Shown here: positions 1 to 64,000 of the stretch, piece by piece | Position numbering within the stretch: the stretch's first letter is position 1 | Layout of the letters: every line of letters starts with the position of its first letter | IMG/VR virus record: IMGVR_UViG_3300020156_000022 | Coordinates: 40,983 to 104,982 of that record | Direction: 5' to 3' (one strand) | DNA from: a virus | Length of the DNA: 64,000 nucleotides | The notes under the pieces: model-generated | The model's database searches: none | What the model was told of the DNA's origin: nothing | Seen by the model: only the letters and a program-made list of their open reading frames with translations | Program-made: the position numbers and the translations under genes

Positions 1-49
1 TTGAAAGATAACCGATGATCCTTCGACCCTGAAACTTGAAGTTGAACAT
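1..49 (-). CDS. Possible gene start cut by window edge
   Basis: An ATG at 49 opens a frame that runs off the window after 16 codons (it begins MFNFKF and is basic). There is no clear Shine-Dalgarno site upstream. Too little is visible to name it, and it may be chance. Confidence 0.2.
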   Translation of the reverse strand, partial: MFNFKFQGRRIIGYLS

Positions 50-131
50 GTGTTTGAGATCAAACTATGCCACTATGGGCAATTAATTTTGGAGTAATTA
101 TCTGATAATCGATCTCATTCGGCTCAACTTG

Positions 132-207
132 TACTCCGTACCGGATTTGAACCGGTGCTCTTCTGATTGAGAATCAGATGTCTTAGACCAGACTAGACGA
201 ACGGAGC
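132..207 (-). tRNA. tRNA-Glu(CTC)
   Basis: A full cloverleaf is visible. Acceptor GCTCCGT pairs with ACGGAGT (G-U at 1-72), the T-arm is ACCGG-TTCAAAT-CCGGT, and the anticodon loop TTCTCAA gives CTC, which reads GAG. CCA is not encoded. It is the last RNA gene downstream of the promoter at 240-268. Confidence 0.95.
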
Positions 208-211
208 ATGT

Positions 212-234
212 CTGTAAGCACTAGCTGCTTACAG
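212..234 (-). promoter_or_regulatory. Leader hairpin before tRNA-Glu
   Basis: A perfect 8-bp hairpin, CTGTAAGC / GCTTACAG with a 7-nt loop, starts about 6 nt after the -10 box of the promoter at 240-268. It would therefore be the 5' end of the transcript. The same GTAAGC/GCTTAC arms occur after the promoters at 7455-7483 and 11125-11153. Confidence 0.6.
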
Positions 235-239
235 GTATT

Positions 240-268
240 ACCTTACACTACCTTCAGGCTGTTGTCAA
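240..268 (-). promoter_or_regulatory. Sigma70-type promoter for tRNA-Glu
   Basis: TTGACA (263-268), a 17-bp spacer and TAAGGT (240-245), reading leftwards. It overlaps the end of the Nudix gene and lies directly upstream of the leader hairpin and tRNA-Glu. Confidence 0.75.
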
Positions 269-698
269 CCGCATCATAAAAAGATCGACTATCTCCGTAC
301 AGATATGCATCAACAATTCGAGGCACAGTAAAAAAAGTATTGGCAGGAAGGGCATTCATATTAAACCAACGCCATTCTTCACACTTATCAGGTTCCATTA
401 CCTTAGGGTTGCCTGAAAGCCATATGCATACCATGCCAATATCAACATAATGCTTAGGCATGTATTCAGTCAGATTAATAGTGGAAATAGGGATAGGCCG
501 AGTAGTCTTTACCTGAGAGCCAATTTCTTCTGCCATCTCACGGTAAGCTGTATCAGCAAACGACTCACCATACTCAAGTGTTCCTCCTGGAAGACCCCAT
601 TGCCCTGCACCATGAGAACCCTTACGCTTACCTAGCAGGATAAGCTCCGGCATTCTTACTACAAGAACACCAATACCTACCTTGGTAATATTAGACAT
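243..698 (-). CDS. Nudix hydrolase
   Basis: About 151 residues, the usual size for a single-domain Nudix enzyme, which cleaves nucleoside diphosphates linked to another group. A complete Nudix box lies at residues 39-60: GG, E five residues on, then REMAEEIG, supplying the metal-binding glutamates. The substrate cannot be told from sequence; nucleotide-pool cleaning or turnover of host dinucleotides are usual phage roles. The ATG at 698 is preferred to an overlapping TTG at 701. It overlaps the end of the DUF397 gene by 8 nt, so the two are likely translationally coupled. Confidence 0.9.
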   Translation of the reverse strand: MSNITKVGIGVLVVRMPELILLGKRKGSHGAGQWGLPGGTLEYGESFADTAYREMAEEIGSQVKTTRPIPISTINLTEYMPKHYVDIGMVCIWLSGNPKVMEPDKCEEWRWFNMNALPANTFFTVPRIVDAYLYGDSRSFYDAVDNSLKVV

Positions 699-861
699 CA
701 AACTCTCCGGCCTTTACACCTTTAATAAATTCACGCCATTCGCGTTTATCAAAGCATACATAGTCTCCGTCAGAATCTCTGACAAAAACAACATCAGCTT
801 CTATCAGAACTTCTACACAGCAATCATTACCACAAAAAGAGGATTTCTTATGCTCAGGCAT
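691..861 (-). CDS. DUF397-type microprotein
   Basis: A 56-residue protein matching the DUF397 pattern: N-terminal KKSSFCGN, CCVEV, VRDSDGD in the middle, then EWREFIKGVKAGEFD at the end. DUF397 proteins are small and found almost only in actinomycetes such as Streptomyces, often encoded beside HTH regulators; their molecular role is not well defined. The start ATG overlaps the stop of the gene before it (TAATG), and its own end overlaps the Nudix start. No HTH partner is adjacent here. It is a strong clue to the host. Confidence 0.8.
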   Translation of the reverse strand: MPEHKKSSFCGNDCCVEVLIEADVVFVRDSDGDYVCFDKREWREFIKGVKAGEFDV

Positions 862-992
862 TATTTTTCTTTTCGAAAGATATTCTTAGGGCGATCTTGC
901 CCTTTCTTAGTGCCACAATTCCAGCACTTTTTCTCTTCTTCTCGTACCTCAGTATGGCAATATTTACATCGCCAGTGATTAAACGTATTCAC
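861..992 (-). CDS. Zinc-ribbon microprotein (43 aa)
   Basis: A GTG start overlaps the previous stop (GTGA), and the stop overlaps the next ATG (TAATG), so it sits in a tightly coupled string of small genes. Two CxxC knuckles (CKYC at residues 9-12, CWNC at 23-26) are separated by an acidic stretch and followed by a basic tail, the layout of a zinc ribbon. The coupling and cysteine spacing support a real gene. Function unknown; a nucleic-acid or protein-binding adaptor is the usual guess. Confidence 0.65.
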   Translation of the reverse strand: MNTFNHWRCKYCHTEVREEEKKCWNCGTKKGQDRPKNIFRKEK

Positions 993-1189
993 GTACCATC
1001 AGCTCCACAAAGGTTACAAGTTAATTGGGTACCGTTAGAATTCCAGGTATTCAGTTTATGCTCGCACATTACAGTCCAATAAGCACAAGCATCACATTCT
1101 TCAACCTGGATTGAACCCAGCCAGTTCTCCATATAAAAAACGGAGGCTGAAAAACCTCCGTGCTCATCATGTTCCTTCAGATAGGACAT
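989..1189 (-). CDS. Small zinc-ribbon protein
   Basis: 66 residues with CxxC pairs at 32-35 and 59-62 and an extra Cys at 42, suggesting one zinc site. The ATG at 1189 follows the stop of the membrane gene. The first 20 codons contain a terminator-like hairpin (1135-1161), so an internal ATG at about 1132 (MENWLG) may be the real start, giving 47 residues that still hold all the cysteines. Function unknown. Confidence 0.6.
   Translation of the reverse strand: MSYLKEHDEHGGFSASVFYMENWLGSIQVEECDACAYWTVMCEHKLNTWNSNGTQLTCNLCGADGT
1135..1161 (-). terminator. Intrinsic terminator inside a gene start
   Basis: ACGGAGG / CCTCCGT, a 7-bp stem with an 8-nt loop, followed by a T run on the minus strand. 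It lies just after the membrane gene ending at 1190 but inside the longer reading of the next ORF. Confidence 0.55.
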
Positions 1190-1504
1190 TTACTTAATAC
1201 CTAGTTCCTTCAGAATAAGGTCATGCTCTACTGCATGGAATACATGCTCAGGAATCTTAACTCGATAGACCATCTTTTCGAATTCGTAGCTAATACTCAT
1301 CTCTAATTCTTGATGCATACCATCGCTATCGAGAAAAGCATTAGCTGCTTGGAGACGCTTAGTAATTTCGGGCAAAGCTTCAGAACGAACTTTTACCCAT
1401 CGACCCTTATAAGTTCTGTCAAAAATGCCGAAGCCATTAGTGAATAACCCTATAACTAGGATAATTCCTAAGACTACTATTAGGGTTTCTAACCAATCAG
1501 ACAT
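1190..1504 (-). CDS. Single-pass membrane protein
   Basis: 104 residues from the ATG at 1504. A longer frame exists but would run through tRNA-Leu(TAA), so it is rejected. A hydrophobic segment at about residues 4-28 (LIVVLGIILVIGLF) is one membrane helix with a very short N-terminus, followed by a soluble basic and acidic domain. No known family is recognised. Confidence 0.65.
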   Translation of the reverse strand: MSDWLETLIVVLGIILVIGLFTNGFGIFDRTYKGRWVKVRSEALPEITKRLQAANAFLDSDGMHQELEMSISYEFEKMVYRVKIPEHVFHAVEHDLILKELGIK

Positions 1505-1505
1505 G

Positions 1506-1587
1506 TACTCACGGTGGGATTCGAACCCACAATCCTTTCGGCGCAGCATTTTAAGTGCTGAGTGTATACCAGTTCCACCACGCGAGC
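1506..1587 (-). tRNA. tRNA-Leu(TAA)
   Basis: Class II cloverleaf with a long variable arm (CGCCGAAAGGATT). Acceptor GCTCGCG/CGTGAGT, T-arm GTGGG-TTCGAAT-CCCAC, anticodon loop CTTAAAA gives TAA, reading UUA. UUA is rare in high-GC actinomycetes but expected to be common in this AT-rich genome. Confidence 0.95.
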
Positions 1588-1688
1588 ATTGGTTTTGTAA
1601 TCAGGAATAGTATCAGCATACGTTCTGACGTTTACCTGAACCAGACCTATCAACAAAGGCCCGTTCTAACATTAAACTATTACAAAAG

Positions 1689-1764
1689 TAGCGTCGGAGA
1701 GATTCGAACTCATCACTGTCAGGTTCCTAAGACCTGTGCCTCCTACCAATTGGGCTACGACGCC
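1689..1764 (-). tRNA. tRNA with Leu(TAG) anticodon, atypical
   Basis: Acceptor GGCGTCG/CGACGCT and a perfect anticodon stem CAGGT/ACCTG with loop CTTAGGA give anticodon TAG (CUA, Leu). The variable loop is only about 5 nt, although bacterial tRNA-Leu normally has a long variable arm, and the T-stem has a mismatch. Either a class I-like tRNA that acquired a Leu anticodon or a partly decayed gene. Confidence 0.75.
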
Positions 1765-1769
1765 ATTGT

Positions 1770-2336
1770 TCATTTATATAGATTACGCATCTCGGCAACT
1801 TGTGCTGAGGTCTTCGCAACTGCTGCACTTAAGTCTGCCATACTAGAAGCTAGCTTGTCAACACTTGTCTGCAACTTAGCTAAGGCAACTTTAGTGTCAT
1901 CCACATAAGGCCATGGCTGCTGCACACCTAGTCTAGCATCTGGAAGGTACTGCTCGTAAGGTGCTGGTTTATCTGGTGCAGGCTTTTCAAAGACCATCCA
2001 AGACTTAAATGTTCTTCCTGCACCCTTAAAGATATCATAAGCTATCTTAACATTAACTTCAGGATCACGCCATCTACCACCGTTAGCCTGAATCTTAGGA
2101 TACTGCCAACGACCTGACAACTGAAAGATACCGTGATCTCTGTTTCCTACAGAACCAGGATCACTAGTTAACGGTGCAGTAGTACGAGAAATAGATTCAG
2201 TATCCGCAGATGACTCAGCTAACGCCACAGCAACGGCTACTACTGCCTCAGAATCATTAGTTCCGGGAACAATAGTAGTTTTACTAAAGCCTGCTTTAAT
2301 GCATAGATCCGCAACTTCATGTGGTGATAGCTTCAT
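1770..2336 (-). CDS. Lysozyme/transglycosylase-like protein
   Basis: 188 residues. The region around residues 35-110 resembles the lysozyme-like (lytic transglycosylase) fold: AVALAESS with a candidate catalytic Glu, then NRDHGIFQLSGRW, the usual block after it. Such enzymes cut the glycan strands of peptidoglycan. The last 40 residues (AKLQTSVDKLASSMADLSAA) form a coiled coil that may multimerise it. There is no signal peptide. It could be the endolysin or a virion-associated lysin; no other clear endolysin is in the window. Confidence 0.65.
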   Translation of the reverse strand: MKLSPHEVADLCIKAGFSKTTIVPGTNDSEAVVAVAVALAESSADTESISRTTAPLTSDPGSVGNRDHGIFQLSGRWQYPKIQANGGRWRDPEVNVKIAYDIFKGAGRTFKSWMVFEKPAPDKPAPYEQYLPDARLGVQQPWPYVDDTKVALAKLQTSVDKLASSMADLSAAVAKTSAQVAEMRNLYK

Positions 2337-2344
2337 GTCAAGTC

Positions 2345-2500
2345 CTAATTCTTATCAGCATTCTTTAGTTGCTCAGAATACATCTCTCTACGACGGATAG
2401 CTTCTTTACTAAACATCGGCGGCTCAACCTTTGTAGCTTTACGTCTAATGTCTGCCATTTCTTTATCTGAAATGGTATTAGGAATTTTATTCTTTTTCAA
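2345..2500 (-). CDS. Small charged protein (51 aa)
   Basis: TTG start with AGGA 7 nt upstream; the start overlaps the stop of the gene before it (TTGA). The product is lysine- and arginine-rich with DKEMADIRRKA and REMYSEQLKNAD segments, probably helical. No family recognised. Coupling and codon pattern support it being real. Confidence 0.5.
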   Translation of the reverse strand: MKKNKIPNTISDKEMADIRRKATKVEPPMFSKEAIRRREMYSEQLKNADKN

Positions 2501-2625
2501 GACGATTTCCTTTTGTCAGATTTATTGGATCTTTTGACAGGATTTCTTCTTGCTTTATCTCCGTTAGCATCTACTCGAATAATCTTAATCTTACCGTCTG
2601 ATTGCTTTTCGGGGTACTGTGCCAA
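2497..2625 (-). CDS. Small basic protein (42 aa)
   Basis: TTG start preceded by AGGTG, ending in a TTGA overlap with the next gene. Contains a short beta-like stretch (KIKIIRVDANGD) and a strongly basic C-terminus (KRSNKSDKRK), suggesting nucleic-acid contact. Function unknown. Confidence 0.5.
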   Translation of the reverse strand: MAQYPEKQSDGKIKIIRVDANGDKARRNPVKRSNKSDKRKSS

Positions 2626-2644
2626 GATAAAAACACCTCATAAA

Positions 2645-2680
2645 TTAGCTTTTCTTGCACTTAGGGCAATATTTTTCCAT
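2645..2680 (-). CDS. Possible CxxC micro-ORF (11 aa)
   Basis: ATG to TAA encoding MEKYCPKCKKS, a single CPKC knuckle. Far shorter than normal genes; noted only because it matches the many zinc-knuckle microproteins of this region. It may be a remnant. Confidence 0.2.
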   Translation of the reverse strand: MEKYCPKCKKS

Positions 2681-2712
2681 GATTCTACTATACCATAAGT
2701 TTGGAGACCTTG

Positions 2713-2786
2713 CACGGATGGAAGGACTCGAACCCTCGACAACGCAGGTTTGGAAGCTGCTGCTCTAGCCGCTGAGCTACACCCGT
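2713..2786 (-). tRNA. tRNA-Trp(CCA)
   Basis: Acceptor ACGGGTG/CATCCGT, D-arm GCTC..GAGC, T-arm GAGGG-TTCGAGT-CCTTC. Anticodon loop TTCCAAA gives CCA. Discriminator G fits tRNA-Trp. The pair next to the anticodon loop is C-C, a small defect also seen as a mismatch in the neighbouring tRNA-Met. Confidence 0.9.
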
Positions 2787-2789
2787 ATA

Positions 2790-2926
2790 AAATTTTAATT
2801 CAGAAGAAAGGTCCGTGTACCGACCTTAACGCCACCCATTGCTACACTTGGTGACTACTTCCTAAGTAGAGAGAAGACCAACTCTTCTATGCGCATCGCA
2901 GGACTCGACCTGCACTCTCTAATTTG
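2790..2926 (-). pseudogene. Decayed tRNA-like segment
   Basis: Between tRNA-Trp and the initiator tRNA there is no gene. The minus strand shows a T-arm-like hairpin (GCAGG-TCGAGT-CCTGC, one T short), a D-arm-like hairpin (GAAG..CTTC), an anticodon-like hairpin (CTAC..GTAG) and AAGGTC/GACCTT, but no joint acceptor stem. Probably the remains of one or two tRNAs, or an unrecognised structured RNA. Confidence 0.35.
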
Positions 2927-3002
2927 TAGCGGAAGCCGGATTTGAACCGACGATCTCAACCTCATGAGGGTTGCGAGGACGACCGAACTCCTCTACTCCG
3001 CA
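2927..3002 (-). tRNA. Initiator-like tRNA-fMet(CAT)
   Basis: The 3' half (AGATC, GTCGG-TTCAAAT-CCGGC) closely follows bacterial tRNA-fMet, and positions 1-72 are a T-T mismatch; lack of a 1-72 pair is the key feature that lets initiator tRNA be formylated. Anticodon loop CTCATGA gives CAT. The anticodon stem is CAACC/GGTTG, so the usual three G-C pairs of initiators are missing. Confidence 0.85.
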
Positions 3003-3004
3003 AG

Positions 3005-3076
3005 TGCCGAGTACTAGAATTGAACTAGTGTTTCAGGGTTATGAATCCTGTGTTCTAACCATTGAACTAACCCGGC
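3005..3076 (-). tRNA. tRNA-Met(CAT), elongator type
   Basis: Acceptor GCCGGGT/ACTCGGC fully paired, T-arm ACTAG-TTCAATT-CTAGT, anticodon loop TTCATAA gives CAT. The paired 1-72 position separates it from the initiator 2 nt downstream. A tRNA-Ile reading AUA through a modified CAT cannot be excluded. Confidence 0.9.
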
Positions 3077-3088
3077 TTGTTACCTACT

Positions 3089-3117
3089 ACCTTACCATGT
3101 TGCTCAGCCCTTGTCAA
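3089..3117 (-). promoter_or_regulatory. Sigma70-type promoter for tRNA-Met, fMet, Trp
   Basis: TTGACA (3112-3117), 17 bp, TAAGGT (3089-3094). It overlaps the end of the gene at 3104 and points to the tRNA-Met gene starting 13 nt further on. Confidence 0.75.
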
Positions 3118-3217
3118 CAGGTTTCTTGTTTGATTTAGTTAGATAATTGATAATGTATACTTTGCTGTCCGTAACAGGTTTACGTAGAATTCTGCCTTTA
3201 AGTTGCTCAGTATTCAT
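3104..3217 (-). CDS. Small protein (37 aa)
   Basis: Starts at ATG 3217 (MNTEQLKGRI), overlapping the end of the gene before it by 11 nt. A longer frame upstream exists, but the overlap marks this ATG. Basic, with one beta-like stretch (SKVYIINYLT). Not recognised. Confidence 0.45.
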   Translation of the reverse strand: MNTEQLKGRILRKPVTDSKVYIINYLTKSNKKPVDKG

Positions 3218-3344
3218 AGCACTTATCTTTTTTCCTGTTTCGACGATATTTCCTGCGATTTTCATGCTTTGATGCTGCACTAGAACGACGAAGCTCAAGG
3301 AGCTGACGCTGTTCCTCAGCAGTGTATTTACGCTTGTAGTTCAT
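3207..3344 (-). CDS. Small arginine-rich protein (45 aa)
   Basis: ATG at 3344 with GAAAGGAG 6 nt upstream; a second ATG at 3347 is too close to the RBS. The product is highly basic (KRKYTAEEQRQLLELRRSS, then RRKYRRNRKKDK), probably helical and nucleic-acid binding. It is the first gene after the promoter at 3370-3398. Confidence 0.6.
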   Translation of the reverse strand: MNYKRKYTAEEQRQLLELRRSSAASKHENRRKYRRNRKKDKCYEY

Positions 3345-3369
3345 CATCAGCTCCTTTCTCATGCTGTCT

Positions 3370-3398
3370 ACACTAGCGGATCAGGTTCTGGCTGTCAA
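3370..3398 (-). promoter_or_regulatory. Sigma70-type promoter
   Basis: TTGACA (3393-3398), 17-bp spacer, TAGTGT (3370-3375), about 25 nt before the 45-aa gene. The -35 box lies in the end of the preceding gene. Confidence 0.75.
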
Positions 3399-3597
3399 CC
3401 CACTGTACAACGGTTTTTCCTTGGTGTCCATGGATATCAATAACGTCTTGAATATTCTTATAGAAGCATAAAGATGTTTTAGAGCCTATCCAACGCATAG
3501 CACAACTGCCATCACTAAACTGTACACCTTCAGTAACAATACCTGTTCCTGAAATTCCAGTTTCATCTTCTATTCGATTAAGGTAGAATCGTCGCAA
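3373..3597 (-). CDS. Conserved hypothetical protein (74 aa)
   Basis: Probable TTG start at 3597 inside the previous gene. The sequence has a compact beta-rich pattern: GISGTGIVTEGVQFSDG, then AMRWIG, and IHGHQGKTVVQWVD at the end. From memory the SGTG..V..GV.FSDG....RW pattern recurs in small proteins of actinobacteria and their phages; no function is known to me. The RBS (GAGGAG) is 12 nt away, so the start is uncertain. Confidence 0.65.
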   Translation of the reverse strand: MRRFYLNRIEDETGISGTGIVTEGVQFSDGSCAMRWIGSKTSLCFYKNIQDVIDIHGHQGKTVVQWVDSQNLIR

Positions 3598-3722
3598 GAT
3601 TTGTCTTCTCTCCTCAAAGAATATTTTCTAAAGATTTCATCTAATTCACCAAGAAGATCATTTACACGTTCTTGGTCTTTAGAGTCTAATTCTTCCCAAT
3701 CTAGATAATCATTGTTCGTCAT
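3570..3722 (-). CDS. Small acidic protein (50 aa)
   Basis: ATG at 3722, overlapping the stop of the gene before it by 14 nt; its own end overlaps the next gene by 28 nt. Acidic and leucine-rich (YLDWEELDSKDQ, VNDLLGELDEIF), likely one or two helices. No homologue recognised. Confidence 0.5.
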   Translation of the reverse strand: MTNNDYLDWEELDSKDQERVNDLLGELDEIFRKYSLRREDKSCDDSTLIE

Positions 3723-4044
3723 CGCTAGACCTCATAACTACTATCATCCATTCACCTGGACCTATTTTAAGATCTGAAGCTTCTCTTTCAGATAAATAAC
3801 GACCTTGGTATGAATAGTTAGTAGCTTCAGCCATACGCATAACCATTTCAGCGTTGCTTGCTGAAATTATAGAATGTACTTCTAATACACCGTCAGTTAG
3901 GCACGCCCAAATTTCCCCGCACTCAAAACCACGTTGAAATTCATTATCAACAGTATCAAATTCTAAAAGAAAATCTGAGGAATCGGCATCTGCGCGGATT
4001 CCTCTTCTCTCAGAATTACTTTCTGATCTCATGGTGCCTAACAC
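3709..4044 (-). CDS. Hypothetical protein (111 aa)
   Basis: Soluble mixed alpha/beta protein with no recognised motif (FLLEFDTVDNEF, EIWACLTDGVLEVHSI, GEWMIVVMRSSDDEQ). MLGTMRS at the N-terminus offers an alternative start at residue 5. Lies 5 nt after the SbcC-like gene and likely shares its transcript. Confidence 0.6.
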   Translation of the reverse strand: MLGTMRSESNSERRGIRADADSSDFLLEFDTVDNEFQRGFECGEIWACLTDGVLEVHSIISASNAEMVMRMAEATNYSYQGRYLSEREASDLKIGPGEWMIVVMRSSDDEQ

Positions 4045-4049
4045 CTTTC

Positions 4050-4994
4050 TTATGCATGAATCTCCTGGTTACATGTCGGACACCTACCAGCTTTGGTCAA
4101 TGTGTCATGTAGTTCATTCTCGGCTAGCAGTATACCAGATCGAACGGATTCAATGCTAGTGTCTTGCTCAACTATCGTTCGCTGAGCCTGAGCAAGTCGT
4201 TTCAAAATATTTTTAAACTTATTAAATTTAATGTAAGCTTTTTCCAGCTCTGCTATGTCAGGGAGGGCTGGAATATTTCTTACTGCCTCAAGGGCCTCTG
4301 ATGCCTTCTTAGCCTTACCTATGAGGTTAGCAAGAAGGTCCATACGCGCCTGGGTAGTTGTTGCTTGGGCAAGTAAAGCTTCTACTTGAGTTATTGATTT
4401 AGCTTGTTGCATAACATTAGCATAATCACCAAGTTGAAGTAAAAGCTTATCTTGATCCTTTTTACGGATATTGACCAAGCCTGATGCATTCTTCGCTCGC
4501 CTACTAGCTTCTTTAACTGCATTGAAAATAGTAGACACATTAGTTAGTTCACCAAGTACACGAGCAACAGAACTAGAACCTTCTTTAAGCAAATAAGGAG
4601 CATCGAATTGCCCGGCAAAATTAATTGATGCTACTTCTTGCGTGCCTGGCGAGATACCCAAAGCTTCTGTAACTTCGGAAGGTACTTGACGATTAAGCTT
4701 AGTAAAGCGGGATTCTTCGCTACCAGACTTAGCAACTTTGTAAACACTACTACCACCTATTTCTCTCTCTATAGTTACTGATGTTTCACTAGTTTTAACA
4801 GTAATCGCTGATACTTTAGTTCCTCTAGTAATGTAATCGGAGTCTAGGCTATTCATAGCAATAGCTTTCATAGCTCTAGTAAGTGCCGATTTTCCACTAG
4901 AAGACGCACCTACGATTACTGTCAGCTTTCCAAATTCCAATTCTACATCACGTAGACTTTGGAAGTTTTTAATTCTGATGGACTCGATCAACAA
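4050..4994 (-). CDS. SbcC/Rad50-like AAA ATPase, N-terminal half
   Basis: 314 residues. N-terminal IRIKNFQSLRDVELEF and Walker A GASSSGKSA (29-37) are those of SMC/Rad50/SbcC ATPases, followed by a helical coiled-coil region (about 160-300). The protein stops just after a zinc-hook motif, CPTCNQEI at 305-312. A full SbcC would continue into a second coiled coil and a C-terminal lobe with signature motif and Walker B; both are absent. Short phage Rad50-like proteins of this layout exist. Probable role in DNA end processing or recombination. Confidence 0.7.
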   Translation of the reverse strand: MLIESIRIKNFQSLRDVELEFGKLTVIVGASSSGKSALTRAMKAIAMNSLDSDYITRGTKVSAITVKTSETSVTIEREIGGSSVYKVAKSGSEESRFTKLNRQVPSEVTEALGISPGTQEVASINFAGQFDAPYLLKEGSSSVARVLGELTNVSTIFNAVKEASRRAKNASGLVNIRKKDQDKLLLQLGDYANVMQQAKSITQVEALLAQATTTQARMDLLANLIGKAKKASEALEAVRNIPALPDIAELEKAYIKFNKFKNILKRLAQAQRTIVEQDTSIESVRSGILLAENELHDTLTKAGRCPTCNQEIHA

Positions 4995-5182
4995 TAATCC
5001 TTAACATCAGAAGGATCAACGAAAATTACCTCAGCCTCAGGATCTTCGTCCCTTACCTTAGCTAGTTTAACAGGGTAATCAATAGTCTTCAACCACTTAC
5101 CCAATCTGTGCTGCACAGTAAAACCTGCTATGATATTATCCGAAGTGTCTAGCACTATCCATAATGATGTGGCTCTAGCCAT
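4988..5182 (-). CDS. Hypothetical protein (64 aa)
   Basis: Overlaps the start of the SbcC-like gene by 7 nt. Begins MARATSLWIVLDTSDNIIAG, a short beta-strand pattern, and ends acidic (DPEAEVIFVDPSDV). No family recognised. Confidence 0.55.
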   Translation of the reverse strand: MARATSLWIVLDTSDNIIAGFTVQHRLGKWLKTIDYPVKLAKVRDEDPEAEVIFVDPSDVKDYC

Positions 5183-5205
5183 GTTGTTCTCCCATATAAG
5201 TATTA

Positions 5206-5379
5206 TTACCTATCTGCCGGATTGAGCCCATCTATTAGTGTACAGGTTGGCTTGCAATACTCCTTTTCTCCAACTTTGCACACAGGACACTTACCTTTAT
5301 TCGGCCTTAGCTTATACCCATTGATTTCTTTTAATGGCTTTCTAAATGGATTCTTTATTAGCGTCTTTCTATTTTGCAA
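5206..5379 (-). CDS. Zinc-finger microprotein (57 aa)
   Basis: The frame is open from a TTG at 5379 that overlaps the preceding gene. Basic N-terminus (RKTLIKNPFRKPLKE), then CPVC (31-34) and CKPTC (42-46), giving four cysteines for one zinc, and a tail ending LNPADR. The start codon is uncertain because no clear RBS is seen. Confidence 0.55.
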   Translation of the reverse strand: MQNRKTLIKNPFRKPLKEINGYKLRPNKGKCPVCKVGEKEYCKPTCTLIDGLNPADR

Positions 5380-5453
5380 TCAGGGCAAACATACATGTCA
5401 CTAGAATTTCCACTTTTGTGCTTGGCGCAAGCTACTAATATTTTTACAGTCAA
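5358..5453 (-). CDS. Zinc-knuckle microprotein (31 aa)
   Basis: TTG start with GGGAG just upstream. CAKH (9-12) and CPDC (23-26) suggest a CCHC zinc site. It is the first small gene after the hairpin at 5473-5500. Function unknown. Confidence 0.45.
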   Translation of the reverse strand: MTVKILVACAKHKSGNSSDMYVCPDCKIERR

Positions 5454-5472
5454 GACATCTCCCTAAACAAAC

Positions 5473-5500
5473 ATAGCCACCTGAATATTCAGGTGGCTAT
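5473..5500 (-). terminator. Perfect 28-bp palindrome, probable terminator
   Basis: A perfect inverted repeat whose half is ATAGCCACCTGAAT, with no unpaired loop beyond the minimum. On the minus strand it is followed by GTTTGTTTA, a weak T tract. It separates two groups of microprotein genes. A dimeric-protein operator is an alternative. Confidence 0.55.
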
Positions 5501-5502
5501 TC

Positions 5503-5556
5503 TCAAAGTTCTGCTTTCCACGTCCTACGTCTGGCAATTTGCTTATCTTTAGGCAT
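5503..5556 (-). CDS. Possible basic micro-ORF (17 aa)
   Basis: ATG with AGGGAGA 6 nt upstream, encoding MPKDKQIARRRTWKAEL. The good RBS is the only support. It ends just before the palindrome. Confidence 0.3.
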   Translation of the reverse strand: MPKDKQIARRRTWKAEL

Positions 5557-5566
5557 TTCAGTCTCC

Positions 5567-5662
5567 CTAGATAGGTCTGCCACAAGCTAGACAAATAAGG
5601 TTTCCTCGCTTATCCATCATAACTGTCCTACCGTGGTCTTTGCAAGCATCATGCTTACCCAT
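5567..5662 (-). CDS. Zinc-knuckle microprotein (31 aa)
   Basis: ATG at 5662, 3 nt after the previous stop. CKDH (7-10) and CLACG (24-28) suggest a CHCC zinc site; GNLICLACGRPI is a typical zinc-ribbon end. Spacing from neighbours is typical of a polycistronic string. Confidence 0.5.
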   Translation of the reverse strand: MGKHDACKDHGRTVMMDKRGNLICLACGRPI

Positions 5663-5664
5663 GC

Positions 5665-5844
5665 CTAGACCTCGATAAACCCTGTACCTTTACAGCCTTT
5701 ACAAGAACCTTTAGCTGTTTGCCCGTTATTACAGCCCGCACAACGCAACTTATTGCCTTTTTGCATTCGCTTCTTTAAAGGATACCTGTTATCTCGCGGT
5801 GCGACCTCGTGTGGGGGTGTATTACCCTCTTTATAGCGAGCCAT
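5665..5844 (-). CDS. DnaJ-type zinc-knuckle protein (59 aa)
   Basis: ATG overlaps the previous stop (TAATG). After a basic N-terminal half come CAGCNNGQ (35-42) and CKGCKGTGF (48-56), the CxxCxGxG repeats of the DnaJ cysteine-rich domain. DnaJ has four repeats and two zincs; this has two repeats, enough for one zinc, and no J domain. Function unknown; similar knuckles appear in the genes at 9411, 9764 and 10244. Confidence 0.65.
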   Translation of the reverse strand: MARYKEGNTPPHEVAPRDNRYPLKKRMQKGNKLRCAGCNNGQTAKGSCKGCKGTGFIEV

Positions 5845-6023
5845 TAGGATTTATCTCCCTTATGGGAACCCTTATCACGGGAATGGTCTGGCTTACTGCC
5901 ACCACCAGTAGTTCCTCTACGACTAGTGTTAGTTCCTTTAGTCCAACGCCTTTCCACTTTCTGGGCATATTCCTCAAGCTGATCGGCAGACAGGTTCTTC
6001 TTATCGTCATCCTTTTTAGTCAT
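5844..6023 (-). CDS. Small hydrophilic protein (59 aa)
   Basis: ATG at 6023, directly after tRNA-Arg. Highly charged and low in hydrophobic residues (KKDDDKKN, RRWTKGTNTSRRG, then Gly/Ser/His/Lys-rich), probably disordered. The stop overlaps the next start. Confidence 0.55.
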   Translation of the reverse strand: MTKKDDDKKNLSADQLEEYAQKVERRWTKGTNTSRRGTTGGGSKPDHSRDKGSHKGDKS

Positions 6024-6024
6024 G

Positions 6025-6097
6025 CACCCCTGACAGGATTCGAACCTGCGATTTACAGTTTAGAAGACTGTTGAGTTATCCGCTACTCTACAGGGGC
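6025..6097 (-). tRNA. tRNA-Arg(TCT)
   Basis: Acceptor GCCCCTG/CAGGGGT, T-arm GCAGG-TTCGAAT-CCTGT, anticodon stem ACAGT/ACTGT with loop CTTCTAA giving TCT (AGA). AGA is rare in high-GC hosts, so the gene fits the AT-rich codon usage. Confidence 0.95.
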
Positions 6098-6147
6098 ATT
6101 AAATTAGTTTTGAGTTTAAAGCGACCAAAACTATAAACAAACTTCGT

Positions 6148-6214
6148 GCATCGAGCGGGTTCGAACCGTATCTCTGGGTATGACCCCAGCGCATTTCCCT
6201 AATGCTACTCGATA
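6148..6214 (-). pseudogene. tRNA-like gene, CAT, six-base loop
   Basis: Arms TATCGAG/CTCGATG, D-arm GCATT..AATGC, T-loop TTCGAAC with a weak stem. The anticodon arm is CTGGG-GTCATA-CCCAG, a perfect stem but a loop of six bases instead of seven, containing CAT. Either a decayed Met/Ile tRNA or an unusual one. Confidence 0.45.
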
Positions 6215-6220
6215 CTAACA

Positions 6221-6290
6221 TGGTGCCAGCCATGCTTTTACCATTACGAAAGACCCGGCTGCTACCGCATACCACACTTAATGCTGGCAC
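6221..6290 (-). ncRNA. Acceptor-like stem RNA ending CACCA
   Basis: A perfect 8-bp stem, GTGCCAGC (6283-6290) with GCTGGCAC (6223-6230), is followed by CA, so the minus strand ends CACCA. The interior has CATTA/TAATG and ATGC/GCAT pairs in crossing order and no T-loop. tRNA-sized but not a tRNA; function unknown. Confidence 0.35.
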
Positions 6291-6305
6291 ACTAAGCTGA
6301 TCACG

Positions 6306-6351
6306 TTCGTACTCTCGGATTCCGTTTCTTAGCGTACGAAAGTCACCCGAG
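6306..6351 (-). ncRNA. Pseudoknot-forming segment
   Basis: TTCGTAC/GTACGAA (7 bp, 6306-6312 with 6334-6340) and CTCGG/CCGAG (5 bp, 6314-6318 with 6347-6351) cross each other, a pseudoknot topology. It lies between tRNA-Lys(TTT) and the stem RNA at 6221. Confidence 0.35.
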
Positions 6352-6364
6352 TATAACCAAACTG

Positions 6365-6436
6365 TACGCCGAGAGAATTACGATATCTCGTCCCGCGAGT
6401 TAAAAGCTCGCTGCTCTGCCTCTGAGCTACCGGCGC
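6365..6436 (-). tRNA. tRNA-Lys(TTT)
   Basis: Acceptor GCGCCGG/TCGGCGT, D-arm GCTC..GAGC, anticodon stem GCGAG/CTCGC with loop CTTTTAA giving TTT (AAA). The T-arm is odd: stem GAGA/TCTC with the enlarged loop TATCGTAAT instead of TTCRANY, so function is not certain. Confidence 0.8.
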
Positions 6437-6481
6437 TAGTCTTACAGAATACTACCAAGAACGTCTACATTTTGCTGAAAG

Positions 6482-6554
6482 TACGCCATAAGGGACTCGA
6501 ACCCTTGACCCACCGATTAAGAGTCGGTTGTCTCTGCCGCTGAGCTAATGGCGC
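6482..6554 (-). tRNA. tRNA-Lys(CTT)
   Basis: Canonical: acceptor GCGCCAT/ATGGCGT, T-arm AAGGG-TTCGAGT-CCCTT, anticodon stem ACCGA/TCGGT with loop CTCTTAA giving CTT (AAG). First RNA after the promoter at 6599-6627. Confidence 0.95.
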
Positions 6555-6598
6555 TTGGTGAGATATTTGTTAGCCTCTCACTGGCATCAGCCTCACCC

Positions 6599-6627
6599 AT
6601 TTTACATCACGGAGGACATGATGTCTA
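6599..6627 (-). promoter_or_regulatory. Sigma70-type promoter for tRNA-Lys
   Basis: TAGACA (6622-6627), 17 bp, TAAAAT (6599-6604). GGTGAG/CTCACC arms lie between the -10 and the tRNA. Confidence 0.6.
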
Positions 6628-6652
6628 GCTACTAGAAAGTTGACATGACATA

Positions 6653-6712
6653 CCTGCACCAGCTAGGAATCGAACCCAGTATGCCACTGAACAGGTTTGC
6701 AACCCTGTTTTG
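6653..6712 (-). pseudogene. tRNA-Cys-like fragment without D-arm
   Basis: Directly after tRNA-Val. It has an anticodon arm ACAGG/CCTGT with an eight-base loop GTTGCAAA (GCA in it), a T-arm with loop TTCGATT, and a 3' strand GGTGCAGG that can pair only by reaching into the tRNA-Val 3' end. No D-arm. Probably a decayed tRNA-Cys; a good tRNA-Cys exists at 9297. Confidence 0.4.
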
Positions 6713-6784
6713 TAGGGGCAGGGAATTTCGAAATCCCGACCTGCGGTATGTAACACCGCTGCTCTGCCTCTGAGCTACGCCCCC
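6713..6784 (-). tRNA. tRNA-Val(TAC)
   Basis: Acceptor GGGGGCG/TGCCCCT, D-arm GCTC..GAGC, T-arm GGGAT-TTCGAAA-TTCCC, anticodon stem GCGGT/ACCGC with loop GTTACAT giving TAC (GUA). Confidence 0.92.
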
Positions 6785-7000
6785 AAGCTACGTTTGAATT
6801 TATACCATCCAAACTGTTTTGCCGTTCTTCTTTTATGGCAGTTAGCACATCGTACCACACACTTCTCAATTTCTGCAAGTACTCGATCCCATTTAATTCC
6901 GTTTCTTACAGATTTACCTATATCAAAACTTTTTTCTTCTGGAATTAGAAGGCTAGAACCGACTAAGGAAACTAGCCTTGATTGGCTTGCTGATAAAGCT
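6775..7000 (-). pseudogene. HNH endonuclease remnant
   Basis: The last 50 codons read SFDIGKSVRNGIKWDRVLAE, then CVVRCANCHKRRTAKQFGWY, the C-terminal half of a common phage HNH family ending in CANCH. Upstream the frame breaks: VLAF, where VLEFDH would be expected, is in a different frame and runs into stops. The catalytic HH is lost. The stop lies in the 5' end of tRNA-Val. A dead homing-type nuclease. Confidence 0.65.
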
Positions 7001-7132
7001 TTACTAGCTGAACCTTCATTATGGGGTACTTTATCTGACAGTTTAGGGTATTGTATGAACTACCAGTTAACACAAACTAAGTCTAATGGTACATCCTTAG
7101 ATTTTATGTGTGCTTGAACCTGGCAGGATCTA

Positions 7133-7162
7133 ACTATAACTTAGGACTGCTTCCCCTGTCAA
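7133..7162 (-). promoter_or_regulatory. Candidate promoter in gene-free stretch
   Basis: TTGACA (7157-7162), 18 bp, TATAGT (7133-7138). Points toward the HNH remnant and tRNA-Val. The 330 bases from 7001 to 7330 hold this, a second site at 7237 and no visible gene. Confidence 0.45.
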
Positions 7163-7236
7163 GCCAGGCTCGGCTGCCACTATTACTGCATATCGTTAAG
7201 CCTGTGCTAGGTCATTCGCCTACTTGCAGCATTGAG

Positions 7237-7264
7237 CTTATAGTTATCATACGTGCTTTGTCAA
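7237..7264 (-). promoter_or_regulatory. Candidate promoter
   Basis: TTGACA (7259-7264), 16 bp, TATAAG (7237-7242). A second possible start for transcription into the tRNA-Val group. Confidence 0.35.
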
Positions 7265-7330
7265 CAGCCTTACTGTATACGCGCGCCGTTCGACGTAGTT
7301 TATTACATTGTGGAATGTGATATACTTGCG

Positions 7331-7402
7331 TGGAGAAATAGGGAGTTGAACCCTATCTTGAACTTTGCAAAAGTCCCGTGCAACCCTTAACACTTTATCC
7401 CC
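7331..7402 (-). tRNA. tRNA-Ala(TGC)
   Basis: Acceptor GGGGATA/TTTCTCC holds the G3-U70 pair that marks alanine tRNAs, with discriminator A; one T-T mismatch at 6-67. T-arm TAGGG-TTCAACT-CCCTA. Anticodon stem GGACT/AGTTC with loop TTTGCAA gives TGC (GCA). The D-stem is only 3 bp. Confidence 0.8.
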
Positions 7403-7405
7403 ATA

Positions 7406-7447
7406 GTAAGCGCAAGTGCGTCCAGTTTGCCCGGTCCTCGCGCTTAC
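7406..7447 (-). promoter_or_regulatory. Leader stem before tRNA-Ala
   Basis: Perfect 8-bp stem GTAAGCGC (7440-7447) / GCGCTTAC (7406-7413), starting about 8 nt after the -10 box and ending 4 nt before tRNA-Ala. Confidence 0.55.
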
Positions 7448-7454
7448 ATCTACT

Positions 7455-7483
7455 ACTTTACATCGTCTTGGCTAGCTTGTCAA
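7455..7483 (-). promoter_or_regulatory. Sigma70-type promoter for tRNA-Ala
   Basis: TTGACA (7478-7483), 17 bp, TAAAGT (7455-7460), followed by AGTAG as at the promoters at 3089 and 11125. The -35 overlaps the stop codon of the upstream gene. Confidence 0.8.
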
Positions 7484-7644
7484 CCCTCTAGACTCATAGA
7501 ATTTGCCAGAAGGATGTAGCCCTTTGCTGCTTCAGCCAATGCTTGAAGTCGATTCGCTTGAGCTTCACTCAAGTTGTAGCCCTGCGAGTCTTTTACCTTC
7601 TTCAGGCATTCCTCTGCTGACCTGAGTGCTTCATTTCGTGTCAT
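7480..7644 (-). CDS. Small helical protein (54 aa), leaderless
   Basis: ATG at 7644 lies 6 nt after the -10 box of the promoter at 7651-7679, so the first base of the mRNA is probably the A of the start codon; no RBS is present. The product is helical and alanine-rich (NEALRSAEECLKKVKDSQG, SEAQANRLQALAEAAKGY). Function unknown. Confidence 0.65.
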   Translation of the reverse strand: MTRNEALRSAEECLKKVKDSQGYNLSEAQANRLQALAEAAKGYILLANSMSLEG

Positions 7645-7650
7645 GCACCT

Positions 7651-7679
7651 AGCCTACAGGACTCTGACAGGATCGTCAA
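7651..7679 (-). promoter_or_regulatory. Promoter of leaderless gene
   Basis: TTGACG (7674-7679), 17 bp, TAGGCT (7651-7656), then AGGTGC and ATG. Confidence 0.75.
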
Positions 7680-7692
7680 GGCTACGTATCTG

Positions 7693-7896
7693 TTATTTCT
7701 TAAATCTTCCTCGGCCTATAGCTCGTTGACTAATCAAATCAAGTAACTGCTCACGAATATCCATATTACGATTAAGAATTTTACGAGTATTAGCGATAGT
7801 AGTCTGACAGTTTGCTATGGCCGTCTCGACATCTAATAACTCTTCAGACAACTCTTTATCTGACCAATCACCGTAATCTGGTTGTTCAGTAAGCAT
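7693..7896 (-). CDS. Small coiled-coil protein (67 aa)
   Basis: Acidic N-terminus then heptad-like DKELSEELLDVETAIANCQT, and a basic end (AIGRGRFKK). Lies 4 nt after the dCTP deaminase gene. No family recognised. Confidence 0.55.
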   Translation of the reverse strand: MLTEQPDYGDWSDKELSEELLDVETAIANCQTTIANTRKILNRNMDIREQLLDLISQRAIGRGRFKK

Positions 7897-7900
7897 TTAT

Positions 7901-8506
7901 CTATTCCTTTTCATTTGGGTAAACATCATAGATCTTAAAATTATCAAAGGATCGGCTTATAGTTGGCCCAGCCTGGTACTGATAGTGCGATCCAGCTGCT
8001 CTTGAACCATACAACAAAGTAGTCGGCTCTGGTAAGTGGTAGAAGCCAAGTTGACTAACTTTCATACCTGGCCATAACAACAAAGGCATAGTTCCACTAT
8101 TACTTAATTCTAAGGTAATTTGCCCTTCAAATCCTGGATCAATAAACCCCGCAGTAGCATGAATAACCAACCCTAGCCTGCCTAAAGAACTTTTACCCTC
8201 AAGCTTAGCGGCTATGTTAGCACCTAATGCAATAGTTTCAAAGGTACAACCTAGCACAAATGCTCCTGGCTCTAATACAAATGCAGAACCCTTTGGAACA
8301 AATACATCTGTAAAGTAATCAGTTGAGTCTTCTTTAGGATCTACCAACGGCGCGTCCGCAGGGGAATCAAATTGTAACTGTACCTTAAACTCAGGAGAAA
8401 GTGTCATATCATAACTGGCAGGCTGAATTAGCTCTTCCCTGAAAGGCTGGATGATAATATTTTGGAATCTAATCTCTTCAAGAATTCCTCTATTAGATAC
8501 TAGCAT
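7901..8506 (-). CDS. dcd: dCTP deaminase
   Basis: 201 residues, usual length for Dcd. The core EGKSSLGRLGLVIHATAGFI followed by DPGFEGQITLEL is the trimer-interface active-site block of the dCTP deaminase/dUTPase fold; QPASYDMTLSPEF near the start is the usual Q-P-x-S-x-D-x-x-L motif. It converts dCTP to dUTP, feeding dTMP synthesis together with the phage dUTPase (30182) and dCMP deaminase (23784). Overlaps the preceding gene by 14 nt. Confidence 0.93.
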   Translation of the reverse strand: MLVSNRGILEEIRFQNIIIQPFREELIQPASYDMTLSPEFKVQLQFDSPADAPLVDPKEDSTDYFTDVFVPKGSAFVLEPGAFVLGCTFETIALGANIAAKLEGKSSLGRLGLVIHATAGFIDPGFEGQITLELSNSGTMPLLLWPGMKVSQLGFYHLPEPTTLLYGSRAAGSHYQYQAGPTISRSFDNFKIYDVYPNEKE

Positions 8507-8732
8507 GATCTTCTCTCCATTCTAGTTTCACCTTGCCGCTTTCATGGAAAGCAAGATCAAGTATGGTATTATTATATACCTTTACCAGATCAATCTCAAT
8601 CTTTTTACCTAAAGGTACATATTTTCTTAGCAATGCCGCTGCGACAGCCTCATAGATTCTTACTTTTTCTTCAAGCACATCAAAAGACCTGGATGCTAGG
8701 TACTCATCCAGGTCTATAAATTCATTTGACAT
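8493..8732 (-). CDS. Hypothetical protein (79 aa)
   Basis: Overlaps dcd by 14 nt, so probably co-translated. Contains DEYLASRSFDVLEEKVRIYE and KIEIDLVKVYNNTILDLAF; acidic, mixed alpha/beta. Not recognised. Confidence 0.55.
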   Translation of the reverse strand: MSNEFIDLDEYLASRSFDVLEEKVRIYEAVAAALLRKYVPLGKKIEIDLVKVYNNTILDLAFHESGKVKLEWREDHASI

Positions 8733-8750
8733 TACTTACCTTTCTCAAGA

Positions 8751-8822
8751 AAATAGGAGCCGCATCGACAAACAACTTGCGGATCTTTGCCTACAAGTTA
8801 TCCTGGAGGTTGGCTCCTATTT
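8751..8822 (-). terminator. Long nested hairpin, probable terminator
   Basis: AAATAGGAGCC (minus 8822-8812) pairs perfectly with GGCTCCTATTT (8761-8751), enclosing a second stem AACTTG/CAAGTT. The 3' arm continues into TTTTCTT. It fills the gap between the nuclease gene and the gene at 8732. Confidence 0.55.
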
Positions 8823-8823
8823 G

Positions 8824-9174
8824 CTAGTATGCCTTATATTCAGCATGTCCAGCACTGACCATTCGATCATTGATGCTAGGAGTTTTAGTAGGGTCTTCTC
8901 CCCAAAGCCATAACTCTCCTAAATATCGGCCATACTTTTCTTTTTTATCCTTGGTAGTCATAACATATAGATACTTAAAACTACCATCAGGATTAGTAAG
9001 TAATTTCAATAACCATGCCCTGGCATTCTTACCGGCTTGTGTGGGTAGCTCAGGAGCATTAATTCTGTTGAATCTAATATGCATGTCTTGAAGAAGATCA
9101 CAACCAGCGTCTCGCCTTATTGTGATTGTATCAGCATCATAGACAGTTAAGATTTCAGCAGGGTAATCATACAT
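8824..9174 (-). CDS. SNase-like (thermonuclease fold) nuclease
   Basis: About 116 residues from ATG 9174, which has GGGAG 7 nt upstream; a longer frame exists but would start inside the structured RNA at 9212. The pattern follows staphylococcal nuclease: ILTVYDADTITIRR, IRFNRINAPEL (R at the active site), KNARAWLLKLL, then EKYGRYLGELWL and SINDRMVSAGHAEY. These enzymes cut DNA and RNA with calcium. No signal peptide, so it acts inside the cell, perhaps in host DNA breakdown. Confidence 0.85.
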   Translation of the reverse strand: MYDYPAEILTVYDADTITIRRDAGCDLLQDMHIRFNRINAPELPTQAGKNARAWLLKLLTNPDGSFKYLYVMTTKDKKEKYGRYLGELWLWGEDPTKTPSINDRMVSAGHAEYKAY

Positions 9175-9211
9175 ATTTATCTCCCATCGTATAAGAGATA
9201 AATCGGTAATA

Positions 9212-9293
9212 ATTGAGGGTTGCAACTTCCAGTACAGCCGTGCAGCTTTCCCGGTTAACCAGATAGCTTTCTCACCTGTTCGTGGACCTCAAT
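9212..9293 (-). ncRNA. Structured leader RNA
   Basis: ATTGAGG (9293-9287) pairs with CCTCAAT (9218-9212), enclosing TCCA/TGGA, ACAG/CTGT and CTGG-TTAA-CCGG in nested order. It begins 4 nt after tRNA-Cys and ends before the SNase RBS. Could be a leader controlling the nuclease or a processing spacer. Confidence 0.35.
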
Positions 9294-9296
9294 AAG

Positions 9297-9375
9297 AGCA
9301 GATAGGCGGAATCGAACCGCAGACATAAGACGCCTTTTGCAGAGGCGCGGCTATCACCAATAACCTTCTATCTGC
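9297..9375 (-). tRNA. tRNA-Cys(GCA)
   Basis: Acceptor GCAGATA/TATCTGC, anticodon stem CGCCT/AGGCG with loop CTGCAAA giving GCA, T-loop TTCGATT, and discriminator U, an identity element for tRNA-Cys. Confidence 0.92.
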
Positions 9376-9410
9376 ACGTAAAGAATAATATTATTCTTTA
9401 CTAATAGAAT

Positions 9411-9521
9411 TTACTTTTTACCAGTACCTTTACATGCATTACAATCTATAGGAGGAAGACTATTACGTTCAAAAAACCCTCTACCTCTACATGACATACA
9501 TATTTCTTTTTCTTTTTCCAT
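9411..9521 (-). CDS. DnaJ-type zinc-knuckle microprotein (36 aa)
   Basis: ATG starts 2 nt after tRNA-Thr(GGT). Two CxxCxGxG repeats, CMSCRGRG (8-15) and CNACKGTG (27-34), make up nearly the whole protein: half of a DnaJ cysteine-rich domain, one zinc site. The spacing between the repeats fits the DnaJ hairpin. Function unknown. Confidence 0.6.
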   Translation of the reverse strand: MEKEKEICMSCRGRGFFERNSLPPIDCNACKGTGKK

Positions 9522-9522
9522 G

Positions 9523-9597
9523 AGCCACCAGAGAGAATCGAACTCTCGACCTTTTCCGTACCAAGGAAACACTCTGACCAAACTGAGCTATGGCGGC
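9523..9597 (-). tRNA. tRNA-Thr(GGT)
   Basis: Acceptor GCCGCCA/TGGTGGC, T-arm GAGAG-TTCGATT-CTCTC, anticodon stem TTTCC/GGAAA with loop TTGGTAC giving GGT (ACC/ACU). Discriminator U. Confidence 0.93.
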
Positions 9598-9684
9598 AAA
9601 ACTAGTTTTTAGAAGCAGCCATTTCCCTTCCGGGCGGTACTGTGGAGAGACCCTTAGTTTCAAGGCTGAACTAGAAACCTTCCG

Positions 9685-9759
9685 AGCGGCCAGTGTGGCT
9701 CGAACACACTACTCTCTGCTTACGAGGCAGGGGCTTTAACCTGATTAAGCTACAGCCGC
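9685..9759 (-). tRNA. tRNA-Thr(CGT)
   Basis: Acceptor GCGGCTG/TGGCCGC, T-arm GTGTG-TTCGAGC-CACAC, loop CTCGTAA on a CTGC/GCAG stem giving CGT (ACG). Confidence 0.92.
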
Positions 9760-9763
9760 AATA

Positions 9764-9922
9764 TTAGTTAGACAATCTTTTTTGTTTTGTGCCGCAAGGC
9801 ACATGAGTAACTACCTTATTCTTGATTCTCCATCCACGAGTGCCTTTGCAATTGTCGCACACCCTAGGACCATTCTCATCAATGAGTCTTCCTCCGATTG
9901 TTGCATTATCTGTATTTGCCAT
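9764..9922 (-). CDS. Zinc-knuckle microprotein (52 aa)
   Basis: ATG just after tRNA-Gly(TCC) on the opposite side of its coordinates; ends 4 nt before tRNA-Thr(CGT). CDNCKGTRGW (22-31) is one DnaJ-like knuckle; a lone Cys at 43 (VPCGT) could complete the site only partly. Function unknown. Confidence 0.5.
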   Translation of the reverse strand: MANTDNATIGGRLIDENGPRVCDNCKGTRGWRIKNKVVTHVPCGTKQKRLSN

Positions 9923-9923
9923 G

Positions 9924-9994
9924 AGCGGAAGACGGGAATCGAACCCGCGACAAAACGTTGGAAGCGTCTTATGTTACCTCTACACCACATCCGC
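9924..9994 (-). tRNA. tRNA-Gly(TCC)
   Basis: Acceptor GCGGATG/CTTCCGC (one T-T mismatch), T-arm GCGGG-TTCGATT-CCCGT, anticodon stem AGACG/CGTTT with loop CTTCCAA giving TCC (GGA/GGG). Confidence 0.93.
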
Positions 9995-9996
9995 AT

Positions 9997-10079
9997 TGGT
10001 GCAACCGTACAGCCTGCGAGAATCTATTAGGCACGATTCTCATTGTCCTAGTGCCTGTAGGGACCAGCTTATCGGTTGC
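9997..10079 (-). ncRNA. Pseudoknotted tRNA-like RNA ending ACCA
   Basis: On the minus strand, GCAACCG (10079-10073) pairs with CGGTTGC (10007-10001), immediately followed by ACCA, like a tRNA acceptor end. Inside, TACAG/CTGTA extends the stem, and GAGAATC/GATTCTC forms a hairpin whose loop (GTGCC) can pair with the upstream linker (GGCAC), a pseudoknot. There is no T-loop or anticodon arm. It lies between two tRNA-Gly genes. Function unknown: a tRNA mimic or a processing decoy are guesses. Confidence 0.5.
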
Positions 10080-10163
10080 GTTGAGAAGTTTTCTAAGGCA
10101 TAAGCCTCGCATCTGAGCGGCCACTCTAGCATTAGCGCCCACCTATTCTCCCAAATCTCCGCG

Positions 10164-10234
10164 AGCGGCTAACGAGAATCGAACTCGTGCTTAAACCTTG
10201 GCAAGGTTTCGTGATACCATTTCACTATAGCCGC
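10164..10234 (-). tRNA. tRNA-Gly(GCC)
   Basis: Acceptor GCGGCTA/TAGCCGC, T-arm ACGAG-TTCGATT-CTCGT, anticodon stem AAACC/GGTTT with loop TTGCCAA giving GCC (GGC/GGU). Confidence 0.95.
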
Positions 10235-10243
10235 AATATTTAC

Positions 10244-10360
10244 TTATAGAAGTTTCTTGTCTATATAACCATTCTTACACTTGCCAGGACAATCTTTTAT
10301 TTTGCCTGCTTTAACTATAAAGCCCCTACCTCTACATGTCAAGCACATGACCAAGGCCAT
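10244..10360 (-). CDS. DnaJ-type zinc-knuckle microprotein (38 aa)
   Basis: Starts at ATG 10360 (an in-frame ATG 4 codons later is possible) and ends 9 nt before tRNA-Gly(GCC). CLTCRGRGF (6-14) and CPGKCKNGY (24-32) are two DnaJ-like knuckles, one with an extra residue. Function unknown. Confidence 0.55.
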   Translation of the reverse strand: MALVMCLTCRGRGFIVKAGKIKDCPGKCKNGYIDKKLL

Positions 10361-10365
10361 AAAAG

Positions 10366-10530
10366 TTAACCTCTTTTTCTAGGAGTATTCTTTACTCTTT
10401 TAATAAAGTCTTGTTGATTTTTCTTTGAAGTAGTTGCCAACAACGCAGCCGCATCTTCAAATTTCTTTTCTCTCAGAAGAGAGGCAGCAGTAAGATTAGC
10501 TTTTTTATCTAAACTGCTATGCTTTCCCAT
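10366..10530 (-). CDS. Small basic helical protein (54 aa)
   Basis: ATG at 10530 (MGKHSSLDKK) overlaps the end of the preceding gene by 14 nt; a longer upstream frame is its shadow. Lysine- and alanine-rich (LTAASLLREKKFEDAAALLA), ending NTPRKRG. Function unknown. Confidence 0.5.
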   Translation of the reverse strand: MGKHSSLDKKANLTAASLLREKKFEDAAALLATTSKKNQQDFIKRVKNTPRKRG

Positions 10531-10657
10531 TGCGCTTAGCCTCCAAGTATTCTGCTTCTGAAAGCTTTGCTTTTGCAAGGTTTCTTATAGAAGGAGTCTT
10601 AGCTGCTTTACGTGTAGCTTTATTTAATTTTGTCCAAGGATCTTTTTTCTTAAGCAT
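10517..10657 (-). CDS. Small basic protein (46 aa)
   Basis: ATG at 10657, 2 nt after tRNA-Asp. Highly basic, helical (KKKDPWTKLNKATRKAAKT, LAKAKLSEAEYLEAKR), similar in character to the next gene. Not recognised. Confidence 0.5.
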   Translation of the reverse strand: MLKKKDPWTKLNKATRKAAKTPSIRNLAKAKLSEAEYLEAKRNGKA

Positions 10658-10658
10658 G

Positions 10659-10733
10659 CGCGACTGAAGGGATTTGAACCCTCGATCTCTTGATTGACAA
10701 TCAAGTGCTTTAACCAGGCTAAGCTACAACCGC
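10659..10733 (-). tRNA. tRNA-Asp(GTC), copy A
   Basis: Acceptor GCGGTTG/CAGTCGC, T-arm GAGGG-TTCAAAT-CCCTT, anticodon stem CTTGA/TCAAG with loop TTGTCAA giving GTC; discriminator G as in tRNA-Asp. Confidence 0.95.
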
Positions 10734-10735
10734 AT

Positions 10736-10795
10736 AGAATTTTGCTGGAATCGAACCAGCGATGCAGGCTTTGCCCCGCATACCTCTCCAGAGGT
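10736..10795 (-). pseudogene. tRNA-like gene without acceptor stem
   Basis: Compact D-arm CCTC-TGGA-GAGG, anticodon-like arm GCGGG-GCAAAG-CCTGC (six-base loop), perfect T-arm GCTGG-TTCGATT-CCAGC. The 3' strand AAAATTC has no partner 5' of the D-arm. Probably decayed. Confidence 0.4.
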
Positions 10796-10859
10796 GCTGT
10801 TATATAGGAATCGAACCTACCACCATAGTGTTACCTATGTCCTCCCCAAGAGGGTCAGC
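10796..10859 (-). pseudogene. Short tRNA-like gene, six-base loop
   Basis: GCTG/CAGC ends, D-arm CCTC/GAGG, anticodon arm CATAG-GTAACA-CTATG with a six-base loop, T-arm GTAGG-TTCGATT-CCTAT. Only about 64 nt with a 4-bp acceptor. Decayed or unusual; if read with T33, the triplet would be AAC (Val). Confidence 0.4.
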
Positions 10860-10860
10860 G

Positions 10861-10933
10861 CGCTCACGACCGGATTCGAACCGGCGACTTCTTCCGTGAC
10901 AGGGAAGCACTCTTACCGCTGAGTTACGCAAGC
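10861..10933 (-). tRNA. tRNA-Asp(GTC), copy B
   Basis: Acceptor GCTTGCG/CGTGAGC, T-arm GCCGG-TTCGAAT-CCGGT, anticodon stem CTTCC/GGAAG with loop CTGTCAC giving GTC; discriminator G. A second Asp tRNA, different in sequence from copy A, so not a recent duplication. Confidence 0.92.
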
Positions 10934-10940
10934 ATGGAGC

Positions 10941-10986
10941 TGGGAACAAGGGCCTACCGTCAAATCCCTTGATAAACGGATTCCCA
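10941..10986 (-). ncRNA. Small pseudoknotted RNA element
   Basis: TGGGAA/TTCCCA outer stem and CAAGGG/CCCTTG inner stem with a 9-nt bulge; the bulge CCGT can pair with ACGG in the loop, the same topology as the element at 9997-10079. Lies between a tRNA-like gene and tRNA-Asp. Confidence 0.35.
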
Positions 10987-10989
10987 ACG

Positions 10990-11065
10990 CCCGAGCAACA
11001 GGATTCGAACCTGCATGTTTCCGTTAACCTTTCAACTGGTTCGTAGCCAGAGGGTATACGCCCGG
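10990..11065 (-). pseudogene. tRNA-like gene with aberrant D-arm
   Basis: Good 7-bp acceptor CCGGGCG/TGCTCGG and T-arm GCAGG-TTCGAAT-CCTGT, total 76 nt. The middle does not fold normally: an anticodon-like arm CTGG-CTACGAA-CCAG (ACG, Arg) sits where the D-arm should be, followed by about 20 nt of unpaired sequence. First RNA after the promoter at 11125. Confidence 0.45.
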
Positions 11066-11067
11066 AT

Positions 11068-11120
11068 GATGTAAGCGAAACCTGCTCAGTAAGGATAATT
11101 TTGGTTGTCCTGCTTACATC
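11068..11120 (-). promoter_or_regulatory. Leader stem of the tRNA transcript
   Basis: Perfect 9-bp stem GATGTAAGC (11112-11120) / GCTTACATC (11068-11076) around a 35-nt loop, at the start of the transcript from 11125-11153. Third case of GTAAGC/GCTTAC arms. Confidence 0.55.
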
Positions 11121-11124
11121 TACT

Positions 11125-11153
11125 ACTCTACATCAAACTTCTAATCGTGTCAA
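11125..11153 (-). promoter_or_regulatory. Sigma70-type promoter of the tRNA region
   Basis: TTGACA (11148-11153), 17 bp, TAGAGT (11125-11130), followed by AGTAGATGTAAGC, nearly identical to the promoter at 7455-7483. It opens the tRNA-rich region. Confidence 0.8.
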
Positions 11154-11161
11154 GCCCTCAA

Positions 11162-11791
11162 TCAAGGTGCGTTTACAGCAACTATTGGAGACACATAATA
11201 AAAGGAGTTGAACACATTTAGCGATGAAGAGCTGCTAGGAGGACTGTTAGATACTCCTAGTCTAGACACTTCGTGGAAAACATTATTGGACGGTGATTTT
11301 ACCACCCACGTACCTGGAGCACCAGGGGGACTAGCAAATACATAGTGCCAAGTATACACAGCAGCAACATAATCATATGTAAACCCGTCTAATAACCTTA
11401 CGGGAGAATCAAACATAACATTATTATACTGCCCAGGTACGGGAGTAAACTCTTTACTAGCCAGAAGTGAATTATCTTGCTTACGATAAAGCATTACTCG
11501 GTGGTTAACTGTAGGTAATCCTGGATTAGGTGTGTTAGTAGGTGCGCGCCATTGAATACCTAAGCAATCTCGCTGGCCGACTCCACCAGTTAAGGCAAAC
11601 TCCGCACCCATAGCATAATACGTTGAACCATCTACACCGTCAACCCCTGTAGGTTGATAAGGCCAAGTTAATGTTTCTGTTAGAACAGGAGCACTGGCAC
11701 CAAAATCATCCCAAGCTCCTTCATAACGTACTTTACCTTGGTTACTGGCATTTACCCACGCCCCAGATCGGCGACCTTTAATTACACTCAT
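11162..11791 (-). CDS. DUF4082-like accessory tail protein
   Basis: 209 residues. The central part (GVGQRDCLGIQWRAPTNTP, then RVMLYRKQDNSLLAS and FDSPVRLLDGFTYDYVAAVY) fits DUF4082-like beta-sandwich domains that occur in surface and tail proteins. The start overlaps the stop of the tail fibre gene (ATGA), so it is probably made with it, as a fibre accessory or receptor-binding tip. No enzyme motif. Confidence 0.65.
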   Translation of the reverse strand: MSVIKGRRSGAWVNASNQGKVRYEGAWDDFGASAPVLTETLTWPYQPTGVDGVDGSTYYAMGAEFALTGGVGQRDCLGIQWRAPTNTPNPGLPTVNHRVMLYRKQDNSLLASKEFTPVPGQYNNVMFDSPVRLLDGFTYDYVAAVYTWHYVFASPPGAPGTWVVKSPSNNVFHEVSRLGVSNSPPSSSSSLNVFNSFYYVSPIVAVNAP

Positions 11792-13506
11792 GCGTCTGTA
11801 TCAATCCAAATAGATCCGTCAGGAACAGTACCAGGATCATTTGGACCAACATATATCCTGGCAGTTGAAGCTTCTACGTATGCGGAACCATTCCATAGCA
11901 TAACAACTGGTGTCATGTCTTCCACAGCAGTAACTCTGTTAGAAATTGCTGTAACAGTAGAAGTAGCTGCTTTAGCGTCTAAAGCTGTTTGAGTAGCTGT
12001 TGAAATAGGCTTATTCAAGTCTGAGGTATTGTCGACATTGCCTAAACCTACATCGCCCTTAACTAAGGTTACGGTGCCGGTTTTTCCAGCTACGCTGTCT
12101 ACAGGGAAATCTAAATCAGTTATCTGAGACTGTGTATGAGTATGGCTGGTATTAGCTTTTCCATTAAGTGCGGTTTGTGTAGCAGAGGAAATAGGCTTAT
12201 TAGCGTCAGAAGTATTATCTACGTTAGCAAGACCTACATCAGCCTTTACAAGAGTAACCACACCAGTTTTGCCTGCAACACTATCGACAGGGAAATCCAA
12301 GTCAGTAATCTGTGCCTGAGTATGGGTATGCCCTGTATTGGACTTTCCATCCAAAGCGGTCTGGGTTGCGGTACTGATTGGCTTTGATAGGTCTGAAGTA
12401 TTATCTACATTAGCCAACCCTACATCTGATTTTGTCAAAACTACATCACCAGTTCTACCGGCAACACTATCTACTGGATAATCAATGGTTGGAGTATCTT
12501 CCAAATCATTATAACTACCAGAAGTAGCTACATCTGCCAAAGATGAGATATTAGCTTTAGCATCAAGCGCAGCTTGAGTAGCAGTACTGATAGGTTTGCT
12601 TACATCAGAAGTATTGTCAACATTAGCTAATCCAACATCAGCCTTAGTTAATACAACATCACCAGTTCTGCCAGCAACGCTAGATACTTCAGATGAGCCT
12701 CCTACTGGCTTATCGAGTAAATCATTGTAACTTCCTGTAGTTGCTACAGTTGCTAAATCTGATATATTAGCCTTACTATTTAAAGCTGTTTGTGTAGCTG
12801 TGCTGACAGGCTTAGCCAGATCTGCGGTGTTGTCAACATTAGCAAGACCTACATCAGTCTTATTTAACGCTACTGCTCCTGTTTTACCCGCTACGCTAGT
12901 CACACTAGCCGTTGGAATTGTAGGCTTGTCAGCTAGGTCATTATAGCTTCCTGTAGTGGCTACAGTTGCCAATGAGCTAGTGTTCGCCTTACCCGCTAAA
13001 GCAGTATTTACCTCAGTTTCGGTATAATACCTATCATCGTGCAGGTGATCACCAAAAGCTACTTGAGAATGAGTAGTACCTACTGGCAATCGTGCAATAG
13101 ACAATACACCTGAAGTAATATCTGAAGCTGAATGCTCATGAGGCCCAGATGGTTGCTGAGTAACAGGTGCATTAACTACAGGAACTAGCTTTGATACTGG
13201 CAAGATATGATTAGGAGTATCGTAAGGAATGGCAACAGTCATAGTAGAGTAGTCACCAGACAACTTAAATACTAAGGTATAAGTCCAGCCAGAAGGAGTC
13301 CATTCAGGGTCATCGGTAGCTGGTAAAGCTACAGACACATATCCCTGAGAATTCAATGTTGCTTTGATCATAGAAGGTACTACTGTAGTAGTTCCGGCAG
13401 ATTCAAGAACATAGCCTCTGGAATAGAATTCTAAACTTCCTGACTCAGGTGTTCCATCTGCCTTTAGAAAGGTTCCTTGCACAGTAATCATTGTAGGCAT
13501 TCCCAC
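11788..13506 (-). CDS. Tail fibre protein with tandem repeats
   Basis: 572 residues. N-terminal domain (about 1-140) is beta-rich. Residues 150-530 carry about seven copies of a 45-residue repeat with VAGKTG, V.LTKADVGLANVDNT and KPIS.ATQ.AL, a well-known fibre-shaft module in phages, interleaved with TGSYNDLADKP and HTHTQSQITDLDFP. The C-terminus (VGPNDPGTVPDGSIWIDT) is a common fibre end motif. GTG start with GAGG 7 nt upstream. It probably forms the trimeric shaft for host binding, although it lies far from the other tail genes. Confidence 0.85.
   Translation of the reverse strand: MGMPTMITVQGTFLKADGTPESGSLEFYSRGYVLESAGTTTVVPSMIKATLNSQGYVSVALPATDDPEWTPSGWTYTLVFKLSGDYSTMTVAIPYDTPNHILPVSKLVPVVNAPVTQQPSGPHEHSASDITSGVLSIARLPVGTTHSQVAFGDHLHDDRYYTETEVNTALAGKANTSSLATVATTGSYNDLADKPTIPTASVTSVAGKTGAVALNKTDVGLANVDNTADLAKPVSTATQTALNSKANISDLATVATTGSYNDLLDKPVGGSSEVSSVAGRTGDVVLTKADVGLANVDNTSDVSKPISTATQAALDAKANISSLADVATSGSYNDLEDTPTIDYPVDSVAGRTGDVVLTKSDVGLANVDNTSDLSKPISTATQTALDGKSNTGHTHTQAQITDLDFPVDSVAGKTGVVTLVKADVGLANVDNTSDANKPISSATQTALNGKANTSHTHTQSQITDLDFPVDSVAGKTGTVTLVKGDVGLGNVDNTSDLNKPISTATQTALDAKAATSTVTAISNRVTAVEDMTPVVMLWNGSAYVEASTARIYVGPNDPGTVPDGSIWIDTDA
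12000..12960 (-). repeat. Fibre-shaft coding repeats
   Basis: Imperfect tandem repeats of about 135 nt encoding DVGLANVDNT and TATQTALN blocks. The copies differ in codons, so they are old; their number could still vary by recombination. Confidence 0.75.
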
Positions 13507-13520
13507 AGCAATACCTCACT

Positions 13521-13564
13521 TAAAATAAAAATGGTAGCCGACTAATGATATAATCGGCTACCAT
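13521..13564 (-). terminator. Strong intrinsic terminator
   Basis: Perfect 11-bp stem ATGGTAGCCGA / TCGGCTACCAT (13554-13564 with 13531-13541), loop of 12, then TTTTTATTTT on the minus strand. It ends the HNH transcript before the tail fibre gene. The stem contains GCCGATTA, resembling the late -10 motif. Confidence 0.85.
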
Positions 13565-13569
13565 CTTAA

Positions 13570-14016
13570 TTACTTCCTGTTGTAAAGATCAGTCCACTCG
13601 GGCACTCGTGGTGCAAACAACAAAGGCATCCTAGCTTCGTCAGGTGTTCTATCCCTCTTTTTGTTATTACATGGAGAGCATGCAGCAACAGTATTCTTCC
13701 AGGAATTCTTACCTCCCTTAGAACGAGGAATTACGTGATCAATAGTGTTCGCCCTGCCGTTACAGAAAGCACAAACATACTTATCACGTCTCAATACGCC
13801 AGATTTAGACCATTTAGGCTGCCTTTGATACCTCCAAGTAGTAACAACATACCTTAGAAGTCTGACAGAAATAGGACGTATGAAAACACCTATTAACTCA
13901 TCTGCTGCCTCATGTACTTCAGCCACACCGCGAACGATCATTCTAATCGCATGATTTAGAGATACGGTGTGAAGTACTTGAAGGTCTGCGTTTAATACTG
14001 TTACATTTCCACTCAT
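13570..14016 (-). CDS. HNH endonuclease
   Basis: About 148 residues from ATG 14016 (MSGNVTVLNADL), which has GGAG 7 nt upstream. The HNH core is CAFCN, TIDHVIPRSKGG, NTVAACSPCNNKK, with two CxxC zinc pairs and the catalytic His. Similar free-standing HNH enzymes act as homing nucleases or help DNA packaging. An in-frame ATG at 14055 lies 6 nt after the -10 of the promoter at 14062, so a form 13 residues longer could be made from a leaderless mRNA. Confidence 0.88.
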   Translation of the reverse strand: MSGNVTVLNADLQVLHTVSLNHAIRMIVRGVAEVHEAADELIGVFIRPISVRLLRYVVTTWRYQRQPKWSKSGVLRRDKYVCAFCNGRANTIDHVIPRSKGGKNSWKNTVAACSPCNNKKRDRTPDEARMPLLFAPRVPEWTDLYNRK

Positions 14017-14061
14017 CACCGCACTCCTTTCAAATAAATCGCGGTGTAAAATCATGCGCCT

Positions 14062-14090
14062 AGCTTACCACCAAGCGCATGACCTGTCAA
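14062..14090 (-). promoter_or_regulatory. Promoter of the HNH gene with palindrome
   Basis: TTGACA (14085-14090), 17 bp, TAAGCT (14062-14067), ATG 6 nt further. CATGCGC (14053-14059) and GCGCATG (14075-14081) form an inverted repeat across the -10, a possible operator. Confidence 0.75.
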
Positions 14091-14094
14091 CATC

Positions 14095-15210
14095 TTAGTG
14101 AGTGTGCCCTAGCAGACGACCACAAGGATGATCTGCATTACATACACCAGTCTCAGCAGCTACCGGAATATCGCCACCTACCAGCATCAAACGGTTTACA
14201 TCCGTCGGAGAAAGGTCAGCGTTATTAGCAGCTTGAGTTACTGCCTGCATAAGAGAGTACATAGTCAGATTACTCTCGTTGATCATGTTATTGGTGATGG
14301 TATTACGAAGATTACCAGGCAGGCCGTACTCACGGAACATCTCATTCATAGTTTCGCGAGTCATTCCATCAAGATGAATATCAGTCATGGACTGAACACC
14401 ATCAAGAGCACCTTCTAGACCACCTAGAACTTCGTCAACAGCATCGCGAGCCCACTCGAATACAGCATCGTTGCGACCGTTAGCGCCTCGACGAGACCAA
14501 ATGCTGTTAGCACTGGTTCGAGTATCGATAGCACCATTAGTGCACCAATAACGGAAAAGATATCCATTGATCTGAGTCTGCTCAAGGCCTGTGAGTGAGT
14601 TGACTAGCTGAATACCTGTTGACCAAGTATCGTTCTCAGTTCCGGTATTCTCGATTACTCGCACATACTCAGGAACAATCAGACGAATGTGGGTCTGCTG
14701 AAGAGTATGAGTAAATTTGTAGTCAGCGAATACCTCACCACTACCGTACTTAGCCTCAATACCGTCCAGAAGAATTTCCAGTAGCCGAAGGTTTGAATAT
14801 GGCTGAACAGCAGCACGAGCTACAGCAGCAGCCTTATCACCGCGAACACCAAGAACCTTATATTCACCCTTCTCAAGGCCAGCACGGAAGAAATGGTTAA
14901 AGATTTCTTCCGTGATATGAGATGGCGCTTTGTAGAGGAAGCCCTTAGGCAGCTTAATTTCCTTCGCAAGGTCGTAAATACCACTCTGAGTTAGCTGTAG
15001 TTCCCGGCCACCTACGCTGATAAAACCGTTAATTTCGTTGTTAGGCTGGAGAGCCTTCAATCCATGGTTATAATCCTCGCCAAGGCGAAATGATACACCT
15101 TCGCCAACTTCAAACTCATGAATAGCTAGAGGCTCAGTATATGCTAGACGCTCACGAACGTCATCCAGCGAAAGTAGCTTGTCCTTTACGTCATCGATAG
15201 TAACTGACAA
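14095..15210 (-). CDS. DUF932 protein
   Basis: 371 residues matching the DUF932 layout: a divided N-terminal domain, then the central block (KVLGVRGDKAAAVARAAVQP, YSNLRLLEILLDGIEAKYG) and ETGTENDTWSTGIQLVNSLT with a conserved C(T/S)NG(A/G) stretch (YWCTNGAIDTRTSAN). DUF932 proteins are frequent in phages and plasmids, often beside recombination genes; their activity is unsettled. TTG/ATG start region has AAGGAG upstream. It lies downstream of the RecA-like gene and may assist replication or recombination. Confidence 0.8.
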   Translation of the reverse strand: MSVTIDDVKDKLLSLDDVRERLAYTEPLAIHEFEVGEGVSFRLGEDYNHGLKALQPNNEINGFISVGGRELQLTQSGIYDLAKEIKLPKGFLYKAPSHITEEIFNHFFRAGLEKGEYKVLGVRGDKAAAVARAAVQPYSNLRLLEILLDGIEAKYGSGEVFADYKFTHTLQQTHIRLIVPEYVRVIENTGTENDTWSTGIQLVNSLTGLEQTQINGYLFRYWCTNGAIDTRTSANSIWSRRGANGRNDAVFEWARDAVDEVLGGLEGALDGVQSMTDIHLDGMTRETMNEMFREYGLPGNLRNTITNNMINESNLTMYSLMQAVTQAANNADLSPTDVNRLMLVGGDIPVAAETGVCNADHPCGRLLGHTH

Positions 15211-15233
15211 AATCGGCTCCTTAGTATATGAAA

Positions 15234-15292
15234 TAGAGGGGCATCGGTTGCCCGTACCCCTCTATCCTAGCAGAATCAGCTACCCTCGTCAA
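15234..15292 (-). promoter_or_regulatory. Promoter overlapping a hairpin
   Basis: TTGACG (15287-15292), 17 bp, TAGGAT (15264-15269) for the DUF932 gene. From the -10 onward AGAGGGG/CCCCTCT (15257-15263 with 15235-15241) forms a hairpin followed by ATTTCAT, which could end transcripts from upstream. Confidence 0.65.
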
Positions 15293-15542
15293 CAGGTTCT
15301 TGTGGAGCTGGATTCTTCTGCTCATACCACCAGGCTACAAAGTCATTAGCTCGCTTTGTAGCATTGCCAACAGCCCAGCCTTCCTCACGGACCAACATGT
15401 AAAAAGATCTAAACAATGTTTCATCTGTTGGAGCTACAAAGTCTATGAATTGATCTACTAGCTTACAAGAATTAGCATGAGATAGTCCTAATTCTCTAAG
15501 ATGCTCATACAACTTCAAATCAAAAAAGTCATTAGCTTGCAT
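15276..15542 (-). CDS. Hypothetical protein (88 aa)
   Basis: Helical, acidic (FFDLKLYEHLRELGLSHANS, DETLFRSFYMLVREEG). Follows the recombinase by 5 nt, so co-transcribed. No family recognised. Confidence 0.6.
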   Translation of the reverse strand: MQANDFFDLKLYEHLRELGLSHANSCKLVDQFIDFVAPTDETLFRSFYMLVREEGWAVGNATKRANDFVAWWYEQKNPAPQEPVDEGS

Positions 15543-15547
15543 AAACT

Positions 15548-16639
15548 TTACTCCTCATCAATAAGTGATCCAACCTTCTTACTTTCTCGGTCCCGTTGCA
15601 ACAGCAATTCTGCTTCAGAGATAAGCTGCATTCGCCACGTAGGATCACTAGCGGCCTTAGAATTAAATTGAGCTGTACCGTTAAGGCTGTCCCCACCAAG
15701 GGTATCATCTAGCTTAATCCAAGCTCCTGAAGATTTAATCAACCCATTATGCTCAAGGATCTTACGAGCTGACCATAGATTATCAAAGCCTAGACCATAA
15801 CGAACTAAAGCTTTACCTTCACGCATAGGAATGCCAATTTTATTTTTGGTGCACACCATCTTGACTTCAGTAGCTATTGCTACTTCCACAAGTTCACCGT
15901 AGATGTTTTCTACCTTACCCTTTTCCTTAGTAGTGCTGATAAATTCTACCATCACACTAGAATAGTAGGTAAGCTTCTCGCCACCAGGACGAGTCTTCTG
16001 CGCACCACCGAAAGTAGGCATCCCACCAATCGCCAAATGCACGTGATTGATAAAAATAGCGGCAGTTTCAGTTTTAAACAGAATAGAATTCAGCATTCCA
16101 AGAAACGGAGACATAACTCTAGCTAGCGGTGCTACAGCAGCCTTACCTACTTCATCTTGAAATACCTGTGAAGGAATCATAGCAGGAACAGAATCCCAGA
16201 TAGCTAAAAGAATTTCGCCAGACTCAATAAGTTCTTTAGCCATATTAGCTCCGGTCTCAAAATCTTCGGGACGGAGCATAATTACTGTAGAAGTATCATG
16301 AATATTTAAGCCTAAACTCTCAGCATAATCTGCATCAAGTGCACACTCATAATCCATATATAAGATAAACTTATTAAGACCTTCTTCACGAATTCTCTTC
16401 TGGGCTAATGCTGCTGTTTGTAGTGCAGCGGTAGTCTTACCACTCTGAGACTTTCCGTAGAACTGAGTAATCCTACCTAAAGCAACGCCGCCACCCATAA
16501 TATCGTTTAGTGCCATGTTACCGGTATCCAAGAATTTCACATCACTATGAAACCCAAGTGAAAACTTATCTGCATATTTTTTATTCGCAGATGCTAAAAT
16601 ATCTGCTACGTTTGCTTTTGCTTTGTCTTTAGGGGGCAT
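15548..16639 (-). CDS. RecA-like recombinase
   Basis: 363 residues, RecA/UvsX-type ATPase. Walker A GKSQSGKTT (62-70), then MDYECALDADYAESLGL with the RecA-type Glu after Walker A, LLAIWDSVPAMIP as Walker B, and FINHVH in the motif 3 position. GGVALGRITQFYGK matches the RecA pattern GGLPRGRIVEIYG. It should drive strand exchange for recombination-dependent replication and repair. Acidic C-terminus (KVGSLIDEE) as in RecA. Forms a run with the SSB-like and polymerase genes. Confidence 0.88.
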   Translation of the reverse strand: MPPKDKAKANVADILASANKKYADKFSLGFHSDVKFLDTGNMALNDIMGGGVALGRITQFYGKSQSGKTTAALQTAALAQKRIREEGLNKFILYMDYECALDADYAESLGLNIHDTSTVIMLRPEDFETGANMAKELIESGEILLAIWDSVPAMIPSQVFQDEVGKAAVAPLARVMSPFLGMLNSILFKTETAAIFINHVHLAIGGMPTFGGAQKTRPGGEKLTYYSSVMVEFISTTKEKGKVENIYGELVEVAIATEVKMVCTKNKIGIPMREGKALVRYGLGFDNLWSARKILEHNGLIKSSGAWIKLDDTLGGDSLNGTAQFNSKAASDPTWRMQLISEAELLLQRDRESKKVGSLIDEE

Positions 16640-16654
16640 TAGATATATTTCTCC

Positions 16655-16828
16655 CTAAGCATCTAATAATTCATTAATTAGTTTTTCCAGCTTTAACTTA
16701 TCTTCAGGACTCAACTTGTCGATTCTTTCGCGGCCCTTATCTAGGGAATCCTGGATAGCCCTGTGTATACAATGATGAATTATGTGTCCATCACTTACAC
16801 AGCAATAAGGGTTTTCTTTAGTTCCCAC
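16655..16828 (-). CDS. Small histidine/cysteine-rich protein (57 aa)
   Basis: GTG start with GGGAG 5 nt upstream, overlapping the end of the Endo VII gene by 11 nt. CCVSDGHIIHHC (9-20) is a dense Cys/His cluster that may bind metal; the rest is a charged helix (DKLSPEDKLKLEKLINELL). Function unknown. Confidence 0.6.
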   Translation of the reverse strand: MGTKENPYCCVSDGHIIHHCIHRAIQDSLDKGRERIDKLSPEDKLKLEKLINELLDA

Positions 16829-17273
16829 GAATCTCCCTTAATAAACCTTGAGCTGGTGGATTTTGTAAGTAGTTTATATAGCGCTGTAATCTGTCAATAG
16901 CATGCCCAGAAGAATCTCCTACTTGCCCAATAAGTGAATTACATGGACCACAAATAAGACCTCTAATGCATTTTCCACAGATAGGGGGTGCCGGGCAGCA
17001 ACTATGATCATGGTCAACAGACAGTCTTTTACTCAATCCTCTATTACCTGTCCACTCACCACAAGTATAGCACATGCCACCTTGAGCTGCATAAAGAGCA
17101 TCGTATTCACCATCAGAAAGGTTATACATCTTCTGCATTCTTCCAGAATGGTTTTTAGCCTTTAGTTCTTTCTTTCTTAATCTATAACAAGTAGTACAAC
17201 GAGGGCCAGGATAAGGCAATTTCCTAGTCGTAGATCCACAATCTTTACATGATCTCTTTTTAGGTTCTGCCAT
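16818..17273 (-). CDS. HNH endonuclease, Endo VII type
   Basis: About 151 residues. Recombination endonuclease VII pattern: YNLSDGEYDALYAAQGGMCY, CGEWTGNRG, LSVDHDHSCC and CIRGLICGPCNSLIG with the VDHDH catalytic block and paired zinc cysteines. N-terminal CKDCGS and CTTCYR add a second zinc knuckle. In T4, Endo VII resolves branched DNA before packaging; free-standing copies may be mobile. Start MAEPKKR at 17273 with AGGAT upstream is preferred to the longer frame. Confidence 0.88.
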   Translation of the reverse strand: MAEPKKRSCKDCGSTTRKLPYPGPRCTTCYRLRKKELKAKNHSGRMQKMYNLSDGEYDALYAAQGGMCYTCGEWTGNRGLSKRLSVDHDHSCCPAPPICGKCIRGLICGPCNSLIGQVGDSSGHAIDRLQRYINYLQNPPAQGLLREIRGN

Positions 17274-17328
17274 ATTTATCCTGACCCTCATTAACTATAC
17301 GATATTTACTTGTCTAGTATAGCAGCTA

Positions 17329-18216
17329 TCAGTCTTCAATGCCATTAAGAAGGTCATCAAAACTGACAGCTTCTGCGCGCTTATTAGAATTCTTCTCAGC
17401 ATCAGCCATTGGCTTAGCCCAAGGGTCTTCCTTATCCAGAAGCCCATTAAGTCCTGCATCGAGATTGCGCTCAGCACCAACAAGACCATCAGAAGAACTT
17501 TCACCTGACAGGCCCTTAGCCTGTGCCCACTTACGCTTTACTTCATCAACCTTATCTTCGATGAAGTCCTTACCCATCTTGCGGCCGATGTAGCGGTAAA
17601 TATCCTTGGACCTATTTGAAGCTACATTCTCTTCAAAACGCTGACGGGTAGATTCATTGGCCTGCCAACCAGTCTTCTGACCAGCAATGATTTTAAACTT
17701 CTGGTATCCAGCATTCTCACATGGACCAAGAATCAGATCTACGTCCTGAGGAGCCTTTTCAGCTTCCTCGTAAATATCAATCAGCTCGCCGAACTTCTGA
17801 TCGGCAAAAGCCCAAACCTTTACAGTTCCCTCACCATTAGCAGGAGCCTTGTTAGTTCCGTTGGTCTGGTACTGGTAAACGTGAGTAGCGTACTTACGCT
17901 TTGGCTTGGCGAACATGTCAGGAGCATCCTGAGCAGCCTTGCAAGCAGGGCAGTTCTTAGCGTCTAGGCCACGCTCCTTGATGATATTCTCATCACCAAT
18001 ACAGATTGGATTACCTAGGAACTCAAAGTCCATCTCTTCGCCTTTGTACTGGACTTCACCGTTAATCATCTTCGGTGCACGAAGATTGTGCACATAAGCT
18101 GACTCAGGCTCTTCCAGGACAACAATACGGGCGGATTCCTTATTCTCAAGCCTTAGCTTGGGAAAGTTTTCTACTTCTGCGGCACGGTTATTGGAAGTAA
18201 AGGACATCTTAGCCAT
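17329..18216 (-). CDS. Single-stranded DNA-binding protein, gp32-like
   Basis: 295 residues. Resembles phage gp32-type SSBs: basic N-terminus, zinc-knuckle region around CPACK at about residue 92-96, long OB-like core (KYATHVYQYQTNG, VKVWAFADQKFGELIDIYEE), and an acidic C-terminal tail (VSFDDLLNGIED) of the sort that recruits replication partners. Gene order between RecA-like, polymerase and kinase fits. No sequence-level proof; identification rests on layout. Preceded by promoter 18270-18298 and RBS AAAGAGA. Confidence 0.65.
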   Translation of the reverse strand: MAKMSFTSNNRAAEVENFPKLRLENKESARIVVLEEPESAYVHNLRAPKMINGEVQYKGEEMDFEFLGNPICIGDENIIKERGLDAKNCPACKAAQDAPDMFAKPKRKYATHVYQYQTNGTNKAPANGEGTVKVWAFADQKFGELIDIYEEAEKAPQDVDLILGPCENAGYQKFKIIAGQKTGWQANESTRQRFEENVASNRSKDIYRYIGRKMGKDFIEDKVDEVKRKWAQAKGLSGESSSDGLVGAERNLDAGLNGLLDKEDPWAKPMADAEKNSNKRAEAVSFDDLLNGIED

Positions 18217-18269
18217 TAATTATCTCTTTTCTCTTTTAACTGAGCGAACACTTCTGGAACGCTATGTCT

Positions 18270-18298
18270 ATTCTACCATGATCCGTACCTTGGATCAA
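18270..18298 (-). promoter_or_regulatory. Sigma70-type promoter for SSB-like gene
   Basis: TTGATC (18293-18298), 17 bp, TAGAAT (18270-18275), giving a leader of about 45 nt with a normal RBS. Confidence 0.75.
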
Positions 18299-18786
18299 GC
18301 TTGGTAGTAGCTTGTTTGTTGCAGGTCTAAACGCTTTCTAAGGTCTTGGCGAATCTTATCCAGACCATAGTAATGAAGCCTGATAATATCAACAGCCTCA
18401 TTAGCAAAACTCAATAATTCTTCTGCTTGATTTAATTGTCTAGCCTCTTCAAAAGCAGCTAGATTAGCATCTGCGGCACGTTCTTTTCCTGTGCTGTAAT
18501 CACCAAAGCTAGGACGTTTTCCAGCATTAACAATAGCTTTATCCCATACTTCCTGCCACTGCATTCTGAAAAGTGATACTCGCCTATCAGCAGCAGACTT
18601 AGCACGCATTGAACGAGACAAATAATTTTCTATACTGGTGAGAACTTCCTGTACAGCTACTAGGGCTGAATGAATCTCTACAACATCAGCAGAGAAATCA
18701 GGATTTTGAAATTCAAATCTTGCTTGAATAACAGCTTCAATATATTTTGTCAGCTCAGTCTGTAGTTCTTGGCTCAATAGGATCAA
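18295..18786 (-). CDS. Hypothetical helical protein (163 aa)
   Basis: Almost entirely helical (LQTELTKYIEAVIQARFEFQ, ALVAVQEVLTSIENYLSRS, DIIRLHYYGLDKIRQDLRKR). Overlaps the kinase gene end by 32 nt. No family recognised; a replication accessory role is only suggested by position. Confidence 0.6.
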   Translation of the reverse strand: MILLSQELQTELTKYIEAVIQARFEFQNPDFSADVVEIHSALVAVQEVLTSIENYLSRSMRAKSAADRRVSLFRMQWQEVWDKAIVNAGKRPSFGDYSTGKERAADANLAAFEEARQLNQAEELLSFANEAVDIIRLHYYGLDKIRQDLRKRLDLQQTSYYQA

Positions 18787-19339
18787 TTCCTTTCATGAAC
18801 AAAAGCAGTCGAACATCTTCTTCAAGCTGAGCGATTGAACTATTGTTATTGAGTATGTAGTCAACTTTATCTCTAATTGCTACAGATTCTGATGCATGTC
18901 CGTCCGAAGTCACCTCGGGCCGATCAATCCAGCAGATAGATCCATGCTTTTCATGAACAAATTCGACTTCGTTTTCAAACCGACAATCAGTGATAACGTA
19001 ACGAGTGTCATCCCAACTCAGCCCTGGAAATTGCTTATTGAGAATTTCAATCCAGACATCTTCGTGAAAGAAGTTTCGCCCCGCTTCAGTACCAATAACC
19101 TGAAGCAGCTTACGAACCTCGGAAATATTTCTCTTAGCCCAATCCCAGCCTGCATCAGCAATCAACTCTGAGAGCCGGATCATTCCATAATAGTGCGTAG
19201 GAATCCAAGGATCAATAATAAGTGCTAGTTCTCGTACAGCATCTGCAAAGGCTACTTTAGTAAATCCATACTCTGAAATAAGAACCTTTGCAGCAGTATC
19301 TTTACCCGATCCCTTGAGCCCAGAAAATGCAATTAGCAT
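18755..19339 (-). CDS. Deoxynucleoside monophosphate kinase
   Basis: 194 residues, P-loop kinase. Walker A GLKGSGKDTAA (7-17) and KVAFADAVRELA match T4 gp1/dNMP kinase and dephospho-CoA kinase-like folds; VITDCRFENEVEFV and ICWIDRPEV match the phage dNMP kinase family. It would turn dNMPs into dNDPs for the phage polymerase. Ends with an overlap into the helical gene. Confidence 0.8.
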   Translation of the reverse strand: MLIAFSGLKGSGKDTAAKVLISEYGFTKVAFADAVRELALIIDPWIPTHYYGMIRLSELIADAGWDWAKRNISEVRKLLQVIGTEAGRNFFHEDVWIEILNKQFPGLSWDDTRYVITDCRFENEVEFVHEKHGSICWIDRPEVTSDGHASESVAIRDKVDYILNNNSSIAQLEEDVRLLLFMKGIDPIEPRTTD

Positions 19340-19629
19340 CAGACCTCGCTATTAAAGTTGTCTTTGATTTTATTCAAAATCTTGTTGGCTCTGCCTCGTG
19401 CATCTTCAAAAGATATGTCGCCGACTGCACCTAATTGAGTCATCTTGGCAACTACAAGAAATTCAGCTTCGGCCTCTAGTAGCTGAAAAGCGTCTCTGAC
19501 AGAAAGAACATGACCAGCTATATCGTTAGCAATCAGAATTCGCTGGATATCGCTTTCATCAAGCTCTACATCAAATTTAACCCACTTGCCGGATGCTGTT
19601 TCGGCTGAGCCACCTCTAACTATTCTCAA
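19339..19629 (-). CDS. Hypothetical protein (96 aa)
   Basis: Overlaps both neighbours by 1-4 nt. N-terminal beta region (RIVRGGSAETASGKWVKFDV) then helices (VRDAFQLLEAEAEFLVVAK). Not recognised. Confidence 0.6.
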   Translation of the reverse strand: MRIVRGGSAETASGKWVKFDVELDESDIQRILIANDIAGHVLSVRDAFQLLEAEAEFLVVAKMTQLGAVGDISFEDARGRANKILNKIKDNFNSEV

Positions 19630-19889
19630 TCTTCATCCTCCTCCATAAGCAGCTCCTCATCTAAAAATTCAATGAACAGCCGTCCCGTATAGTCTATGAT
19701 CTTGCACCAACCTGTGTCAAGGTTGATTTTCCAGTCGGGGAAGTCCACAGCACACCCACACGACAAATAAATAGTCTGTCCAGCTTGGTAAGCTGCACTA
19801 TTAGTGAGCGTATAAGTAATGGATTGTGTCCAATTGTGGACTCTCCCGCCACAGCTATGACACTTAACTGAAAAGTCCTCAGTATCCAT
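19626..19889 (-). CDS. Zinc-binding protein (87 aa), leaderless
   Basis: ATG at 19889 lies 6 nt after the -10 TAGACT of the promoter at 19896-19924, with no RBS, so the mRNA is probably leaderless. Cysteines CHSCGG (10-15) and LSCGCAVDF suggest a zinc site; the C-terminus is strongly acidic (LDEELLMEEDED). Overlaps the next gene by 4 nt. Confidence 0.6.
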   Translation of the reverse strand: MDTEDFSVKCHSCGGRVHNWTQSITYTLTNSAAYQAGQTIYLSCGCAVDFPDWKINLDTGWCKIIDYTGRLFIEFLDEELLMEEDED

Positions 19890-19895
19890 GCCACA

Positions 19896-19924
19896 AGTCT
19901 AGCAAGATCTCAGCTAGAACGCAA
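19896..19924 (-). promoter_or_regulatory. Promoter of leaderless zinc gene
   Basis: TAGACT (19896-19901), 17-bp spacer, weak -35 TTGCGT (19919-19924) at the end of the polymerase gene. The -10/ATG spacing matches the other leaderless genes. Confidence 0.5.
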
Positions 19925-22502
19925 TATCTGCCGTCAGCCTTTGGAATTGCTCAGGAGTCATGCCAGAAAATTCATACTGCACTATGGCCCCTCCTAAAGC
20001 CATAGAAATTATGTTTCTATGCTTCTCAGCATCTAGCTTAGTATCAGTCTGTGGCATCAACAATTCCCCCTCCGGAGTCTGGAGAAGAACATTCCTGGAG
20101 CCGCCTGAGAGCTTGTCTAGCAATTTATTGAAATTAACCCACTGTTCTTCTGTAGGCATGTGATCAATAATTACAACAACTCTTTCAGCTTGCTGCTTAG
20201 GACCGCAACCCTCAGGGTCTTCTAGATAAGCTTTTTCTTTTAGCTTCTTATCAATTTCTGCTGTAGAAGTGAACTTCTCTGCCTCAGATCCAAGTGTAGG
20301 TAAGTATATATTCCTAGGAGTATGGGCTACAGTCTCATCTACTTCTTCAGGAGTTGGAGGTTCCATTACAGTACCTTCAGAGATTCTGTTTGCTGGTTCA
20401 TCTTCAAGTGTAGGTAAGTATATATCTCCTGGAGTAAGTACAGGACCATCTTCTACTTGGATAGCTCCATCTTCAAGAAGCTTAATCTCCTTAACTGATC
20501 CCCAACGCTTTCCTACATGCCAATCAGCTTTCATCATAGGCCACCCCGGTACTGGAAAGATTACCGCAGGTTGAAGAACACGAATAACGTCAGCTGGATT
20601 AAGGCTGCGATGCACATAAAACTCCAGTGCATCGTGGACATTCATGAACAGCCTTACTTTATCTTTCCAACCCATTTTACGAATAGCCTTACGAGCACGA
20701 ACCATTCCAATTCTGACGTAATCACCAGTAGCTCCACCTTGTACAGGATAGTTGAAGCAAGCTCTTTCTCCGCCTTCACGAATCCAACGGCGAGAATCGG
20801 TAAGTTCCCAAATAGGAATCATACGACCAAATTTGGTAACTACATGTCCGTGCTGATAGCCGAATTCAACCTGCTTTTCGGTAAATCGCTTAAGCTTAGG
20901 AAAAGCAGCAAAATATTGATTGAACAGATCTTCTGCCTCTTCTCTGGAGACATTAAGTCTTTTACCCAAAGCAATAGGAGTCATACCGAACAAAAGGCCG
21001 AAACCAATAGTCTTAGCCTTGGATCGATATTCTTTTGTTACTTGATCTTTAGATAGCTTGAACATCATCATAGCTACCTTGGTGTGAACATCCTCATCGT
21101 TTTCGAATGCTTCGATGAGTGCTGTCTCATTTGCCAATCCTGCGGCTGCTCGATATTCAGCCTGAGACAGGTCAAATCCTAGAATATAGTAATCATCAGG
21201 TGCGATTACCGCGTCACGGAAATTCAATTTATAGCTGGTGCCGTCTGCCAACTTGTAGTAATAACTCAGCGGAGTCTTACCATCATCATCTTTCAGGTTT
21301 ACTGATGGCTGATTTTGCTGGTTAGGATTAGCGGAACTGAATCGAGCAGTGCGCACATAACTTTGGTTCAATGAAGGATGCACCATACCATCCGGAGCAT
21401 ATCCGTAATCCTTGGCATATTTATCCAAGAAAGATGTAGTCAGTCGCTTCATGTTCTTATAGTTGGAAATCTTCTTAACTACAGGATTCTTTTCTGCCAA
21501 AATATCCAGAGCCATCTTCCCAGTAGACATTTTTTTGTCTTCCTTGGCGGCACCCTTAGTACTTGTGGTATAGACATTTACCGTCAGACCCAGACGCTCG
21601 AACAGGATCTCAGATAGCTGTTTAGGGCTCCCCAGATTAATGTTGAGCTTAGTTCCTGGCATGCCTAGTAGTTCGGCTAGCTCAGACTGAATTTCGTCAT
21701 TTAATTTGGCTGTAAACTCCTTGGCTCGATCAGACGCCTCCTGCATGAAAAACCAGTCATAGCGGATGCCGCAGTCCTCCATATCACAAATGACATAGAC
21801 AACTTCCATATCCACTTTATAAACTAGTTGATCTTTCACTTTAGGGTACTGATCAAGATGTAAAGCTAAACACCATAGGGCGTCTTCACATGCATACGTT
21901 ACTACCTTTGAACTGAGATCTAGTACATTAAATCGAAAAGCCTTTTTCTTCTTCTCAGTAAGGTGCTCGAACAGTTCTTCGAACTTAATCATCTTGTGTC
22001 CGAATTTGTTCAGTACCAGATCCTTTAGACCAAAATCCTGAAACTCTCGGGTGATATAAGCTTCTACCTGAGTATCTGACCTGGCAGGAAAATACCCGCT
22101 AGATTCTCGAACGTCTTTTCCAAAAATAGGATGATCTGATAATATCTCACGAAAAAACCGTGCCATGCGTCTAAGTTCGAAACCTAAATTGTGCGCAACG
22201 ATCAATCCTGATTGGAATGACTTCCAGAGAATTTCTGCGATAGCTAGATGATCAGTAAGATTTTCAGCAAAGTCATGAGCCATAGGAACATACCTTGCCC
22301 AATTAAGAGAATTGGTAAAACTGAAACCTACTAACAGATTTGTTTCTAGCTTTAGTGATCCTCGATCATCATCTTCTCCATGATACCCTGTTTCAATATC
22401 AAAGCCGATAGGCAGACCCTTATCGATCATGCCTGCCCAGAATTTTTCTAATTCCTCTACAGATCTTACAATGTCGTAGTTTTTAGTTACTACAGTTGAC
22501 AT
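19914..22502 (-). CDS. polA: DNA polymerase I (family A)
   Basis: 862 residues. The 3'-5' exonuclease domain begins with GFDIETG (33-39); YACEDALW (203-210) is its last motif. Polymerase motifs: A FDLSQAEYRAAAG (443-455), B RSKAKTIGFGLLFG (493-506), C NVHDALE (621-627), with a complete active site. There is no 5'-3' exonuclease domain, as usual for phage replicative enzymes. After residue 670 comes an extension of about 190 residues that is not part of known polymerases; it holds two IYLPTL segments encoded by a DNA repeat and a helical tail. It replicates the phage genome with the DnaB-like helicase and clamp-loader-like proteins. Confidence 0.95.
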   Translation of the reverse strand: MSTVVTKNYDIVRSVEELEKFWAGMIDKGLPIGFDIETGYHGEDDDRGSLKLETNLLVGFSFTNSLNWARYVPMAHDFAENLTDHLAIAEILWKSFQSGLIVAHNLGFELRRMARFFREILSDHPIFGKDVRESSGYFPARSDTQVEAYITREFQDFGLKDLVLNKFGHKMIKFEELFEHLTEKKKKAFRFNVLDLSSKVVTYACEDALWCLALHLDQYPKVKDQLVYKVDMEVVYVICDMEDCGIRYDWFFMQEASDRAKEFTAKLNDEIQSELAELLGMPGTKLNINLGSPKQLSEILFERLGLTVNVYTTSTKGAAKEDKKMSTGKMALDILAEKNPVVKKISNYKNMKRLTTSFLDKYAKDYGYAPDGMVHPSLNQSYVRTARFSSANPNQQNQPSVNLKDDDGKTPLSYYYKLADGTSYKLNFRDAVIAPDDYYILGFDLSQAEYRAAAGLANETALIEAFENDEDVHTKVAMMMFKLSKDQVTKEYRSKAKTIGFGLLFGMTPIALGKRLNVSREEAEDLFNQYFAAFPKLKRFTEKQVEFGYQHGHVVTKFGRMIPIWELTDSRRWIREGGERACFNYPVQGGATGDYVRIGMVRARKAIRKMGWKDKVRLFMNVHDALEFYVHRSLNPADVIRVLQPAVIFPVPGWPMMKADWHVGKRWGSVKEIKLLEDGAIQVEDGPVLTPGDIYLPTLEDEPANRISEGTVMEPPTPEEVDETVAHTPRNIYLPTLGSEAEKFTSTAEIDKKLKEKAYLEDPEGCGPKQQAERVVVIIDHMPTEEQWVNFNKLLDKLSGGSRNVLLQTPEGELLMPQTDTKLDAEKHRNIISMALGGAIVQYEFSGMTPEQFQRLTADIAF
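20292..20318 (+). repeat. 27-bp dispersed repeat, copy 1
   Basis: AAGTGTAGGTAAGTATATAT followed by TCCTAGG. Identical over all 27 bp to 34694-34720. Here, on the coding strand, it encodes PRNIYLPTL in the polymerase C-terminal extension. Confidence 0.8.
20406..20432 (+). repeat. 27-bp dispersed repeat, copy 2 (diverged end)
   Basis: First 20 bp identical to copy 1, last 7 differ (CTCCTGG). Encodes PGDIYLPTL, 114 bp from copy 1. Confidence 0.75.
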
Positions 22503-22532
22503 ATATTCTCCTAGTGTTGATTACAGGGAACA

Positions 22533-22961
22533 CTATATCCCATATGATTTTTCATCTTCTTTAGATTTTTTCGTATGGCAAGTACTACAAAGCATCTGTA
22601 AATTATCTGGGTGGTGCTTGCAACTAAAACGAGACTTATCTCCGCGACGAGGAATAATATGATCGCAGGTCATCTCGTCTCCACGTAGTCTTACTATGTT
22701 CTCACACAGGCCACAGTCAGCGCAATGGCTATGGCGAGGTTCACCATGACTACGTATACAGTTACATTTGCGCCTAGATAACTTAACAGCTAACTGTCTA
22801 GCTAAAAAATAACGGTGGTGCAGACGCCATGCCTCAAGACATGATCCACTGCACCACCTTTTTTGTTCAGGTTTAAGCTGTCCAGAACACCAGCGACAAT
22901 CACTATCCTTGCCAGACCAGCTAGATAGCGTACAATGAAGAGGATTTACTGTCATAGGCAA
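22533..22961 (-). CDS. HNH endonuclease
   Basis: 142 residues. N-terminal treble-clef-like part (CRWCSGQL, RWCSGSCLEAWRLHH) and HNH core CADCG, MTCDHIIPRRGDK, NLQMLCSTCHTKK with catalytic DH and paired cysteines. Lies next to the polymerase gene, a common location for homing HNH genes in phages. No RBS problem; start at 22961. Confidence 0.88.
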   Translation of the reverse strand: MPMTVNPLHCTLSSWSGKDSDCRWCSGQLKPEQKRWCSGSCLEAWRLHHRYFLARQLAVKLSRRKCNCIRSHGEPRHSHCADCGLCENIVRLRGDEMTCDHIIPRRGDKSRFSCKHHPDNLQMLCSTCHTKKSKEDEKSYGI

Positions 22962-23396
22962 TCACAATAGAGCGAAAAGCCCAGCCGAAACCCACAAGGC
23001 TAATTTGTGTAATGATTGATCTGACTGATACATCCCACAAACAGGAGTTTGCATTTCAGCAAAATTAGCTGAGCCTGTTTTTTGTAGAAGCCATCTTACT
23101 GGCCAGCGTCTATCAATAAACCCATGAGTAATGGCTGAAAAAAGTATAGCAGCAATAAAACCTAGGAAAGTAATTGGTAGATTGAATACTGCAACCACAA
23201 TAATCAACATTACTACCATTACAGCATGATAAGCTAGCACATGCTGAATTATGTGTGACCAACCAAGCCACCCAGGTTTGGCTTTGTTCGCTGCCATTTT
23301 ATCAGTCTGTCCTGCAATATGATCAGCAAATTCATGAGCTACGCCAGCAGTCCAAGCAAACATCAATGCTGTAACTGCCGTAGGAATCCATTCCAT
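22962..23396 (-). CDS. DUF3307-like membrane protein
   Basis: 144 residues with four hydrophobic segments (about 6-22, 50-72, 75-95, 128-143). HEFADHIAGQTDKMAANK and the later THGFIDRRWPVRWL, DQSLHKLALWV follow the DUF3307 pattern, where conserved His and Asp lie near the membrane face. Role unknown; changing the host membrane or superinfection exclusion is possible. The ATG overlaps the previous stop (TAATG). Confidence 0.65.
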   Translation of the reverse strand: MEWIPTAVTALMFAWTAGVAHEFADHIAGQTDKMAANKAKPGWLGWSHIIQHVLAYHAVMVVMLIIVVAVFNLPITFLGFIAAILFSAITHGFIDRRWPVRWLLQKTGSANFAEMQTPVCGMYQSDQSLHKLALWVSAGLFALL

Positions 23397-23563
23397 TACA
23401 GGATTCCTGTCTTAGCCATTTTCCCCAGCGTCATCCACTTCTTGTGAACAGCAAGAGCCTCTTGAGGAGTTAGCTCGCCCTTGGAGCCGAAATTGTTCTT
23501 AGCGTTCCACGCCTTCCAAATTTCGTCGTAGGACATTTCCCAAGTTGGCTTCTGATCTGACAC
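23396..23563 (-). CDS. Small protein (55 aa)
   Basis: GTG at 23563 with GGAG 8 nt upstream, ending in a TAATG overlap with the membrane gene. Helical, rich in Trp and Lys (TWEMSYDEIWKAWNAKNN, TPQEALAVHKKWMTLG). Not recognised. Confidence 0.6.
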   Translation of the reverse strand: MSDQKPTWEMSYDEIWKAWNAKNNFGSKGELTPQEALAVHKKWMTLGKMAKTGIL

Positions 23564-23593
23564 TATATTTCTCCTTATTCGATTTACTTACTG

Positions 23594-23674
23594 TACCGGT
23601 GACGAGAGTCGAACTCGCATGCCTTTCGGCCAAGGGGTTTGAATCCTCTATGTATACCATTCCATCACACCGGC
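23594..23674 (-). tRNA. tRNA-Leu(CAA)
   Basis: Class II with long variable arm GGCCGAAAGGC. Acceptor GCCGGTG/CACCGGT, T-arm GCGAG-TTCGACT-CTCGT, anticodon loop TTCAAAC gives CAA (UUG). It lies alone, 12 kb from the main tRNA region. The 110 bases between it and the deaminase gene contain nothing visible. Confidence 0.95.
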
Positions 23675-23783
23675 CTACGTTCCCTAACTTCAGGATGAGA
23701 CTATGCCCAAACCTGACCTCCATGTTGATCATATATGCGCAATCAGATCAACCCCTCCCTCAGGAACAACTCTATCTTACCAC

Positions 23784-24176
23784 TCAATCGGTCAATCGTC
23801 CAGCGTTGACTTTCTCAACGCTGTAGGAGCCTACCTCGTTAGTGTAGACGATCTCCTTGATGCCTGCCTCAACAATAGCCAACATACACCAGACGCAAGG
23901 CCGACTCATCATTGTTTCTCCATGCTTATTGATTCTAGCAATATAGATGGTGCAACCTCGAAGATCCTCACGAACCTTCAGCAATTCTCTCAAGGTTGCA
24001 CGCTCAGCATGGTCAGAAACATTATGCTCATCTACTGCTGGGGCATTACGAAATTTATTAGGAGCAAAACCTAGAACCTTATTACCCTTAGCGACGACAG
24101 CGCCATGCTTCCATCGATAAGTGCTGCCCTGTGCCACCTTGACAGCACGTCGGATCAGGGTCTCATGTCTCTTCAT
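23784..24176 (-). CDS. dCMP deaminase-like protein, leaderless
   Basis: 130 residues. Cytidine/dCMP deaminase zinc motifs: HAERATLREL (HAE, catalytic Glu) and SRPCVWCMLAI (PCxxC), 35 residues apart. It could make dUMP for thymidylate synthesis; tRNA or other nucleoside substrates cannot be ruled out from the motifs. The ATG lies 7 nt after the -10 of the promoter at 24184-24212 with no RBS, so it is probably translated from a leaderless mRNA. Confidence 0.85.
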   Translation of the reverse strand: MKRHETLIRRAVKVAQGSTYRWKHGAVVAKGNKVLGFAPNKFRNAPAVDEHNVSDHAERATLRELLKVREDLRGCTIYIARINKHGETMMSRPCVWCMLAIVEAGIKEIVYTNEVGSYSVEKVNAGRLTD

Positions 24177-24183
24177 GTTGTGA

Positions 24184-24212
24184 AGCTTACACGGTCAGTG
24201 TGTTCGTGTCAA
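24184..24212 (-). promoter_or_regulatory. Promoter of leaderless deaminase gene
   Basis: TTGACA (24207-24212), 17 bp, TAAGCT (24184-24189), then TCACAAC and ATG. Confidence 0.8.
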
Positions 24213-24500
24213 CTCTGCACGATTACAGTAGGTCAAAAAATTAATGCCTAGATTTTCCATATAAGTCATTGCTACTACAGAATCCCACCAAGCATTATGT
24301 ACGAAGGCAATGTGCTTAGCTTCATATTCTGTTAAGAACGATCCCAATTCAAATCGTCCCTCGTAAGGATTAAGTGTAGCTACTGATTGGTCTATATTAC
24401 TGATAGACCATCCTCCGATGGTATCATCAATTACAGCGTACCAACGACAGTACAAAATCTCAACCTCAGTAATAGGCTCTTTCTTAAAATCTCTTGCCAT
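24195..24500 (-). CDS. Hypothetical protein (101 aa)
   Basis: GGAG 8 nt before ATG. Mixed alpha/beta with several Trp and Tyr (VEILYCRWYAVIDDTIGGWS, IAFVHNAWWDSVVAMTYM). Not recognised. Its end overlaps the deaminase promoter. Confidence 0.6.
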   Translation of the reverse strand: MARDFKKEPITEVEILYCRWYAVIDDTIGGWSISNIDQSVATLNPYEGRFELGSFLTEYEAKHIAFVHNAWWDSVVAMTYMENLGINFLTYCNRAELTRTH

Positions 24501-24552
24501 GTAACCTCTCCTTTTTGGAAATAATGTATTGCTGTTTTAAGTGTTTTTAGGG

Positions 24553-25509
24553 TTACCACAAACAGATTAACGCTTCCAATACTCCTACTTTGGCTCCATC
24601 TCGCATAGCGCCATCGATTGTTGCTAAAAGCTGACGACAATACTTAATCTTTTTGTCGTCGTAATCTCTAACAACCGGTTTAAACTTTTTGATAAGAAAG
24701 ATTTTAATCCCTGTAGTAGCTGCGATATCTCCGTCATACATTCGCCTACGAACGCATCTGCCAATTTCTGAAATCATAGTTAGTCTACTGTCTAGTCTAG
24801 CTACTACTCTAGAAACTTCATCTTCAGAAATTGTTTTCAGCGCAGTATACGCAGCAACTTTATCTTGTGTAATTAAATAATCTGCGAAGGAATCCAAAGC
24901 CAATTCTTCAGATAACAATGCTAAAGCTTTAGCATTAGGTGATCCCTGCCATAAATGTACCTTACGCAGTACATTATATAGCTCTGCGGTATCACCTGAG
25001 GTTCGTTCTATAAGTTCTTTTGCTGCATTACTAGTTAATCCATAACTAGTAACCCATTTCATTAGGTCTTCATCATTAGGCATAGAACATCTGATGAATT
25101 TACCTTTAGTCCTTATCAGTTCAATATGTTCAGCGTAAGTGACTTTTTTACCCTTACTGAAAATTGCTGAAGCGTCACTCTGGTAAGATATTAGAAGTAA
25201 ATAATTTTTTGGATTACTTCTTGAATTCGCTAGCCAATCATAAATGCCTGACCAATCGGAAATCTGCTCAGCGTTCCTGATTATAGTAAGTCTGTTTGCT
25301 TCAGGATCAAGCGGGTATTGGCTGATAGATTCCCAAGTAATCTCGTCTTGACCTGCGTCAAGATTAATAAAATCAGTAGCAGGTGCCTGCAAGATATTCT
25401 TAATGTCATCTATCACCAGCTCAACTAAAGTAAACTGATCTCCACAAACATACGTTACTTTTGAGACATCTTGTTTTCTGGCATATCCCTGCCACTGATT
25501 AAAGTTCAT
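24553..25509 (-). CDS. Clamp-loader delta-like protein
   Basis: 318 residues. The layout recalls DNA polymerase III delta (HolA): an N-terminal region with YVCGDQFTLVELVIDDI and NRLTIIRNAEQISDW, a lid-like segment with KFIRCSMPNDEDLMKWV, and a helical collar (SFADYLITQDKVAAYTALK, VARLDSRLTMISEIGRCVRR). No Walker A, as in delta. Next to a delta'/gamma-like gene, which supports it. Identification is by pattern and context only. Confidence 0.55.
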   Translation of the reverse strand: MNFNQWQGYARKQDVSKVTYVCGDQFTLVELVIDDIKNILQAPATDFINLDAGQDEITWESISQYPLDPEANRLTIIRNAEQISDWSGIYDWLANSRSNPKNYLLLISYQSDASAIFSKGKKVTYAEHIELIRTKGKFIRCSMPNDEDLMKWVTSYGLTSNAAKELIERTSGDTAELYNVLRKVHLWQGSPNAKALALLSEELALDSFADYLITQDKVAAYTALKTISEDEVSRVVARLDSRLTMISEIGRCVRRRMYDGDIAATTGIKIFLIKKFKPVVRDYDDKKIKYCRQLLATIDGAMRDGAKVGVLEALICLW

Positions 25510-25812
25510 CTACTGTCCTGGAACAAATAACTTAGCTGGATTGACATTGCCTACGCCTTGCATAAGCTGTGCTTCGCGAACAACCTTTAAGGTTTTTTCT
25601 AATTCAGCCTTCATGCGAATCTGATAATTTCTTTCAAATACCAGACGGGCACCCTCATCTAGGAAAGTATCAATAAATACCTCAAGTTTGATGAGGGCAA
25701 TTCCAGCTAAATCAATTTCTCCAGGAATACCACGAGCCTTATCCTTATTACTCTGGGCTAGGCGTTCAATATCCTTTTTTATCTCTTCCAAGTTTATTTC
25801 TTCTGAAGCCAC
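25510..25812 (-). CDS. Hypothetical protein (100 aa)
   Basis: GTG at 25812 with AAAGGA upstream is preferred to a longer frame overlapping the clamp-loader gene. Helical (NLEEIKKDIERLAQSNKDKA, GIALIKLEVFIDTFLDEGA, RMKAELEKTLKVVREAQ). Sits between two clamp-loader-like genes, 2 nt from each, so it may be part of that complex. Confidence 0.6.
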   Translation of the reverse strand: MASEEINLEEIKKDIERLAQSNKDKARGIPGEIDLAGIALIKLEVFIDTFLDEGARLVFERNYQIRMKAELEKTLKVVREAQLMQGVGNVNPAKLFVPGQ

Positions 25813-25814
25813 AA

Positions 25815-26600
25815 TTATCCTTTCATAAGTGCTTCTAATGCTACACGCACAGCAAGCTGCGGCCGTGCTGATGCTACTGTACTCCACATGCCGAGAATCT
25901 TCAAGGCCAACATCCGATCAGCAAAAGGTCCTAGTAATTTGGGAGAATACAATTTCCAGTTTTGACTAGCAGATTCCTGTAACATGTCTATAATAACAGA
26001 AGCTACTCCTTCATCAACAGCCTTATAAGCTTGACAGAATAATACATAATCTTGACTCTCTACAGCCTGCAAGACATTAATTGCTGTAAGCTGTAGGGTG
26101 GAATTTCTATACGCATCCATAGCCAAGTCAACTCGACCTAAAGTACTTACTCTTTTAGCTTCTTCCTCAGGCAAGCCTTTCTCGATAAGAATAGTAAAAA
26201 GTTCATCAGGTTTTAGCAGACCTACAGAGTATTTTTGTCCTCTGGTACGCAGAGTGGCAGGGAGACGATTTGAACTAATTAGAGAAAATCTGGCGTACGT
26301 TGGAGGCTGTTCTAGAGTCTTAAGAAGCTTATCCATAGCCCTGTCTGTTGCTAAGTCAAGATTAATAAGAGCAAACTTTAAATTCCTGACAGGATAGGTT
26401 GCCATAAAATCTTTAACCCTGATAGCTTCTTCAACTGTTAAATGAGAAATCTCCGTAAAATCTACTCTGGCGATATTGTTTTTGATTGCTGCATAAGTAG
26501 CAATCATTCTTTTGCCTACAGAAGGAGGCCCGGTAATAATAGAAACCGGGGGCAACTGTGAGCTTAATGCTCCAATTACCCCCTGGTGACCTACAAGCAT
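25815..26600 (-). CDS. Clamp-loader AAA+ subunit (delta'/gamma-like)
   Basis: 261 residues. P-loop GPPSVGKRMIA (25-35); KLLKTLEQPPTYARFSLIS followed by LPATLRTRGQ is the clamp-loader sensor 1 and SRC-like region, with R in place of the usual SRC. Walker B is weakened (FALINLDLATD). It probably opens the sliding clamp or hands over host clamp for the phage polymerase. No clamp gene is seen in the window. Confidence 0.7.
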   Translation of the reverse strand: MLVGHQGVIGALSSQLPPVSIITGPPSVGKRMIATYAAIKNNIARVDFTEISHLTVEEAIRVKDFMATYPVRNLKFALINLDLATDRAMDKLLKTLEQPPTYARFSLISSNRLPATLRTRGQKYSVGLLKPDELFTILIEKGLPEEEAKRVSTLGRVDLAMDAYRNSTLQLTAINVLQAVESQDYVLFCQAYKAVDEGVASVIIDMLQESASQNWKLYSPKLLGPFADRMLALKILGMWSTVASARPQLAVRVALEALMKG

Positions 26601-26606
26601 ATTTTC

Positions 26607-26996
26607 TTATCCTTCGAAATGCTGAGTTTCGTTTGGGTTTACATAAGTTTCGCCTGGTTGCGTTACTGGGCTAGCATCCCCAGGCATATCACGTCCAGCC
26701 CAAGTTTCAGCTTGCTCAATAGGTTCTTTACGTGGACGACCACGACGTTTTGGCTCAGGCTTTTCTACAGCGCTATACTCATCAGCTAGAGTATTAAGCA
26801 AACTCTTACCAACAACAAAGCTATCTCCACCATCAACAGGAGCAAGCCTATATCCAGTTTTTACCTTATAGCCTAATGGAGTAGCTACAGCTTCGTCTGA
26901 TTTAAATTCCTCAACTACAGTGAATTGCTTACCTGCAAACAATTCATCCATACGAGCTTTACGAGTACTATGCCACTTAGTATTTTTTTCTGCCAT
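26607..26996 (-). CDS. AT-hook protein (129 aa)
   Basis: N-terminal small beta domain (about 20-75), then KRRGRPRK (about 83-90), a classic AT-hook for minor-groove binding, and a disordered Pro/Gly-rich tail. May bind the AT-rich phage DNA, possibly as a nucleoid or transcription factor. Precedes the clamp-loader genes in the same transcript. Confidence 0.65.
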   Translation of the reverse strand: MAEKNTKWHSTRKARMDELFAGKQFTVVEEFKSDEAVATPLGYKVKTGYRLAPVDGGDSFVVGKSLLNTLADEYSAVEKPEPKRRGRPRKEPIEQAETWAGRDMPGDASPVTQPGETYVNPNETQHFEG

Positions 26997-27028
26997 ATTA
27001 CACCTCTCTCAGTAGTAGCAAGCGCTAC

Positions 27029-27211
27029 TTACTTTAAAATCGGTGGAATATGACTTTTTCCTGTCTGTCGAATCTCCTGAATATCAGTGAAAAGCTCATG
27101 AGCTATACCTTTATAGAGGGATTCGTGTTGATCATGCTCCGCAGCAGCTTGGCAATACCTGACATATAGAACTACTTCTAAATTCAGTAATTCGGCGACA
27201 TCGTTGTCCAT
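27029..27211 (-). CDS. Hypothetical protein (60 aa)
   Basis: Acidic, helical (VAELLNLEVVLYVRYCQAAA). Separate from neighbours by about 20-30 nt. Not recognised. Confidence 0.5.
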   Translation of the reverse strand: MDNDVAELLNLEVVLYVRYCQAAAEHDQHESLYKGIAHELFTDIQEIRQTGKSHIPPILK

Positions 27212-27229
27212 CGAGAAAATCCTTAACAG

Positions 27230-27640
27230 CTAATCTTCAGCATTCAACATGCTAACGGTTTTAGAATAATTAAGTATCTCCTTGTAATCCCAATTGTTTA
27301 TCGTACAAGTATGTCTAAATATAGACAACGCTAAACGCTGAAGTTCTACACGATCAATACCTAAAGCATAGGAGCCTATAGCCTGCGCATGCTGAATCCA
27401 GTGTTTGGGACACATGGTTAACCTTAGATTAAATGAGTCTAACATCACAGGATCGTACCTGTCAAGATATTCTCCTTGCATCCCCATCTTGGTCAGTGTC
27501 AACTCTAGTAACGCATATATTTGAGGAGTAAATTCTAGAGTTGTCAGAAGACCACAACAATCTGACGGATAACTTTGTATAAGCTGCTGAAAGAACTCAA
27601 ACTCAGTTTGCGAATCATGTACTGTCATTTGACAACTCAT
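27230..27640 (-). CDS. Hypothetical protein (136 aa)
   Basis: Starts at ATG 27640, which overlaps the primase-like stop (ATGA) and has GGAG 5 nt upstream. Helical; several Cys and His (SDCCGLL, LTMCPKHWIQHAQ, RHTCTINNWD). Not recognised. Confidence 0.55.
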   Translation of the reverse strand: MSCQMTVHDSQTEFEFFQQLIQSYPSDCCGLLTTLEFTPQIYALLELTLTKMGMQGEYLDRYDPVMLDSFNLRLTMCPKHWIQHAQAIGSYALGIDRVELQRLALSIFRHTCTINNWDYKEILNYSKTVSMLNAED

Positions 27641-28206
27641 AGCTTCTCCAACATATCTTTCATAACCTTCTTGCAGACAGTCAACCATTTGACTGCGTCT
27701 TCGTCTGTCTTAACAACACTAAGTAAATCAAGGCATTGATTAAGTTTACTAGCAATAGTATCTTCTAATTGCTTAGAAGCCCAGTCTGTAATAATTCCAG
27801 AGCAATACATTTTCAAAGCATCAGCCAAAGCTAATATATCAGGATTTTCATGAGGTTTAATAGTAGCCTCTTCCCAGCGCTCTTCAAGAGACTTGGGAGC
27901 ATATCCAATATCCTCTAGCAAAATAAAAGCTGCATTCTGCCAAGAACAATCTCTCTTAGCTGCGGTAAGTGTAACAGGTGAATACCGCTTACTGCAAGAA
28001 AAACAATAAGCGGTATTACTATTACCATATACACGCATAGCTTTAGAGATTCCTCCGTCTGAATGATAGAACCCAAAAGGACAATAAACCTTTTTGTTTC
28101 CCCCATTTCGGACAGATTCTGGTACTGCTATACCTAAACTTGTCAGAACATCAGCGATATGTACGCGCTCATTTGCTTCGTCTATCCATGACTTCTGACG
28201 CAACAT
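27637..28206 (-). CDS. Primase-type zinc-binding protein
   Basis: 189 residues. Residues about 36-75 match the CHC2 zinc-binding domain of DnaG-type primases: VYCPFGFYHSDGG, then AYCFSCSKRYSPV (C..H..C..C). The Toprim catalytic domain is absent; the rest is helical. It may recognise primer start sites for a separate catalytic subunit, or regulate the neighbouring DnaB-like helicase. Overlaps the next gene. Confidence 0.65.
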   Translation of the reverse strand: MLRQKSWIDEANERVHIADVLTSLGIAVPESVRNGGNKKVYCPFGFYHSDGGISKAMRVYGNSNTAYCFSCSKRYSPVTLTAAKRDCSWQNAAFILLEDIGYAPKSLEERWEEATIKPHENPDILALADALKMYCSGIITDWASKQLEDTIASKLNQCLDLLSVVKTDEDAVKWLTVCKKVMKDMLEKL

Positions 28207-28208
28207 AA

Positions 28209-28412
28209 TTAGTGAACCTCAGCTCCTACTGCTTGAGTAGTCAGAAGTGTACGAATATCAATACTAATAGCCCAGCCATCGGCATCGAGAGCATCTCCTA
28301 GTTTGGTAGTGTGATGCCCACAAAAATCCAATTCGGCAGAACCTTTATTAAATCGTACATAAGCTTGCGCGCCACAACGGTCACACCTATCAGTACTTAC
28401 TAATGAATCCAT
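28209..28412 (-). CDS. DUF7455-type zinc protein (67 aa)
   Basis: CDRCGAQAYVRF (10-21) and LDFCGHHTTKL (29-39) are the CxxC and CxHH zinc ligands of a small protein widespread in actinobacteria and their phages. Cellular role unknown. GAAAGGGG lies upstream of the ATG. It supports an actinobacterial host. Confidence 0.75.
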   Translation of the reverse strand: MDSLVSTDRCDRCGAQAYVRFNKGSAELDFCGHHTTKLGDALDADGWAISIDIRTLLTTQAVGAEVH

Positions 28413-28455
28413 TTTCTGCCCCTTTCCAAGTGGCTAGTATACAGGAAATATCGGA

Positions 28456-29937
28456 TCACAGGTCAAACAGGCTAACAGAGTTTGTTGCCATGAAACTACC
28501 TAGATCTCGATTTGCTTCGAATGCTCCGTTAGAGGCAGAAGCAAAGTAGCTCGTTGCGTAGTCTACAGTAAGATCGATGCCGTGCACAACTTCACCATCA
28601 CGATTCTTGACAATCTGGGCCTTAAGGTCAGAAATCCGAGTCTTTTCCATCGGCTCAAGAATAGTAATAACTATATCAGATGAAGCTGACGCTTCTGCCG
28701 TTTCAGCCAAAGCTGAGGAATTGTAATAACCAGCATCCTGCGCTTCCTTCCAAGATTGCCTGTTAGTCTGCCAGGGAGAGACAATAGGAATTCCACGACC
28801 ATCATCAAAGGTAGTAGCAAACTGCTTTACCTCCTTGAGGGATTCCGCCAGCTCTTCACGGGTAGTTCCAAACCTGCGATCAGGTTTGAGAAGATTGATC
28901 GAGTCAATAACCAACAGATCAACATTAAATTCTCTTTGAAACCTATTTACCTTAGCTTCTGATGTTCCGATAGTAGCATTCCTAGGAACCTGAACAATCA
29001 CCAACTTTCCATAATTAGGATTGTTAGTGAAGTCATCCACGATGGCGCGGAATATTTCCAACTTGTCCTTAGGGAAAAACTCGATTCCCTTTTTGATATC
29101 GTTAGAGTTAATTCCTTCAGGTAAATCAAATTGCGGATGTCGAGAATGTCTAGCCAGTAGACGCCTTCTTACTTGAGGGCGAAGAGTTTCTGTGGTAAGA
29201 ATAACTACATTCTTACCTTGCTCAATAGCTGCACTCCATGTCAATTGAGTTGAACCTAATGTACTCTTGCCGCTAGACGTATATCCAACTACCAAGTCTA
29301 GTTCCCCTGGATAGAGCCCATTAATATGCCTATCAATAGCCGGAATGCCAAACTTAATTCCACCTGCTGCACGAGGGGAGGTGAATTCTTCCCAAATTTC
29401 ATTGTTTTCCTCGCGAGCATCACCTTCTGGAGATTCTTGCATAGAAAGTTCGCGATCAATTTCGGCAAACTTTTCCAATACTACTGAACGAGCATCTTTG
29501 TGCCCGAACAAATCAATGCCCTTAGCACCCTTGGCCCCTCTATTAAGAACTTCCATTCCTAAAGTAATAGCTTCTGCTGTTTTCTTTTCAGCAGACAATT
29601 CCTTTAGTTGTTCAATACTCCATCTAAAGTCATCATCTCTAATGACTTGCTTAGCAAGCGTATCGTAAGTTTCTAGATAAAGTGCTTGACGGCCAGCGTC
29701 GATACCCTTATTTACTAGAAGATCTTCTAGTGCTGCACGACTTAAGATTCCTCTTGCTGCTTCAAGATAACGTGAAAGCAAAAGGAATAATGTTTTGTAT
29801 TGAGCATCAGGAAAATGTACTTCGGTTAGTTGGTTAAATGCTCGATCAAGTAACTGAAGTCGTTCATTATATGGGCGGTCTTCAGATAGAATTGCTCCTA
29901 GAACAACTTTACTATGTTCTAAGGATGTACGAGCCAC
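28456..29937 (-). CDS. Replicative DNA helicase, DnaB-type
   Basis: 493 residues. Short N-terminal helical domain (1-130), linker, then RecA-fold core: GELDLVVGYTSSGKSTLG with Walker A at 218-226, NVVILTTETLRPQ (Glu after beta strand), VDLLVIDSINLL Walker B, FDDGRGIPIVSPWQTNR and ASSDIVITILEP, as in DnaB/gp41 helicases. It unwinds the fork 5'-3' for the phage polymerase and works with the primase-like protein two genes on. Confidence 0.9.
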   Translation of the reverse strand: MARTSLEHSKVVLGAILSEDRPYNERLQLLDRAFNQLTEVHFPDAQYKTLFLLLSRYLEAARGILSRAALEDLLVNKGIDAGRQALYLETYDTLAKQVIRDDDFRWSIEQLKELSAEKKTAEAITLGMEVLNRGAKGAKGIDLFGHKDARSVVLEKFAEIDRELSMQESPEGDAREENNEIWEEFTSPRAAGGIKFGIPAIDRHINGLYPGELDLVVGYTSSGKSTLGSTQLTWSAAIEQGKNVVILTTETLRPQVRRRLLARHSRHPQFDLPEGINSNDIKKGIEFFPKDKLEIFRAIVDDFTNNPNYGKLVIVQVPRNATIGTSEAKVNRFQREFNVDLLVIDSINLLKPDRRFGTTREELAESLKEVKQFATTFDDGRGIPIVSPWQTNRQSWKEAQDAGYYNSSALAETAEASASSDIVITILEPMEKTRISDLKAQIVKNRDGEVVHGIDLTVDYATSYFASASNGAFEANRDLGSFMATNSVSLFDL

Positions 29938-30195
29938 TTAGTTATCCTTTCGTACAAATGCTAGCACTTCAGTATCTCTGGGATAGAAACCTTCATTTGA
30001 CTCCCCTGCGGCTACATACCACATATCATCGCAAGAGTGAAATACACTTGATACTAGCCCTTTACCTGCTAATAAATCATCTTTTTGAAGGTCCTGTACT
30101 TTAATATTGCGCCATTCACGGTCTACTGCTTGTCCTGCGGTAGCAGTAGGGCGGCCAAAACCTTTTCTAGATTTTTTACTTTTAAATTGCCCCAC
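29938..30195 (-). CDS. Hypothetical protein (85 aa)
   Basis: Basic N-terminus (KSKKSRKGFGRPTATA) then a small beta domain with DDMWYVAAGESNEGFYPRD. Overlaps the dUTPase end by 14 nt. Not recognised. Confidence 0.55.
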   Translation of the reverse strand: MGQFKSKKSRKGFGRPTATAGQAVDREWRNIKVQDLQKDDLLAGKGLVSSVFHSCDDMWYVAAGESNEGFYPRDTEVLAFVRKDN

Positions 30196-30637
30196 TTGTC
30201 AAACCTCCTGTTGATCCGTGGCCTGATTCGCCACGTTCAGTTGAGTCTAGCTCATCTACTTCCAAAAAGCTAGCTTGCTCATGCCTCTGGAATACAATCT
30301 GAGCAATTCTGTCCCCTTTTGCGATGTTCACAGGAACAGAACCCAAATTTATCAGGTTAACAAATATTTGTCCTCGATAACCAGAATCGATGGTTCCAGG
30401 AGAATTAAGAAGAGTAACAGCATTTTGTGCTGCCAACCCGGAACGAGGTTGTACTAAACCTACCCAGCCTACCGGCATAGCAATAGCAATTCCTGTTGCA
30501 AACAGATGCCATGCACCAGGCATCAATTCAGCAGCCTCAAAACTATAAAGATCTGCTCCTGCATCTCCCTTGTAAGAATAATTCGGAATAATAGCTTCCG
30601 GATATAACTTTTTTATCTTAACCATATTTCCATACAT
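30182..30637 (-). CDS. dut: dUTP diphosphatase
   Basis: 151 residues with all five trimeric dUTPase motifs: KGDAGADLYS (1), QPRSGLAAQN (2), SPGTIDSGYRGQIFVNLIN (3), GDRIAQIVFQR (4), STERGESGHGSTGG (5, the Gly-rich lid). It removes dUTP and yields dUMP, complementing the dCTP and dCMP deaminases. ATG at 30637 with GAGG 6 nt upstream. Confidence 0.95.
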   Translation of the reverse strand: MYGNMVKIKKLYPEAIIPNYSYKGDAGADLYSFEAAELMPGAWHLFATGIAIAMPVGWVGLVQPRSGLAAQNAVTLLNSPGTIDSGYRGQIFVNLINLGSVPVNIAKGDRIAQIVFQRHEQASFLEVDELDSTERGESGHGSTGGLTSGAI

Positions 30638-30639
30638 TT

Positions 30640-31359
30640 TTATCCTCTTTCCAAGGCTGCGGCAGTCATTGCGTCTTTCACAGCGACAACTCCGAGAGCG
30701 TGTAGTTGTGATACTCGTGACTCTTCTAGTGCTAGCTCTTCTGCTACTCTACGCAAATCCATTTTACCATAATAACGTAGTGCTAAAATTACTTGAATCT
30801 CTGGGGGCAAATTTTCTACTGTTGATGTCAAAATAGTCAACATATCACGTGAAAATGCTGCGCCCTCAGTATCGATAGAGTCTTGCAACTCAGGAACTAC
30901 TGAAGCATTATCTTGCACACTATTACTAAAGTGAGCTTCAAGACTAATAGGTCGTGCAGATAGTCGAGCGTAAACTTTATTAATTTCAACTACAGACATA
31001 CCTGTTTTTTCTGCTAATTCTTCTATAGGTATGCCTTCATCCTGCCCTGCGTCTTTTAGCTTTTTAGCTTTGCTCCTGAGGGTTCTCGTAGCCCAATCCT
31101 CGCGTCTGATGTGGTCACGAATTGTGCCTCTGATCCTAAGACTGGCAAATACTTTAAAAAATTGCACTGCCTTAGGATCATAGCCATTCTTCTCACAATA
31201 AGGTACCCAACGATTGGCTGCGTCGGTAAGTCCTTCGTATGCTAACGAAACCATATCATCTAACTTGAGCGCATGAGTAGCTGTCCGCCATTCTCTATTA
31301 GCTATAGTCTTAGCTAAATCTAAGTGATTTAAAATAAGCGAATCTTTATCGTAACTCAT
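30640..31359 (-). CDS. Sigma factor, FliA/WhiG type
   Basis: 239 residues, three-domain sigma70-family factor without region 1. Region 2: DDMVSLAYEGLTDAANRW, then RIRGTIRDHIRREDW, which matches the RIRG.(M/I).D.LR..DW region 2.4 of FliA/WhiG sigma factors. Region 3 includes IPIEELAEKTGMSVVEINKV; region 4: LPPEIQVILALRYYGKMDLR then VAEELALEESRVSQLHALG, a complete HTH. FliA/WhiG factors read GCCGATAA -10 boxes, and this sequence recurs before the phage late genes, so it is probably the late transcription switch. It overlaps the helicase gene by 4 nt and is thus expressed with early genes. Confidence 0.88.
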   Translation of the reverse strand: MSYDKDSLILNHLDLAKTIANREWRTATHALKLDDMVSLAYEGLTDAANRWVPYCEKNGYDPKAVQFFKVFASLRIRGTIRDHIRREDWATRTLRSKAKKLKDAGQDEGIPIEELAEKTGMSVVEINKVYARLSARPISLEAHFSNSVQDNASVVPELQDSIDTEGAAFSRDMLTILTSTVENLPPEIQVILALRYYGKMDLRRVAEELALEESRVSQLHALGVVAVKDAMTAAALERG

Positions 31360-32966
31360 CTCCCAGCCCCTCCAATCATATTCAACATTGCCAGAGGGGA
31401 CAGAGCATCAAATAGCTCACTTCGGCTATCCCAGATAAAGTCAATCAGAGCTTGCTCACGTTCTAATGCTGGCAAATATCTCTCTTCTTGAGTACCTACG
31501 GTCAATAAATTGTGCACATAAACAGAACTATACTTCGACCCATCGCGACGGATGCGGCCTGCAAGCTGTTCCATACGTGAAGGATTCATAATCATGTCAA
31601 CATTAATCAAATGGCGAGCTACTTGAAGATTAAGTGACTGCTCAATAGAAGTAGTCCCAATCAATACTCGACAGTTGGGATCATTCCAGAATTGCTGCTG
31701 CGCTGCAAAACGATCAGCGTTATTCTTAGTCTCGCCCCAAATAGTAGAAAAGCCTACACCAGCTCTACTCAATCTGGATTGAAGTGCTCGAACGCCGTTT
31801 TTAAAATTAATAAATACTACGACCTTCTCATCAGAAAGATCACCATCAACTAGCTTCTCTTCAACCCAGTCAAGCTTTACTGAGGTGTTAGGACCATCAG
31901 GCTCTCCTAATGTAGCCAACCCTCCGCAGATTTGCGCACCATAAAGGAATTTAGCAATAGCGGTGGCTCGCTTTACTTCTTCACCCTGAGTTTTTATGAT
32001 TCTTAAAACACCTTGCTGGAGTTCTCGATATTTATCCATTTGAGCTTTGTACGGCTCAAGAAATACATTAGTTGGGATAACCGCTGGTAGGTCGACATCA
32101 TCAATATCGTTAGCAGTCCTTCGCAAAGCCAGATGCTTTGTTTTTTCCTTAAATTCAGGAAGGTTCTTATACCCCACTACTTTACGTTTAGTACTAATCT
32201 TACCTGTAGAAGAAACTTCATTCACCAATTCCTTTTGCAGATATCTGCGCTCAAACGAAACTGGTGAGCCAAGAACTTCTCGGGCACCAAGTAGGGAAAG
32301 AATATTGTAAAGATCTTGTAGCCTCTTTTGCAGAGGGGTTCCTGTGAGTACATAGATGTGCGGAGATCTTCTAGTAATACGCCCCACAGCATAAGCTGTT
32401 GCTGTATCACCATTTCTAAGCGCATCAACATCGTCAATAAATACAGCTTGGAAATTAAACGCCATATCAAGTTGTTCTAGATCGTTAATCAAAATAATAG
32501 GGTTTACAACACAGATTTCCCATTCTGTAAAATACTTTTCCCTGCGCTTTTCTTTTGGACCTTCTGCAACAATCACCTTAGTATCTTTCAACAAACGATT
32601 AAGTTGCATTTCCCATTGCGGCACAGCAGCAGGGCGGCATACTACTAGAATTCTCCCGCCATCAGCTAATTCATTAGCCTCTTTCAATACAGCAGCGGTT
32701 CCGGCCGCCTGAATAGTCTTTCCGGTTCCAACGCTGTCAGCAAGCAATCCGAGTCCAGCCGTATAAAGCCAGGCTACTCCCACTCGCTGATGCTTACGAA
32801 AAACAACCCCACACTGCTGACAGGTGGGGTCTAAATCTTCATGCTCTTCGCAAGGGGAGCTATTAAAATATTTTAGATCAGGAAGTTCAATGTCTGTAAC
32901 ATTCCTAATTCTCTCTGCTACCGCTTTCCTTTTGGCAGTCGATAGCTTATTGATCTCAAATAGCAC
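31356..32966 (-). CDS. SNF2-type helicase/ATPase
   Basis: 536 residues. Superfamily 2: Walker A ADSVGTGKTIQ (76-86), DDVD in place of DEAH (motif II), LTGTPLQKR (motif III), and in domain 2 INFKNGVRALQSRL, then LIGTTSIEQSLNLQVARHLI and QLAGRIRRDGS (motifs V and VI). An early zinc-like knuckle (CEEH, CQQC, residues 39-52). SNF2-family phage proteins move on or unwind DNA; UvsW-like roles in recombination and origin control are known examples. Confidence 0.85.
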   Translation of the reverse strand: MLFEINKLSTAKRKAVAERIRNVTDIELPDLKYFNSSPCEEHEDLDPTCQQCGVVFRKHQRVGVAWLYTAGLGLLADSVGTGKTIQAAGTAAVLKEANELADGGRILVVCRPAAVPQWEMQLNRLLKDTKVIVAEGPKEKRREKYFTEWEICVVNPIILINDLEQLDMAFNFQAVFIDDVDALRNGDTATAYAVGRITRRSPHIYVLTGTPLQKRLQDLYNILSLLGAREVLGSPVSFERRYLQKELVNEVSSTGKISTKRKVVGYKNLPEFKEKTKHLALRRTANDIDDVDLPAVIPTNVFLEPYKAQMDKYRELQQGVLRIIKTQGEEVKRATAIAKFLYGAQICGGLATLGEPDGPNTSVKLDWVEEKLVDGDLSDEKVVVFINFKNGVRALQSRLSRAGVGFSTIWGETKNNADRFAAQQQFWNDPNCRVLIGTTSIEQSLNLQVARHLINVDMIMNPSRMEQLAGRIRRDGSKYSSVYVHNLLTVGTQEERYLPALEREQALIDFIWDSRSELFDALSPLAMLNMIGGAGR

Positions 32967-32974
32967 AGTCGCCC

Positions 32975-33145
32975 CTAAAGTTTATTTTTCTTCTTATTAG
33001 CGTTGCGCTTCTTGTCAGAACGAGCCGACTCCAAGATATGTACGGCATACATTACGTCTTGCCCAAATGCGAGCAACGCTTCAGTTACTAGTGTATCATA
33101 CTTGGCCCAGTCAGGACTAGGTTGTTCTTGGAGTCGGTTCGTCAC
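32975..33145 (-). CDS. Small basic protein (56 aa)
   Basis: GTG at 33145, 8 nt after the holin-like gene stop. Helical, then a very basic end (SARSDKKRNANKKKNKL). No RBS of note. Function unknown. Confidence 0.55.
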   Translation of the reverse strand: MTNRLQEQPSPDWAKYDTLVTEALLAFGQDVMYAVHILESARSDKKRNANKKKNKL

Positions 33146-33153
33146 GTATTACC

Positions 33154-33498
33154 TTACCTTACGTCTGTATCTGTAGTATTGCCTGGGACTAACTTTGGTG
33201 TGGCTTCAGTCTGATGACGATCCAAAGCCTTAAGTGCGTCCTTACCAACAGATCCTAGAGATCCTACCACAGTACCTAGAACAATCTGAGACCATAGGCT
33301 CAACTGATCCAGGGAATGGTTAGCGATCTCAATACCCTGAGCAACGTCTACATGCGCGCCGATGAATACGACTGCGATACCAGATGCCCAGGCTAGAAGC
33401 TGAGTAAGAACAGCACTGGTGTCTCTACCACGAAGCTGTCGAACAAAATCCACAAGCTTCTTTGCAAATGCGGCTAGTAATGCCAGCTCTGCTCCCAT
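33154..33498 (-). CDS. Holin-like membrane protein
   Basis: 114 residues from ATG 33498, with GGAGG 5 nt upstream. Two hydrophobic segments: about 32-50 (LLAWASGIAVVFIGAHV) and about 70-88 (SQIVLGTVVGSLGSVG), with a charged C-terminus; an amphipathic N-terminal helix (LLAAFAKKLVDFVRQLRG). Fits a two-TM holin, and such proteins are common near tail genes in Streptomyces phages. The lysin candidate is far away (1770). Own promoter at 33542-33570. Confidence 0.6.
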   Translation of the reverse strand: MGAELALLAAFAKKLVDFVRQLRGRDTSAVLTQLLAWASGIAVVFIGAHVDVAQGIEIANHSLDQLSLWSQIVLGTVVGSLGSVGKDALKALDRHQTEATPKLVPGNTTDTDVR

Positions 33499-33541
33499 TT
33501 TTCCTCCTTGAGTGGAGATAAGCAAGTTTTACTTATCTGTA

Positions 33542-33570
33542 ATTATAACAACAAAACTAGAATTGATCAA
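33542..33570 (-). promoter_or_regulatory. Sigma70-type promoter for holin-like gene
   Basis: TTGATC (33565-33570), 17 bp, TATAAT (33542-33547). About 5 nt later AGATAAG/CTTATCT forms a leader hairpin before the RBS. Confidence 0.7.
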
Positions 33571-33573
33571 GTT

Positions 33574-34653
33574 TTAAGCAATCCTAGTTACAATTAACAT
33601 TGTATATTGTTTCAATGTAGTTGTTCCTGTAGCAGAAATCTGTGCCCAGTTGATGGTAATGTTTCCTGAATCAGCCCCTACGATAATAATTCCTTTTTCG
33701 TGGAAAGAAATTGCTCCGACAGTGGTATCAGTTCCATAACCAACATCAGTATTGAAAGCATAAGAACCTACACGAGTAGCTGTAGAATCTCGGCTCGTCA
33801 TTGTTAAAGCTGGACCAGAAATCATTCTCTGTCCAACGCTTCCAGGTGGTGCCCACCAGTTAATACGGATATCTCCACCAGAAGACCCGTCAGCATGCCC
33901 AACTAATTCAACCTCATAAACGCCATTAGGTACTACAGGAATAATTAATTGAGGATCGAATGTTGGTGTAGTAGTTCCTGATCGAGAAAGGTCAGAGGTT
34001 TTATACGCTACTTGTCTCTTTCCGATTCCTCCAACATTCAGATTTCCCGCTAAGTTCAAGTCTCCTGTAAAGGTTCCATCTACATCCAAGTTTCCTGTAA
34101 CCTGAACATTACTAAAGCTACTCGACCCTGTAACAGATAACTGATTCTGAAGGCTAAGATTTCCTGTAACTGCAAGCTGATTGCTTGTAGCACGATAGAT
34201 CCTAGTTTCTGGTGCTGTAGTTCCTCCACCGATTCTGATGCCATCATGGTTGATTTCAAGAGAATGTGTTGCATGACTAGCTTGCTTGAATTTAAGCAGG
34301 GGAACAGAAGTAATAGTAGCTACTACAACGTCAAATATAGCGGCAGGAGAGGTAATACCTATACCAATTCTATTTGCTGTTCCCAACAGAATGTTGTTCA
34401 AGAAAGTAGCTCCGGCATTTAGCAAATAATTCCAGGCTGATCCAACACGAAACTTTGCTCGCCCTGTGTCAGTCTCATATGAAGCAACTCCTTCATACAT
34501 TACAGTAGGGTTGACCGCTGACGTAGACTGAACAAAGCCAACAGCGTTATCGAGCTTCTCAAGATTATCGTTAAGATCAGTAGCTACATTCATAGGTTCG
34601 CTACCATCGTCAGCAGGCATATACATGCCTACTCTTGGTGTTGTGCTAGCCAC
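33574..34653 (-). CDS. Tail fibre/spike-like protein
   Basis: 359 residues. N-terminal GMYMPADDGSEPMNVATDLN is a common start of tail proteins; the middle (about 160-205) has NLSLQNQLSVTGS, VTGNLDVDGTFTGDLNLAG repeats of a beta-helix or trimeric shaft; the C-terminal 130 residues form a beta domain (VYEVELVGHADGSSGG, IRINWWAPPGSVGQRMISG) that resembles the end of the protein at 40187. Likely a receptor-binding or decoration protein of the tail tip. Confidence 0.7.
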   Translation of the reverse strand: MASTTPRVGMYMPADDGSEPMNVATDLNDNLEKLDNAVGFVQSTSAVNPTVMYEGVASYETDTGRAKFRVGSAWNYLLNAGATFLNNILLGTANRIGIGITSPAAIFDVVVATITSVPLLKFKQASHATHSLEINHDGIRIGGGTTAPETRIYRATSNQLAVTGNLSLQNQLSVTGSSSFSNVQVTGNLDVDGTFTGDLNLAGNLNVGGIGKRQVAYKTSDLSRSGTTTPTFDPQLIIPVVPNGVYEVELVGHADGSSGGDIRINWWAPPGSVGQRMISGPALTMTSRDSTATRVGSYAFNTDVGYGTDTTVGAISFHEKGIIIVGADSGNITINWAQISATGTTTLKQYTMLIVTRIA

Positions 34654-34693
34654 TATTACCTCCTAGGTTCCCTTGTTAAATCGGCTAGAGTTG

Positions 34694-34720
34694 AAGTGTA
34701 GGTAAGTATATATTCCTAGG
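34694..34720 (+). repeat. 27-bp dispersed repeat, copy 3
   Basis: Identical over 27 bp to 20292-20318 in the polymerase gene. Here it spans the stop codon (TAG, 34716-34718) of the GDPD gene and the start of the intergenic gap. Confidence 0.8.
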
Positions 34721-35612
34721 GATGGATCAGGTTCTCAGCTTCAAGATGTTTGTTAGTGATCAATGCATCTACTCCTACGTCAGCCATCTTCTGCCAGCAA
34801 GATGCAACATCAGTTGTTGGAGAATCTGTAGTCCAAGTAAATATCTTTAATCCACTAGCCTTATACATACCTACGACTGCTTTATCTAATCTGTCATATC
34901 GAACAACATAACCTTCAGCACCAATTTGTTTGATTGTCGTAGGCAAGCGTGTCATTCCTGCGGGAGGATATTCAATAACGAAAGTTGTCACATCTGGATA
35001 GAAGTCTTCCATTGCTGTAACACTAGCTACACTACCCATGTAGACTGTCTTATTCAGGTAATTGAAACGAATAATATAATCATAAAGCTTTTGAGCCTGG
35101 GCCTGAGTAGGGATAGCTTGCATATCTAGCAGCAAGCCAACATTGGCATCACGAGCAGCATCAAAGAACTCGTAGCCATAAGGCAAGTGCAACTTATCTG
35201 TGGACGCATCTACCTTACCGTGGTATTCTGGATATTGCCAGCTACCATCAGACTTCTTTCTGTTCCAAGGATCGTAATTAGCAGCATTCAAATTTTGTGT
35301 TTGGGACAGCCACAAGTTACTTACCAGGCCAGTACCGTCAGTAGTTACACCTACATCAGACCCATGCAAAGCTACTGGGAAGTTGGATTTGTTGAAATTA
35401 ACATCAATCTCTACCCAGGTCAGATTAGAGTTTTTCTTTTTAGCTGAAACTATACCTTGAACTGAGTTTTCTGGTGCTTCTAGTGGACCTGTTTTATGGG
35501 CGATTATTACAGGAGTGTCAGATGATAGATTTGGTGCCGCAGTAGCCGGGGATGCACCAGCTACTACAACCAATAAGGTACTTACGATTGCTAATACTTT
35601 TTTCAATTTCAA
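34716..35612 (-). CDS. Secreted glycerophosphodiester phosphodiesterase
   Basis: 298 residues. A signal peptide (MKLKKVLAIVSTLLVVVAGA, then SPATAA) with a typical AxA cleavage site, followed by a GDPD TIM-barrel: IIAHKTGPLEAPENSVQGI (catalytic His, Glu/Asn), WVEIDVNFNKSNFPVALHGSD (metal Glu, Asp and His). GDPDs release glycerol-3-phosphate and can act on teichoic acids. A phage gene for an exported GDPD between tail genes is unusual; it could change the infected cell's wall or, if uncleaved, be part of the tail. Confidence 0.85.
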   Translation of the reverse strand: MKLKKVLAIVSTLLVVVAGASPATAAPNLSSDTPVIIAHKTGPLEAPENSVQGIVSAKKKNSNLTWVEIDVNFNKSNFPVALHGSDVGVTTDGTGLVSNLWLSQTQNLNAANYDPWNRKKSDGSWQYPEYHGKVDASTDKLHLPYGYEFFDAARDANVGLLLDMQAIPTQAQAQKLYDYIIRFNYLNKTVYMGSVASVTAMEDFYPDVTTFVIEYPPAGMTRLPTTIKQIGAEGYVVRYDRLDKAVVGMYKASGLKIFTWTTDSPTTDVASCWQKMADVGVDALITNKHLEAENLIHP

Positions 35613-35615
35613 TCC

Positions 35616-38600
35616 TTACTTAACGTAGACAATAGTCAAGACAGGTTCATTTGACTGCCCATTACCATTAAATTTTCCATATTGAGTTTTTGTTCCATCT
35701 GTAGGTCCAAGTGCGATACCTTTTGCTGCACCTGATTGGAAATCTTGACCTACTGCAACACCTAGGCTGACTTTTCTCTTTCCAGGCTTTGGCCAATTTG
35801 ATGAGGTTACTCTTTGCTCATCTACACGAGAACTGCTCCAAGTAGAAGGTCTTCCTGTATAATTGTGCGTACCAATTCTTGCCGTACCACCATCATTCCA
35901 ATACCAGTGATTAGCATACATAGTAATATAACAAGCTTTAATAGTAGCATCCTTGGTGTCTGCTAAGATTTTTGCATAATCAAAACCACACAAGGCTCTA
36001 GCATCATTAAGCCAGTTATCCGCACCTGAGTTTCCTTGCACCATCGTTGATCCATGAGAAGATGAATAATCTCCATTGGATCGATAGGTACCAGACCAGG
36101 TTGCAGCATAATTCTTGGTATATTCAATTTTAGGTTTAGGTGCTACTGCGCGAGGAGTATCGATAGTCGGAGCTGGTGTTCCTGCTGGGCTTACACCAGC
36201 ATCATTAATGATTACCGTGTCTGTTTTAGGAAGACCTACATCCTCTACCCAAATTAATGTTGTGCTTTCTACTCCTGTGTTACCTTGCGCGTTTACTGTA
36301 GGAGTACCAGCACCTCCTTGAATTGACCACAAAATTCTGTGGAGCCCAGGAGTAAAGGTTCCAGCATAAGTAATGTGAGCAGCAGCATTACCGCCAGCCG
36401 CAGCAGCGCCTACGGAAATAGACTGCTGAATCCATGGCATATCTAAAGTAGGGGAAATTTCCCCAGCATCACGAAGCCTCATTACAAGACGATCGTTAGC
36501 TGCGGTAGATTCCCATTCTGTTACAGCACAGATCATATATGTACGGGATTCTTCCGCGATAAAACTGATTTCTAAGAATCCTCTTTCATTACCTGCGGCT
36601 GCTCCAACAATAGAAGCACCAGGATAGTATCCAATCGAGATAACACCCTTACCCATTGGATCAATAATATCAGACTTTAGTGAATCACCGCCAATATTAA
36701 TATCATTTGTGATAGAAATATCTTGGAATGACCCTCGACCGGTACCATCAATTCCCGCAAGAGTAATGGTAGGATCTTCTAGATCTTTAATCAATAGGAA
36801 GTTACCATTTACACCGGGATTACCTAACAAGCTAACAGTAGGATCTTCGTCTTCAGAATAAATTCTGAATCCTTCAAAGTTCATTTCAGCACGAGCACCG
36901 CTTTCGCCGGTCTTAATTACCCCACCAAGAATGATAGAGGCGCTAATAGTTCCGGCTGTAATCTTTGAAGCTGTTAGGTCACTGATATGTGCATCGTCAA
37001 TAAGATTTACTGTAGCAGTAACAGCATTAGATGGTGCAGATCTGTTTCCAGCAGTATCTATTGCGATTACTCGAACATAAATGTTTTCAGTAGAGTCTAC
37101 ATTGAATGTCTGAATAACCGGAGTACCTGAACGAAGCATTCCTGCGTCTGCTAAAATTTTTCCTACTCTGGTAGTTTCGTTGGGATAGAAATTAGCATCA
37201 CCTACGTGCACCTCTAAATATGCCATATCTGGAGGCAAATTGAAGGTTCCTCCTTCTGCCTTGCCTAAGAAATGCTGAACCTGAATGGCTACCATGCTAG
37301 AAGCAATTACAGGTGGCGCAGGCTTAGGCGGAGCAATAGTATCAGTTTGCGCAGTAAAGCTGAAACTGTCTGACCACTCAGAGAAATGCTGAGGTGTAGA
37401 TGAGTCTACCGCACGAATTTGTAAATCATAAGTTACTCCTGGGGTAAGCTCCTGAATTACAGTGTTTAATTGCCCCCAAGCTACATAAACTGTTTGCCAC
37501 CCGGCATTAGTAATTGGTGGTAATACAGGCTGAGCCCAAGTAAGTAGATCTGACCATGCAGCCTCTCCTTCAACAGTTTCCCAAGATGACTGCAAATCAG
37601 CAGTAACAGAAGGCTTGTACCTTAATTCATAATGATGACCATCAGTGATGTATGAACCATCTGTATTGTAAGGCAATTCCCAAGAAATATCTGCTTGAGC
37701 GCGAACAGAAACTCCATCGGAAGGGTAATATACATTACTGTACACACTAGTAAGATTAGGAGTTTCAGGAATGGTTTTATCTCCCGGAGCCTGAGGAATC
37801 CAGTATCCGCGAGAAAAAGTTAGAACATCGCCTTCTACAGCACTACTTACTACAACATCTCTTAATCCTGCTAGAGTTACTTGCTCAATTAAAGTAATAG
37901 CACTGATAGCAGAACCTAGGGTAGTTCCTCCTGAAGCACTCGAAGCTGATAAATTAGCTACTTGCTGCTTTAATCTTTCAATCAGCAATTCACGTCGAGA
38001 TTGTAAGGTTAATTCAACAGTTTGGGTGGCATCAGATGCTACATTGACAGCAATACCTACTACGCGCCATTGGCCAATAGAAACATTATGATTTGAATCG
38101 ATATTCTCAATAGAGATCCAATCACCTACATCGTAATCTTTAAATACTCTACGACCTTCCTGATTGGCTGCAACAGATACTCTCCAAGATACCTTCTCGT
38201 CCTTTAAATCTTCTAAAGATGAGTTAAGAACTTGGGTAAGGTCATCTAAGTCTGTGGCGTTTCCAGCAGAAATGAAAGCCTCTCTCTTCTGGTATTTAGC
38301 CATAGACTCTTTGTCTTCAGTATACACATATGAGCCAGATTGGTTTTTACCAACAATAGCATTAGCAATAGTGTCTCGACTTCTGTTTCTTTCCTTACTA
38401 ATCTGTGAACCGGTTTCATGGAAAACTACATCTTGCTTACTGAAAAATGCCGGAGGAATAGCTTCATCTGTTTTAGATCTTTGATACACATTTAAATTAA
38501 AGTCTGTATCCATAATCCAATCAGCTTGCTGTACTTGAGCAAGAGATGCTAATACCGCATCTAATCTTGTTCCTTCAGCTACATCTACTCCTAGCTTGCC

Positions 38601-40169
38601 TGTCCAAGGAAGCCCTCGGGAATCTTCGGCATCTGTAAAAGTAGTTTTTACATAAGGAATAACACCTCGTGCCTGAGACTCTGAAAGATATTTCTTGAAC
38701 AACTGCATGGCTGTTTCAGTTGAAGGAATAGTAGACTTATTCAGATTATAAAAATAAGCTGGTAATGGTGCCGCAATTCCTACGTTTCCAATAAGCTCTA
38801 GTCCTAATTGCAATACAACATGAGTTGATGGCCATACATAAGCAGTTCTGAATCGTTCAGTCCATACAGTATTATCCGCAGATGTATCAAAAACTACCTC
38901 TCCAGAGTCTTCTCTGATTCTCCAATATTTCTGAGAAGTAACATCATATGCCCATTCTTCATTGGCAACTGAGCTACCGTTAGAAACTTCAGCCACAATA
39001 CGTAAATTGCCATTAATGCGTTGTGTGTACATTCTAGCATAATTACTAGAGCTATTAGTAAATTGCCCCGGGTCATGAATTAGCTTTACAATAGTAGAAA
39101 CTTGCCCGGTACCAGAAGCTAATGACGGACCAGGCTCTACAGCAACAGATAATCCAGAACTTTCAAAATCATAAGTTCTGGAAGTTATGTATTTGGTGGG
39201 CTGACCAGAAGATACTACTAATTTAGCATGTCCAGCAGTTTCATCTGAAGTAACAGCTCCGAAGAAAGTCATACGTTGAGTAGCTTGAGTTAGATTTTTT
39301 TGATTTACATCTAAGGCAGTATTGACTTTATCCAACTCGGCCTTTGCTTCATTAAGCTGCTTTAGAGCTTCTTTCTTTTCTGCTGCGGTGGCTGCTGGAT
39401 TCTTTTGCTTCATTACTTGATCATAACTCTGTTTTTCAGAGTTATAACTATTAGTTGCAGATGTTTTCTGCTCAGTTAATCCTGTACGTTCCTGCTGATA
39501 CTTATCTCTATCTGCCTCAGCTTCACGCCTTCCGCCTTCCGCTTGCACAGTAATATTAGGATCAAGTGAGGTTCTAGTCCATACAAGTTGGTCTAATTCT
39601 GATCCAAATGCGTCAACAGCAGTTTCTAACTTAGTGACAATTCTGTCAGGAAACCCTGATGGGAATACAGTAGCCCATTCAAGTACCTTACCGATACCGG
39701 CACCTGAGATGGTCGCAGACAATGTTTCTGTGTCGTTGATTTGAGAATCTGTGCTAGCGGTACCTAGGAATTGAAATACTACATCGCCATCAAAACGAAT
39801 TTCCCACAAGTTTTCATAGTCAAACAAAGTCTCAATAGGTGAGCCATCATTTAATGACTGCTGAAATAGAGGATGATTTAAGTTTAGACCGAAAGATGCC
39901 ATACCGTAAGCATTTAATTCCTTGGTAAAGGTAAGACTGGTCATATCTGTAGTTCGTAGCAACTCAGTCTGGAAGTCACTATGGGATCTACAAATAAGCT
40001 CCCATCCAACACTTCCGTAAGCTACTTCTGAATCTACAGAACGAGCACTAAGGGTAAATGGTAATCTCTTAGGTAATACTCCTGTAAACCCACGGGCCCC
40101 CGTCTCGGCAGGACGAACTAGTCCTCCGAGCTTGAAAGGAATTCTATGCGGTAGTGATGCTAGACTCAC
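35616..40169 (-). CDS. Tail tip/central fibre protein
   Basis: 1517 residues. N-terminal tail-hub-like part (LLRTTDMTSLTFTKELNAYG, then WEIRFDGDVVFQF), a coiled coil at about 215-300 with TAAEKKEALKQLNEAKAELD, a central hub (DWIMDTDFNLNVYQR, YDVGDWISIEN), two FN3-like repeats at about 810-930 (SWELPYNTDGSYITD, LTPGVTYDLQIRAVDS), and C-terminal carbohydrate-type beta domains (DNWLNDARALCGFDYAKILA, YWNDGGTARIGTHNY). The order matches siphophage tail-tip proteins that anchor the fibre. Confidence 0.8.
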   Translation of the reverse strand: MSLASLPHRIPFKLGGLVRPAETGARGFTGVLPKRLPFTLSARSVDSEVAYGSVGWELICRSHSDFQTELLRTTDMTSLTFTKELNAYGMASFGLNLNHPLFQQSLNDGSPIETLFDYENLWEIRFDGDVVFQFLGTASTDSQINDTETLSATISGAGIGKVLEWATVFPSGFPDRIVTKLETAVDAFGSELDQLVWTRTSLDPNITVQAEGGRREAEADRDKYQQERTGLTEQKTSATNSYNSEKQSYDQVMKQKNPAATAAEKKEALKQLNEAKAELDKVNTALDVNQKNLTQATQRMTFFGAVTSDETAGHAKLVVSSGQPTKYITSRTYDFESSGLSVAVEPGPSLASGTGQVSTIVKLIHDPGQFTNSSSNYARMYTQRINGNLRIVAEVSNGSSVANEEWAYDVTSQKYWRIREDSGEVVFDTSADNTVWTERFRTAYVWPSTHVVLQLGLELIGNVGIAAPLPAYFYNLNKSTIPSTETAMQLFKKYLSESQARGVIPYVKTTFTDAEDSRGLPWTGKLGVDVAEGTRLDAVLASLAQVQQADWIMDTDFNLNVYQRSKTDEAIPPAFFSKQDVVFHETGSQISKERNRSRDTIANAIVGKNQSGSYVYTEDKESMAKYQKREAFISAGNATDLDDLTQVLNSSLEDLKDEKVSWRVSVAANQEGRRVFKDYDVGDWISIENIDSNHNVSIGQWRVVGIAVNVASDATQTVELTLQSRRELLIERLKQQVANLSASSASGGTTLGSAISAITLIEQVTLAGLRDVVVSSAVEGDVLTFSRGYWIPQAPGDKTIPETPNLTSVYSNVYYPSDGVSVRAQADISWELPYNTDGSYITDGHHYELRYKPSVTADLQSSWETVEGEAAWSDLLTWAQPVLPPITNAGWQTVYVAWGQLNTVIQELTPGVTYDLQIRAVDSSTPQHFSEWSDSFSFTAQTDTIAPPKPAPPVIASSMVAIQVQHFLGKAEGGTFNLPPDMAYLEVHVGDANFYPNETTRVGKILADAGMLRSGTPVIQTFNVDSTENIYVRVIAIDTAGNRSAPSNAVTATVNLIDDAHISDLTASKITAGTISASIILGGVIKTGESGARAEMNFEGFRIYSEDEDPTVSLLGNPGVNGNFLLIKDLEDPTITLAGIDGTGRGSFQDISITNDINIGGDSLKSDIIDPMGKGVISIGYYPGASIVGAAAGNERGFLEISFIAEESRTYMICAVTEWESTAANDRLVMRLRDAGEISPTLDMPWIQQSISVGAAAAGGNAAAHITYAGTFTPGLHRILWSIQGGAGTPTVNAQGNTGVESTTLIWVEDVGLPKTDTVIINDAGVSPAGTPAPTIDTPRAVAPKPKIEYTKNYAATWSGTYRSNGDYSSSHGSTMVQGNSGADNWLNDARALCGFDYAKILADTKDATIKACYITMYANHWYWNDGGTARIGTHNYTGRPSTWSSSRVDEQRVTSSNWPKPGKRKVSLGVAVGQDFQSGAAKGIALGPTDGTKTQYGKFNGNGQSNEPVLTIVYVK

Positions 40170-40186
40170 GGCCTTACACTCCTAAA

Positions 40187-40996
40187 TTATCCGTTAATTA
40201 GTTTCTTTACTGTCATATAAGATGCTCCACGCATTACTGTCTGATCTGCATGAGATGTACTCTGTGCGTGCTGCAACACTACTTCACCAGCATTGGAACC
40301 TATAGGCAAAATAAATCTTTCCTGGATGGCTGTCCAATACATCGCGCTGGCCAGACCGTAGGCTACTTCAGTAGTCATCTGGCTTGCGTTAGTTCGCATT
40401 AAAGTATTACCGTTATCTGTTGAGTTTACGGCGGGTCCAGTACATGCTCGTAATCCCACTGTTCCAGAAGGGACTTTCCAAGCAAGTTTGATATTACCAT
40501 TCTGCCCGGAGCAAATAGCAAATAACTCTACGCGATACTTGGTATTTGCAGAAGCACTAAACCTTAGAACAGTATCGTCATTCAATGTGGTGTCGTTGGA
40601 ATAGCCCTGGTCGGTGTTCTTATAGATAGTGAACTCTGGCTCAAAAGCAGAATCAGGCAGCCCGTGCACACCTGGAGAAACATTAGCTATGTGGTCTTGA
40701 GCCTCTTGAAAATCTCTTGCGGAAACTCCATGAACTACAGGTGCTCCCTGAGCGTGAGATTTAGCTGTGGTTCCGTCTTGTCCACGAGTAATGAGGAATG
40801 TCCCCGGTGATCCGCCCTTAGGACCAGTTACAGTAACCAGCTCTTCATTAGAAGTATCTGGATCTAATCTTAAAGTATAGGGGTATTGTGATGGAAATCC
40901 TGTACTGGTGCTTAGAGCTACTTCTGTAGCTCCGGTAGAAATTCCACCTACTGTTGCAATAGTGGACAGTGCTGCTGTATTACTGTAATAGCGCAT
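40187..40996 (-). CDS. Minor tail protein
   Basis: 269 residues from ATG 40996, with GGGAG 8 nt upstream; an upstream TTG lies inside that RBS. N-terminal SNTAALSTIATVGGISTG, TSTGFPSQYPYTLRLDP is a known minor tail motif with LVTVTGPKGG...RGQDGTTA. The C-terminal 120 residues resemble the end of the 33574 protein (YRVELFAICSGQNGNIKLAW). Confidence 0.75.
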   Translation of the reverse strand: MRYYSNTAALSTIATVGGISTGATEVALSTSTGFPSQYPYTLRLDPDTSNEELVTVTGPKGGSPGTFLITRGQDGTTAKSHAQGAPVVHGVSARDFQEAQDHIANVSPGVHGLPDSAFEPEFTIYKNTDQGYSNDTTLNDDTVLRFSASANTKYRVELFAICSGQNGNIKLAWKVPSGTVGLRACTGPAVNSTDNGNTLMRTNASQMTTEVAYGLASAMYWTAIQERFILPIGSNAGEVVLQHAQSTSHADQTVMRGASYMTVKKLING

Positions 40997-41016
40997 TATA
41001 TGTTCTCCCAAAATCC

Positions 41017-41862
41017 TTATAGATACGCTGGCTTAAATTTCAACACAGCATTTCCTGTGTTGTTACCTGTAGATGTTAATTTAATAGAATTGTTTCCTGG
41101 CAACAGCTTCATCCAAGCTCTAAACCCTGAATGAGTAACAGAGCCAGTTAAGTTACTGTTGTCAAATGAGTTTATCACAGAAAACTGTCCAACATCAACA
41201 TTTACAGGATTTCCAATAATGGCAGTATTGACTCTCATCCATGTATTGGGTGTTGCTGTCAAGTTAGTTATCAACGGGGATACAAGCTCTCCGTTGAGTT
41301 GGATTTTAATTGATGTCCAGATCGGAATATCGCCTGGGTTACTAACTACTGTGGTTCCGCCTGGAGATAAATTGTACGTTAATTCTGGACCGTAAAAATA
41401 GGGGTCTGAGAGTAGGAGGTCCACAGCGAAATCAGCTCGGGTTCGTCCTGTCATCGTAGGGTCCATAGTCCCCGCTAATTCACACAGAGCGGTTGCTTCA
41501 CGAAGTACTGGCGAAGCAGCATTCTCCCACCAGCGACGAGTCAATACCAATTGTTCCTCAGGTGACCAAAGCAATTGCTGTAAAGTTCGCCAGTTATCGT
41601 TGAACTGTACGTCTTGTGTGCCTCCAGCCCTTGGCTGATCTGTACTTGGGTTAACTCCTGCGACCCACATTGCCAGAGTAATTACTCTGGAATCAGCATT
41701 CTTTGTTCTGAACGATCTACCGTCTCGGAAAGGGAAGAGAGTGTTATCTCCACGAAGTTTAGGTACAGCTAATCGTGAACCACCTATAGTTTTGATCGCC
41801 CAGCAATACTGATTCAGCGAGACGCCGTTTATGCTCCAATATTCTTCTGATGAGTTAGACAT
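41017..41862 (-). CDS. Distal tail (Dit)-like protein
   Basis: 281 residues. YWSINGVSLNQYCWAIKTIG, LRGDNTLFPFRDGRSFRTKN and VITLAMWVAGVNP follow the first domain of Dit-like minor tail proteins of actinophages; the C-terminal half is a beta sandwich (TWMRVNTAIIGNPVNVDVG). Position just after the tape measure is the Dit position. Confidence 0.78.
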   Translation of the reverse strand: MSNSSEEYWSINGVSLNQYCWAIKTIGGSRLAVPKLRGDNTLFPFRDGRSFRTKNADSRVITLAMWVAGVNPSTDQPRAGGTQDVQFNDNWRTLQQLLWSPEEQLVLTRRWWENAASPVLREATALCELAGTMDPTMTGRTRADFAVDLLLSDPYFYGPELTYNLSPGGTTVVSNPGDIPIWTSIKIQLNGELVSPLITNLTATPNTWMRVNTAIIGNPVNVDVGQFSVINSFDNSNLTGSVTHSGFRAWMKLLPGNNSIKLTSTGNNTGNAVLKFKPAYL

Positions 41863-41880
41863 TCTCTTCCCCTCCCTTCT

Positions 41881-44800
41881 TTAGTATAACAATTGAGTTC
41901 TGTAAAGTGCATCACGGATTGAATCTCCTGCACGCTCTGGCATAGGGTTATTAATAATAACGTCACCAAAGGTTCTTGTGTTATCTGTTGAGTTATTAAC
42001 TACTGAGCTAGCAGCCGGTGATAGGGTTCTTGGAGTAGTAGGCAATGAAGTTTGTTGTTTAGGCATAATATTTTGCATATTCAGCATTTCCATCAAATCA
42101 ACTAAACCTCCCTGGTTAAATGCCCAGTGATCGTGCGGATTTCCACCTGCGAAATTGTGCTGATTCCAAACTGCTCCAGTATACCTATGTGGCTTACCAT
42201 TCCAAATATTCAAATCGTTATAAGGAGTAATAAGTTCCTTAGTCCTTGCACCAAAGTTAGATCTAATCCACTGAGCTACATCCCTACGAGGAGGAAGGTC
42301 AACCGCTCTACCTAATGCGTGGTAAGACCTGTTTCCTGATAGTGTTCTAGCTCCAGGCCTTGGTCCAGAGATTAATGGCAATCCGGGGAATCTTTGGCGA
42401 AGTACCTGCATTTGCCATTTGTAGCCTCCAGGACCACCAGCACCGCCTAAGCCAACTTCAGCCCAAGCCTTTTTAATCATGGTGTCAGAAACATCGACTG
42501 GGAACGGCCAACCTACTCCACCACCTTTAGCAAACTTATGGCCACCGCTTGCACAGATAGGACATTCTTTGCTGTGTACAGTGCCTCCTGAAGCAAACTT
42601 ATCATTAGACACATCTGGCAAAGCTTCTGCAACTACAGTTCTGTCAAGTTTCTTTTGGCGCAAAGCCTCCATTACCGGAAGCCCATAGTATTCTACGGCA
42701 TCTGTCGGATGAACAAATTCGCCGTTAGACAACCAGGCTCTAATGGAATCAGAAGTTCTAGTTCCAGCACCCCACACAGGGCCACCACTTCTGAATCCAG
42801 GAGCACCATAACCATCTCCCCAACCTTTCATGGAAGCACGAGCTTTAGATTCTTCTACTTCTCGTTCAGCTTCCTTCAGACTCTTACCACTTTGCAGAGA
42901 AGCCTGAAGGGCTTTCAGGTCTTGCATTTCTTGGTATACTTTTACGTAACCTTTTGTAGATAGCTCAGTTTGTACATCTTCAGGAACTTCACCATACATT
43001 TTGATAAGGTCGCGAGTTTCCTTCTTGGTACCTAGTGCCTTATCTGCTTCTTTTTGAAGTTCCTTAATGCGGTCTCTGTGACGCTGAGTAGCTTCCTTCA
43101 TAGGTACGCCAGAGGCAATATCCTCAAGATACAAATCTCGGGCAGCTTTTGCGGCAGCCTGCAATGCATCCCTGTTTCTTAGACCTTCACGACTATGAAC
43201 GCTTAAACTCTTACCGTTGGCTTCTACTGACTCCTTCAGAGTAAGAATTTGGCTATTCCAGTTTTCAGTAGCTTCATTGGCTGTCATCATTTCGCCATAT
43301 TCGGCCTTAATGATGTCAGACAAAGCACTGCTTCTATCCCTAGCAGTAGAAGTCGCGCTGGACATGGTATCCAAAGCAGAAGACAAGGTTTGAATTCTAG
43401 CTTCTAAATCACCTGCGGCAACTACACTATCAACCTGGGCTTGAGTCATTCCTGCTAGACGATCCTGATAGGTTCGTGCGGAATCAGCACTAGTCTTAGT
43501 TAACTCATTGTTTCTGCTCTGAGCTTCAGCCACCTGGTTAATTGAATCTTTGAATTCAATCGCTTCGTCTTTTAATTGCTTATAAGGAATTGCAGCAGTA
43601 GGTCCACCAGCTTCTAATGCTGCGATACGCAAACGCTCATAAGTAGCAATCTGTGCATCAAGCTGAGTATTAACTCTAGTTAGATTTTGGTCGTTGTCAT
43701 TTAGAGCGCCAGATACGTCTGTCAAACTAACGCCAAACCTCTCAGCCCTTTCTGCAAGTTCCTTGAACTTCTTATCAGTTTCAGCTAACTGGTTTACTTG
43801 ATCTGTATTTCCCTGAGAAAGATCAGAATAAGCAGATTTCAAAGCTTGGAATGCGTTTTTAGTATCTTCAGCTTCTCGCCTTTGCCCCATTAAACTGTCA
43901 ACTAGGAATGTCACTCCTACTGCGGCAGCACTTAACGCAATTCCCCAAGGCCCACCTAGGAAACCTACGAGTCCTCCTAATGCGCCTTGTACTCGTGATC
44001 CAGCAGTGCTAAGCCCTCCTACAGTTCTACTAAATACAGATACTTTGCCATTAGCATTTTCTGCTGCGCGACCAGTATTTTCAATACTTCGAGCAGTATT
44101 ACCTCCACCGACAATCTCAGAGCCAATACCTGCAATAGGTGAAGGAGTATTCCTAGCTATTGGTGCGGATTGCCCAGAAGATTGTAACCCAGCAGCATTT
44201 CTAGCAGCATCAGCAAAAGCTCCAGATAGGTTTCCTCTGTTTCGTACCATCCAAGTAAAGAAGTCCCATAACTTGAACAGCCCTGTAAACCTTGCCACAA
44301 TAGATACAGCAGCCAAAGCAGCAAGACCGGCTGCCAATCCGCCTAAGACATTACTTACTCCTGGAAGAGACGCAATGTTGAACAGTAGCTCGGCAAAATT
44401 AGCCAAAACAGTAACGAATACTGTTAATGCGGATGCAGCACCACTTTCTAAGAAAGTAGAAATAGCTTCAAGCATGTCGCCCAAAGCTTCAGCTACAGTA
44501 ACCGCAATACCTGAGTCATTAAGGTGCTGCAAGATTTCTAGAATAGGCGGCAGAACACGAGTCCTTAATGTGTCTAGCAGGTCAATCATAGTCTGAATAT
44601 TGCTTTGATTAGACGCTAAGTTTCCAATTCCTCGGGCAAGATCTCTAATCAAATCTCCTAGCGCTGACAATACAGGTCTAATATTGGTCATCCATTCACG
44701 CAGAGGAGAATTAGCTTGCTCTTGAGCATCAGCAACATCAGCCCAGTGGCCTGTAATATCTTCTAGGGTACGTAAATATGATTGACCTTCGTCTACTGTA

Positions 44801-46605
44801 GCGTTAAAGAATGAACTTACAATACTCCCAAGGTTTTTGAAGATCTGCCAAAGAGACTGTAAACTTTCTTTAGTTTCGTCTAGGAAGTCAGCAATAGACC
44901 CGTTAGATCTAGCCTGAGCTGACCAATCAGCAAAGGCGTCTGCCCCTTCTTTTAATGCACGGGTAATCCATGTAGTAAAAGGACCAGCAGCAATGGCAAT
45001 ATTACGGAATACATTAGCAAGACTGAGTCCTGCACGAGCCATATTGGTAATTACCGTATAGTTGTTTTCAGAAATAGTTCTGAAGTCTCTCTTCCAAGGA
45101 CCAGAAGTAATCATTCTGATACCTTCGTCTGCAACCTTGCCCAAGGCACTTGCAGATCTACCAAAGAAATTCTCAGCTATAGGCAATAAAGTATTAAGGC
45201 GATCAGTGGAATCAACAACTTCCTTGAAGAAGTTTTCTCCGACAATTTCAGAAGTTTTTGCCCACTTATTAGAAAAGTCAACAATGGCTTTTGTGACATC
45301 TCGTGTGGCAGGAGCCATATCCTTAAGCGCAAGGTTGTACTTCTGGGTGGCAGTCAAAGCCTTATCTGTGCCTAAACGTGCCTGTTCTTTTACCTGAGAT
45401 TCTTCAATTTCAGCTTTCTGAGCTTCTTTTAAAACATCTCCAAAGCCCCCAAAAGCACTCGTAAGGCCTCCTATAGCGCCGATAGCAGCAAAACCTAATC
45501 CAGGAATGGCAGCAATAGCTCCACCAGCAGCGCCTATACCACTAGCCAAGCTTAATGCTCCACCACCTAATGCTCCAATTCCAGAAATAAGAGCAGGAAT
45601 AGCAGATACCAAAACAGCAATAAGTCCTGGCATTCTATAAAGCTCACCAGAAACTCTACCTAATCTTTGTAATAGCCTAGAGCTTGATTCGGAGAAGTCA
45701 TCGAATCCTGAAATAAAGCTTCGAAGGAATCCTCCACCGCCCCCACCAGCAGATGCGGCCTGTCGCAACTTGGTAAATACACTAGTGCCTCTATCAGCTT
45801 CCTCGAATACACGAGTCATATCTGCCATAGCAGTTAACGCCCAGAAACGAAAAGACTTTCCAGAAGGTAGCGCATCAATTTTTTCAAGTTCTCGCCTGAT
45901 ACGTTCAGCATCTTTTAATGCTTCAGCTCCAAGTTCATCCTTTAGGCTACGAGAGATAGTGCGAATATCGCCTAAAGCTCTATTAGATAAAATTCTGACA
46001 TTAATGTCAGTGTCCTCGTGAGCTAGTTTTTTAAGTTCAAACTCAATAGCTGCAATACTTTGGTTGGCATCTTCTGCGTCAACATCAAGAACTAACGGAT
46101 CTAACTTTAGTTGACTTAATGTACGATTTAGTGTTCGTAGCCTGCCACCTAGTGAACTATTAATCTTGTCTTCTGCTCGCTTAGCAAAGTCTTCACCAGC
46201 AGATTCTCCAGCCTTGCCAAAAGTATCCTGAAAAGCTTTAATAGTAGCTTGAATTAGCTGACGGTTTCCACCAGAGTTATTACTCCTTTGAATGCCTCGT
46301 CCTAATCCTTTATGATAAGAAGACCCTGCTTCCTCACCGGCTTTTCCAGCGGCATCTCCACGATTAAGGTCAGCAATAGCTGCTTTGGCTGAGTTTGCAC
46401 TTTCGCGTTCAGCACGTGCACGATTCTGCTTTGATGCAGTAATTTTTTGATCGTCAGAAAGAGATTGAGAATTAAGCTTAGCTTCCTCTTCACGCAATTC
46501 TCTTAATGCACGGCGAGCATCGCGTGCAGCACGAATTAGGCTATCGAATTCTCCGAGGGCGCGATAACGAGATACGTGTTCTGAACCACTGCCGGGACTA
46601 GTCAC
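41881..46605 (-). CDS. Tape measure protein with M15-like peptidase
   Basis: 1574 residues, the longest gene; predicts a tail of roughly 230 nm if 1.5 A per residue holds. Mostly helical with coiled coils, hydrophobic segments at about 330-400 (LIAVLVSAIPALISGIGALG) and 850-930. Near the end, SGPRPGARTLSGNRSYHALG then RAVDLPP and HDHWAFNQGG carry the H...D and HxH ligands of M15-type D-Ala-D-Ala peptidases. A cell-wall-cutting domain on the tape measure would help DNA injection. Follows the tail chaperone pair, the usual order. Confidence 0.9.
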   Translation of the reverse strand: MTSPGSGSEHVSRYRALGEFDSLIRAARDARRALRELREEEAKLNSQSLSDDQKITASKQNRARAERESANSAKAAIADLNRGDAAGKAGEEAGSSYHKGLGRGIQRSNNSGGNRQLIQATIKAFQDTFGKAGESAGEDFAKRAEDKINSSLGGRLRTLNRTLSQLKLDPLVLDVDAEDANQSIAAIEFELKKLAHEDTDINVRILSNRALGDIRTISRSLKDELGAEALKDAERIRRELEKIDALPSGKSFRFWALTAMADMTRVFEEADRGTSVFTKLRQAASAGGGGGGFLRSFISGFDDFSESSSRLLQRLGRVSGELYRMPGLIAVLVSAIPALISGIGALGGGALSLASGIGAAGGAIAAIPGLGFAAIGAIGGLTSAFGGFGDVLKEAQKAEIEESQVKEQARLGTDKALTATQKYNLALKDMAPATRDVTKAIVDFSNKWAKTSEIVGENFFKEVVDSTDRLNTLLPIAENFFGRSASALGKVADEGIRMITSGPWKRDFRTISENNYTVITNMARAGLSLANVFRNIAIAAGPFTTWITRALKEGADAFADWSAQARSNGSIADFLDETKESLQSLWQIFKNLGSIVSSFFNATVDEGQSYLRTLEDITGHWADVADAQEQANSPLREWMTNIRPVLSALGDLIRDLARGIGNLASNQSNIQTMIDLLDTLRTRVLPPILEILQHLNDSGIAVTVAEALGDMLEAISTFLESGAASALTVFVTVLANFAELLFNIASLPGVSNVLGGLAAGLAALAAVSIVARFTGLFKLWDFFTWMVRNRGNLSGAFADAARNAAGLQSSGQSAPIARNTPSPIAGIGSEIVGGGNTARSIENTGRAAENANGKVSVFSRTVGGLSTAGSRVQGALGGLVGFLGGPWGIALSAAAVGVTFLVDSLMGQRREAEDTKNAFQALKSAYSDLSQGNTDQVNQLAETDKKFKELAERAERFGVSLTDVSGALNDNDQNLTRVNTQLDAQIATYERLRIAALEAGGPTAAIPYKQLKDEAIEFKDSINQVAEAQSRNNELTKTSADSARTYQDRLAGMTQAQVDSVVAAGDLEARIQTLSSALDTMSSATSTARDRSSALSDIIKAEYGEMMTANEATENWNSQILTLKESVEANGKSLSVHSREGLRNRDALQAAAKAARDLYLEDIASGVPMKEATQRHRDRIKELQKEADKALGTKKETRDLIKMYGEVPEDVQTELSTKGYVKVYQEMQDLKALQASLQSGKSLKEAEREVEESKARASMKGWGDGYGAPGFRSGGPVWGAGTRTSDSIRAWLSNGEFVHPTDAVEYYGLPVMEALRQKKLDRTVVAEALPDVSNDKFASGGTVHSKECPICASGGHKFAKGGGVGWPFPVDVSDTMIKKAWAEVGLGGAGGPGGYKWQMQVLRQRFPGLPLISGPRPGARTLSGNRSYHALGRAVDLPPRRDVAQWIRSNFGARTKELITPYNDLNIWNGKPHRYTGAVWNQHNFAGGNPHDHWAFNQGGLVDLMEMLNMQNIMPKQQTSLPTTPRTLSPAASSVVNNSTDNTRTFGDVIINNPMPERAGDSIRDALYRTQLLY

Positions 46606-46629
46606 CGCGCTACCTCCAAGGTTTTATAG

Positions 46630-47052
46630 TTAGCCTGGTGGTGGATTGTCCATACCAAAAGCTAACATCTCTAGCATTTCAAAACTATTCTTATCTGCCG
46701 ACTTTTCAAAGTTCTCCTGAGTAGCAACATCTTGAGTAGATCCATGAACTGGCAAATTACTGGATACAGATTTGGATTCGACCTTGCCGAATTCCTGGTA
46801 TTCTTCATAATCTATCGTCAAATTTGATGCATACGTCATCAAATCTTCATTAGCATTAGCTCCGGCAGCAGCAGCGACCATAGCAATACTTCTAGTTTGC
46901 CAAGAGATAATCAAACGCTGTTCACGTCTTTGATTATATTTATCTTCAAGTATGACTGCCAAGATTTGCCTGATACGACGTAAGGTTTTATCTAGAATCT
47001 CATCATCATCCCAACGATAGGTAGAGCTGATAGTATGAAAGACTCTAGCCAT
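46630..47052 (-). CDS. Tail assembly chaperone, frameshift part
   Basis: 140 residues from ATG 47052 if translated alone (MARVFHTISSTYRWDDDEIL). The same frame is open upstream to the slippery site at 47169-47175, so it is probably made mainly as the C-terminal part of a -1 frameshift fusion of about 327 residues with the gene upstream, like lambda gpG-T. Confidence 0.75.
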   Translation of the reverse strand: MARVFHTISSTYRWDDDEILDKTLRRIRQILAVILEDKYNQRREQRLIISWQTRSIAMVAAAAGANANEDLMTYASNLTIDYEEYQEFGKVESKSVSSNLPVHGSTQDVATQENFEKSADKNSFEMLEMLAFGMDNPPPG

Positions 47053-47087
47053 AGGACCTACCAGCTCTAACCCAGGAATATCTGGGA

Positions 47088-47612
47088 TTATTCGGTTGAG
47101 TTCTGTACTGTCAGATTCTCTGGAACTTGCCCTGTCTTCTTCGCCAGGTCGAACATTGCCATTAGTCGTTTTCCCAAGGCTTGCAGATCTTCTGCTTCAC
47201 GCTTAACAATAGCTTCAACTAAAGTTACTAGATCTTCTAGTTCTGGGTTATACAGCTCATCGAATAGTTCATCATTAAGACGTTTATTCTCAGCGATCTC
47301 ATCTTTACTGAGTCTACGACCAGCTTTTTCGCCTACAGGACGAGCCATAGATAATAGGAAGTCAATTACTTCCTCTTCGGCATCAGGAATAGCAAAACCT
47401 ACTAAAGCAATCAGCTTCCCGCCAAACTCTTCAGGAGTATCTTCAGGGGAAAATTTAACATTCAAAAGCATGCCCCCCGCACCATGAGTAATGATACGTA
47501 GTAGCTTAAAGAATTGACGTGCCTTAAGTGGCTGCAAAACAACCTGTGTGCCGGTAGATAGGGTAACTACGTCACCCTCATCGACAATAACTTCAATGTC
47601 GGATTTTGCCAT
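47088..47612 (-). CDS. Tail assembly chaperone (gpG-like)
   Basis: 174 residues, acidic, helical (LLRIITHGAGGMLLNVKFSP, DAEEEVIDFLLSMARPV). Lies between the major tail protein and the tape measure, the place of lambda G. Chaperones the tape measure during tail assembly. Residues from about 148 on overlap the frameshift region. Confidence 0.8.
   Translation of the reverse strand: MAKSDIEVIVDEGDVVTLSTGTQVVLQPLKARQFFKLLRIITHGAGGMLLNVKFSPEDTPEEFGGKLIALVGFAIPDAEEEVIDFLLSMARPVGEKAGRRLSKDEIAENKRLNDELFDELYNPELEDLVTLVEAIVKREAEDLQALGKRLMAMFDLAKKTGQVPENLTVQNSTE
47169..47175 (-). promoter_or_regulatory. Programmed -1 frameshift site GGGAAAA
   Basis: In the G-like frame the codons read TTG GGA AAA CGA, so G-GGA-AAA is a canonical X-XXY-YYZ slippery heptamer. 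From here the -1 frame is open without a stop through to 46630. Lambda G-T uses the related GGGAAAG. Confidence 0.8.
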
Positions 47613-47655
47613 TATTGACTCCTGGTCTACTTGGACTTATTAGATTTTGTTAATA

Positions 47656-48213
47656 TCAAGCTGAGCGGTTAACGATACGCCCAATTGCGCGCTTTGTTAG
47701 CGGAGTACCCTTTTCATCCTTGTCAGAAATAACTGCTCGACCTGTGTAGTTAAGCAATAGTCCAGACTTGTAGGATGGACCGGTGAAGTTAATAGGACCG
47801 AAGATCACCTTATAGAGAATGAAGTCCATAACTCTAATAGCTCCATCGCTGTCCTTGGATGGGCAGCGAATCAGCATAGGTCGAGCAGGCTGATTTACGG
47901 AATCTTCTTCCCATAGACCCATGGAGTAGGTAGTTCCTGCTCCTGAGCCAGATGAAGTCAAAGTAGCTCCAGATAGAAGCTGAATTGTACGGAATGGTAG
48001 ATAGCCAGCTTCAACGGTAACTGTGGCGAAGTTCAGCCAGAACCATGATGACAGTACGTAGTCATCACCGGTGTTATCATAGTTACCAGTATCAGCAGCA
48101 ATAGTTCCAGAACGTACACCATAAATGTCGCCAAACTCTTCCTCAGTACCGTCAGTACCATCTAAGATAGCTGCATGGCTGATAGAAAAGCCTTCAAAAT
48201 TAGTGCCAGCCAT
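47656..48213 (-). CDS. Major tail protein
   Basis: 185 residues. Beta-rich, with GTNFEGFSISHAAILDGTDG and the end region KSGLLLNYTGRAVISDKDEK; size and place (before the G/G-T pair and tape measure) fit the tail tube subunit. RBS AAGGAG upstream; a GCCGATTA motif lies 64 nt before the start. Confidence 0.75.
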   Translation of the reverse strand: MAGTNFEGFSISHAAILDGTDGTEEEFGDIYGVRSGTIAADTGNYDNTGDDYVLSSWFWLNFATVTVEAGYLPFRTIQLLSGATLTSSGSGAGTTYSMGLWEEDSVNQPARPMLIRCPSKDSDGAIRVMDFILYKVIFGPINFTGPSYKSGLLLNYTGRAVISDKDEKGTPLTKRAIGRIVNRSA

Positions 48214-48276
48214 ATAAATCTCCTTTTCTTAGTTCTAGGAGCCATATGGTCCTAGCGTTTTCTTTGGCTACTTAAA

Positions 48277-48303
48277 TAATCGGCAAGCAGTAATAACCTA
48301 TTT
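48277..48303 (-). promoter_or_regulatory. FliA/WhiG-type promoter, major tail protein
   Basis: GCCGATTA (48277-48284) with CAAAT-type sequence 16 nt upstream, leading into the major tail gene. Confidence 0.5.
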
Positions 48304-48321
48304 GGATTATCCTGCGCTATT

Positions 48322-48567
48322 TTAATAAGCAGTCACTTTGCTGGTCACACAATTACCTTGTGTATCGTAATAATGCAACACACGCTTAGCACTAGGTGCA
48401 CCATTTAATCTGGCCCACTTAGCACAATCAGCACAAGCGATTTCCATATACATGCCTTCAACAGGCATGTGCTCTTGCTTAAGTACAAGAAATAGTTTTT
48501 TGAACTTTCCTGGACAACGTATTTCTACACTGTTCTCTGGCACCTTAAAGTTTTCATCTATCCACAT
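48322..48567 (-). CDS. Small zinc protein (81 aa)
   Basis: IRCPGKFKKLFLVL (17-30) and IACADCAKWARLNG (43-56) give Cys ligands for one zinc site, as in small phage Com-like or ribbon proteins. Overlaps the glycosyltransferase end by 14 nt. Function unknown. Confidence 0.6.
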   Translation of the reverse strand: MWIDENFKVPENSVEIRCPGKFKKLFLVLKQEHMPVEGMYMEIACADCAKWARLNGAPSAKRVLHYYDTQGNCVTSKVTAY

Positions 48568-49675
48568 ATTCTGCTCCTGCCATTAACGATTTTTCATAAA
48601 TCTTAGAGCCTTCGCCAGGAACAGCCTGAGATACCTTCAGATATAATTTCTTAACGACATTATCCCAGCTATGTGTTTGAGGAATAACTTCCGCTGCTAG
48701 GTCAGCTTTTCGTTTTACTTCAGCTCTGTTTCTAAATGTGTGCAACATGAGAGCTTTCATATGGTCTTTATCGGCCCTAGCATTTAATACTTTAGGGTTA
48801 TCATCTAAAGGCATTAACTTATAGTCCAGGGGATAGGCATACTCAGGAGACAGCCATCCTGTATGGCCACCCCAATTAGTAGCAATTACCGCTCCGCCCA
48901 TAGCTTGAAATTCTAGTGCAGGCATATTCTTCCCTTCTCCGCGAGAAGGAGCGCAGAGAACATGCTGAACAGAATAGAATTGTTTTAAGACATCCTCGGG
49001 CCAAGAATCATAATGCACTCGTAATTTTGGAACCCATTGCTCCATTGCAGAATGCAATCCTGGTGACATAGTTTTGAGGTGTAGTTCTGCGGGCTCAAAT
49101 TCTTCAGGATATTCTTCTTTTAGCTCTTTAAAGGCCATGATGGTTACGAAAGGATCTTTTCTTTCATGCAGCATACCTGTCATGCAAAACCCGAATCTGT
49201 TACTAAACCAATCCTTTTCTACCTTAGGCCAATTCTCAGGCAGAAACCCACCCTGAAGTATTTCTAGTTTTGTGCTTTTTGGGTTTATGTAAGGTAGAAA
49301 GCAATCTTTAGTAACCTGATCATAGCCTAGAAGTAGATCATATCTACTTAGAGCTTTGCGTAATTTTGATCTACCCTTTAGGTTGTTGAAGTTGGTATAT
49401 TCCCACATTGACCAACCTACTGTTACTTTACTGGCTCTACGTTCTTCAGGTAGTAGACCCATTTGGCCAGGATCTACATGATGAATCATCAAATCGAACG
49501 GAGCTTCTAACCGCTTGCTGAATAGACTCAACACGTCGGGAGGCAGTGGAGCATCGACATGAGTTGGCTGAACATAGACATCTGCACCACTTCGAATAAG
49601 AGCACGTGCCAGACCTATCCCGTCGTTGCCGTATCCTGTATAAGTAGATAGTGGAGTCTTCAATAGTACCTTCAA
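48554..49675 (-). CDS. Glycosyltransferase, GT-B fold
   Basis: 373 residues. Begins MKVLLKTPLSTYTGYGNDGI like GT4-type enzymes; FGFCMTGMLHERKDPFVTIM is the start of the C-terminal Rossmann domain, HVLCAPSRGEGKNMPALEFQ is the E-x7-E nucleotide-sugar motif and MGGAVIATNWGGHTGWL follows. It transfers a sugar from a nucleotide sugar. Set among tail genes, it may glycosylate virion proteins, or act on host surface or DNA. Confidence 0.88.
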   Translation of the reverse strand: MKVLLKTPLSTYTGYGNDGIGLARALIRSGADVYVQPTHVDAPLPPDVLSLFSKRLEAPFDLMIHHVDPGQMGLLPEERRASKVTVGWSMWEYTNFNNLKGRSKLRKALSRYDLLLGYDQVTKDCFLPYINPKSTKLEILQGGFLPENWPKVEKDWFSNRFGFCMTGMLHERKDPFVTIMAFKELKEEYPEEFEPAELHLKTMSPGLHSAMEQWVPKLRVHYDSWPEDVLKQFYSVQHVLCAPSRGEGKNMPALEFQAMGGAVIATNWGGHTGWLSPEYAYPLDYKLMPLDDNPKVLNARADKDHMKALMLHTFRNRAEVKRKADLAAEVIPQTHSWDNVVKKLYLKVSQAVPGEGSKIYEKSLMAGAEYVDR

Positions 49676-49707
49676 TTTATCCTCCTGGGATCTAGAGTTA
49701 CTAAAAG

Positions 49708-49734
49708 TACTATCGGATTAAAATCAGAAAAATA
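49708..49734 (-). promoter_or_regulatory. Candidate late promoter, glycosyltransferase
   Basis: TCCGATAG (49708-49715) with AGTATTTT 11 nt upstream, close to the pair before the portal gene (AGAATTTT, N11, GCCGATAC). Confidence 0.4.
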
Positions 49735-50206
49735 CTGAGTAGTATACGGAAGCTATCATTATTCCATCACCATCAGTTACAGCGACAGGCTCACTTAAAT
49801 CAACAATTCTATCAGAACTGATAGTAACTAAATCGCCCCACATTTGCATTTCAGGATTTACTCGATGCAGGTACTTGTCAACAACCTTAAAAGTATCATT
49901 CAATTTAAGTCTGACAGATTTACTACCTATCAAATTTCCTGACGCATCACGAGTACCGTTGGCCCAAATAGTTACTCGTAACCTACGACCTCGGTATCTG
50001 CTCAATCCTGTAATATTGGCGTAAGGCCCTGCGTCTTCTACTACAATTGCACTGACAGCTTCGTATTGGCCATCTTCTAGATTAGCAAGCATTTCATCTC
50101 TAAAAATGAAAGGTTTCAATGAGACAGAAAATTTGCCAACACTATTAACTACTTCAGAAATACCTAGAAGATACTTTGCGCAAGCTCCTTGTAAATCGTC
50201 TGCCAT
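49724..50206 (-). CDS. Tail terminator/completion protein
   Basis: 160 residues. Position after the HK97 gp10-like gene and before the tail tube gene fits the tail completion protein that caps the tail. Contains GACAKYLLGISEVVNSVGK and DKYLHRVNPEMQMWG. Assigned mainly by gene order. Confidence 0.6.
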   Translation of the reverse strand: MADDLQGACAKYLLGISEVVNSVGKFSVSLKPFIFRDEMLANLEDGQYEAVSAIVVEDAGPYANITGLSRYRGRRLRVTIWANGTRDASGNLIGSKSVRLKLNDTFKVVDKYLHRVNPEMQMWGDLVTISSDRIVDLSEPVAVTDGDGIMIASVYYSVFF

Positions 50207-50207
50207 A

Positions 50208-50570
50208 TCAACCTCCTAGGAATTTGTTCATAGCTGCAATATACTCATGGCCTAGAGCTTCAGCAGGACGTAAGAAATCGTGGTTTAGTCCTCGTTCACG
50301 CTCATATTCAGCATAATCTACAGGGTTGTGAATACCTTGCGATGGGCCACCATAAGAAATTTCTCCCTCCCAGTAGGTTTGTCCAGCATCACTGGAAAGT
50401 TTACCTGAGGATTTTAAACTTCTAGTAATAACGTGCACCGCAGCTTGAGTAGCACGAAATTGTTCAGTAAGGACACGCTCAAACTCGGCAATATCTTCTA
50501 AAGACAAGCCATTAGCTAAGCGATTAACTTCGTCCTCTATTCCGTCAGAAAACTTTTCAATCTTTATCAT
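50208..50570 (-). CDS. HK97 gp10-like head-tail protein
   Basis: 120 residues. EFERVLTEQFRATQAAVHVI, SLKSSGKL and WEGEISYGGPSQGIHNPVDY (the Y-x-x-x-x-E-R block follows) match the gp10-like tail component family that sits at the head-tail joint. Overlaps the preceding gene (ATGA). Confidence 0.72.
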   Translation of the reverse strand: MIKIEKFSDGIEDEVNRLANGLSLEDIAEFERVLTEQFRATQAAVHVITRSLKSSGKLSSDAGQTYWEGEISYGGPSQGIHNPVDYAEYERERGLNHDFLRPAEALGHEYIAAMNKFLGG

Positions 50571-50983
50571 GATGGTGCTCCTGCTGGATACCTCAAGCTA
50601 GCTTGCGCCACCTCGAATACTTGAACTTCAATATGGTGAGTACCATTAAAATCTTGAGCCTCATCAGGTCTCATTTTCATCATGAAGGATGAACCTATAT
50701 GCGGACCCTTAACTACACGAACAATTTGTCCGCTTTGAAGTGCAGGTGAATAAGAGCAGAACATAATTCCAGTCCTATCCGGACTACGGCCCGCAACAAC
50801 AGGAGAAGGTTGATCCTTACCTACTCGCAAAAAGTTAAGGTCTAATCTGCATTTCATTATTCCTGGGGGCTGCGTTCTATCAAAACTAGCTCCTGACTTT
50901 TGCCAGGTTTGTACACGAGCACCATCTACAACATCAGTAACAGATTGTAAAACTTCTACAGTAGAGTTAAATAAGTGTCGCAT
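50567..50983 (-). CDS. Head-tail stopper/connector protein
   Basis: 138 residues, beta-rich (GIMFCSYSPALQSGQIVRVV, GTHHIEVQVFEVAQ). In HK97-like order the gene between the adaptor and the gp10-like protein is the head closure protein. Confidence 0.6.
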   Translation of the reverse strand: MRHLFNSTVEVLQSVTDVVDGARVQTWQKSGASFDRTQPPGIMKCRLDLNFLRVGKDQPSPVVAGRSPDRTGIMFCSYSPALQSGQIVRVVKGPHIGSSFMMKMRPDEAQDFNGTHHIEVQVFEVAQASLRYPAGAPS

Positions 50984-50995
50984 AATTAACTCCTC

Positions 50996-51523
50996 TCAGT
51001 AGAAAAATGTTATTCTTGTTTCTGGGGGACTATTAAATGCGTCTACATCGTTTAATAGTCTACGGGTGCCACTACCACCAACTATTTTAGATCTACCTTC
51101 AGAGGAAGTCTCAATGCCGTCCCACTCCATGCCTTCAATAGACCCTGTAGACCCGATGGCGGAGCTTCCTGACTTGAGTTTACTTACTGCTAGATCAAAC
51201 CACATAACTCCAGTAGCATCACCTTTTTTGACAGCAGAAACTGTTCTGCTATAAGAATAAGATCCAATACTTTCGGATTGGTAAGGAGATGCTGAAGCTT
51301 CTCGATATGGCTGACTTAGATAAATCTTGTCAGCCATATCTAAAATTCCATACTTAGCTAGCTTAGATTGATCTAAGTCAGTTGGGTATTCATTAATACC
51401 TGTGGCTAGATAGAAAAGTAATGTAGCTTGAGCTAGCGCCTCACCGGCAAAATCGTTAAAACTTGTACTTTCACGACCTGTAAATATAGCTAAATCAGCT
51501 ACAGTAGGGGACGCTAGCGCCAT
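50996..51523 (-). CDS. Head-tail adaptor protein
   Basis: 175 residues. Helical N-terminal half (VADLAIFTGRESTSFNDFAG, ALAQATLLFYLATG) as in phage head-tail adaptors (gp6/gp15-like). First of four small head-tail joining genes. Confidence 0.6.
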   Translation of the reverse strand: MALASPTVADLAIFTGRESTSFNDFAGEALAQATLLFYLATGINEYPTDLDQSKLAKYGILDMADKIYLSQPYREASASPYQSESIGSYSYSRTVSAVKKGDATGVMWFDLAVSKLKSGSSAIGSTGSIEGMEWDGIETSSEGRSKIVGGSGTRRLLNDVDAFNSPPETRITFFY

Positions 51524-51528
51524 AACTA

Positions 51529-52227
51529 TTACCTCTTCTCAAAGAATACTTTGCCGTAACGTTCCATCTGCTCATCCGCAGATAGTTCATACCAGACATT
51601 GCCCTCGGCGTCCTGATGAGTCTTCTTACTAGCCTCATTATCTTCAAGCACAAGAACTTGTCCAGCTTTCCAAACACGTGCTGCTACAGTAAGCCCAGAT
51701 TCTAAGAATTCAATTTCGAGATGCTCACGCTCATCGTTATCAGGGTCGTTAGAACCTTCAATATTTTTAGCATCAAGTACAGATTCAGTTTGACGAACTC
51801 GTGCACGACGCTTTTCTGCTTCTGGGTCATCTGTAATTAGCTCAGGAAATGGCTTACTTACGTCAAATTTAACTCCAGCCGCATCTTCAAGAATTACTGG
51901 CTCTGGGTGGCGGTCAACCATTTCTAACCCTGGATTCATTTGGTTATGCACAGTTTCATCAACCTCATGAGCGGGGGCCATCTTTGGAACCTCAGCTACT
52001 TCTGGCTCAGGATTAGTAGATTCGCGTTCTTCTGTTGAAGTTCCAGGGTTTTCCTGATTCTCTACAGGCTTATCTACATCATTAGCTGCGGCTGTTTTGG
52101 CAACTTCTGGCTCTTGAGTTTCCTCTGTAGATTCGCGTGCCTCTACATTAATTCCAGGGTTTTCCTGGTTTTCTACAGTCGGGTCTACCTTCTTGGCAGC
52201 CGCAGACTTCTTTACCCTTGGTGGCAT
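51529..52227 (-). CDS. Acidic repeat protein (232 aa)
   Basis: Residues 10-110 are disordered with four imperfect repeats of VENQENPG / VHNQMNPG linked by E- and T-rich segments; the C-terminal half (LEIEFLESGLTVAARVWKAG, YELSADEQMERYGKVFFE) is a small folded domain. Basic start (PPRVKKSAAAKK). Possibly a head or connector protein with a flexible tail. Confidence 0.65.
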   Translation of the reverse strand: MPPRVKKSAAAKKVDPTVENQENPGINVEARESTEETQEPEVAKTAAANDVDKPVENQENPGTSTEERESTNPEPEVAEVPKMAPAHEVDETVHNQMNPGLEMVDRHPEPVILEDAAGVKFDVSKPFPELITDDPEAEKRRARVRQTESVLDAKNIEGSNDPDNDEREHLEIEFLESGLTVAARVWKAGQVLVLEDNEASKKTHQDAEGNVWYELSADEQMERYGKVFFEKR

Positions 52228-52248
52228 TAAAGATCACAACCTTTCAGT

Positions 52249-52593
52249 CTATTTTCCATGTGTAACATCGTCATATTGACCAGATAAGCGCTTACGCAAC
52301 TTTTGGCCTCTTTTACCAAATTGTACTTGAAAGAATCCTACAATAGATGTCAACATAGTTATAGCTAACACCCAGAAGATTGTTAATCTTACCCACTCAA
52401 CACCTGGAAGAGATACGTTCCAAATACGAAGTGAAAGATAAGCGCACAAAATCAGTACGCTAACCGCAAAAATAGCAATTACTGTACCAACAAAGCTTTT
52501 ACGCCATCTAGATAAAGTAAGATACATAGCAGTAAACACTAATGTGCTAAATGTGAAGGCCAGGAAGCCAACATCTCCCCAAAATTCTAACAT
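52249..52593 (-). CDS. Membrane protein (114 aa), four TM
   Basis: Hydrophobic segments at about 8-27, 35-55, 65-85 (VRLTIFWVLAITMLTSIVGF) with a basic end (GKRGQKLRKRLSG). No family known to me. Grouped with two further small genes, one of them membrane-bound. Confidence 0.6.
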   Translation of the reverse strand: MLEFWGDVGFLAFTFSTLVFTAMYLTLSRWRKSFVGTVIAIFAVSVLILCAYLSLRIWNVSLPGVEWVRLTIFWVLAITMLTSIVGFFQVQFGKRGQKLRKRLSGQYDDVTHGK

Positions 52594-52604
52594 ACTAGCC
52601 TCCC

Positions 52605-52787
52605 TTACTCATTAAATAATTCTTCAAGCATCAGGCGAAAATGATTCCTTCTCCTAAGCTCGCGAAACCTACTAGTTAAATCGTCAACCTTTTCAAATCT
52701 GTTTTCAGTTGACTTCTTAGCTTCATCTAACTCATGCTGCACAGCGTTAAGTTCCTTCTCTTCGTCCGGATTGTGGTTAGCAGTCAT
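52605..52787 (-). CDS. Small coiled-coil protein (60 aa)
   Basis: Charged and helical throughout (EEKELNAVQHELDEAKKSTE, VDDLTSRFRELRRRN). Overlaps nothing; 2 nt after the membrane gene upstream. Function unknown. Confidence 0.55.
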   Translation of the reverse strand: MTANHNPDEEKELNAVQHELDEAKKSTENRFEKVDDLTSRFRELRRRNHFRLMLEELFNE

Positions 52788-52789
52788 TA

Positions 52790-53188
52790 TCAGCCCTCCC
52801 TACCTGGACGCACTACGTGAGTAGTTTTACGAGTTTTTTGCTCATCTGATTGGCCAAATTTTGCCCCGTGAACTGCTTCTAGTAACTTAACTGAAGTCTC
52901 ACTCAACTCTGTAACAATGTCGAGCTGCCTTGTCTGCATATTTACAATCTGTAACGCTTCCGCAGTTTTGTCTTTCCACTCTTGTTCACGTTCTCTGGAT
53001 TCTACTATTCTAGCTTCATAGTTAGCTTTCATCTCAGTAATACGAGCTTCCTGGGACTCATGCACCTTTTGAACAGATGCAGGAGTTAATAGCCAACCTC
53101 TTACCAAAGCAATGAACAGCAAAGGCAAAGGACCAATTGTACCAATCCAAGGCCCAATGGCATCTAATGCACCTTGTACTACCTCCAT
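52790..53188 (-). CDS. Membrane-anchored coiled-coil protein
   Basis: 132 residues. One membrane helix near the N-terminus (IGTIGPLPLLFIALVRG) then a long coiled coil (HESQEARITEMKANYEARIV) and a polar tail. This layout recurs in actinophage genomes next to head-tail genes; spanin or holin-associated roles are possible but unproven. Confidence 0.6.
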   Translation of the reverse strand: MEVVQGALDAIGPWIGTIGPLPLLFIALVRGWLLTPASVQKVHESQEARITEMKANYEARIVESREREQEWKDKTAEALQIVNMQTRQLDIVTELSETSVKLLEAVHGAKFGQSDEQKTRKTTHVVRPGREG

Positions 53189-53206
53189 GATACCTGCCTA
53201 TAAGAT

Positions 53207-53238
53207 AAAAGCCGGAACGCCCGTAAGCGCCCGGCTTT
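53207..53238 (-). terminator. Hairpin with T tract after late promoter
   Basis: AAAGCCGG / CCGGCTTT with a 15-nt loop, followed by TATCTTA. Only about 15 nt after the start expected from the GCCGATAA at 53259, so it may be a stability hairpin or attenuator rather than a simple terminator of the upstream gene. Confidence 0.6.
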
Positions 53239-53258
53239 AACTACTGCCTACAATTAAA

Positions 53259-53285
53259 TTATCGGCAGAATCATATTAAATTACA
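53259..53285 (-). promoter_or_regulatory. FliA/WhiG-type late promoter
   Basis: Exact GCCGATAA (53259-53266) with TGTAATTT 11 nt upstream (FliA-type -35 is TAAAGTTT). Leads into the coiled-coil gene and the head-tail genes. Confidence 0.6.
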
Positions 53286-54607
53286 GAAAGTTCATCCCAG
53301 CCACGCTCACCAGCAGCAAGGCCTACTACCATTCCTAGCATTCCTGGCTTAGACCAAACACCTGAAGAATCATAAAACCACTGACTTGACTTCTCAGCCT
53401 CAAGTGCAGGGCAACCAAAGAATGTACGCCCACGATCTTCGATGACATTAAAGTGGTGATAATGTGCTGTTACGAACAAAGAGGTATCAACAAGTTCTGA
53501 AGTTCTACCGAGAATTTGCTTCTCAATAGCATTCTTAGAACTTACTCCACCAGTCTTAGGCCCTGAGCCATTAGATACATGACCATGAGTGAAGTTAACC
53601 TTTACTCCTGAAAGTTCTAGGTTGGCATCTTGACGATCTGTAGCGATGTCCCACTTAATATCATCACCAACGCCTGTACCATCAAAAACTTTCTTTACAA
53701 GGCTCGCAACCATAGTAGAGGAGTTGTCATAGATACTAGTAAGGGCCTTGTTACTTCCAAAGCGCGTATGCTCACCATGATTTGACGGAACAGAAGCAAT
53801 ATTCATTCTCAAACCATCCTCTAGTAGAGTACGGATACTCCATGTACGCATATCGAAATCTAGAGTAATTTGATCAGAATAGTTCAATTCAATTTCATAA
53901 GGTTGAGAAGCATAATTACCTACTGCACCTTCGTGCTCATCTCCCATGAAGGCTAGAGCAATCTTTTCAATAGGATACCCAGCGTCAATTAAATGACGAA
54001 TTCTGAGATGGTGTCCGTTTATCCCGTTGGTCCAATTATTTAAAGCCTCCTGCGTTCCTGGCTTGCCTAATTGGGGGTCTGCAACCATAATCAGATAGCT
54101 TAGTCCAGAATTTTGAAAACTTCGTCCAGGAATGAACTCAAGATTTCGGAGATTGTCTCTCCAACCTTGGATATCCACTCGATCTTCGATCGGTGTTTCT
54201 TCTGGCGCTTTCTTTTGAATCCTAGCCGCATAACTATATCTGAATTCTCCTGGCTTGCCCCATGCCTTCATAGTAACAGGCTGAATAACTTCAAATACTT
54301 CAGGATCGAGACCCCAAAGCTTAATAGTATCTGTCCAGTCAGTAATTGGCTCATTAACTGTACCTGTTTTAATTACACCAGAATCACCAGTTAGTGAAAC
54401 ACTAGGTAATTCTCCGCCAGCCAATCGGCTAGGCTCATCTACAAGATTGTCAGCAGTACCTAGAAGGTATTCTCGGCCTGCATACTCGCGCCTACGACGC
54501 TTGAGTGTTTCAAGGTTGGATTCTGGGAAAGCCAGTAGCAAATCTTCATCTGTCATAGCAGCTAGAAGTTTAGCTACATTCTCTTCATTCCATTCAATCT
54601 TTGACAA
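53276..54607 (-). CDS. Metallophosphoesterase
   Basis: 443 residues. N-terminal about 130 residues helical (VAKLLAAMTDEDLLLAFPES, LETLKRRRREYAG) and then a linker; from about 160 the calcineurin-like fold: MVADPQLGK (D), FMGDEHEG (GDxxE), VPSNHGEH (NHGE), FTHGH (GH), VTAHYHH (GH-type). All metal ligands are present. Substrate unknown: phosphoesters in RNA, DNA or nucleotides. TTG start with AAGGAT 9 nt upstream; promoter at 54659. Confidence 0.82.
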   Translation of the reverse strand: MSKIEWNEENVAKLLAAMTDEDLLLAFPESNLETLKRRRREYAGREYLLGTADNLVDEPSRLAGGELPSVSLTGDSGVIKTGTVNEPITDWTDTIKLWGLDPEVFEVIQPVTMKAWGKPGEFRYSYAARIQKKAPEETPIEDRVDIQGWRDNLRNLEFIPGRSFQNSGLSYLIMVADPQLGKPGTQEALNNWTNGINGHHLRIRHLIDAGYPIEKIALAFMGDEHEGAVGNYASQPYEIELNYSDQITLDFDMRTWSIRTLLEDGLRMNIASVPSNHGEHTRFGSNKALTSIYDNSSTMVASLVKKVFDGTGVGDDIKWDIATDRQDANLELSGVKVNFTHGHVSNGSGPKTGGVSSKNAIEKQILGRTSELVDTSLFVTAHYHHFNVIEDRGRTFFGCPALEAEKSSQWFYDSSGVWSKPGMLGMVVGLAAGERGWDELSVI

Positions 54608-54658
54608 AATGTTTTATCCTTAAGTTTATGTGCTCACGATCACTGAGCGTCTGGTTCC

Positions 54659-54686
54659 ATTATACCATGAGGATCAGCGATGTCTA
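54659..54686 (-). promoter_or_regulatory. Sigma70-type promoter, metallophosphoesterase
   Basis: TAGACA (54681-54686), 16 bp, TATAAT (54659-54664). Downstream, GCTCA/TGAGC makes a small leader hairpin. Confidence 0.65.
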
Positions 54687-55451
54687 CCAGTTGCCTTCAC
54701 CTGGGTAGTCTTGCAATGGTCGAAGGTCAACATAATGTGCCATGACTTGAGAAAGTTTTGGCTTCATTTCTATCTTACCAAGCATAGTATTACAATGCCA
54801 GCACAGCAAGTGGCGCACACAATTACCACAAGAAGTCTTACCTGAGCAGCATCTATGGTCATGATCTACAGAGAGATTCATGATATTCCCTGTGCGTCCG
54901 TCAATTCTTGATTCTTGCTCGCCACACAAAAAACATACACCATTTTGTATGCTAAGCAACCAACTAAACTGATCAAACGTAATATTAAAATTCTTCTTCA
55001 ATTTAAAGAGTTTATTATTAACACTGAGTTTTTCCTTGTTAGCTGCGACATATTTTGCAGTGGAGGCTAGACGCCGTTCCGCTCGTTCTTCTTCGTCAAG
55101 AGCACGAGGTTTATCAGTTTGCGCATTCATACGTTCCCGTCTAGCAAGATGTCTACAAACTTTGCAACGAGGATCTTTACCGCAAGGAGTCTCTTTATTG
55201 TTGGGAAATTCCTCAATAAGCTTCATCTTATTGCAGCCAGTACAACGATGCTGAATCCCATCACAATCAAGCATTGCATGACGTGGAGTAGATTTAGGCT
55301 TCCAATCAGGACCACGCGCTTTGGCGCGAAGCCTTGCCATTTTAGTGTTATTGTACTCACGCATGCAAGGAGTACACTTAAAATTTACATTGCCCCATTT
55401 TTTCTCCGTACCTTCGGCTATAGCCTCTTTGCAGGTAACACAAGTATACAA
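54684..55451 (-). CDS. HNH endonuclease, Endo VII type
   Basis: 255 residues. Three N-terminal CxxC zinc knuckles (CVTC, CTPC, CTGC, later CKVC), then an Endo VII core: NFNITFDQFSWLLSIQNGVC, CGEQESRIDGRTG, LSVDHDHRCC and CVRHLLCWHCNTMLG. TTG start with GGAG 6 nt upstream. The gene is inserted between the capsid and metallophosphoesterase genes with its own promoter and terminator, as mobile HNH genes often are. Confidence 0.88.
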   Translation of the reverse strand: MYTCVTCKEAIAEGTEKKWGNVNFKCTPCMREYNNTKMARLRAKARGPDWKPKSTPRHAMLDCDGIQHRCTGCNKMKLIEEFPNNKETPCGKDPRCKVCRHLARRERMNAQTDKPRALDEEERAERRLASTAKYVAANKEKLSVNNKLFKLKKNFNITFDQFSWLLSIQNGVCFLCGEQESRIDGRTGNIMNLSVDHDHRCCSGKTSCGNCVRHLLCWHCNTMLGKIEMKPKLSQVMAHYVDLRPLQDYPGEGNW

Positions 55452-55460
55452 TTCAACTCC

Positions 55461-55506
55461 AAATAAAATAGACTAGCACCCCATTTACGAGGCACTAGTC
55501 TATTTT
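55461..55506 (-). terminator. Terminator after the capsid gene
   Basis: A 16-bp stem (two G-U pairs), AAAATAGACTAGTGCC (55506-55491) with GGTGCTAGTCTATTTT (55480-55465), then ATTT. It overlaps the -10 of the promoter at 55502. Confidence 0.75.
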
Positions 55507-55531
55507 AGCAGTTCAGAGGCTGTATTGTCAA
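55502..55531 (-). promoter_or_regulatory. Promoter overlapping a terminator
   Basis: TTGACA (55526-55531), 18 bp, TAAAAT (55502-55507), upstream of the Endo VII-like gene. Transcripts would start inside the 5' arm of the terminator stem, destroying it for themselves while leaving it intact for read-through from the capsid gene. Confidence 0.6.
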
Positions 55532-55554
55532 CTGGGCTGAACAGTTAGTTTACT

Positions 55555-56553
55555 TTAGGGAATGAGGTCGGCAATAACAAATTGCTCTGGACGAGTCACA
55601 ATTGGTAGGAAGTTGTACTCAATCAAGATCTGGCGACCTGATGGGTCAGGTTCAGTCCAGCTCTTGGAGAAACGACCAATAAAGTTCTGTGGAGCTGAGA
55701 AGTCAGCAGTTGGTCCTTCGACAAGTTCTACTGGACGGTTAGCGTCAAAGTTACCCAGGATAAGAGTATCATCAGCTAGGTAACCAACTTCGTCACCGTT
55801 ATCAGTCTCATATACGTGCTCTACAGGAGTCCAGTCCATTCCTAGGAATCCTGGAATAGTTCCTGTGCTAAAGTACTGGTCACGCATTCTATCTGATAGA
55901 AGGTATCCAGCGTCAGCGCCATTAGCTACGAATGAGTGAATAATACGATCTAGAGTAGCCTGAGTAGCGTAAGCACGATTAGCTGCTACACGACCGTGGT
56001 TAAGAACAAGCTTCTTCCATGCGGTGATCATTTCTACAATCTGCACAGGAGTAGCAGTTGCCCATGAAGTTGCAGCAGTTACCTTATGATCTGCTGGGAA
56101 CTTGTAATCTACACTAGCCTGTACATCTGGGAAGTCAAGTACTAGATTTCCACCTAGGGCTTTCCACAAAGTGTACTCTACGAAAGCATCAATGCGAGCA
56201 TTTAAGTCTTGTAGCTCGCGAACAATTTCACGCTCAGCATTAATACGGCCACTAACGGTTCCAGCTTCACGAAGCCACATAAGAGTAGTAGGTTCGAAAA
56301 CCTTCTTCTCACGTACGTATAGTAGGCTAGCAGATGCCTGCTCGCGTCCTAGACGACCTACAATGTGGGCTTCAGAGTTAGGAACGTTTGGCTTTGCCAT
56401 CATACGGCTACCACGAATAATATCCCAAGTAAATGTCTGGGTTGGTACCTGGCGCTTTGGTGTTCCGTTCATCAGAATCATATTCTGAGATAGGGGCAGC
56501 TTTTCTACAACGCCCAACAGAACCAAAGGCTCTAATAGACTAAGATCTGGCAC
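55555..56553 (-). CDS. Major capsid protein
   Basis: 332 residues from GTG 56553, with AAGGAG 6 nt upstream; the in-frame extension upstream has no RBS. HK97-fold/gpE-like pattern: FTWDIIRGSRMMAKPNVPNS, AHIVGRLGREQ, then LREAGTVSGRINAEREIVRE and a C-terminal block (ILGNFDANRPVELVEGPTAD, GRFSKSWTEPDPSGRQILIE). It forms the icosahedral shell. A 130-nt leader with GCCGATAA precedes it. Confidence 0.85.
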   Translation of the reverse strand: MPDLSLLEPLVLLGVVEKLPLSQNMILMNGTPKRQVPTQTFTWDIIRGSRMMAKPNVPNSEAHIVGRLGREQASASLLYVREKKVFEPTTLMWLREAGTVSGRINAEREIVRELQDLNARIDAFVEYTLWKALGGNLVLDFPDVQASVDYKFPADHKVTAATSWATATPVQIVEMITAWKKLVLNHGRVAANRAYATQATLDRIIHSFVANGADAGYLLSDRMRDQYFSTGTIPGFLGMDWTPVEHVYETDNGDEVGYLADDTLILGNFDANRPVELVEGPTADFSAPQNFIGRFSKSWTEPDPSGRQILIEYNFLPIVTRPEQFVIADLIP

Positions 56554-56681
56554 AAGAGTCTCCTTAATAATTAGGGCGCACAAAATGCTGTCCCAAAAAA
56601 TTATCAGCGACCCCGTAAGGCCCGACCTGCACTGCCAAAAAGGCTCAACCAGTTGGTCTAACTATTGTCATTCTTTTCTAA

Positions 56682-56709
56682 TTATCGGCAGTTCTTTTTC
56701 TGAACTGCT
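56682..56709 (-). promoter_or_regulatory. FliA/WhiG-type promoter, major capsid
   Basis: Exact GCCGATAA (56682-56689). -35 candidate AGCAGTTC lies 12 nt upstream within a GCAGTTC/GAACTGC hairpin. The leader to the capsid gene is about 130 nt and carries ACTGCC/GGCAGT arms. The 130 bases hold no gene. Confidence 0.6.
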
Positions 56710-56720
56710 AAAGAAAGTTT

Positions 56721-57392
56721 TTAGAAGTTAAATTTTACTGCAACTCTCGGTCCCTGCCCCATTACTGGAGTAGATGTAAAGGTTCCAGGAGGTGCAGCAG
56801 TAACAGAATCTTGATACATAGCATTAAAATTTGTATTCATGTTTGGCGTTGCCCCAGAATCATTAATAAATTCATGAAAACCTGTTACTGATCTAAATAA
56901 TCCTGTAGTAGCTCCGGTGCCACCCTGATTAACAATTCCTATCCAGTACATTCCAGCGGTAAGATCTAGACTTGGTGCCCAAGTTTTAACACCAACTGTT
57001 GCTGCTACTGTACCCAGGTCAGCAACTAAGGTTCCAGGATTTGCGAATCCATTATCACGATATACGGCTGCTCTAACATTTCCAGCAGTTGTCCATGCTG
57101 TAGCAACTTCAATGGCTATCCCGCCTAGTTGGGCATATCTGTTAATAGAAAATGGTATAGTAAATAGCCTACCTGCGGTTGCGGTAGCTGTACTTGATGG
57201 ACCAACTTGAGTTTGATACCAACGACCTTGATAAAATCTGGTATATCTGACGCCCTCAGCAAAGGCTACTCCACTTCCATCAGCAGTAAGATATCTAGGC
57301 TGATCACGAGTAGAATCGTACCAAACTTCACCTTCTTGCCCTGTAATGTTTCCAGCAATAAATGGTAGTCTTAACTTATTTAACAATTTCAT
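56721..57392 (-). CDS. Virion beta-sandwich protein (223 aa)
   Basis: N-terminal RLPFIAGNITGQEGEVWYDS and PRYLTADGSGVAF are a fibre-type linker; the rest is a jelly-roll-like domain (AQLGGIAIEVATAWTTAGNV, MYWIGIVNQGGTG) as in carbohydrate-binding and fibre-tip domains. Overlaps the preceding gene by 1 nt. Located beside the capsid gene, so may be a head fibre. Confidence 0.6.
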   Translation of the reverse strand: MKLLNKLRLPFIAGNITGQEGEVWYDSTRDQPRYLTADGSGVAFAEGVRYTRFYQGRWYQTQVGPSSTATATAGRLFTIPFSINRYAQLGGIAIEVATAWTTAGNVRAAVYRDNGFANPGTLVADLGTVAATVGVKTWAPSLDLTAGMYWIGIVNQGGTGATTGLFRSVTGFHEFINDSGATPNMNTNFNAMYQDSVTAAPPGTFTSTPVMGQGPRVAVKFNF

Positions 57393-58336
57393 CAGGCGTG
57401 AACCACCACTCTATATGCTCCTGTTGCAGGAGCTGTGGCAAATGTCAAAGTTAAAGTATTAGCGTCTGTAGCTACAGCATCAACTTCAACAAATTCATAG
57501 GTAGTTGAATCATAAACAGCATAAGTAAGATCACGAGTACCGAGATTATGAGTAACTGCAATATTAGTAGCTGAAGCATTTCCAATAGTCTGAGAAAACT
57601 TACGAACAACTACGGAAGTATCAATTCCTACAGTATCAGCAGCAACAGATAAGCCTGTACCAGCACCGACAGCTAGTACACCAGAAGTTAAAGTAAGACC
57701 ATTTCCGGCTGCTGAAGCAGCTAAAGTAATACCAGACGCACCTACAGTAAGTCCTCCAGAGGCAACAACAGATACTCCTCCGGCTCCAACAGAAATACCT
57801 CCGTTAGTTGCAGGACTTACTGCAAAAGATGTTCCTGTTAAAGTAAGACCGTTACCTGCTGAATAGGAAACTCCTGCACCAGTCTGTGCCCAAGTAAGAG
57901 CAGTAGTTCCTAAATTAATTGGCCCATCGGTAGTCAACTGCCAAGTAGAGTTTCCTAGATTTGCAGAACCTTCAGATACAAATACTTGGGTTCCTGGTTT
58001 AACCTCTTCGCTAGAATCCGCATCTGCGGAACGAGTTAGGGCCGAGCCAGCTCCGTTGAAATCATAAATACCATTTTGACTAGCAGTTGATTGTGCAGCT
58101 AGCAAAACTCGATCACCATTGCTTAAAGTTACACCGTCAATAGCTGAGCCAGGAGAAGCTAATGAAATATTACTGGTAGCTACTACACGTACAGCTTCTT
58201 TTCTAGAGGTTACCCCTGCAATTAATCTACGAGCTGACTGTAAGTTAACGGCATCAGTATCAGCCTGCGGGTCAGCTACCGCAATCAAACGCTGATTACC
58301 AAAATTCTTTCCTGTACCCAAGTACTTGGTTGTCAT
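57392..58336 (-). CDS. Fibre-like protein (head fibre?)
   Basis: 314 residues. N-terminal AVADPQADTDAVNLQSARRL and VRVVATSNISLASPGSAIDG through STWQLTTDGPINLGTTALTW are well-known fibre attachment motifs; then Gly/Ser/Val repeats (AGNGLTLTGTSFAVS, GGVSVVASGGLTVGASGIT) make a beta-helical shaft. The C-terminus (TIGNASATNIAVTHNLGTRD, AYRVVVHA) is a common fibre foot. Between decoration and capsid genes, it may be a head rather than a tail fibre. Confidence 0.72.
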   Translation of the reverse strand: MTTKYLGTGKNFGNQRLIAVADPQADTDAVNLQSARRLIAGVTSRKEAVRVVATSNISLASPGSAIDGVTLSNGDRVLLAAQSTASQNGIYDFNGAGSALTRSADADSSEEVKPGTQVFVSEGSANLGNSTWQLTTDGPINLGTTALTWAQTGAGVSYSAGNGLTLTGTSFAVSPATNGGISVGAGGVSVVASGGLTVGASGITLAASAAGNGLTLTSGVLAVGAGTGLSVAADTVGIDTSVVVRKFSQTIGNASATNIAVTHNLGTRDLTYAVYDSTTYEFVEVDAVATDANTLTLTFATAPATGAYRVVVHA

Positions 58337-58671
58337 ACTAATACCGCCTTACCCGATGTTGGAAGTGCAAAAACAACAGTTATTTGATTAAGGCTATTAT
58401 AAAAAATATCTGCCTCGAAAAGGTTGCCCTCATCATCAATCAAAGTAACTTGAGGATACTTATTAAGATTATGTTCTATAATCCATGCGGCGGAAGGTAC
58501 TTCTTTTCTATCATATACCATATAAGGTGAAGAGGACCCCGCAGTAGGATTTGCAGCAAAATAATTAATTAAGTTTCTAGCTATTTGCTCATCAGAAACT
58601 CTTACATTTCTAATCATTGTCATTAAACGTGTCTGAACAAGATTTGATGATGAAGAAGTTACTTGCTCCAT
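58333..58671 (-). CDS. Virion protein (112 aa)
   Basis: The C-terminal 60 residues (AAWIIEHNLNKYPQVTLIDD, IFYNSLNQITVVFALPTSGK) are the same foot-like module as in the fibre gene that follows, with which it overlaps (ATGA). The N-terminal half is helical. Likely part of the same appendage. Confidence 0.6.
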   Translation of the reverse strand: MEQVTSSSSNLVQTRLMTMIRNVRVSDEQIARNLINYFAANPTAGSSSPYMVYDRKEVPSAAWIIEHNLNKYPQVTLIDDEGNLFEADIFYNSLNQITVVFALPTSGKAVLV

Positions 58672-58698
58672 TCTTAATCGCCTCCTATCTGTTATTAG

Positions 58699-58725
58699 CT
58701 ATCGACAGAAAAAGGGACTGCAATT
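58699..58725 (-). promoter_or_regulatory. Weak late-promoter-like site
   Basis: GTCGATAG (58699-58706), one base away from GCCGATA at two positions, directly after the terminator and before the gene at 58671. Confidence 0.3.
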
Positions 58726-58736
58726 GCAGTCCCTTT
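58707..58736 (-). terminator. Terminator after decoration protein
   Basis: Perfect 26-bp palindrome with half AAAGGGACTGCAA (58711-58736), followed by TTTTTC on the minus strand. Confidence 0.85.
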
Positions 58737-58751
58737 AACCAAAAAGCAAAC

Positions 58752-59144
58752 TCAGAAAATGAATGTACCCATAGCTGCGCTGGTACGAGCATTCAGAGAA
58801 GTAATAGCATTAGAATCTGCACCAGAAACTAGAGCTAGTTTTAGTGCACCACTGATAACAATATTACCCTGCTGCTCGCCGGTATTAGTGTTAACAGCAC
58901 GACGTAGAATACCTACTGGAGTACCAAGTCCATTAGCGCCACCATTAGTGTAAACATAGTAACGCTTATTGCTAGAATGCTGAGCAAGTACAGTACCTGC
59001 TGGAAGAATCCCCTGGTTAGCTGCGAGAGTTACACCCTTCTGACGAAGACCTACAGCAGAGTAAAGAATCTCTGTAGGAGCATAAGAATGGGTAGGGCTC
59101 ACAAAGCCAGGTGAAGGAATCTTCTCAAAAGAATCATTCGCCAT
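58752..59144 (-). CDS. Head decoration protein (gpD-like)
   Basis: 130 residues. SYAPTEILYSAVGLRQKGVT, ILPAGTVLAQHSSNKRYYVY and TPVGILRRAVNTNTG, NIVISGALKLALV follow lambda gpD-like capsid-stabilising proteins. Sits between scaffold and capsid genes, as expected. Followed by a strong terminator. Confidence 0.8.
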   Translation of the reverse strand: MANDSFEKIPSPGFVSPTHSYAPTEILYSAVGLRQKGVTLAANQGILPAGTVLAQHSSNKRYYVYTNGGANGLGTPVGILRRAVNTNTGEQQGNIVISGALKLALVSGADSNAITSLNARTSAAMGTFIF

Positions 59145-59175
59145 TAGTAATCAACCTTTCCTTTAATTCAATTCC

Positions 59176-59700
59176 TTAGACAGTGCGACTAAACTGGGCT
59201 AGACGCTCAATTTCAGCGGTTACATCTGTCTCTTCTACCTTATTCTCGTTAGCCTCGACAGAGGTTCCTACTTCCTTGCCACTTAGATTAACTAGAGGCT
59301 CAGAAGGTACTAACTTTTCATACAGACTCTTATTTGTCATGTAAAGCTCAGTCATAGGACCTTCATTTGCTGGCTCAATAAAACCATCACGAATCTTGGT
59401 CTTAACTTCGAACTTAGCTTCATTCTCAAGACTATTCTTTTCAAGCTTCTCAATACGATTTGAAAGCTCTACATTATCCTTGGCAAGTTCAACAACTGCT
59501 CCAACAACCTGCTCAACATTCTCAGCAGCATTATCATTGGATAGCTTTACTACGCCTAGGTCAGTCAAAGTAGCAACTAGCTTGTTTGAAAGCTCAGCCG
59601 CAGGATCAGTATCCTGTGGCTTGGTTGCCTCGGCCTGAAGAGCATCAACGTCAATGCCGTGCTCATTCTTTAGAGCCGCAATTAGCTCTTCCTTAGTCAT
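59176..59700 (-). CDS. Nested scaffold protein (internal start)
   Basis: An internal ATG at 59700 (MTKEELIAAL), in frame with the protease gene, has AGGAG 9 nt upstream and would give a free 174-residue scaffold, as lambda Nu3 within C. An exact GCCGATAA at 59795-59802 lies about 95 nt before it. Inferred, not proven. Confidence 0.55.
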   Translation of the reverse strand: MTKEELIAALKNEHGIDVDALQAEATKPQDTDPAAELSNKLVATLTDLGVVKLSNDNAAENVEQVVGAVVELAKDNVELSNRIEKLEKNSLENEAKFEVKTKIRDGFIEPANEGPMTELYMTNKSLYEKLVPSEPLVNLSGKEVGTSVEANENKVEETDVTAEIERLAQFSRTV

Positions 59701-60327
59701 TGTCTTGTGCTCCTCTACCTCTGGTTCTTCTGCGGAACCGGTATTGTCAATTTCTTCTACAGCCGGTTCAGTTAGAAGAACCGCTTCATCTGAATTATCG
59801 GCTGATGCCTTAACAATTTCTTCGTAATCCTCTAAATTAGTAATGTAGGGACGATTAGTCACAGCTACATGACATAAAGTAGGGCCAGCCCTCTTGCCGG
59901 TGGAAGTATCAGTATAATCCAAGGACAACATGGCAGAAGCACCAATGTAAGTCTTATTCTTAAACTTTTCAACAGCCTTAGGATCACGTGCATCAATAAC
60001 AGCATAAACTTTATTGTTCTTGACTTCGATATCAACTACTTCGCCGACATTTCTGTCTGGGTTTTCCACATGCTGATTTGAATCGTTGGCAAGAGGTACT
60101 TGAACAATGTCACATACCTTATTGTCGAAGTTCATCTTCAACTTAGTTACGAAAGCATCGTCAATCTTAATACGTGCACCAGTAGCAGGATGAATCAAAT
60201 CGCCCTTATTAAGAATATGCTTCCTGAACAAGGTGCCGCTACTTTTGCGAGATAACTCAACATTAGCTTCTGACATTTCATCATAAGCTGTGCCATCCTT
60301 GCTCGGAATAATAACAAAATCATTCAC
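59176..60327 (-). CDS. Prohead protease-scaffold fusion
   Basis: 383 residues. The N-terminal part (about 1-175) is protease-like: GTLFRKHILNKGDLIHPATG, KTYIGASAMLSLDYTDTSTG and LCHVAVTNRPYITN, as in Mu I/Lambda C-type serine proteases. From about 190 the protein is acidic and helical (AALKNEHGIDVDALQAEATK, VEQVVGAVVELAKDNVELSN), a scaffold. GTG start with GGAGG 6 nt upstream. The protease would cut the scaffold during head maturation. Confidence 0.75.
   Translation of the reverse strand: MNDFVIIPSKDGTAYDEMSEANVELSRKSSGTLFRKHILNKGDLIHPATGARIKIDDAFVTKLKMNFDNKVCDIVQVPLANDSNQHVENPDRNVGEVVDIEVKNNKVYAVIDARDPKAVEKFKNKTYIGASAMLSLDYTDTSTGKRAGPTLCHVAVTNRPYITNLEDYEEIVKASADNSDEAVLLTEPAVEEIDNTGSAEEPEVEEHKTMTKEELIAALKNEHGIDVDALQAEATKPQDTDPAAELSNKLVATLTDLGVVKLSNDNAAENVEQVVGAVVELAKDNVELSNRIEKLEKNSLENEAKFEVKTKIRDGFIEPANEGPMTELYMTNKSLYEKLVPSEPLVNLSGKEVGTSVEANENKVEETDVTAEIERLAQFSRTV
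59795..59821 (-). promoter_or_regulatory. Internal GCCGATAA site
   Basis: Exact GCCGATAA inside the protease gene (codons A-D-N), upstream of the nested scaffold start. Could be chance. Confidence 0.35.
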
Positions 60328-60357
60328 TATAAACCTCCATTATGCCAACATTAATCT

Positions 60358-60384
60358 AGATCGGCAGAATTTAAATTTCCCCCA
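60358..60384 (-). promoter_or_regulatory. Candidate late site before protease gene
   Basis: GCCGATCT (60358-60365) followed by TTGGCA, which can fold back (TGCCGA/TTGGCA) just before the RBS. -35 match is poor. Confidence 0.35.
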
Positions 60385-60655
60385 AAAAAGTTGACATGCC
60401 TGCATCCCAATGGGTAAGGAATGCTTTCTCGGTCAACCTCTTGCTTAGCTGTCCGTGCTTATTCTGGTAATAAGTTTGCCCATCAATACCTACTACAAGA
60501 AATGCTTTTGCATATCCCTTAGCTCTACCGTAACGGCCGGGCTTCAATGTCTTTCCTGCGAACTTTACAAACTCAGGCTCCTTGGCCTCAAAGATTATTT
60601 CTTTTTCACCAAGTTCCACCAGAGCATTACGTAAGTCTAGTGTGAACTGATTCAT
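60371..60655 (-). CDS. Small head-region protein (94 aa)
   Basis: ATG 60655 (MNQFTLDLRNAL) has GGAGG 9 nt upstream and overlaps the portal stop (ATGA); the longer frame is a shadow. Beta-rich and basic (KFAGKTLKPGRYGRAKGYAK, GIDGQTYYQNKHGQL). Not recognised; minor head protein by position. Confidence 0.6.
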   Translation of the reverse strand: MNQFTLDLRNALVELGEKEIIFEAKEPEFVKFAGKTLKPGRYGRAKGYAKAFLVVGIDGQTYYQNKHGQLSKRLTEKAFLTHWDAGMSTFLGEI

Positions 60656-62451
60656 TTCTTTTCGCCTCCTGCTGCATTGGTTCCCCAACCTTTCTTCTGG
60701 AATGCTCTCCAGTCAAATTCTCTTCGCAAAGATTTAGTTCCGTCGGGGAATTGGAACTGAACTGTACCATCAGCATAAACCAGAAGTTTAATTCCTTTAG
60801 CTTTAGGGTTAGAGAGAATACGTAATACTCCTGCTCCACTTTCAACAGGCTTTCCTGCCCGTACTGGCTGCTTATCACCATGTACACGAGGGTCTGAAGA
60901 TTTCTGAATAGTGCCTTCAGCAGGTGCAGGAGCCTTACTACGCTTTTGCCCTGTACCTTTCTTTACACTTTGGCCTAATGGAGTACCTATTGGTAAGCCA
61001 TAACGACGAACACCTTCTTGAGAATTAACTTTTCGCTCAGCCAATTCAATCATTCCAAAATCTTGTGCGTGTGCTAAGGTAAAACCCTCTGGCAGTAAAT
61101 CAGTTGGAATAGTATTTTCAGGAGATGGCTGACCCTCCGGAGACAATTCGCCGCCCGCATCTACAGCCTCAGCAGTTTCGGCAGCTTCCTCTTCCTGCTC
61201 AATAGTCTCATAATCAATTTCGAGTCCAAACTGATCAGACATTTTCTTCTCTAACTCACGGAAGAATTCTGAAGTAAAGTTGCCACCTTGAATTCCAGCA
61301 AGACTAGTAAATACATCCTGAATCGCGGACTTGTCATCATCAGTGAACGGACCCCAATGAAATTCAGGATATTTGCCTGAATTGAAGTTCCAATCAATAA
61401 AACGAGGAATGATGTAATGATTAATAATAGAAGCAATTTCTGTCATTATAGTTTGGAGCATCATTACGAACAATGAATCAGTTTGCTTACCAAAATCTAC
61501 TAAGGATGCGTCCCCACCGGTACCTTGATTCTCGTCAAAGAATGCAGCAAGAATAGACTTGGACATTTGGGAATTATGGTGGTTGATGTATGAAAGGAAG
61601 TCAAACGAACCACCCTCTTTAAGGAGTTCTACCAAATACCCTTCAGGTTTAGTCATCCACTGAGCTACACCAAGATCTGCTAATCCCATACGGAAAGCAG
61701 TAAGTTCATCTGTTGAGTGATCTTCTGGAACTGTACCTACGCGAGTACCTACCGCTGATCTTTGTGCTGCTAGGTGCATAAGATAATAAAGCTTTACCTT
61801 CTTGTCATAATGATAAAACGCACTTTCGAAATAGCTAAGTCCGTAGAAACGGTTTTCCTCCTCTTGTGCGGCATAATATACACAAGCATCTCTAGGAATC
61901 TTAACATCAAGGATATTGCCGCCTGGCTTTTGAGTAACTTGTCTAAAACCATCAAAGCTTCCATCCTCAGTTACCAAGAACCTCACAGTATTAGCGGGAA
62001 GGTAATTTAGCTTCTTTAAGATCCACTTTCCTTTTAGTGGCCCCTTTTTGGCATAGTCATAGACCATTTCGAAAGGGGCGAAGCCATCAAAAATTGCTTG
62101 AAGCATTTGTGCGATTACGCGAGTAAAAGGAACACTCATACCTCCAACATTAGGAGGCAAATTAAAAAGCTGATCAATAAATGCTGCTTCGTCTTCCCCA
62201 CCTTCAACATTAGTAGCGGGTACAAAAGTAGCAGTCTGAAGTGCTGCACGAATAGGCAGCGTAATAAGACGATACAAAGCCCTTGCTTGTCCGTCTGTTC
62301 GTCTCATTCTCGCAAGCTGATCTAGTGTTACATCAGAATGCTTTGAAACTAAGTGTGAACCTTTATATGGTTCCGTAAAAGGCATGAAATCACTAAAGCC
62401 ACGCTCAATTAAGGGGCGTGGCTTAGGGGTTGCCATATCATCTCTAGCCAT
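60652..62451 (-). CDS. Portal protein
   Basis: 599 residues. DUF935/SPP1-type portal layout: RTDGQARALYRLITLPIRAA in the wing, IFDGFAPFEMVYDYAKKGPL, RFYGLSYFESAFYHYDKKVK in the stem, ILAAFFDENQGTGGDASLVD, SIINHYIIPRFIDWNF. The C-terminal 150 residues are disordered and charged, ending KKGWGTNAAGGEKK. Forms the dodecameric DNA channel and the terminase docking site. Confidence 0.85.
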   Translation of the reverse strand: MARDDMATPKPRPLIERGFSDFMPFTEPYKGSHLVSKHSDVTLDQLARMRRTDGQARALYRLITLPIRAALQTATFVPATNVEGGEDEAAFIDQLFNLPPNVGGMSVPFTRVIAQMLQAIFDGFAPFEMVYDYAKKGPLKGKWILKKLNYLPANTVRFLVTEDGSFDGFRQVTQKPGGNILDVKIPRDACVYYAAQEEENRFYGLSYFESAFYHYDKKVKLYYLMHLAAQRSAVGTRVGTVPEDHSTDELTAFRMGLADLGVAQWMTKPEGYLVELLKEGGSFDFLSYINHHNSQMSKSILAAFFDENQGTGGDASLVDFGKQTDSLFVMMLQTIMTEIASIINHYIIPRFIDWNFNSGKYPEFHWGPFTDDDKSAIQDVFTSLAGIQGGNFTSEFFRELEKKMSDQFGLEIDYETIEQEEEAAETAEAVDAGGELSPEGQPSPENTIPTDLLPEGFTLAHAQDFGMIELAERKVNSQEGVRRYGLPIGTPLGQSVKKGTGQKRSKAPAPAEGTIQKSSDPRVHGDKQPVRAGKPVESGAGVLRILSNPKAKGIKLLVYADGTVQFQFPDGTKSLRREFDWRAFQKKGWGTNAAGGEKK

Positions 62452-62460
62452 TGAATCCTC

Positions 62461-62490
62461 CTGCCGACATCTTTTTTAAGTATCGGCAGG
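62461..62490 (-). promoter_or_regulatory. Hairpin and GCCGATAC before portal
   Basis: CCTGCCGA / TCGGCAGG (8 bp) enclose a 14-nt loop directly before the portal RBS AGGAGG. GCCGATAC (62480-62487) forms the 5' arm; AGAATTTT lies 11 nt upstream of it. Either a late promoter or a translational hairpin. Confidence 0.45.
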
Positions 62491-62496
62491 AGATTC

Positions 62497-64000
62497 TCAA
62501 AATTCTCGTTCATACATCATTGCATGGCTAAGTCCGGCTGGTAATTCCACTCTTTCACCCATAAAAAACTCGGCTTTTTGGTAAAAAGCTTCTTCCCCGG
62601 CTTCATTTTCTCGGCCACCTTGCTCTACGGCTCCAAAAATTGCACAAGCCGCAGCATCCGCCAAATCCTTAGAGCCCATTCTCGGGTGGTCCACTTTACC
62701 ATTAGGGAGAATAGTTAATCCGAGAATTTCATCGATCAAAAGATCATTTCTTTGCGCTATCAGACGGCCATCGTACATGACATCCATTAAATTTCGCCAA
62801 GGCTCGTTTGTACGGTCAGTTGAAACTCTCTTAGACTCAATTCCTGACTTTTCAAGAATCTGCATCGAGTCACGAGATTCATAACCATCAAAGGTAAATC
62901 TCTTAATTCTAAATCCTCGTTTCTTAAGTTCATAAGCTAGTTCACGAGCCCAGCGAATCTGAATCTCTCGTGGAGGATTTTCCCCCTTAGCTGCTTCGAA
63001 TGCGAAAACAAAATCGAGTTTGACAATAGGACGCAATTCCCTGACGATTACAGTCTCACCATTTTCGACCTGAACCTGGGACTCGAATTCTTCTTTTCTA
63101 ACGACATGAGCCATAGCAATACCGGCTCGGTCTTGTGTTACAGCCAAATCGCCATGCATACAGTACTGCGCGCCTTTAATAGGCTTAAAGTCAGGAGCGA
63201 AATCATAATCCACTTCCCAAGAACTGCCTTCTTTTCGGTAACTGATAGTTACCGGTGCACGGGTAGCTTCCTGAAATGCTGAACGTACCAGAAATTCATT
63301 TCTGAAGAATGGGTTAGACGCCTTACTAGGCTTACATTCATACTTAGCTTTCGCCATGGCAGAATCTTCTTCGTAATCAGACACATAAACCTCAGGAACT
63401 AATTCTTCAGTTCCTTGGACTTCTACCATTTCGAATTTTAAGAAATTAGGATTGACTTTCCAAGTAGGGAGCGGGCCTGAAACATAATGACGAGATTTCT
63501 CTCCTCGCTTACTGTTATCTTCACGTGATTGGGCAGTTAGACGTTGAATCATAGAGCCAAGATAACGAGGATATGAAATTCTTACATTTTTGAAAGTAAT
63601 AGGGAAACGAGTAGAACTTGAGGTACGCATCATATCCAAAATACCTTCTACAGTATTTTGTGGTACACGTCCAGTAGTGTTTCCTCGAACCTCTTCCTTG
63701 GACCTGAAACCATCGATCTCGTCAGCTACTCCTAAAAGTAGGTTAAGACCTTCCTGAGACTCGGCTTCTGAGTGCCCTGAGATCGCCTCTACGTTTTTAG
63801 CGTAAACAATAGCACCTCGGGTAGGGGCAGCTTTATCTTTAAACCATGGAGACGTTCTCACAAGCTTTTCAATAGGATCGAAGAATGCTCGTTGAGCCTG
63901 TTGCGCATTCATAGCTACGTTAAGCAGGTGGATAGAGTCTTGCCCTGGCATACCGAAGTAATCCTGAGGAGATCGCAGACATAGCAGTAAGTAGGCTACT
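62497..64000 (-). CDS. Terminase large subunit (partial)
   Basis: C-terminal about 500 residues; the frame is open to the window edge (LLCLRSPQDYFGMPGQDS before the first internal Met), so Walker A and the true start lie outside. RNase H-like nuclease domain: MHGDLAVTQDRAGIAMAHVV (first Asp), LDFVFAFEAAKGENPP, RIKRFTFDGYESRDSMQILE and KVDHPRMGSKDLADAAACAI (last Asp). The N-terminal piece holds the end of the ATPase domain. Cuts and pumps phage DNA into heads. Confidence 0.88.
   Translation of the reverse strand, partial: VAYLLLCLRSPQDYFGMPGQDSIHLLNVAMNAQQAQRAFFDPIEKLVRTSPWFKDKAAPTRGAIVYAKNVEAISGHSEAESQEGLNLLLGVADEIDGFRSKEEVRGNTTGRVPQNTVEGILDMMRTSSSTRFPITFKNVRISYPRYLGSMIQRLTAQSREDNSKRGEKSRHYVSGPLPTWKVNPNFLKFEMVEVQGTEELVPEVYVSDYEEDSAMAKAKYECKPSKASNPFFRNEFLVRSAFQEATRAPVTISYRKEGSSWEVDYDFAPDFKPIKGAQYCMHGDLAVTQDRAGIAMAHVVRKEEFESQVQVENGETVIVRELRPIVKLDFVFAFEAAKGENPPREIQIRWARELAYELKKRGFRIKRFTFDGYESRDSMQILEKSGIESKRVSTDRTNEPWRNLMDVMYDGRLIAQRNDLLIDEILGLTILPNGKVDHPRMGSKDLADAAACAIFGAVEQGGRENEAGEEAFYQKAEFFMGERVELPAGLSHAMMYEREF

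What the first reader, a model, noticed from the sequence alone, without database searches (positions are those of the whole stretch)
30640..31359. Phage FliA/WhiG-type sigma factor matched to GCCGATAA sites before late genes
Seen: a sigma factor whose region 2.4 (RIRGTIRDHIRREDW) is of the FliA/WhiG type, and a family of GCCGATAA-like motifs on the minus strand before late genes: 62480 (portal), 60358 (protease/scaffold), 59795 (nested scaffold), 58699, 56682 (capsid), 53259 (head-tail), 49708 (glycosyltransferase), 48277 (major tail), 34678 (tail fibre), 13551. Two of the intergenic ones are exact GCCGATAA. Established: FliA and WhiG read TAAA-N15/16-GCCGATAA. Inference: the phage carries its own developmental-type sigma to switch on late genes. 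It could also exploit or block host WhiG promoters used in sporulation. -35 matches are weak, and three sites lie in hairpins, which is the main alternative explanation.
Basis: partly seen in the sequence, partly recalled or inferred. Interest (0 to 1): 0.9.

Follow-up and report, generated by a model that had tools for sequence, protein, structure and literature searches.

The report
Phage late sigma with flagellar-type -10 promoters
A family of soil phages (one cultured relative infects Microbacterium) carries its own flagellar/sporulation-type sigma factor, and a conserved flagellar-like promoter word (CCGAT) lies before the phage's shell and tail genes, which suggests that the phage redirects the host's RNA polymerase to its late genes.

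Summary
Window 30640-31359(-) encodes a 239-aa sigma factor whose best curated family is FliA/WhiG (TIGR02479, E=3e-31, but below that family's cut-off). Unbiased k-mer counting upstream of late genes returns CCGAT/GCCGAT/TGCCGAT as the top words; upstream of the other genes it returns TTGACA, the host-type -35. The motif is not a one-genome accident. Before portal, scaffold, capsid, tail-tube and other late genes it sits at matching places in about ten related phages, including GC-rich ones (CCGATAA; CGATATCCCTG in Microbacterium phage Magritte), and it recurred in a phage examined afterwards. The FliA -10-recognition region (E. coli R74, D81, R84, D87, R91, R94) is invariant across the divergent phage sigmas, all encoded at the same place between a helicase and dnaB. 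A flagellar -35 (TAAA) is absent at every spacing, so these look like -10-only promoters, as in T4 and phiEco32. In GC-rich relatives ORFs often start exactly 7 nt after the motif, where a leaderless transcript would begin. Hairpins are not the general explanation: only the portal one is conserved, and it hides the ribosome site much as in T4 gene e. Hijacking of host WhiG sporulation promoters has no support. Transcription itself remains untested.

The parts
30640..31359 (-). phage sigma factor, 239 aa, FliA/WhiG-type; regions 2, 3 and 4 present
33542..33570 (-). sigma70-like promoter TTGATC-17-TATAAT before the small gene, helicase and sigma; a similar site in G005 (TTGACT-17-TATACT)
   Evidence: consensus match only
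62480..62487 (-). predicted late -10, GCCGATAC, before portal gene
   Evidence: present in all 9 close-relative contigs that hold the locus
62457..62493 (-). conserved hairpin whose 3' arm holds the portal Shine-Dalgarno and whose 5' arm holds the -10
60358..60365 (-). predicted late -10, GCCGATCT, before protease/scaffold gene
   Evidence: also in G010, Magritte, G014
59795..59802 (-). predicted internal late -10, GCCGATAA, inside protease/scaffold gene
   Evidence: CGAT kept at this place in G004, G005, G007, G010, Magritte with different codons in the distant ones
59176..59700 (-). putative nested scaffold ORF (174 aa) with its own Shine-Dalgarno (GAGGAG), 3' of the internal -10
   Evidence: weak Mu I-protein match of the full protein
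56682..56689 (-). predicted late -10, GCCGATAA, before major capsid gene
56609..56658 (-). conserved structured leader RNA between the capsid -10 and the capsid gene
   Evidence: no Rfam family
53259..53266 (-). predicted late -10, GCCGATAA, before small late gene 52790-53188
   Evidence: also out-of-sample in G016
49710..49717 (-). predicted late -10, TCCGATAG, before glycosyltransferase gene
48277..48284 (-). predicted late -10, GCCGATTA, before the tail-tube-like gene 47656-48213
34678..34685 (-). predicted late -10, GCCGATTT, before tail gene 33574-34653
13551..13558 (-). predicted late -10, GCCGATTA, before distant tail-repeat gene 11788-13506
58699..58706 (-). weak candidate GTCGATAG before gene 58333-58671; outside the CCGAT class

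Best explanation
The phage makes its own late sigma factor, derived from the FliA/WhiG (sigma-28) branch. A host-type sigma70 promoter first transcribes the helicase-sigma region. The sigma then joins host core RNA polymerase and directs it to about nine promoters defined by a -10 element (T)(G/A)CCGATWW without a -35 element, starting transcripts about 7-8 nt downstream. These feed the portal, scaffold (and nested scaffold), capsid, head-tail and tail genes. At the portal gene, starting inside a conserved hairpin would also free the ribosome site, so that read-through RNA is silent and late RNA is translated. Shown here: the protein, the motif, its enrichment, its conservation at matching places, the absence of TAAA, and invariant recognition residues. 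Inferred: binding, transcription start sites, timing, and the portal switch.
For: Sigma: FliA_WhiG is the best NCBIfam family for all five phage sigmas tested (E 3e-31 to 3e-14); best PDB relatives are WhiG and FliA. R74, G77, D81, R84, D87, R91, R94 (E. coli FliA numbering) are invariant in all phage sigmas aligned although overall identity to FliA is 20-28%. Sigma is encoded between helicase and dnaB in every relative holding the region. Motif: top-ranked de novo word upstream of late genes, while TTGACA ranks top elsewhere; footprints at portal, scaffold, capsid, gene 52790, glycosyltransferase, tail tube and 359-aa tail gene; CCGATAA 14 sense:2 antisense in G010 and CGATATCCCTG 10:0 in Magritte. 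Out-of-sample: in G016 3 of 3 expected loci; in G014 CCGAT before portal, scaffold, capsid, the 175-aa gene and tail tube. Spacing: 6 of 24 sites in Magritte+G010 have an ATG/GTG of a >=50-aa ORF exactly 7 nt downstream, where about 0.016 per site is expected. Capsid leader RNA begins just after the -10.
Against: No transcript data. The core is short, so single sites, especially TCCGATAG or those outside the late cluster, may be chance. FliA_WhiG curated cut-off is not reached (108.8 vs 189.6 bits). Some late upstream regions carry sigma70-like words, in this phage more than expected (5 of 16 vs 0.4). G011 shows only a weak TCGATA signal and G014 no significant genome-wide strand bias. Published warning: a sequence-only late-promoter prediction for phage 7-11 (PMC4331800) was replaced after experiment by a different, bipartite consensus (PMC8948821).
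Confidence: 0.86

Rival explanations
1. CCGAT is the binding site of another phage or host regulator (activator, repressor, anti-terminator) of late genes, and the sigma acts elsewhere.
For: No -35 partner; Magritte's conserved word is 11 bp, CGATATCCCTG, longer than a usual -10.
Against: The core equals the established FliA/WhiG -10 (PMC8325347) and the one sigma found in this phage belongs to that branch with the recognition residues kept; ORF starts lie exactly 7 nt downstream in relatives, which fits a -10.
Confidence: 0.08
2. The conserved words are parts of RNA hairpins (terminators, processing or translation control), not promoters.
For: Portal site lies in a strong conserved hairpin (pairing probability 0.79-1.0); several other sites can pair in single lineages.
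Against: At capsid, glycosyltransferase and other loci pairing of CCGAT is low or variable (0.07-0.6) while the word is conserved; hairpin arms next to the capsid site change completely between lineages.
Confidence: 0.04
3. Host FliA/WhiG-type sigma reads the sites; the phage sigma is for other promoters or is a competitor.
For: The core matches the cellular flagellar -10 (PMC8325347).
Against: Cellular promoters of this class have a TAAA -35, absent here; the phage keeps its own sigma in every relative checked that holds the region; the -10 core shifts within this phage family (CCGATAA, TCGATA, CGATATCC), as expected if it follows a phage protein.
Confidence: 0.04

Closest known systems
Cellular FliA (sigma-28) / WhiG sigma factors, consensus -35 TAAA, -10 GCCGATAA (PMC8325347)
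   Same: Best family match, FliA R74/D81/R84/D87/R91/R94 conserved, -10 core CCGATAA
   Different: 20-28% identity to E. coli FliA, below the curated family cut-off; no TAAA -35; targets are phage virion genes; region 4.2 diverges in distant members
Phage T4 late transcription (gp55/gp33/gp45; PMC2988020)
   Same: Phage sigma for late genes; single -10 element, no -35
   Different: T4 uses a TATA-type element and splits sigma between gp55 and gp33; here the sigma keeps regions 2-4 and the word is a GC-containing flagellar-type one; no clamp coactivator was identified
phiEco32 gp36 / 7-11 gp47 late sigma factors (PMC4331800, PMC8948821)
   Same: Phage sigma, promoters before late genes; phiEco32 has a single 9-bp element with starts 6-8 bp downstream
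   Different: Different words (tAATGTAtA; GTAAtg-16-aCTA); described as distant sigma-A relatives rather than FliA/WhiG type
T4 gene e (lysozyme) translation control (PMC3014915)
   Same: Read-through RNA would hide the Shine-Dalgarno; a late promoter inside the hairpin would give RNA without the 5' arm
   Different: Here at the portal gene and only predicted
Sporulation-type sigma factors of Bacillota phages (PMC9429907)
   Same: Phage-borne developmental-type sigma
   Different: Those alter host sporulation; no sign of that here

Membership tests
FliA/WhiG sigma subfamily (TIGR02479) | best-matching sigma subfamily | tested here: met
   E=3.2e-31, ahead of SigBFG, RpoH, RpoS and others; same for four relatives
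FliA/WhiG sigma subfamily (TIGR02479) | score above the curated cut-off | tested here: not met
   108.8 bits against 189.6; hence 'FliA/WhiG-type', not filed as a member
FliA/WhiG sigma subfamily (TIGR02479) | region 2.4/3.0 recognition residues | tested here: met
   R74, G77, D81, R84, D87, R91, R94 invariant; that these contact DNA is from memory
FliA/WhiG promoter class | -10 GCCGATAA before target genes | tested here: met
   (core CCGAT with W-rich tail)
FliA/WhiG promoter class | -35 TAAA 15-16 bp upstream | tested here: not met
   no enrichment at spacers 11-19 in three groups
FliA/WhiG sigma subfamily (TIGR02479) | control by an anti-sigma (FlgM, RsiG) | not tested
   no dedicated search was made
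Phage-encoded late sigma factors (functional class) | dedicated motif before late genes, host-type promoters elsewhere | tested here: met
Phage-encoded late sigma factors (functional class) | directs host core polymerase to late promoters | not testable with these tools
   needs in vitro transcription and start-site mapping

The most novel reading that the evidence does not exclude
A phage lineage turned a FliA/WhiG-type sigma into a late switch that has shed its -35 element, reads only a -10 whose sequence drifts with the phage lineage, makes leaderless late mRNAs in GC-rich members, frees the portal ribosome site by starting inside a hairpin, and starts capsid transcripts with a new conserved structured leader RNA.
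Probability: 0.4. Interest if true: 0.75.

Novelty: new variant of a known kind. Interest (0 to 1): 0.62.

Why it matters
Late gene control is poorly known in large phages of this kind, and sigma specificity in phages is rarely predictable from sequence. Here a sigma and its promoter word can be named together across a family that spans 43-67% GC, so sigma-promoter co-evolution can be tested directly. A cultured member exists (Magritte on Microbacterium foliorum), where gp47 is annotated only as 'DNA binding protein' and ten candidate sites are exact repeats of an 11-bp word.

Tried and rejected
Bipartite flagellar promoter: TAAA scanned at spacers 11-19, no enrichment. Hairpins as the general cause: rejected except at the portal site. 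Rfam match for the capsid leader: none. Sigma search in IMG/VR with the single protein found nothing and the first alignment was too diverse; a closer alignment worked. Closest hits in bacterial genomes were weak (24-33% identity), so no cellular donor can be named. A structure model (pLDDT 77, pTM 0.42) matches FliA, WhiG and other sigma chains by Foldseek E-value but with low TM-scores, probably because the domain arrangement is not fixed; used only as support. Genome-wide strand bias of CCGATAA in G014 was not significant (4:1). The idea that a W-to-H/P change in region 3.0 explains the shift of the -10 in Magritte/G011 was dropped: another relative breaks it. Papers on FliA DNA contacts were not found, so residue roles are from memory.

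Full report
WHAT IS THERE. The window is 64 kb of a 105-kb virus record; nearly all genes run on the minus strand. Window 31359-30640(-) encodes a 239-aa protein with region RIRGTIRDHIRREDW. Pfam finds Sigma70_r4 above cut-off, PHROGs a sigma family, PDB sequence search finds WhiG and FliA first (E about 1e-15 to 1e-14), and NCBIfam ranks FliA_WhiG first (E=3.2e-31), though well below its curated cut-off.

RELATIVES. Capsid and sigma searches gave related contigs: close ones (G004, G005, G007, L006, L007, L010-L015, L019, G016; about 43-44% GC where measured) and distant ones (G010, 61.5% GC; G014, 66.7%; G011, 49%; Microbacterium phage Magritte, 64%). The sigma gene lies between the helicase and dnaB in every relative whose record holds that region. 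In Magritte it is annotated 'DNA binding protein'.

IS THE MOTIF REAL. Exact GCCGATAA occurs 4 times in the window, all on the coding strand; shuffles give 1.2. That alone is modest, so I asked without prior: which words are over-represented upstream of genes? In this phage's late cluster CCGAT (8 of 17 regions, 0.47 expected), GCCGAT and TGCCGA lead. Pooled with two relatives the top 5-, 6- and 7-mers are CCGAT, GCCGAT, TGCCGAT, while non-late regions give TTGACA, the host-type -35, as top 6-mer. CCGAT in late vs other upstream regions: 7/16 vs 9/71 here (p=0.008), 22/45 vs 20/169 pooled (p=3e-7, genomes related).

FOOTPRINTS. At orthologous genes the word stays while flanks change: portal and scaffold in all close relatives holding them; capsid in all close relatives plus G010 (ACCGATAA), G011 (ATCGATAG) and G014 (TCCGATGA); gene 52790, tail tube, glycosyltransferase and the 359-aa tail gene likewise in the close relatives. 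A site inside the protease/scaffold gene is kept in G004, G005, G007, G010 and Magritte although the amino acids differ between the distant phages. It precedes a nested in-frame ORF with a ribosome site, as in Mu-like protease/scaffold pairs (the Mu comparison is mine). Genome-wide, CCGATAA is 14 sense:2 antisense in G010 and CGATATCCCTG 10:0 in Magritte. Two phages were examined after the rule was set: G016 has the word at all three expected loci, G014 before portal, scaffold, capsid, the 175-aa gene and tail tube.

PROMOTER ANATOMY. Column statistics show clear information only in (G/A)CCGATWW in this clade, TCCGATAA in G010 and GGYCGATATCCCTG in Magritte; TAAA is not enriched at any spacer from 11 to 19. 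In Magritte 3 of 10 and in G010 3 of 14 sites have an ATG or GTG of an ORF of at least 50 aa exactly 7 nt after the 8-mer, against 0.016 expected per site. This fits a start about 8 nt after the -10 and leaderless late mRNAs there. T4 late and phiEco32 promoters are also -10-only (PMC2988020; PMC8948821).

WHY THIS SIGMA. Only one sigma region-4 gene was found in the record. FliA R74, G77, D81, R84, D87, R91 and R94 are invariant across five phage sigmas at 20-28% identity to E. coli FliA, whereas region 4.2 diverges in Magritte and G011, in keeping with a lost -35. The cellular -10 of this class is GCCGATAA (PMC8325347). Sigma is preceded, across a small gene and the helicase, by TTGATC-17-TATAAT; G005 has TTGACT-17-TATACT at the matching place.

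HAIRPINS. The portal -10 lies in the 5' arm of a 13-bp hairpin whose 3' arm holds the Shine-Dalgarno, conserved in seven lineages. A start about 7 nt downstream would drop the 5' arm, the trick documented for T4 gene e (PMC3014915). At other sites pairing is variable.

CAPSID LEADER. Between capsid -10 and capsid gene lies a leader with 17 consensus pairs, 11 of them with changes on both sides, 98.4% of cells paired, 0 of 500 shuffles as good on the covariation score. No Rfam family matches.

LIMITS. All inference is from sequence. A sequence-only prediction for phage 7-11 (PMC4331800) was replaced after experiments (PMC8948821). Relatives are not independent samples. Several late regions here also hold sigma70-like words, notably before an endonuclease VII gene and an exonuclease-like gene sitting in the late cluster. 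G011 is weak.

VERDICT. A FliA/WhiG-type phage late sigma with -10-only promoters: a new variant of a known kind (phage late sigma factors). I found no paper describing a FliA/WhiG-type one, within an open-access library only. The sporulation-hijack idea has no support.

Noticed in passing
window 56609-56658 (-): Conserved structured leader RNA before the major capsid gene in 11 aligned phages (43-67% GC); 11 of 17 pairs show compensatory changes; not in Rfam.
   Followed up: partly
window 62457-62493 (-): Conserved hairpin hiding the portal Shine-Dalgarno, with the predicted -10 in its 5' arm: possible T4 gene e-like timing control.
   Followed up: partly
window about 53208-53238 (-): Hairpin AGCCGGGCGCTTACGGGCGTTCCGGCT between the predicted promoter at 53259 and its gene, with sequence changes in both arms among relatives; terminator-like, yet downstream of a promoter.
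   Followed up: no
L026/L058 (Microbacterium phage Magritte OR553905): 5340, 18361, 70406: CGATATCCCTGACATGAG with the ATG 7 nt after the -10: predicted leaderless late mRNAs; gene 9 probably starts at the ATG at 5353, not at 5332.
   Followed up: partly
L025 19968-20708 (Magritte gp47): Annotated 'DNA binding protein'; it is the sigma factor of this family.
   Followed up: yes
window 54684-55451 and 53276-54607 (-): Endonuclease VII-like and exonuclease-like genes inside the late cluster have sigma70-like promoter words instead of CCGAT.
   Followed up: no
window 59176-60327 (-): Protease/scaffold gene (weak Mu I-protein match) with internal predicted promoter and nested ORF from 59700.
   Followed up: partly
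window 34716-35612 (-): Tail-module protein with a glycerophosphodiester phosphodiesterase domain, possibly cell-wall teichoic acid or lipid degrading.
   Followed up: no
window 131-10933 and 23593-23674 (-): Twenty tRNA genes, one with an undetermined anticodon (6146-6215).
   Followed up: no
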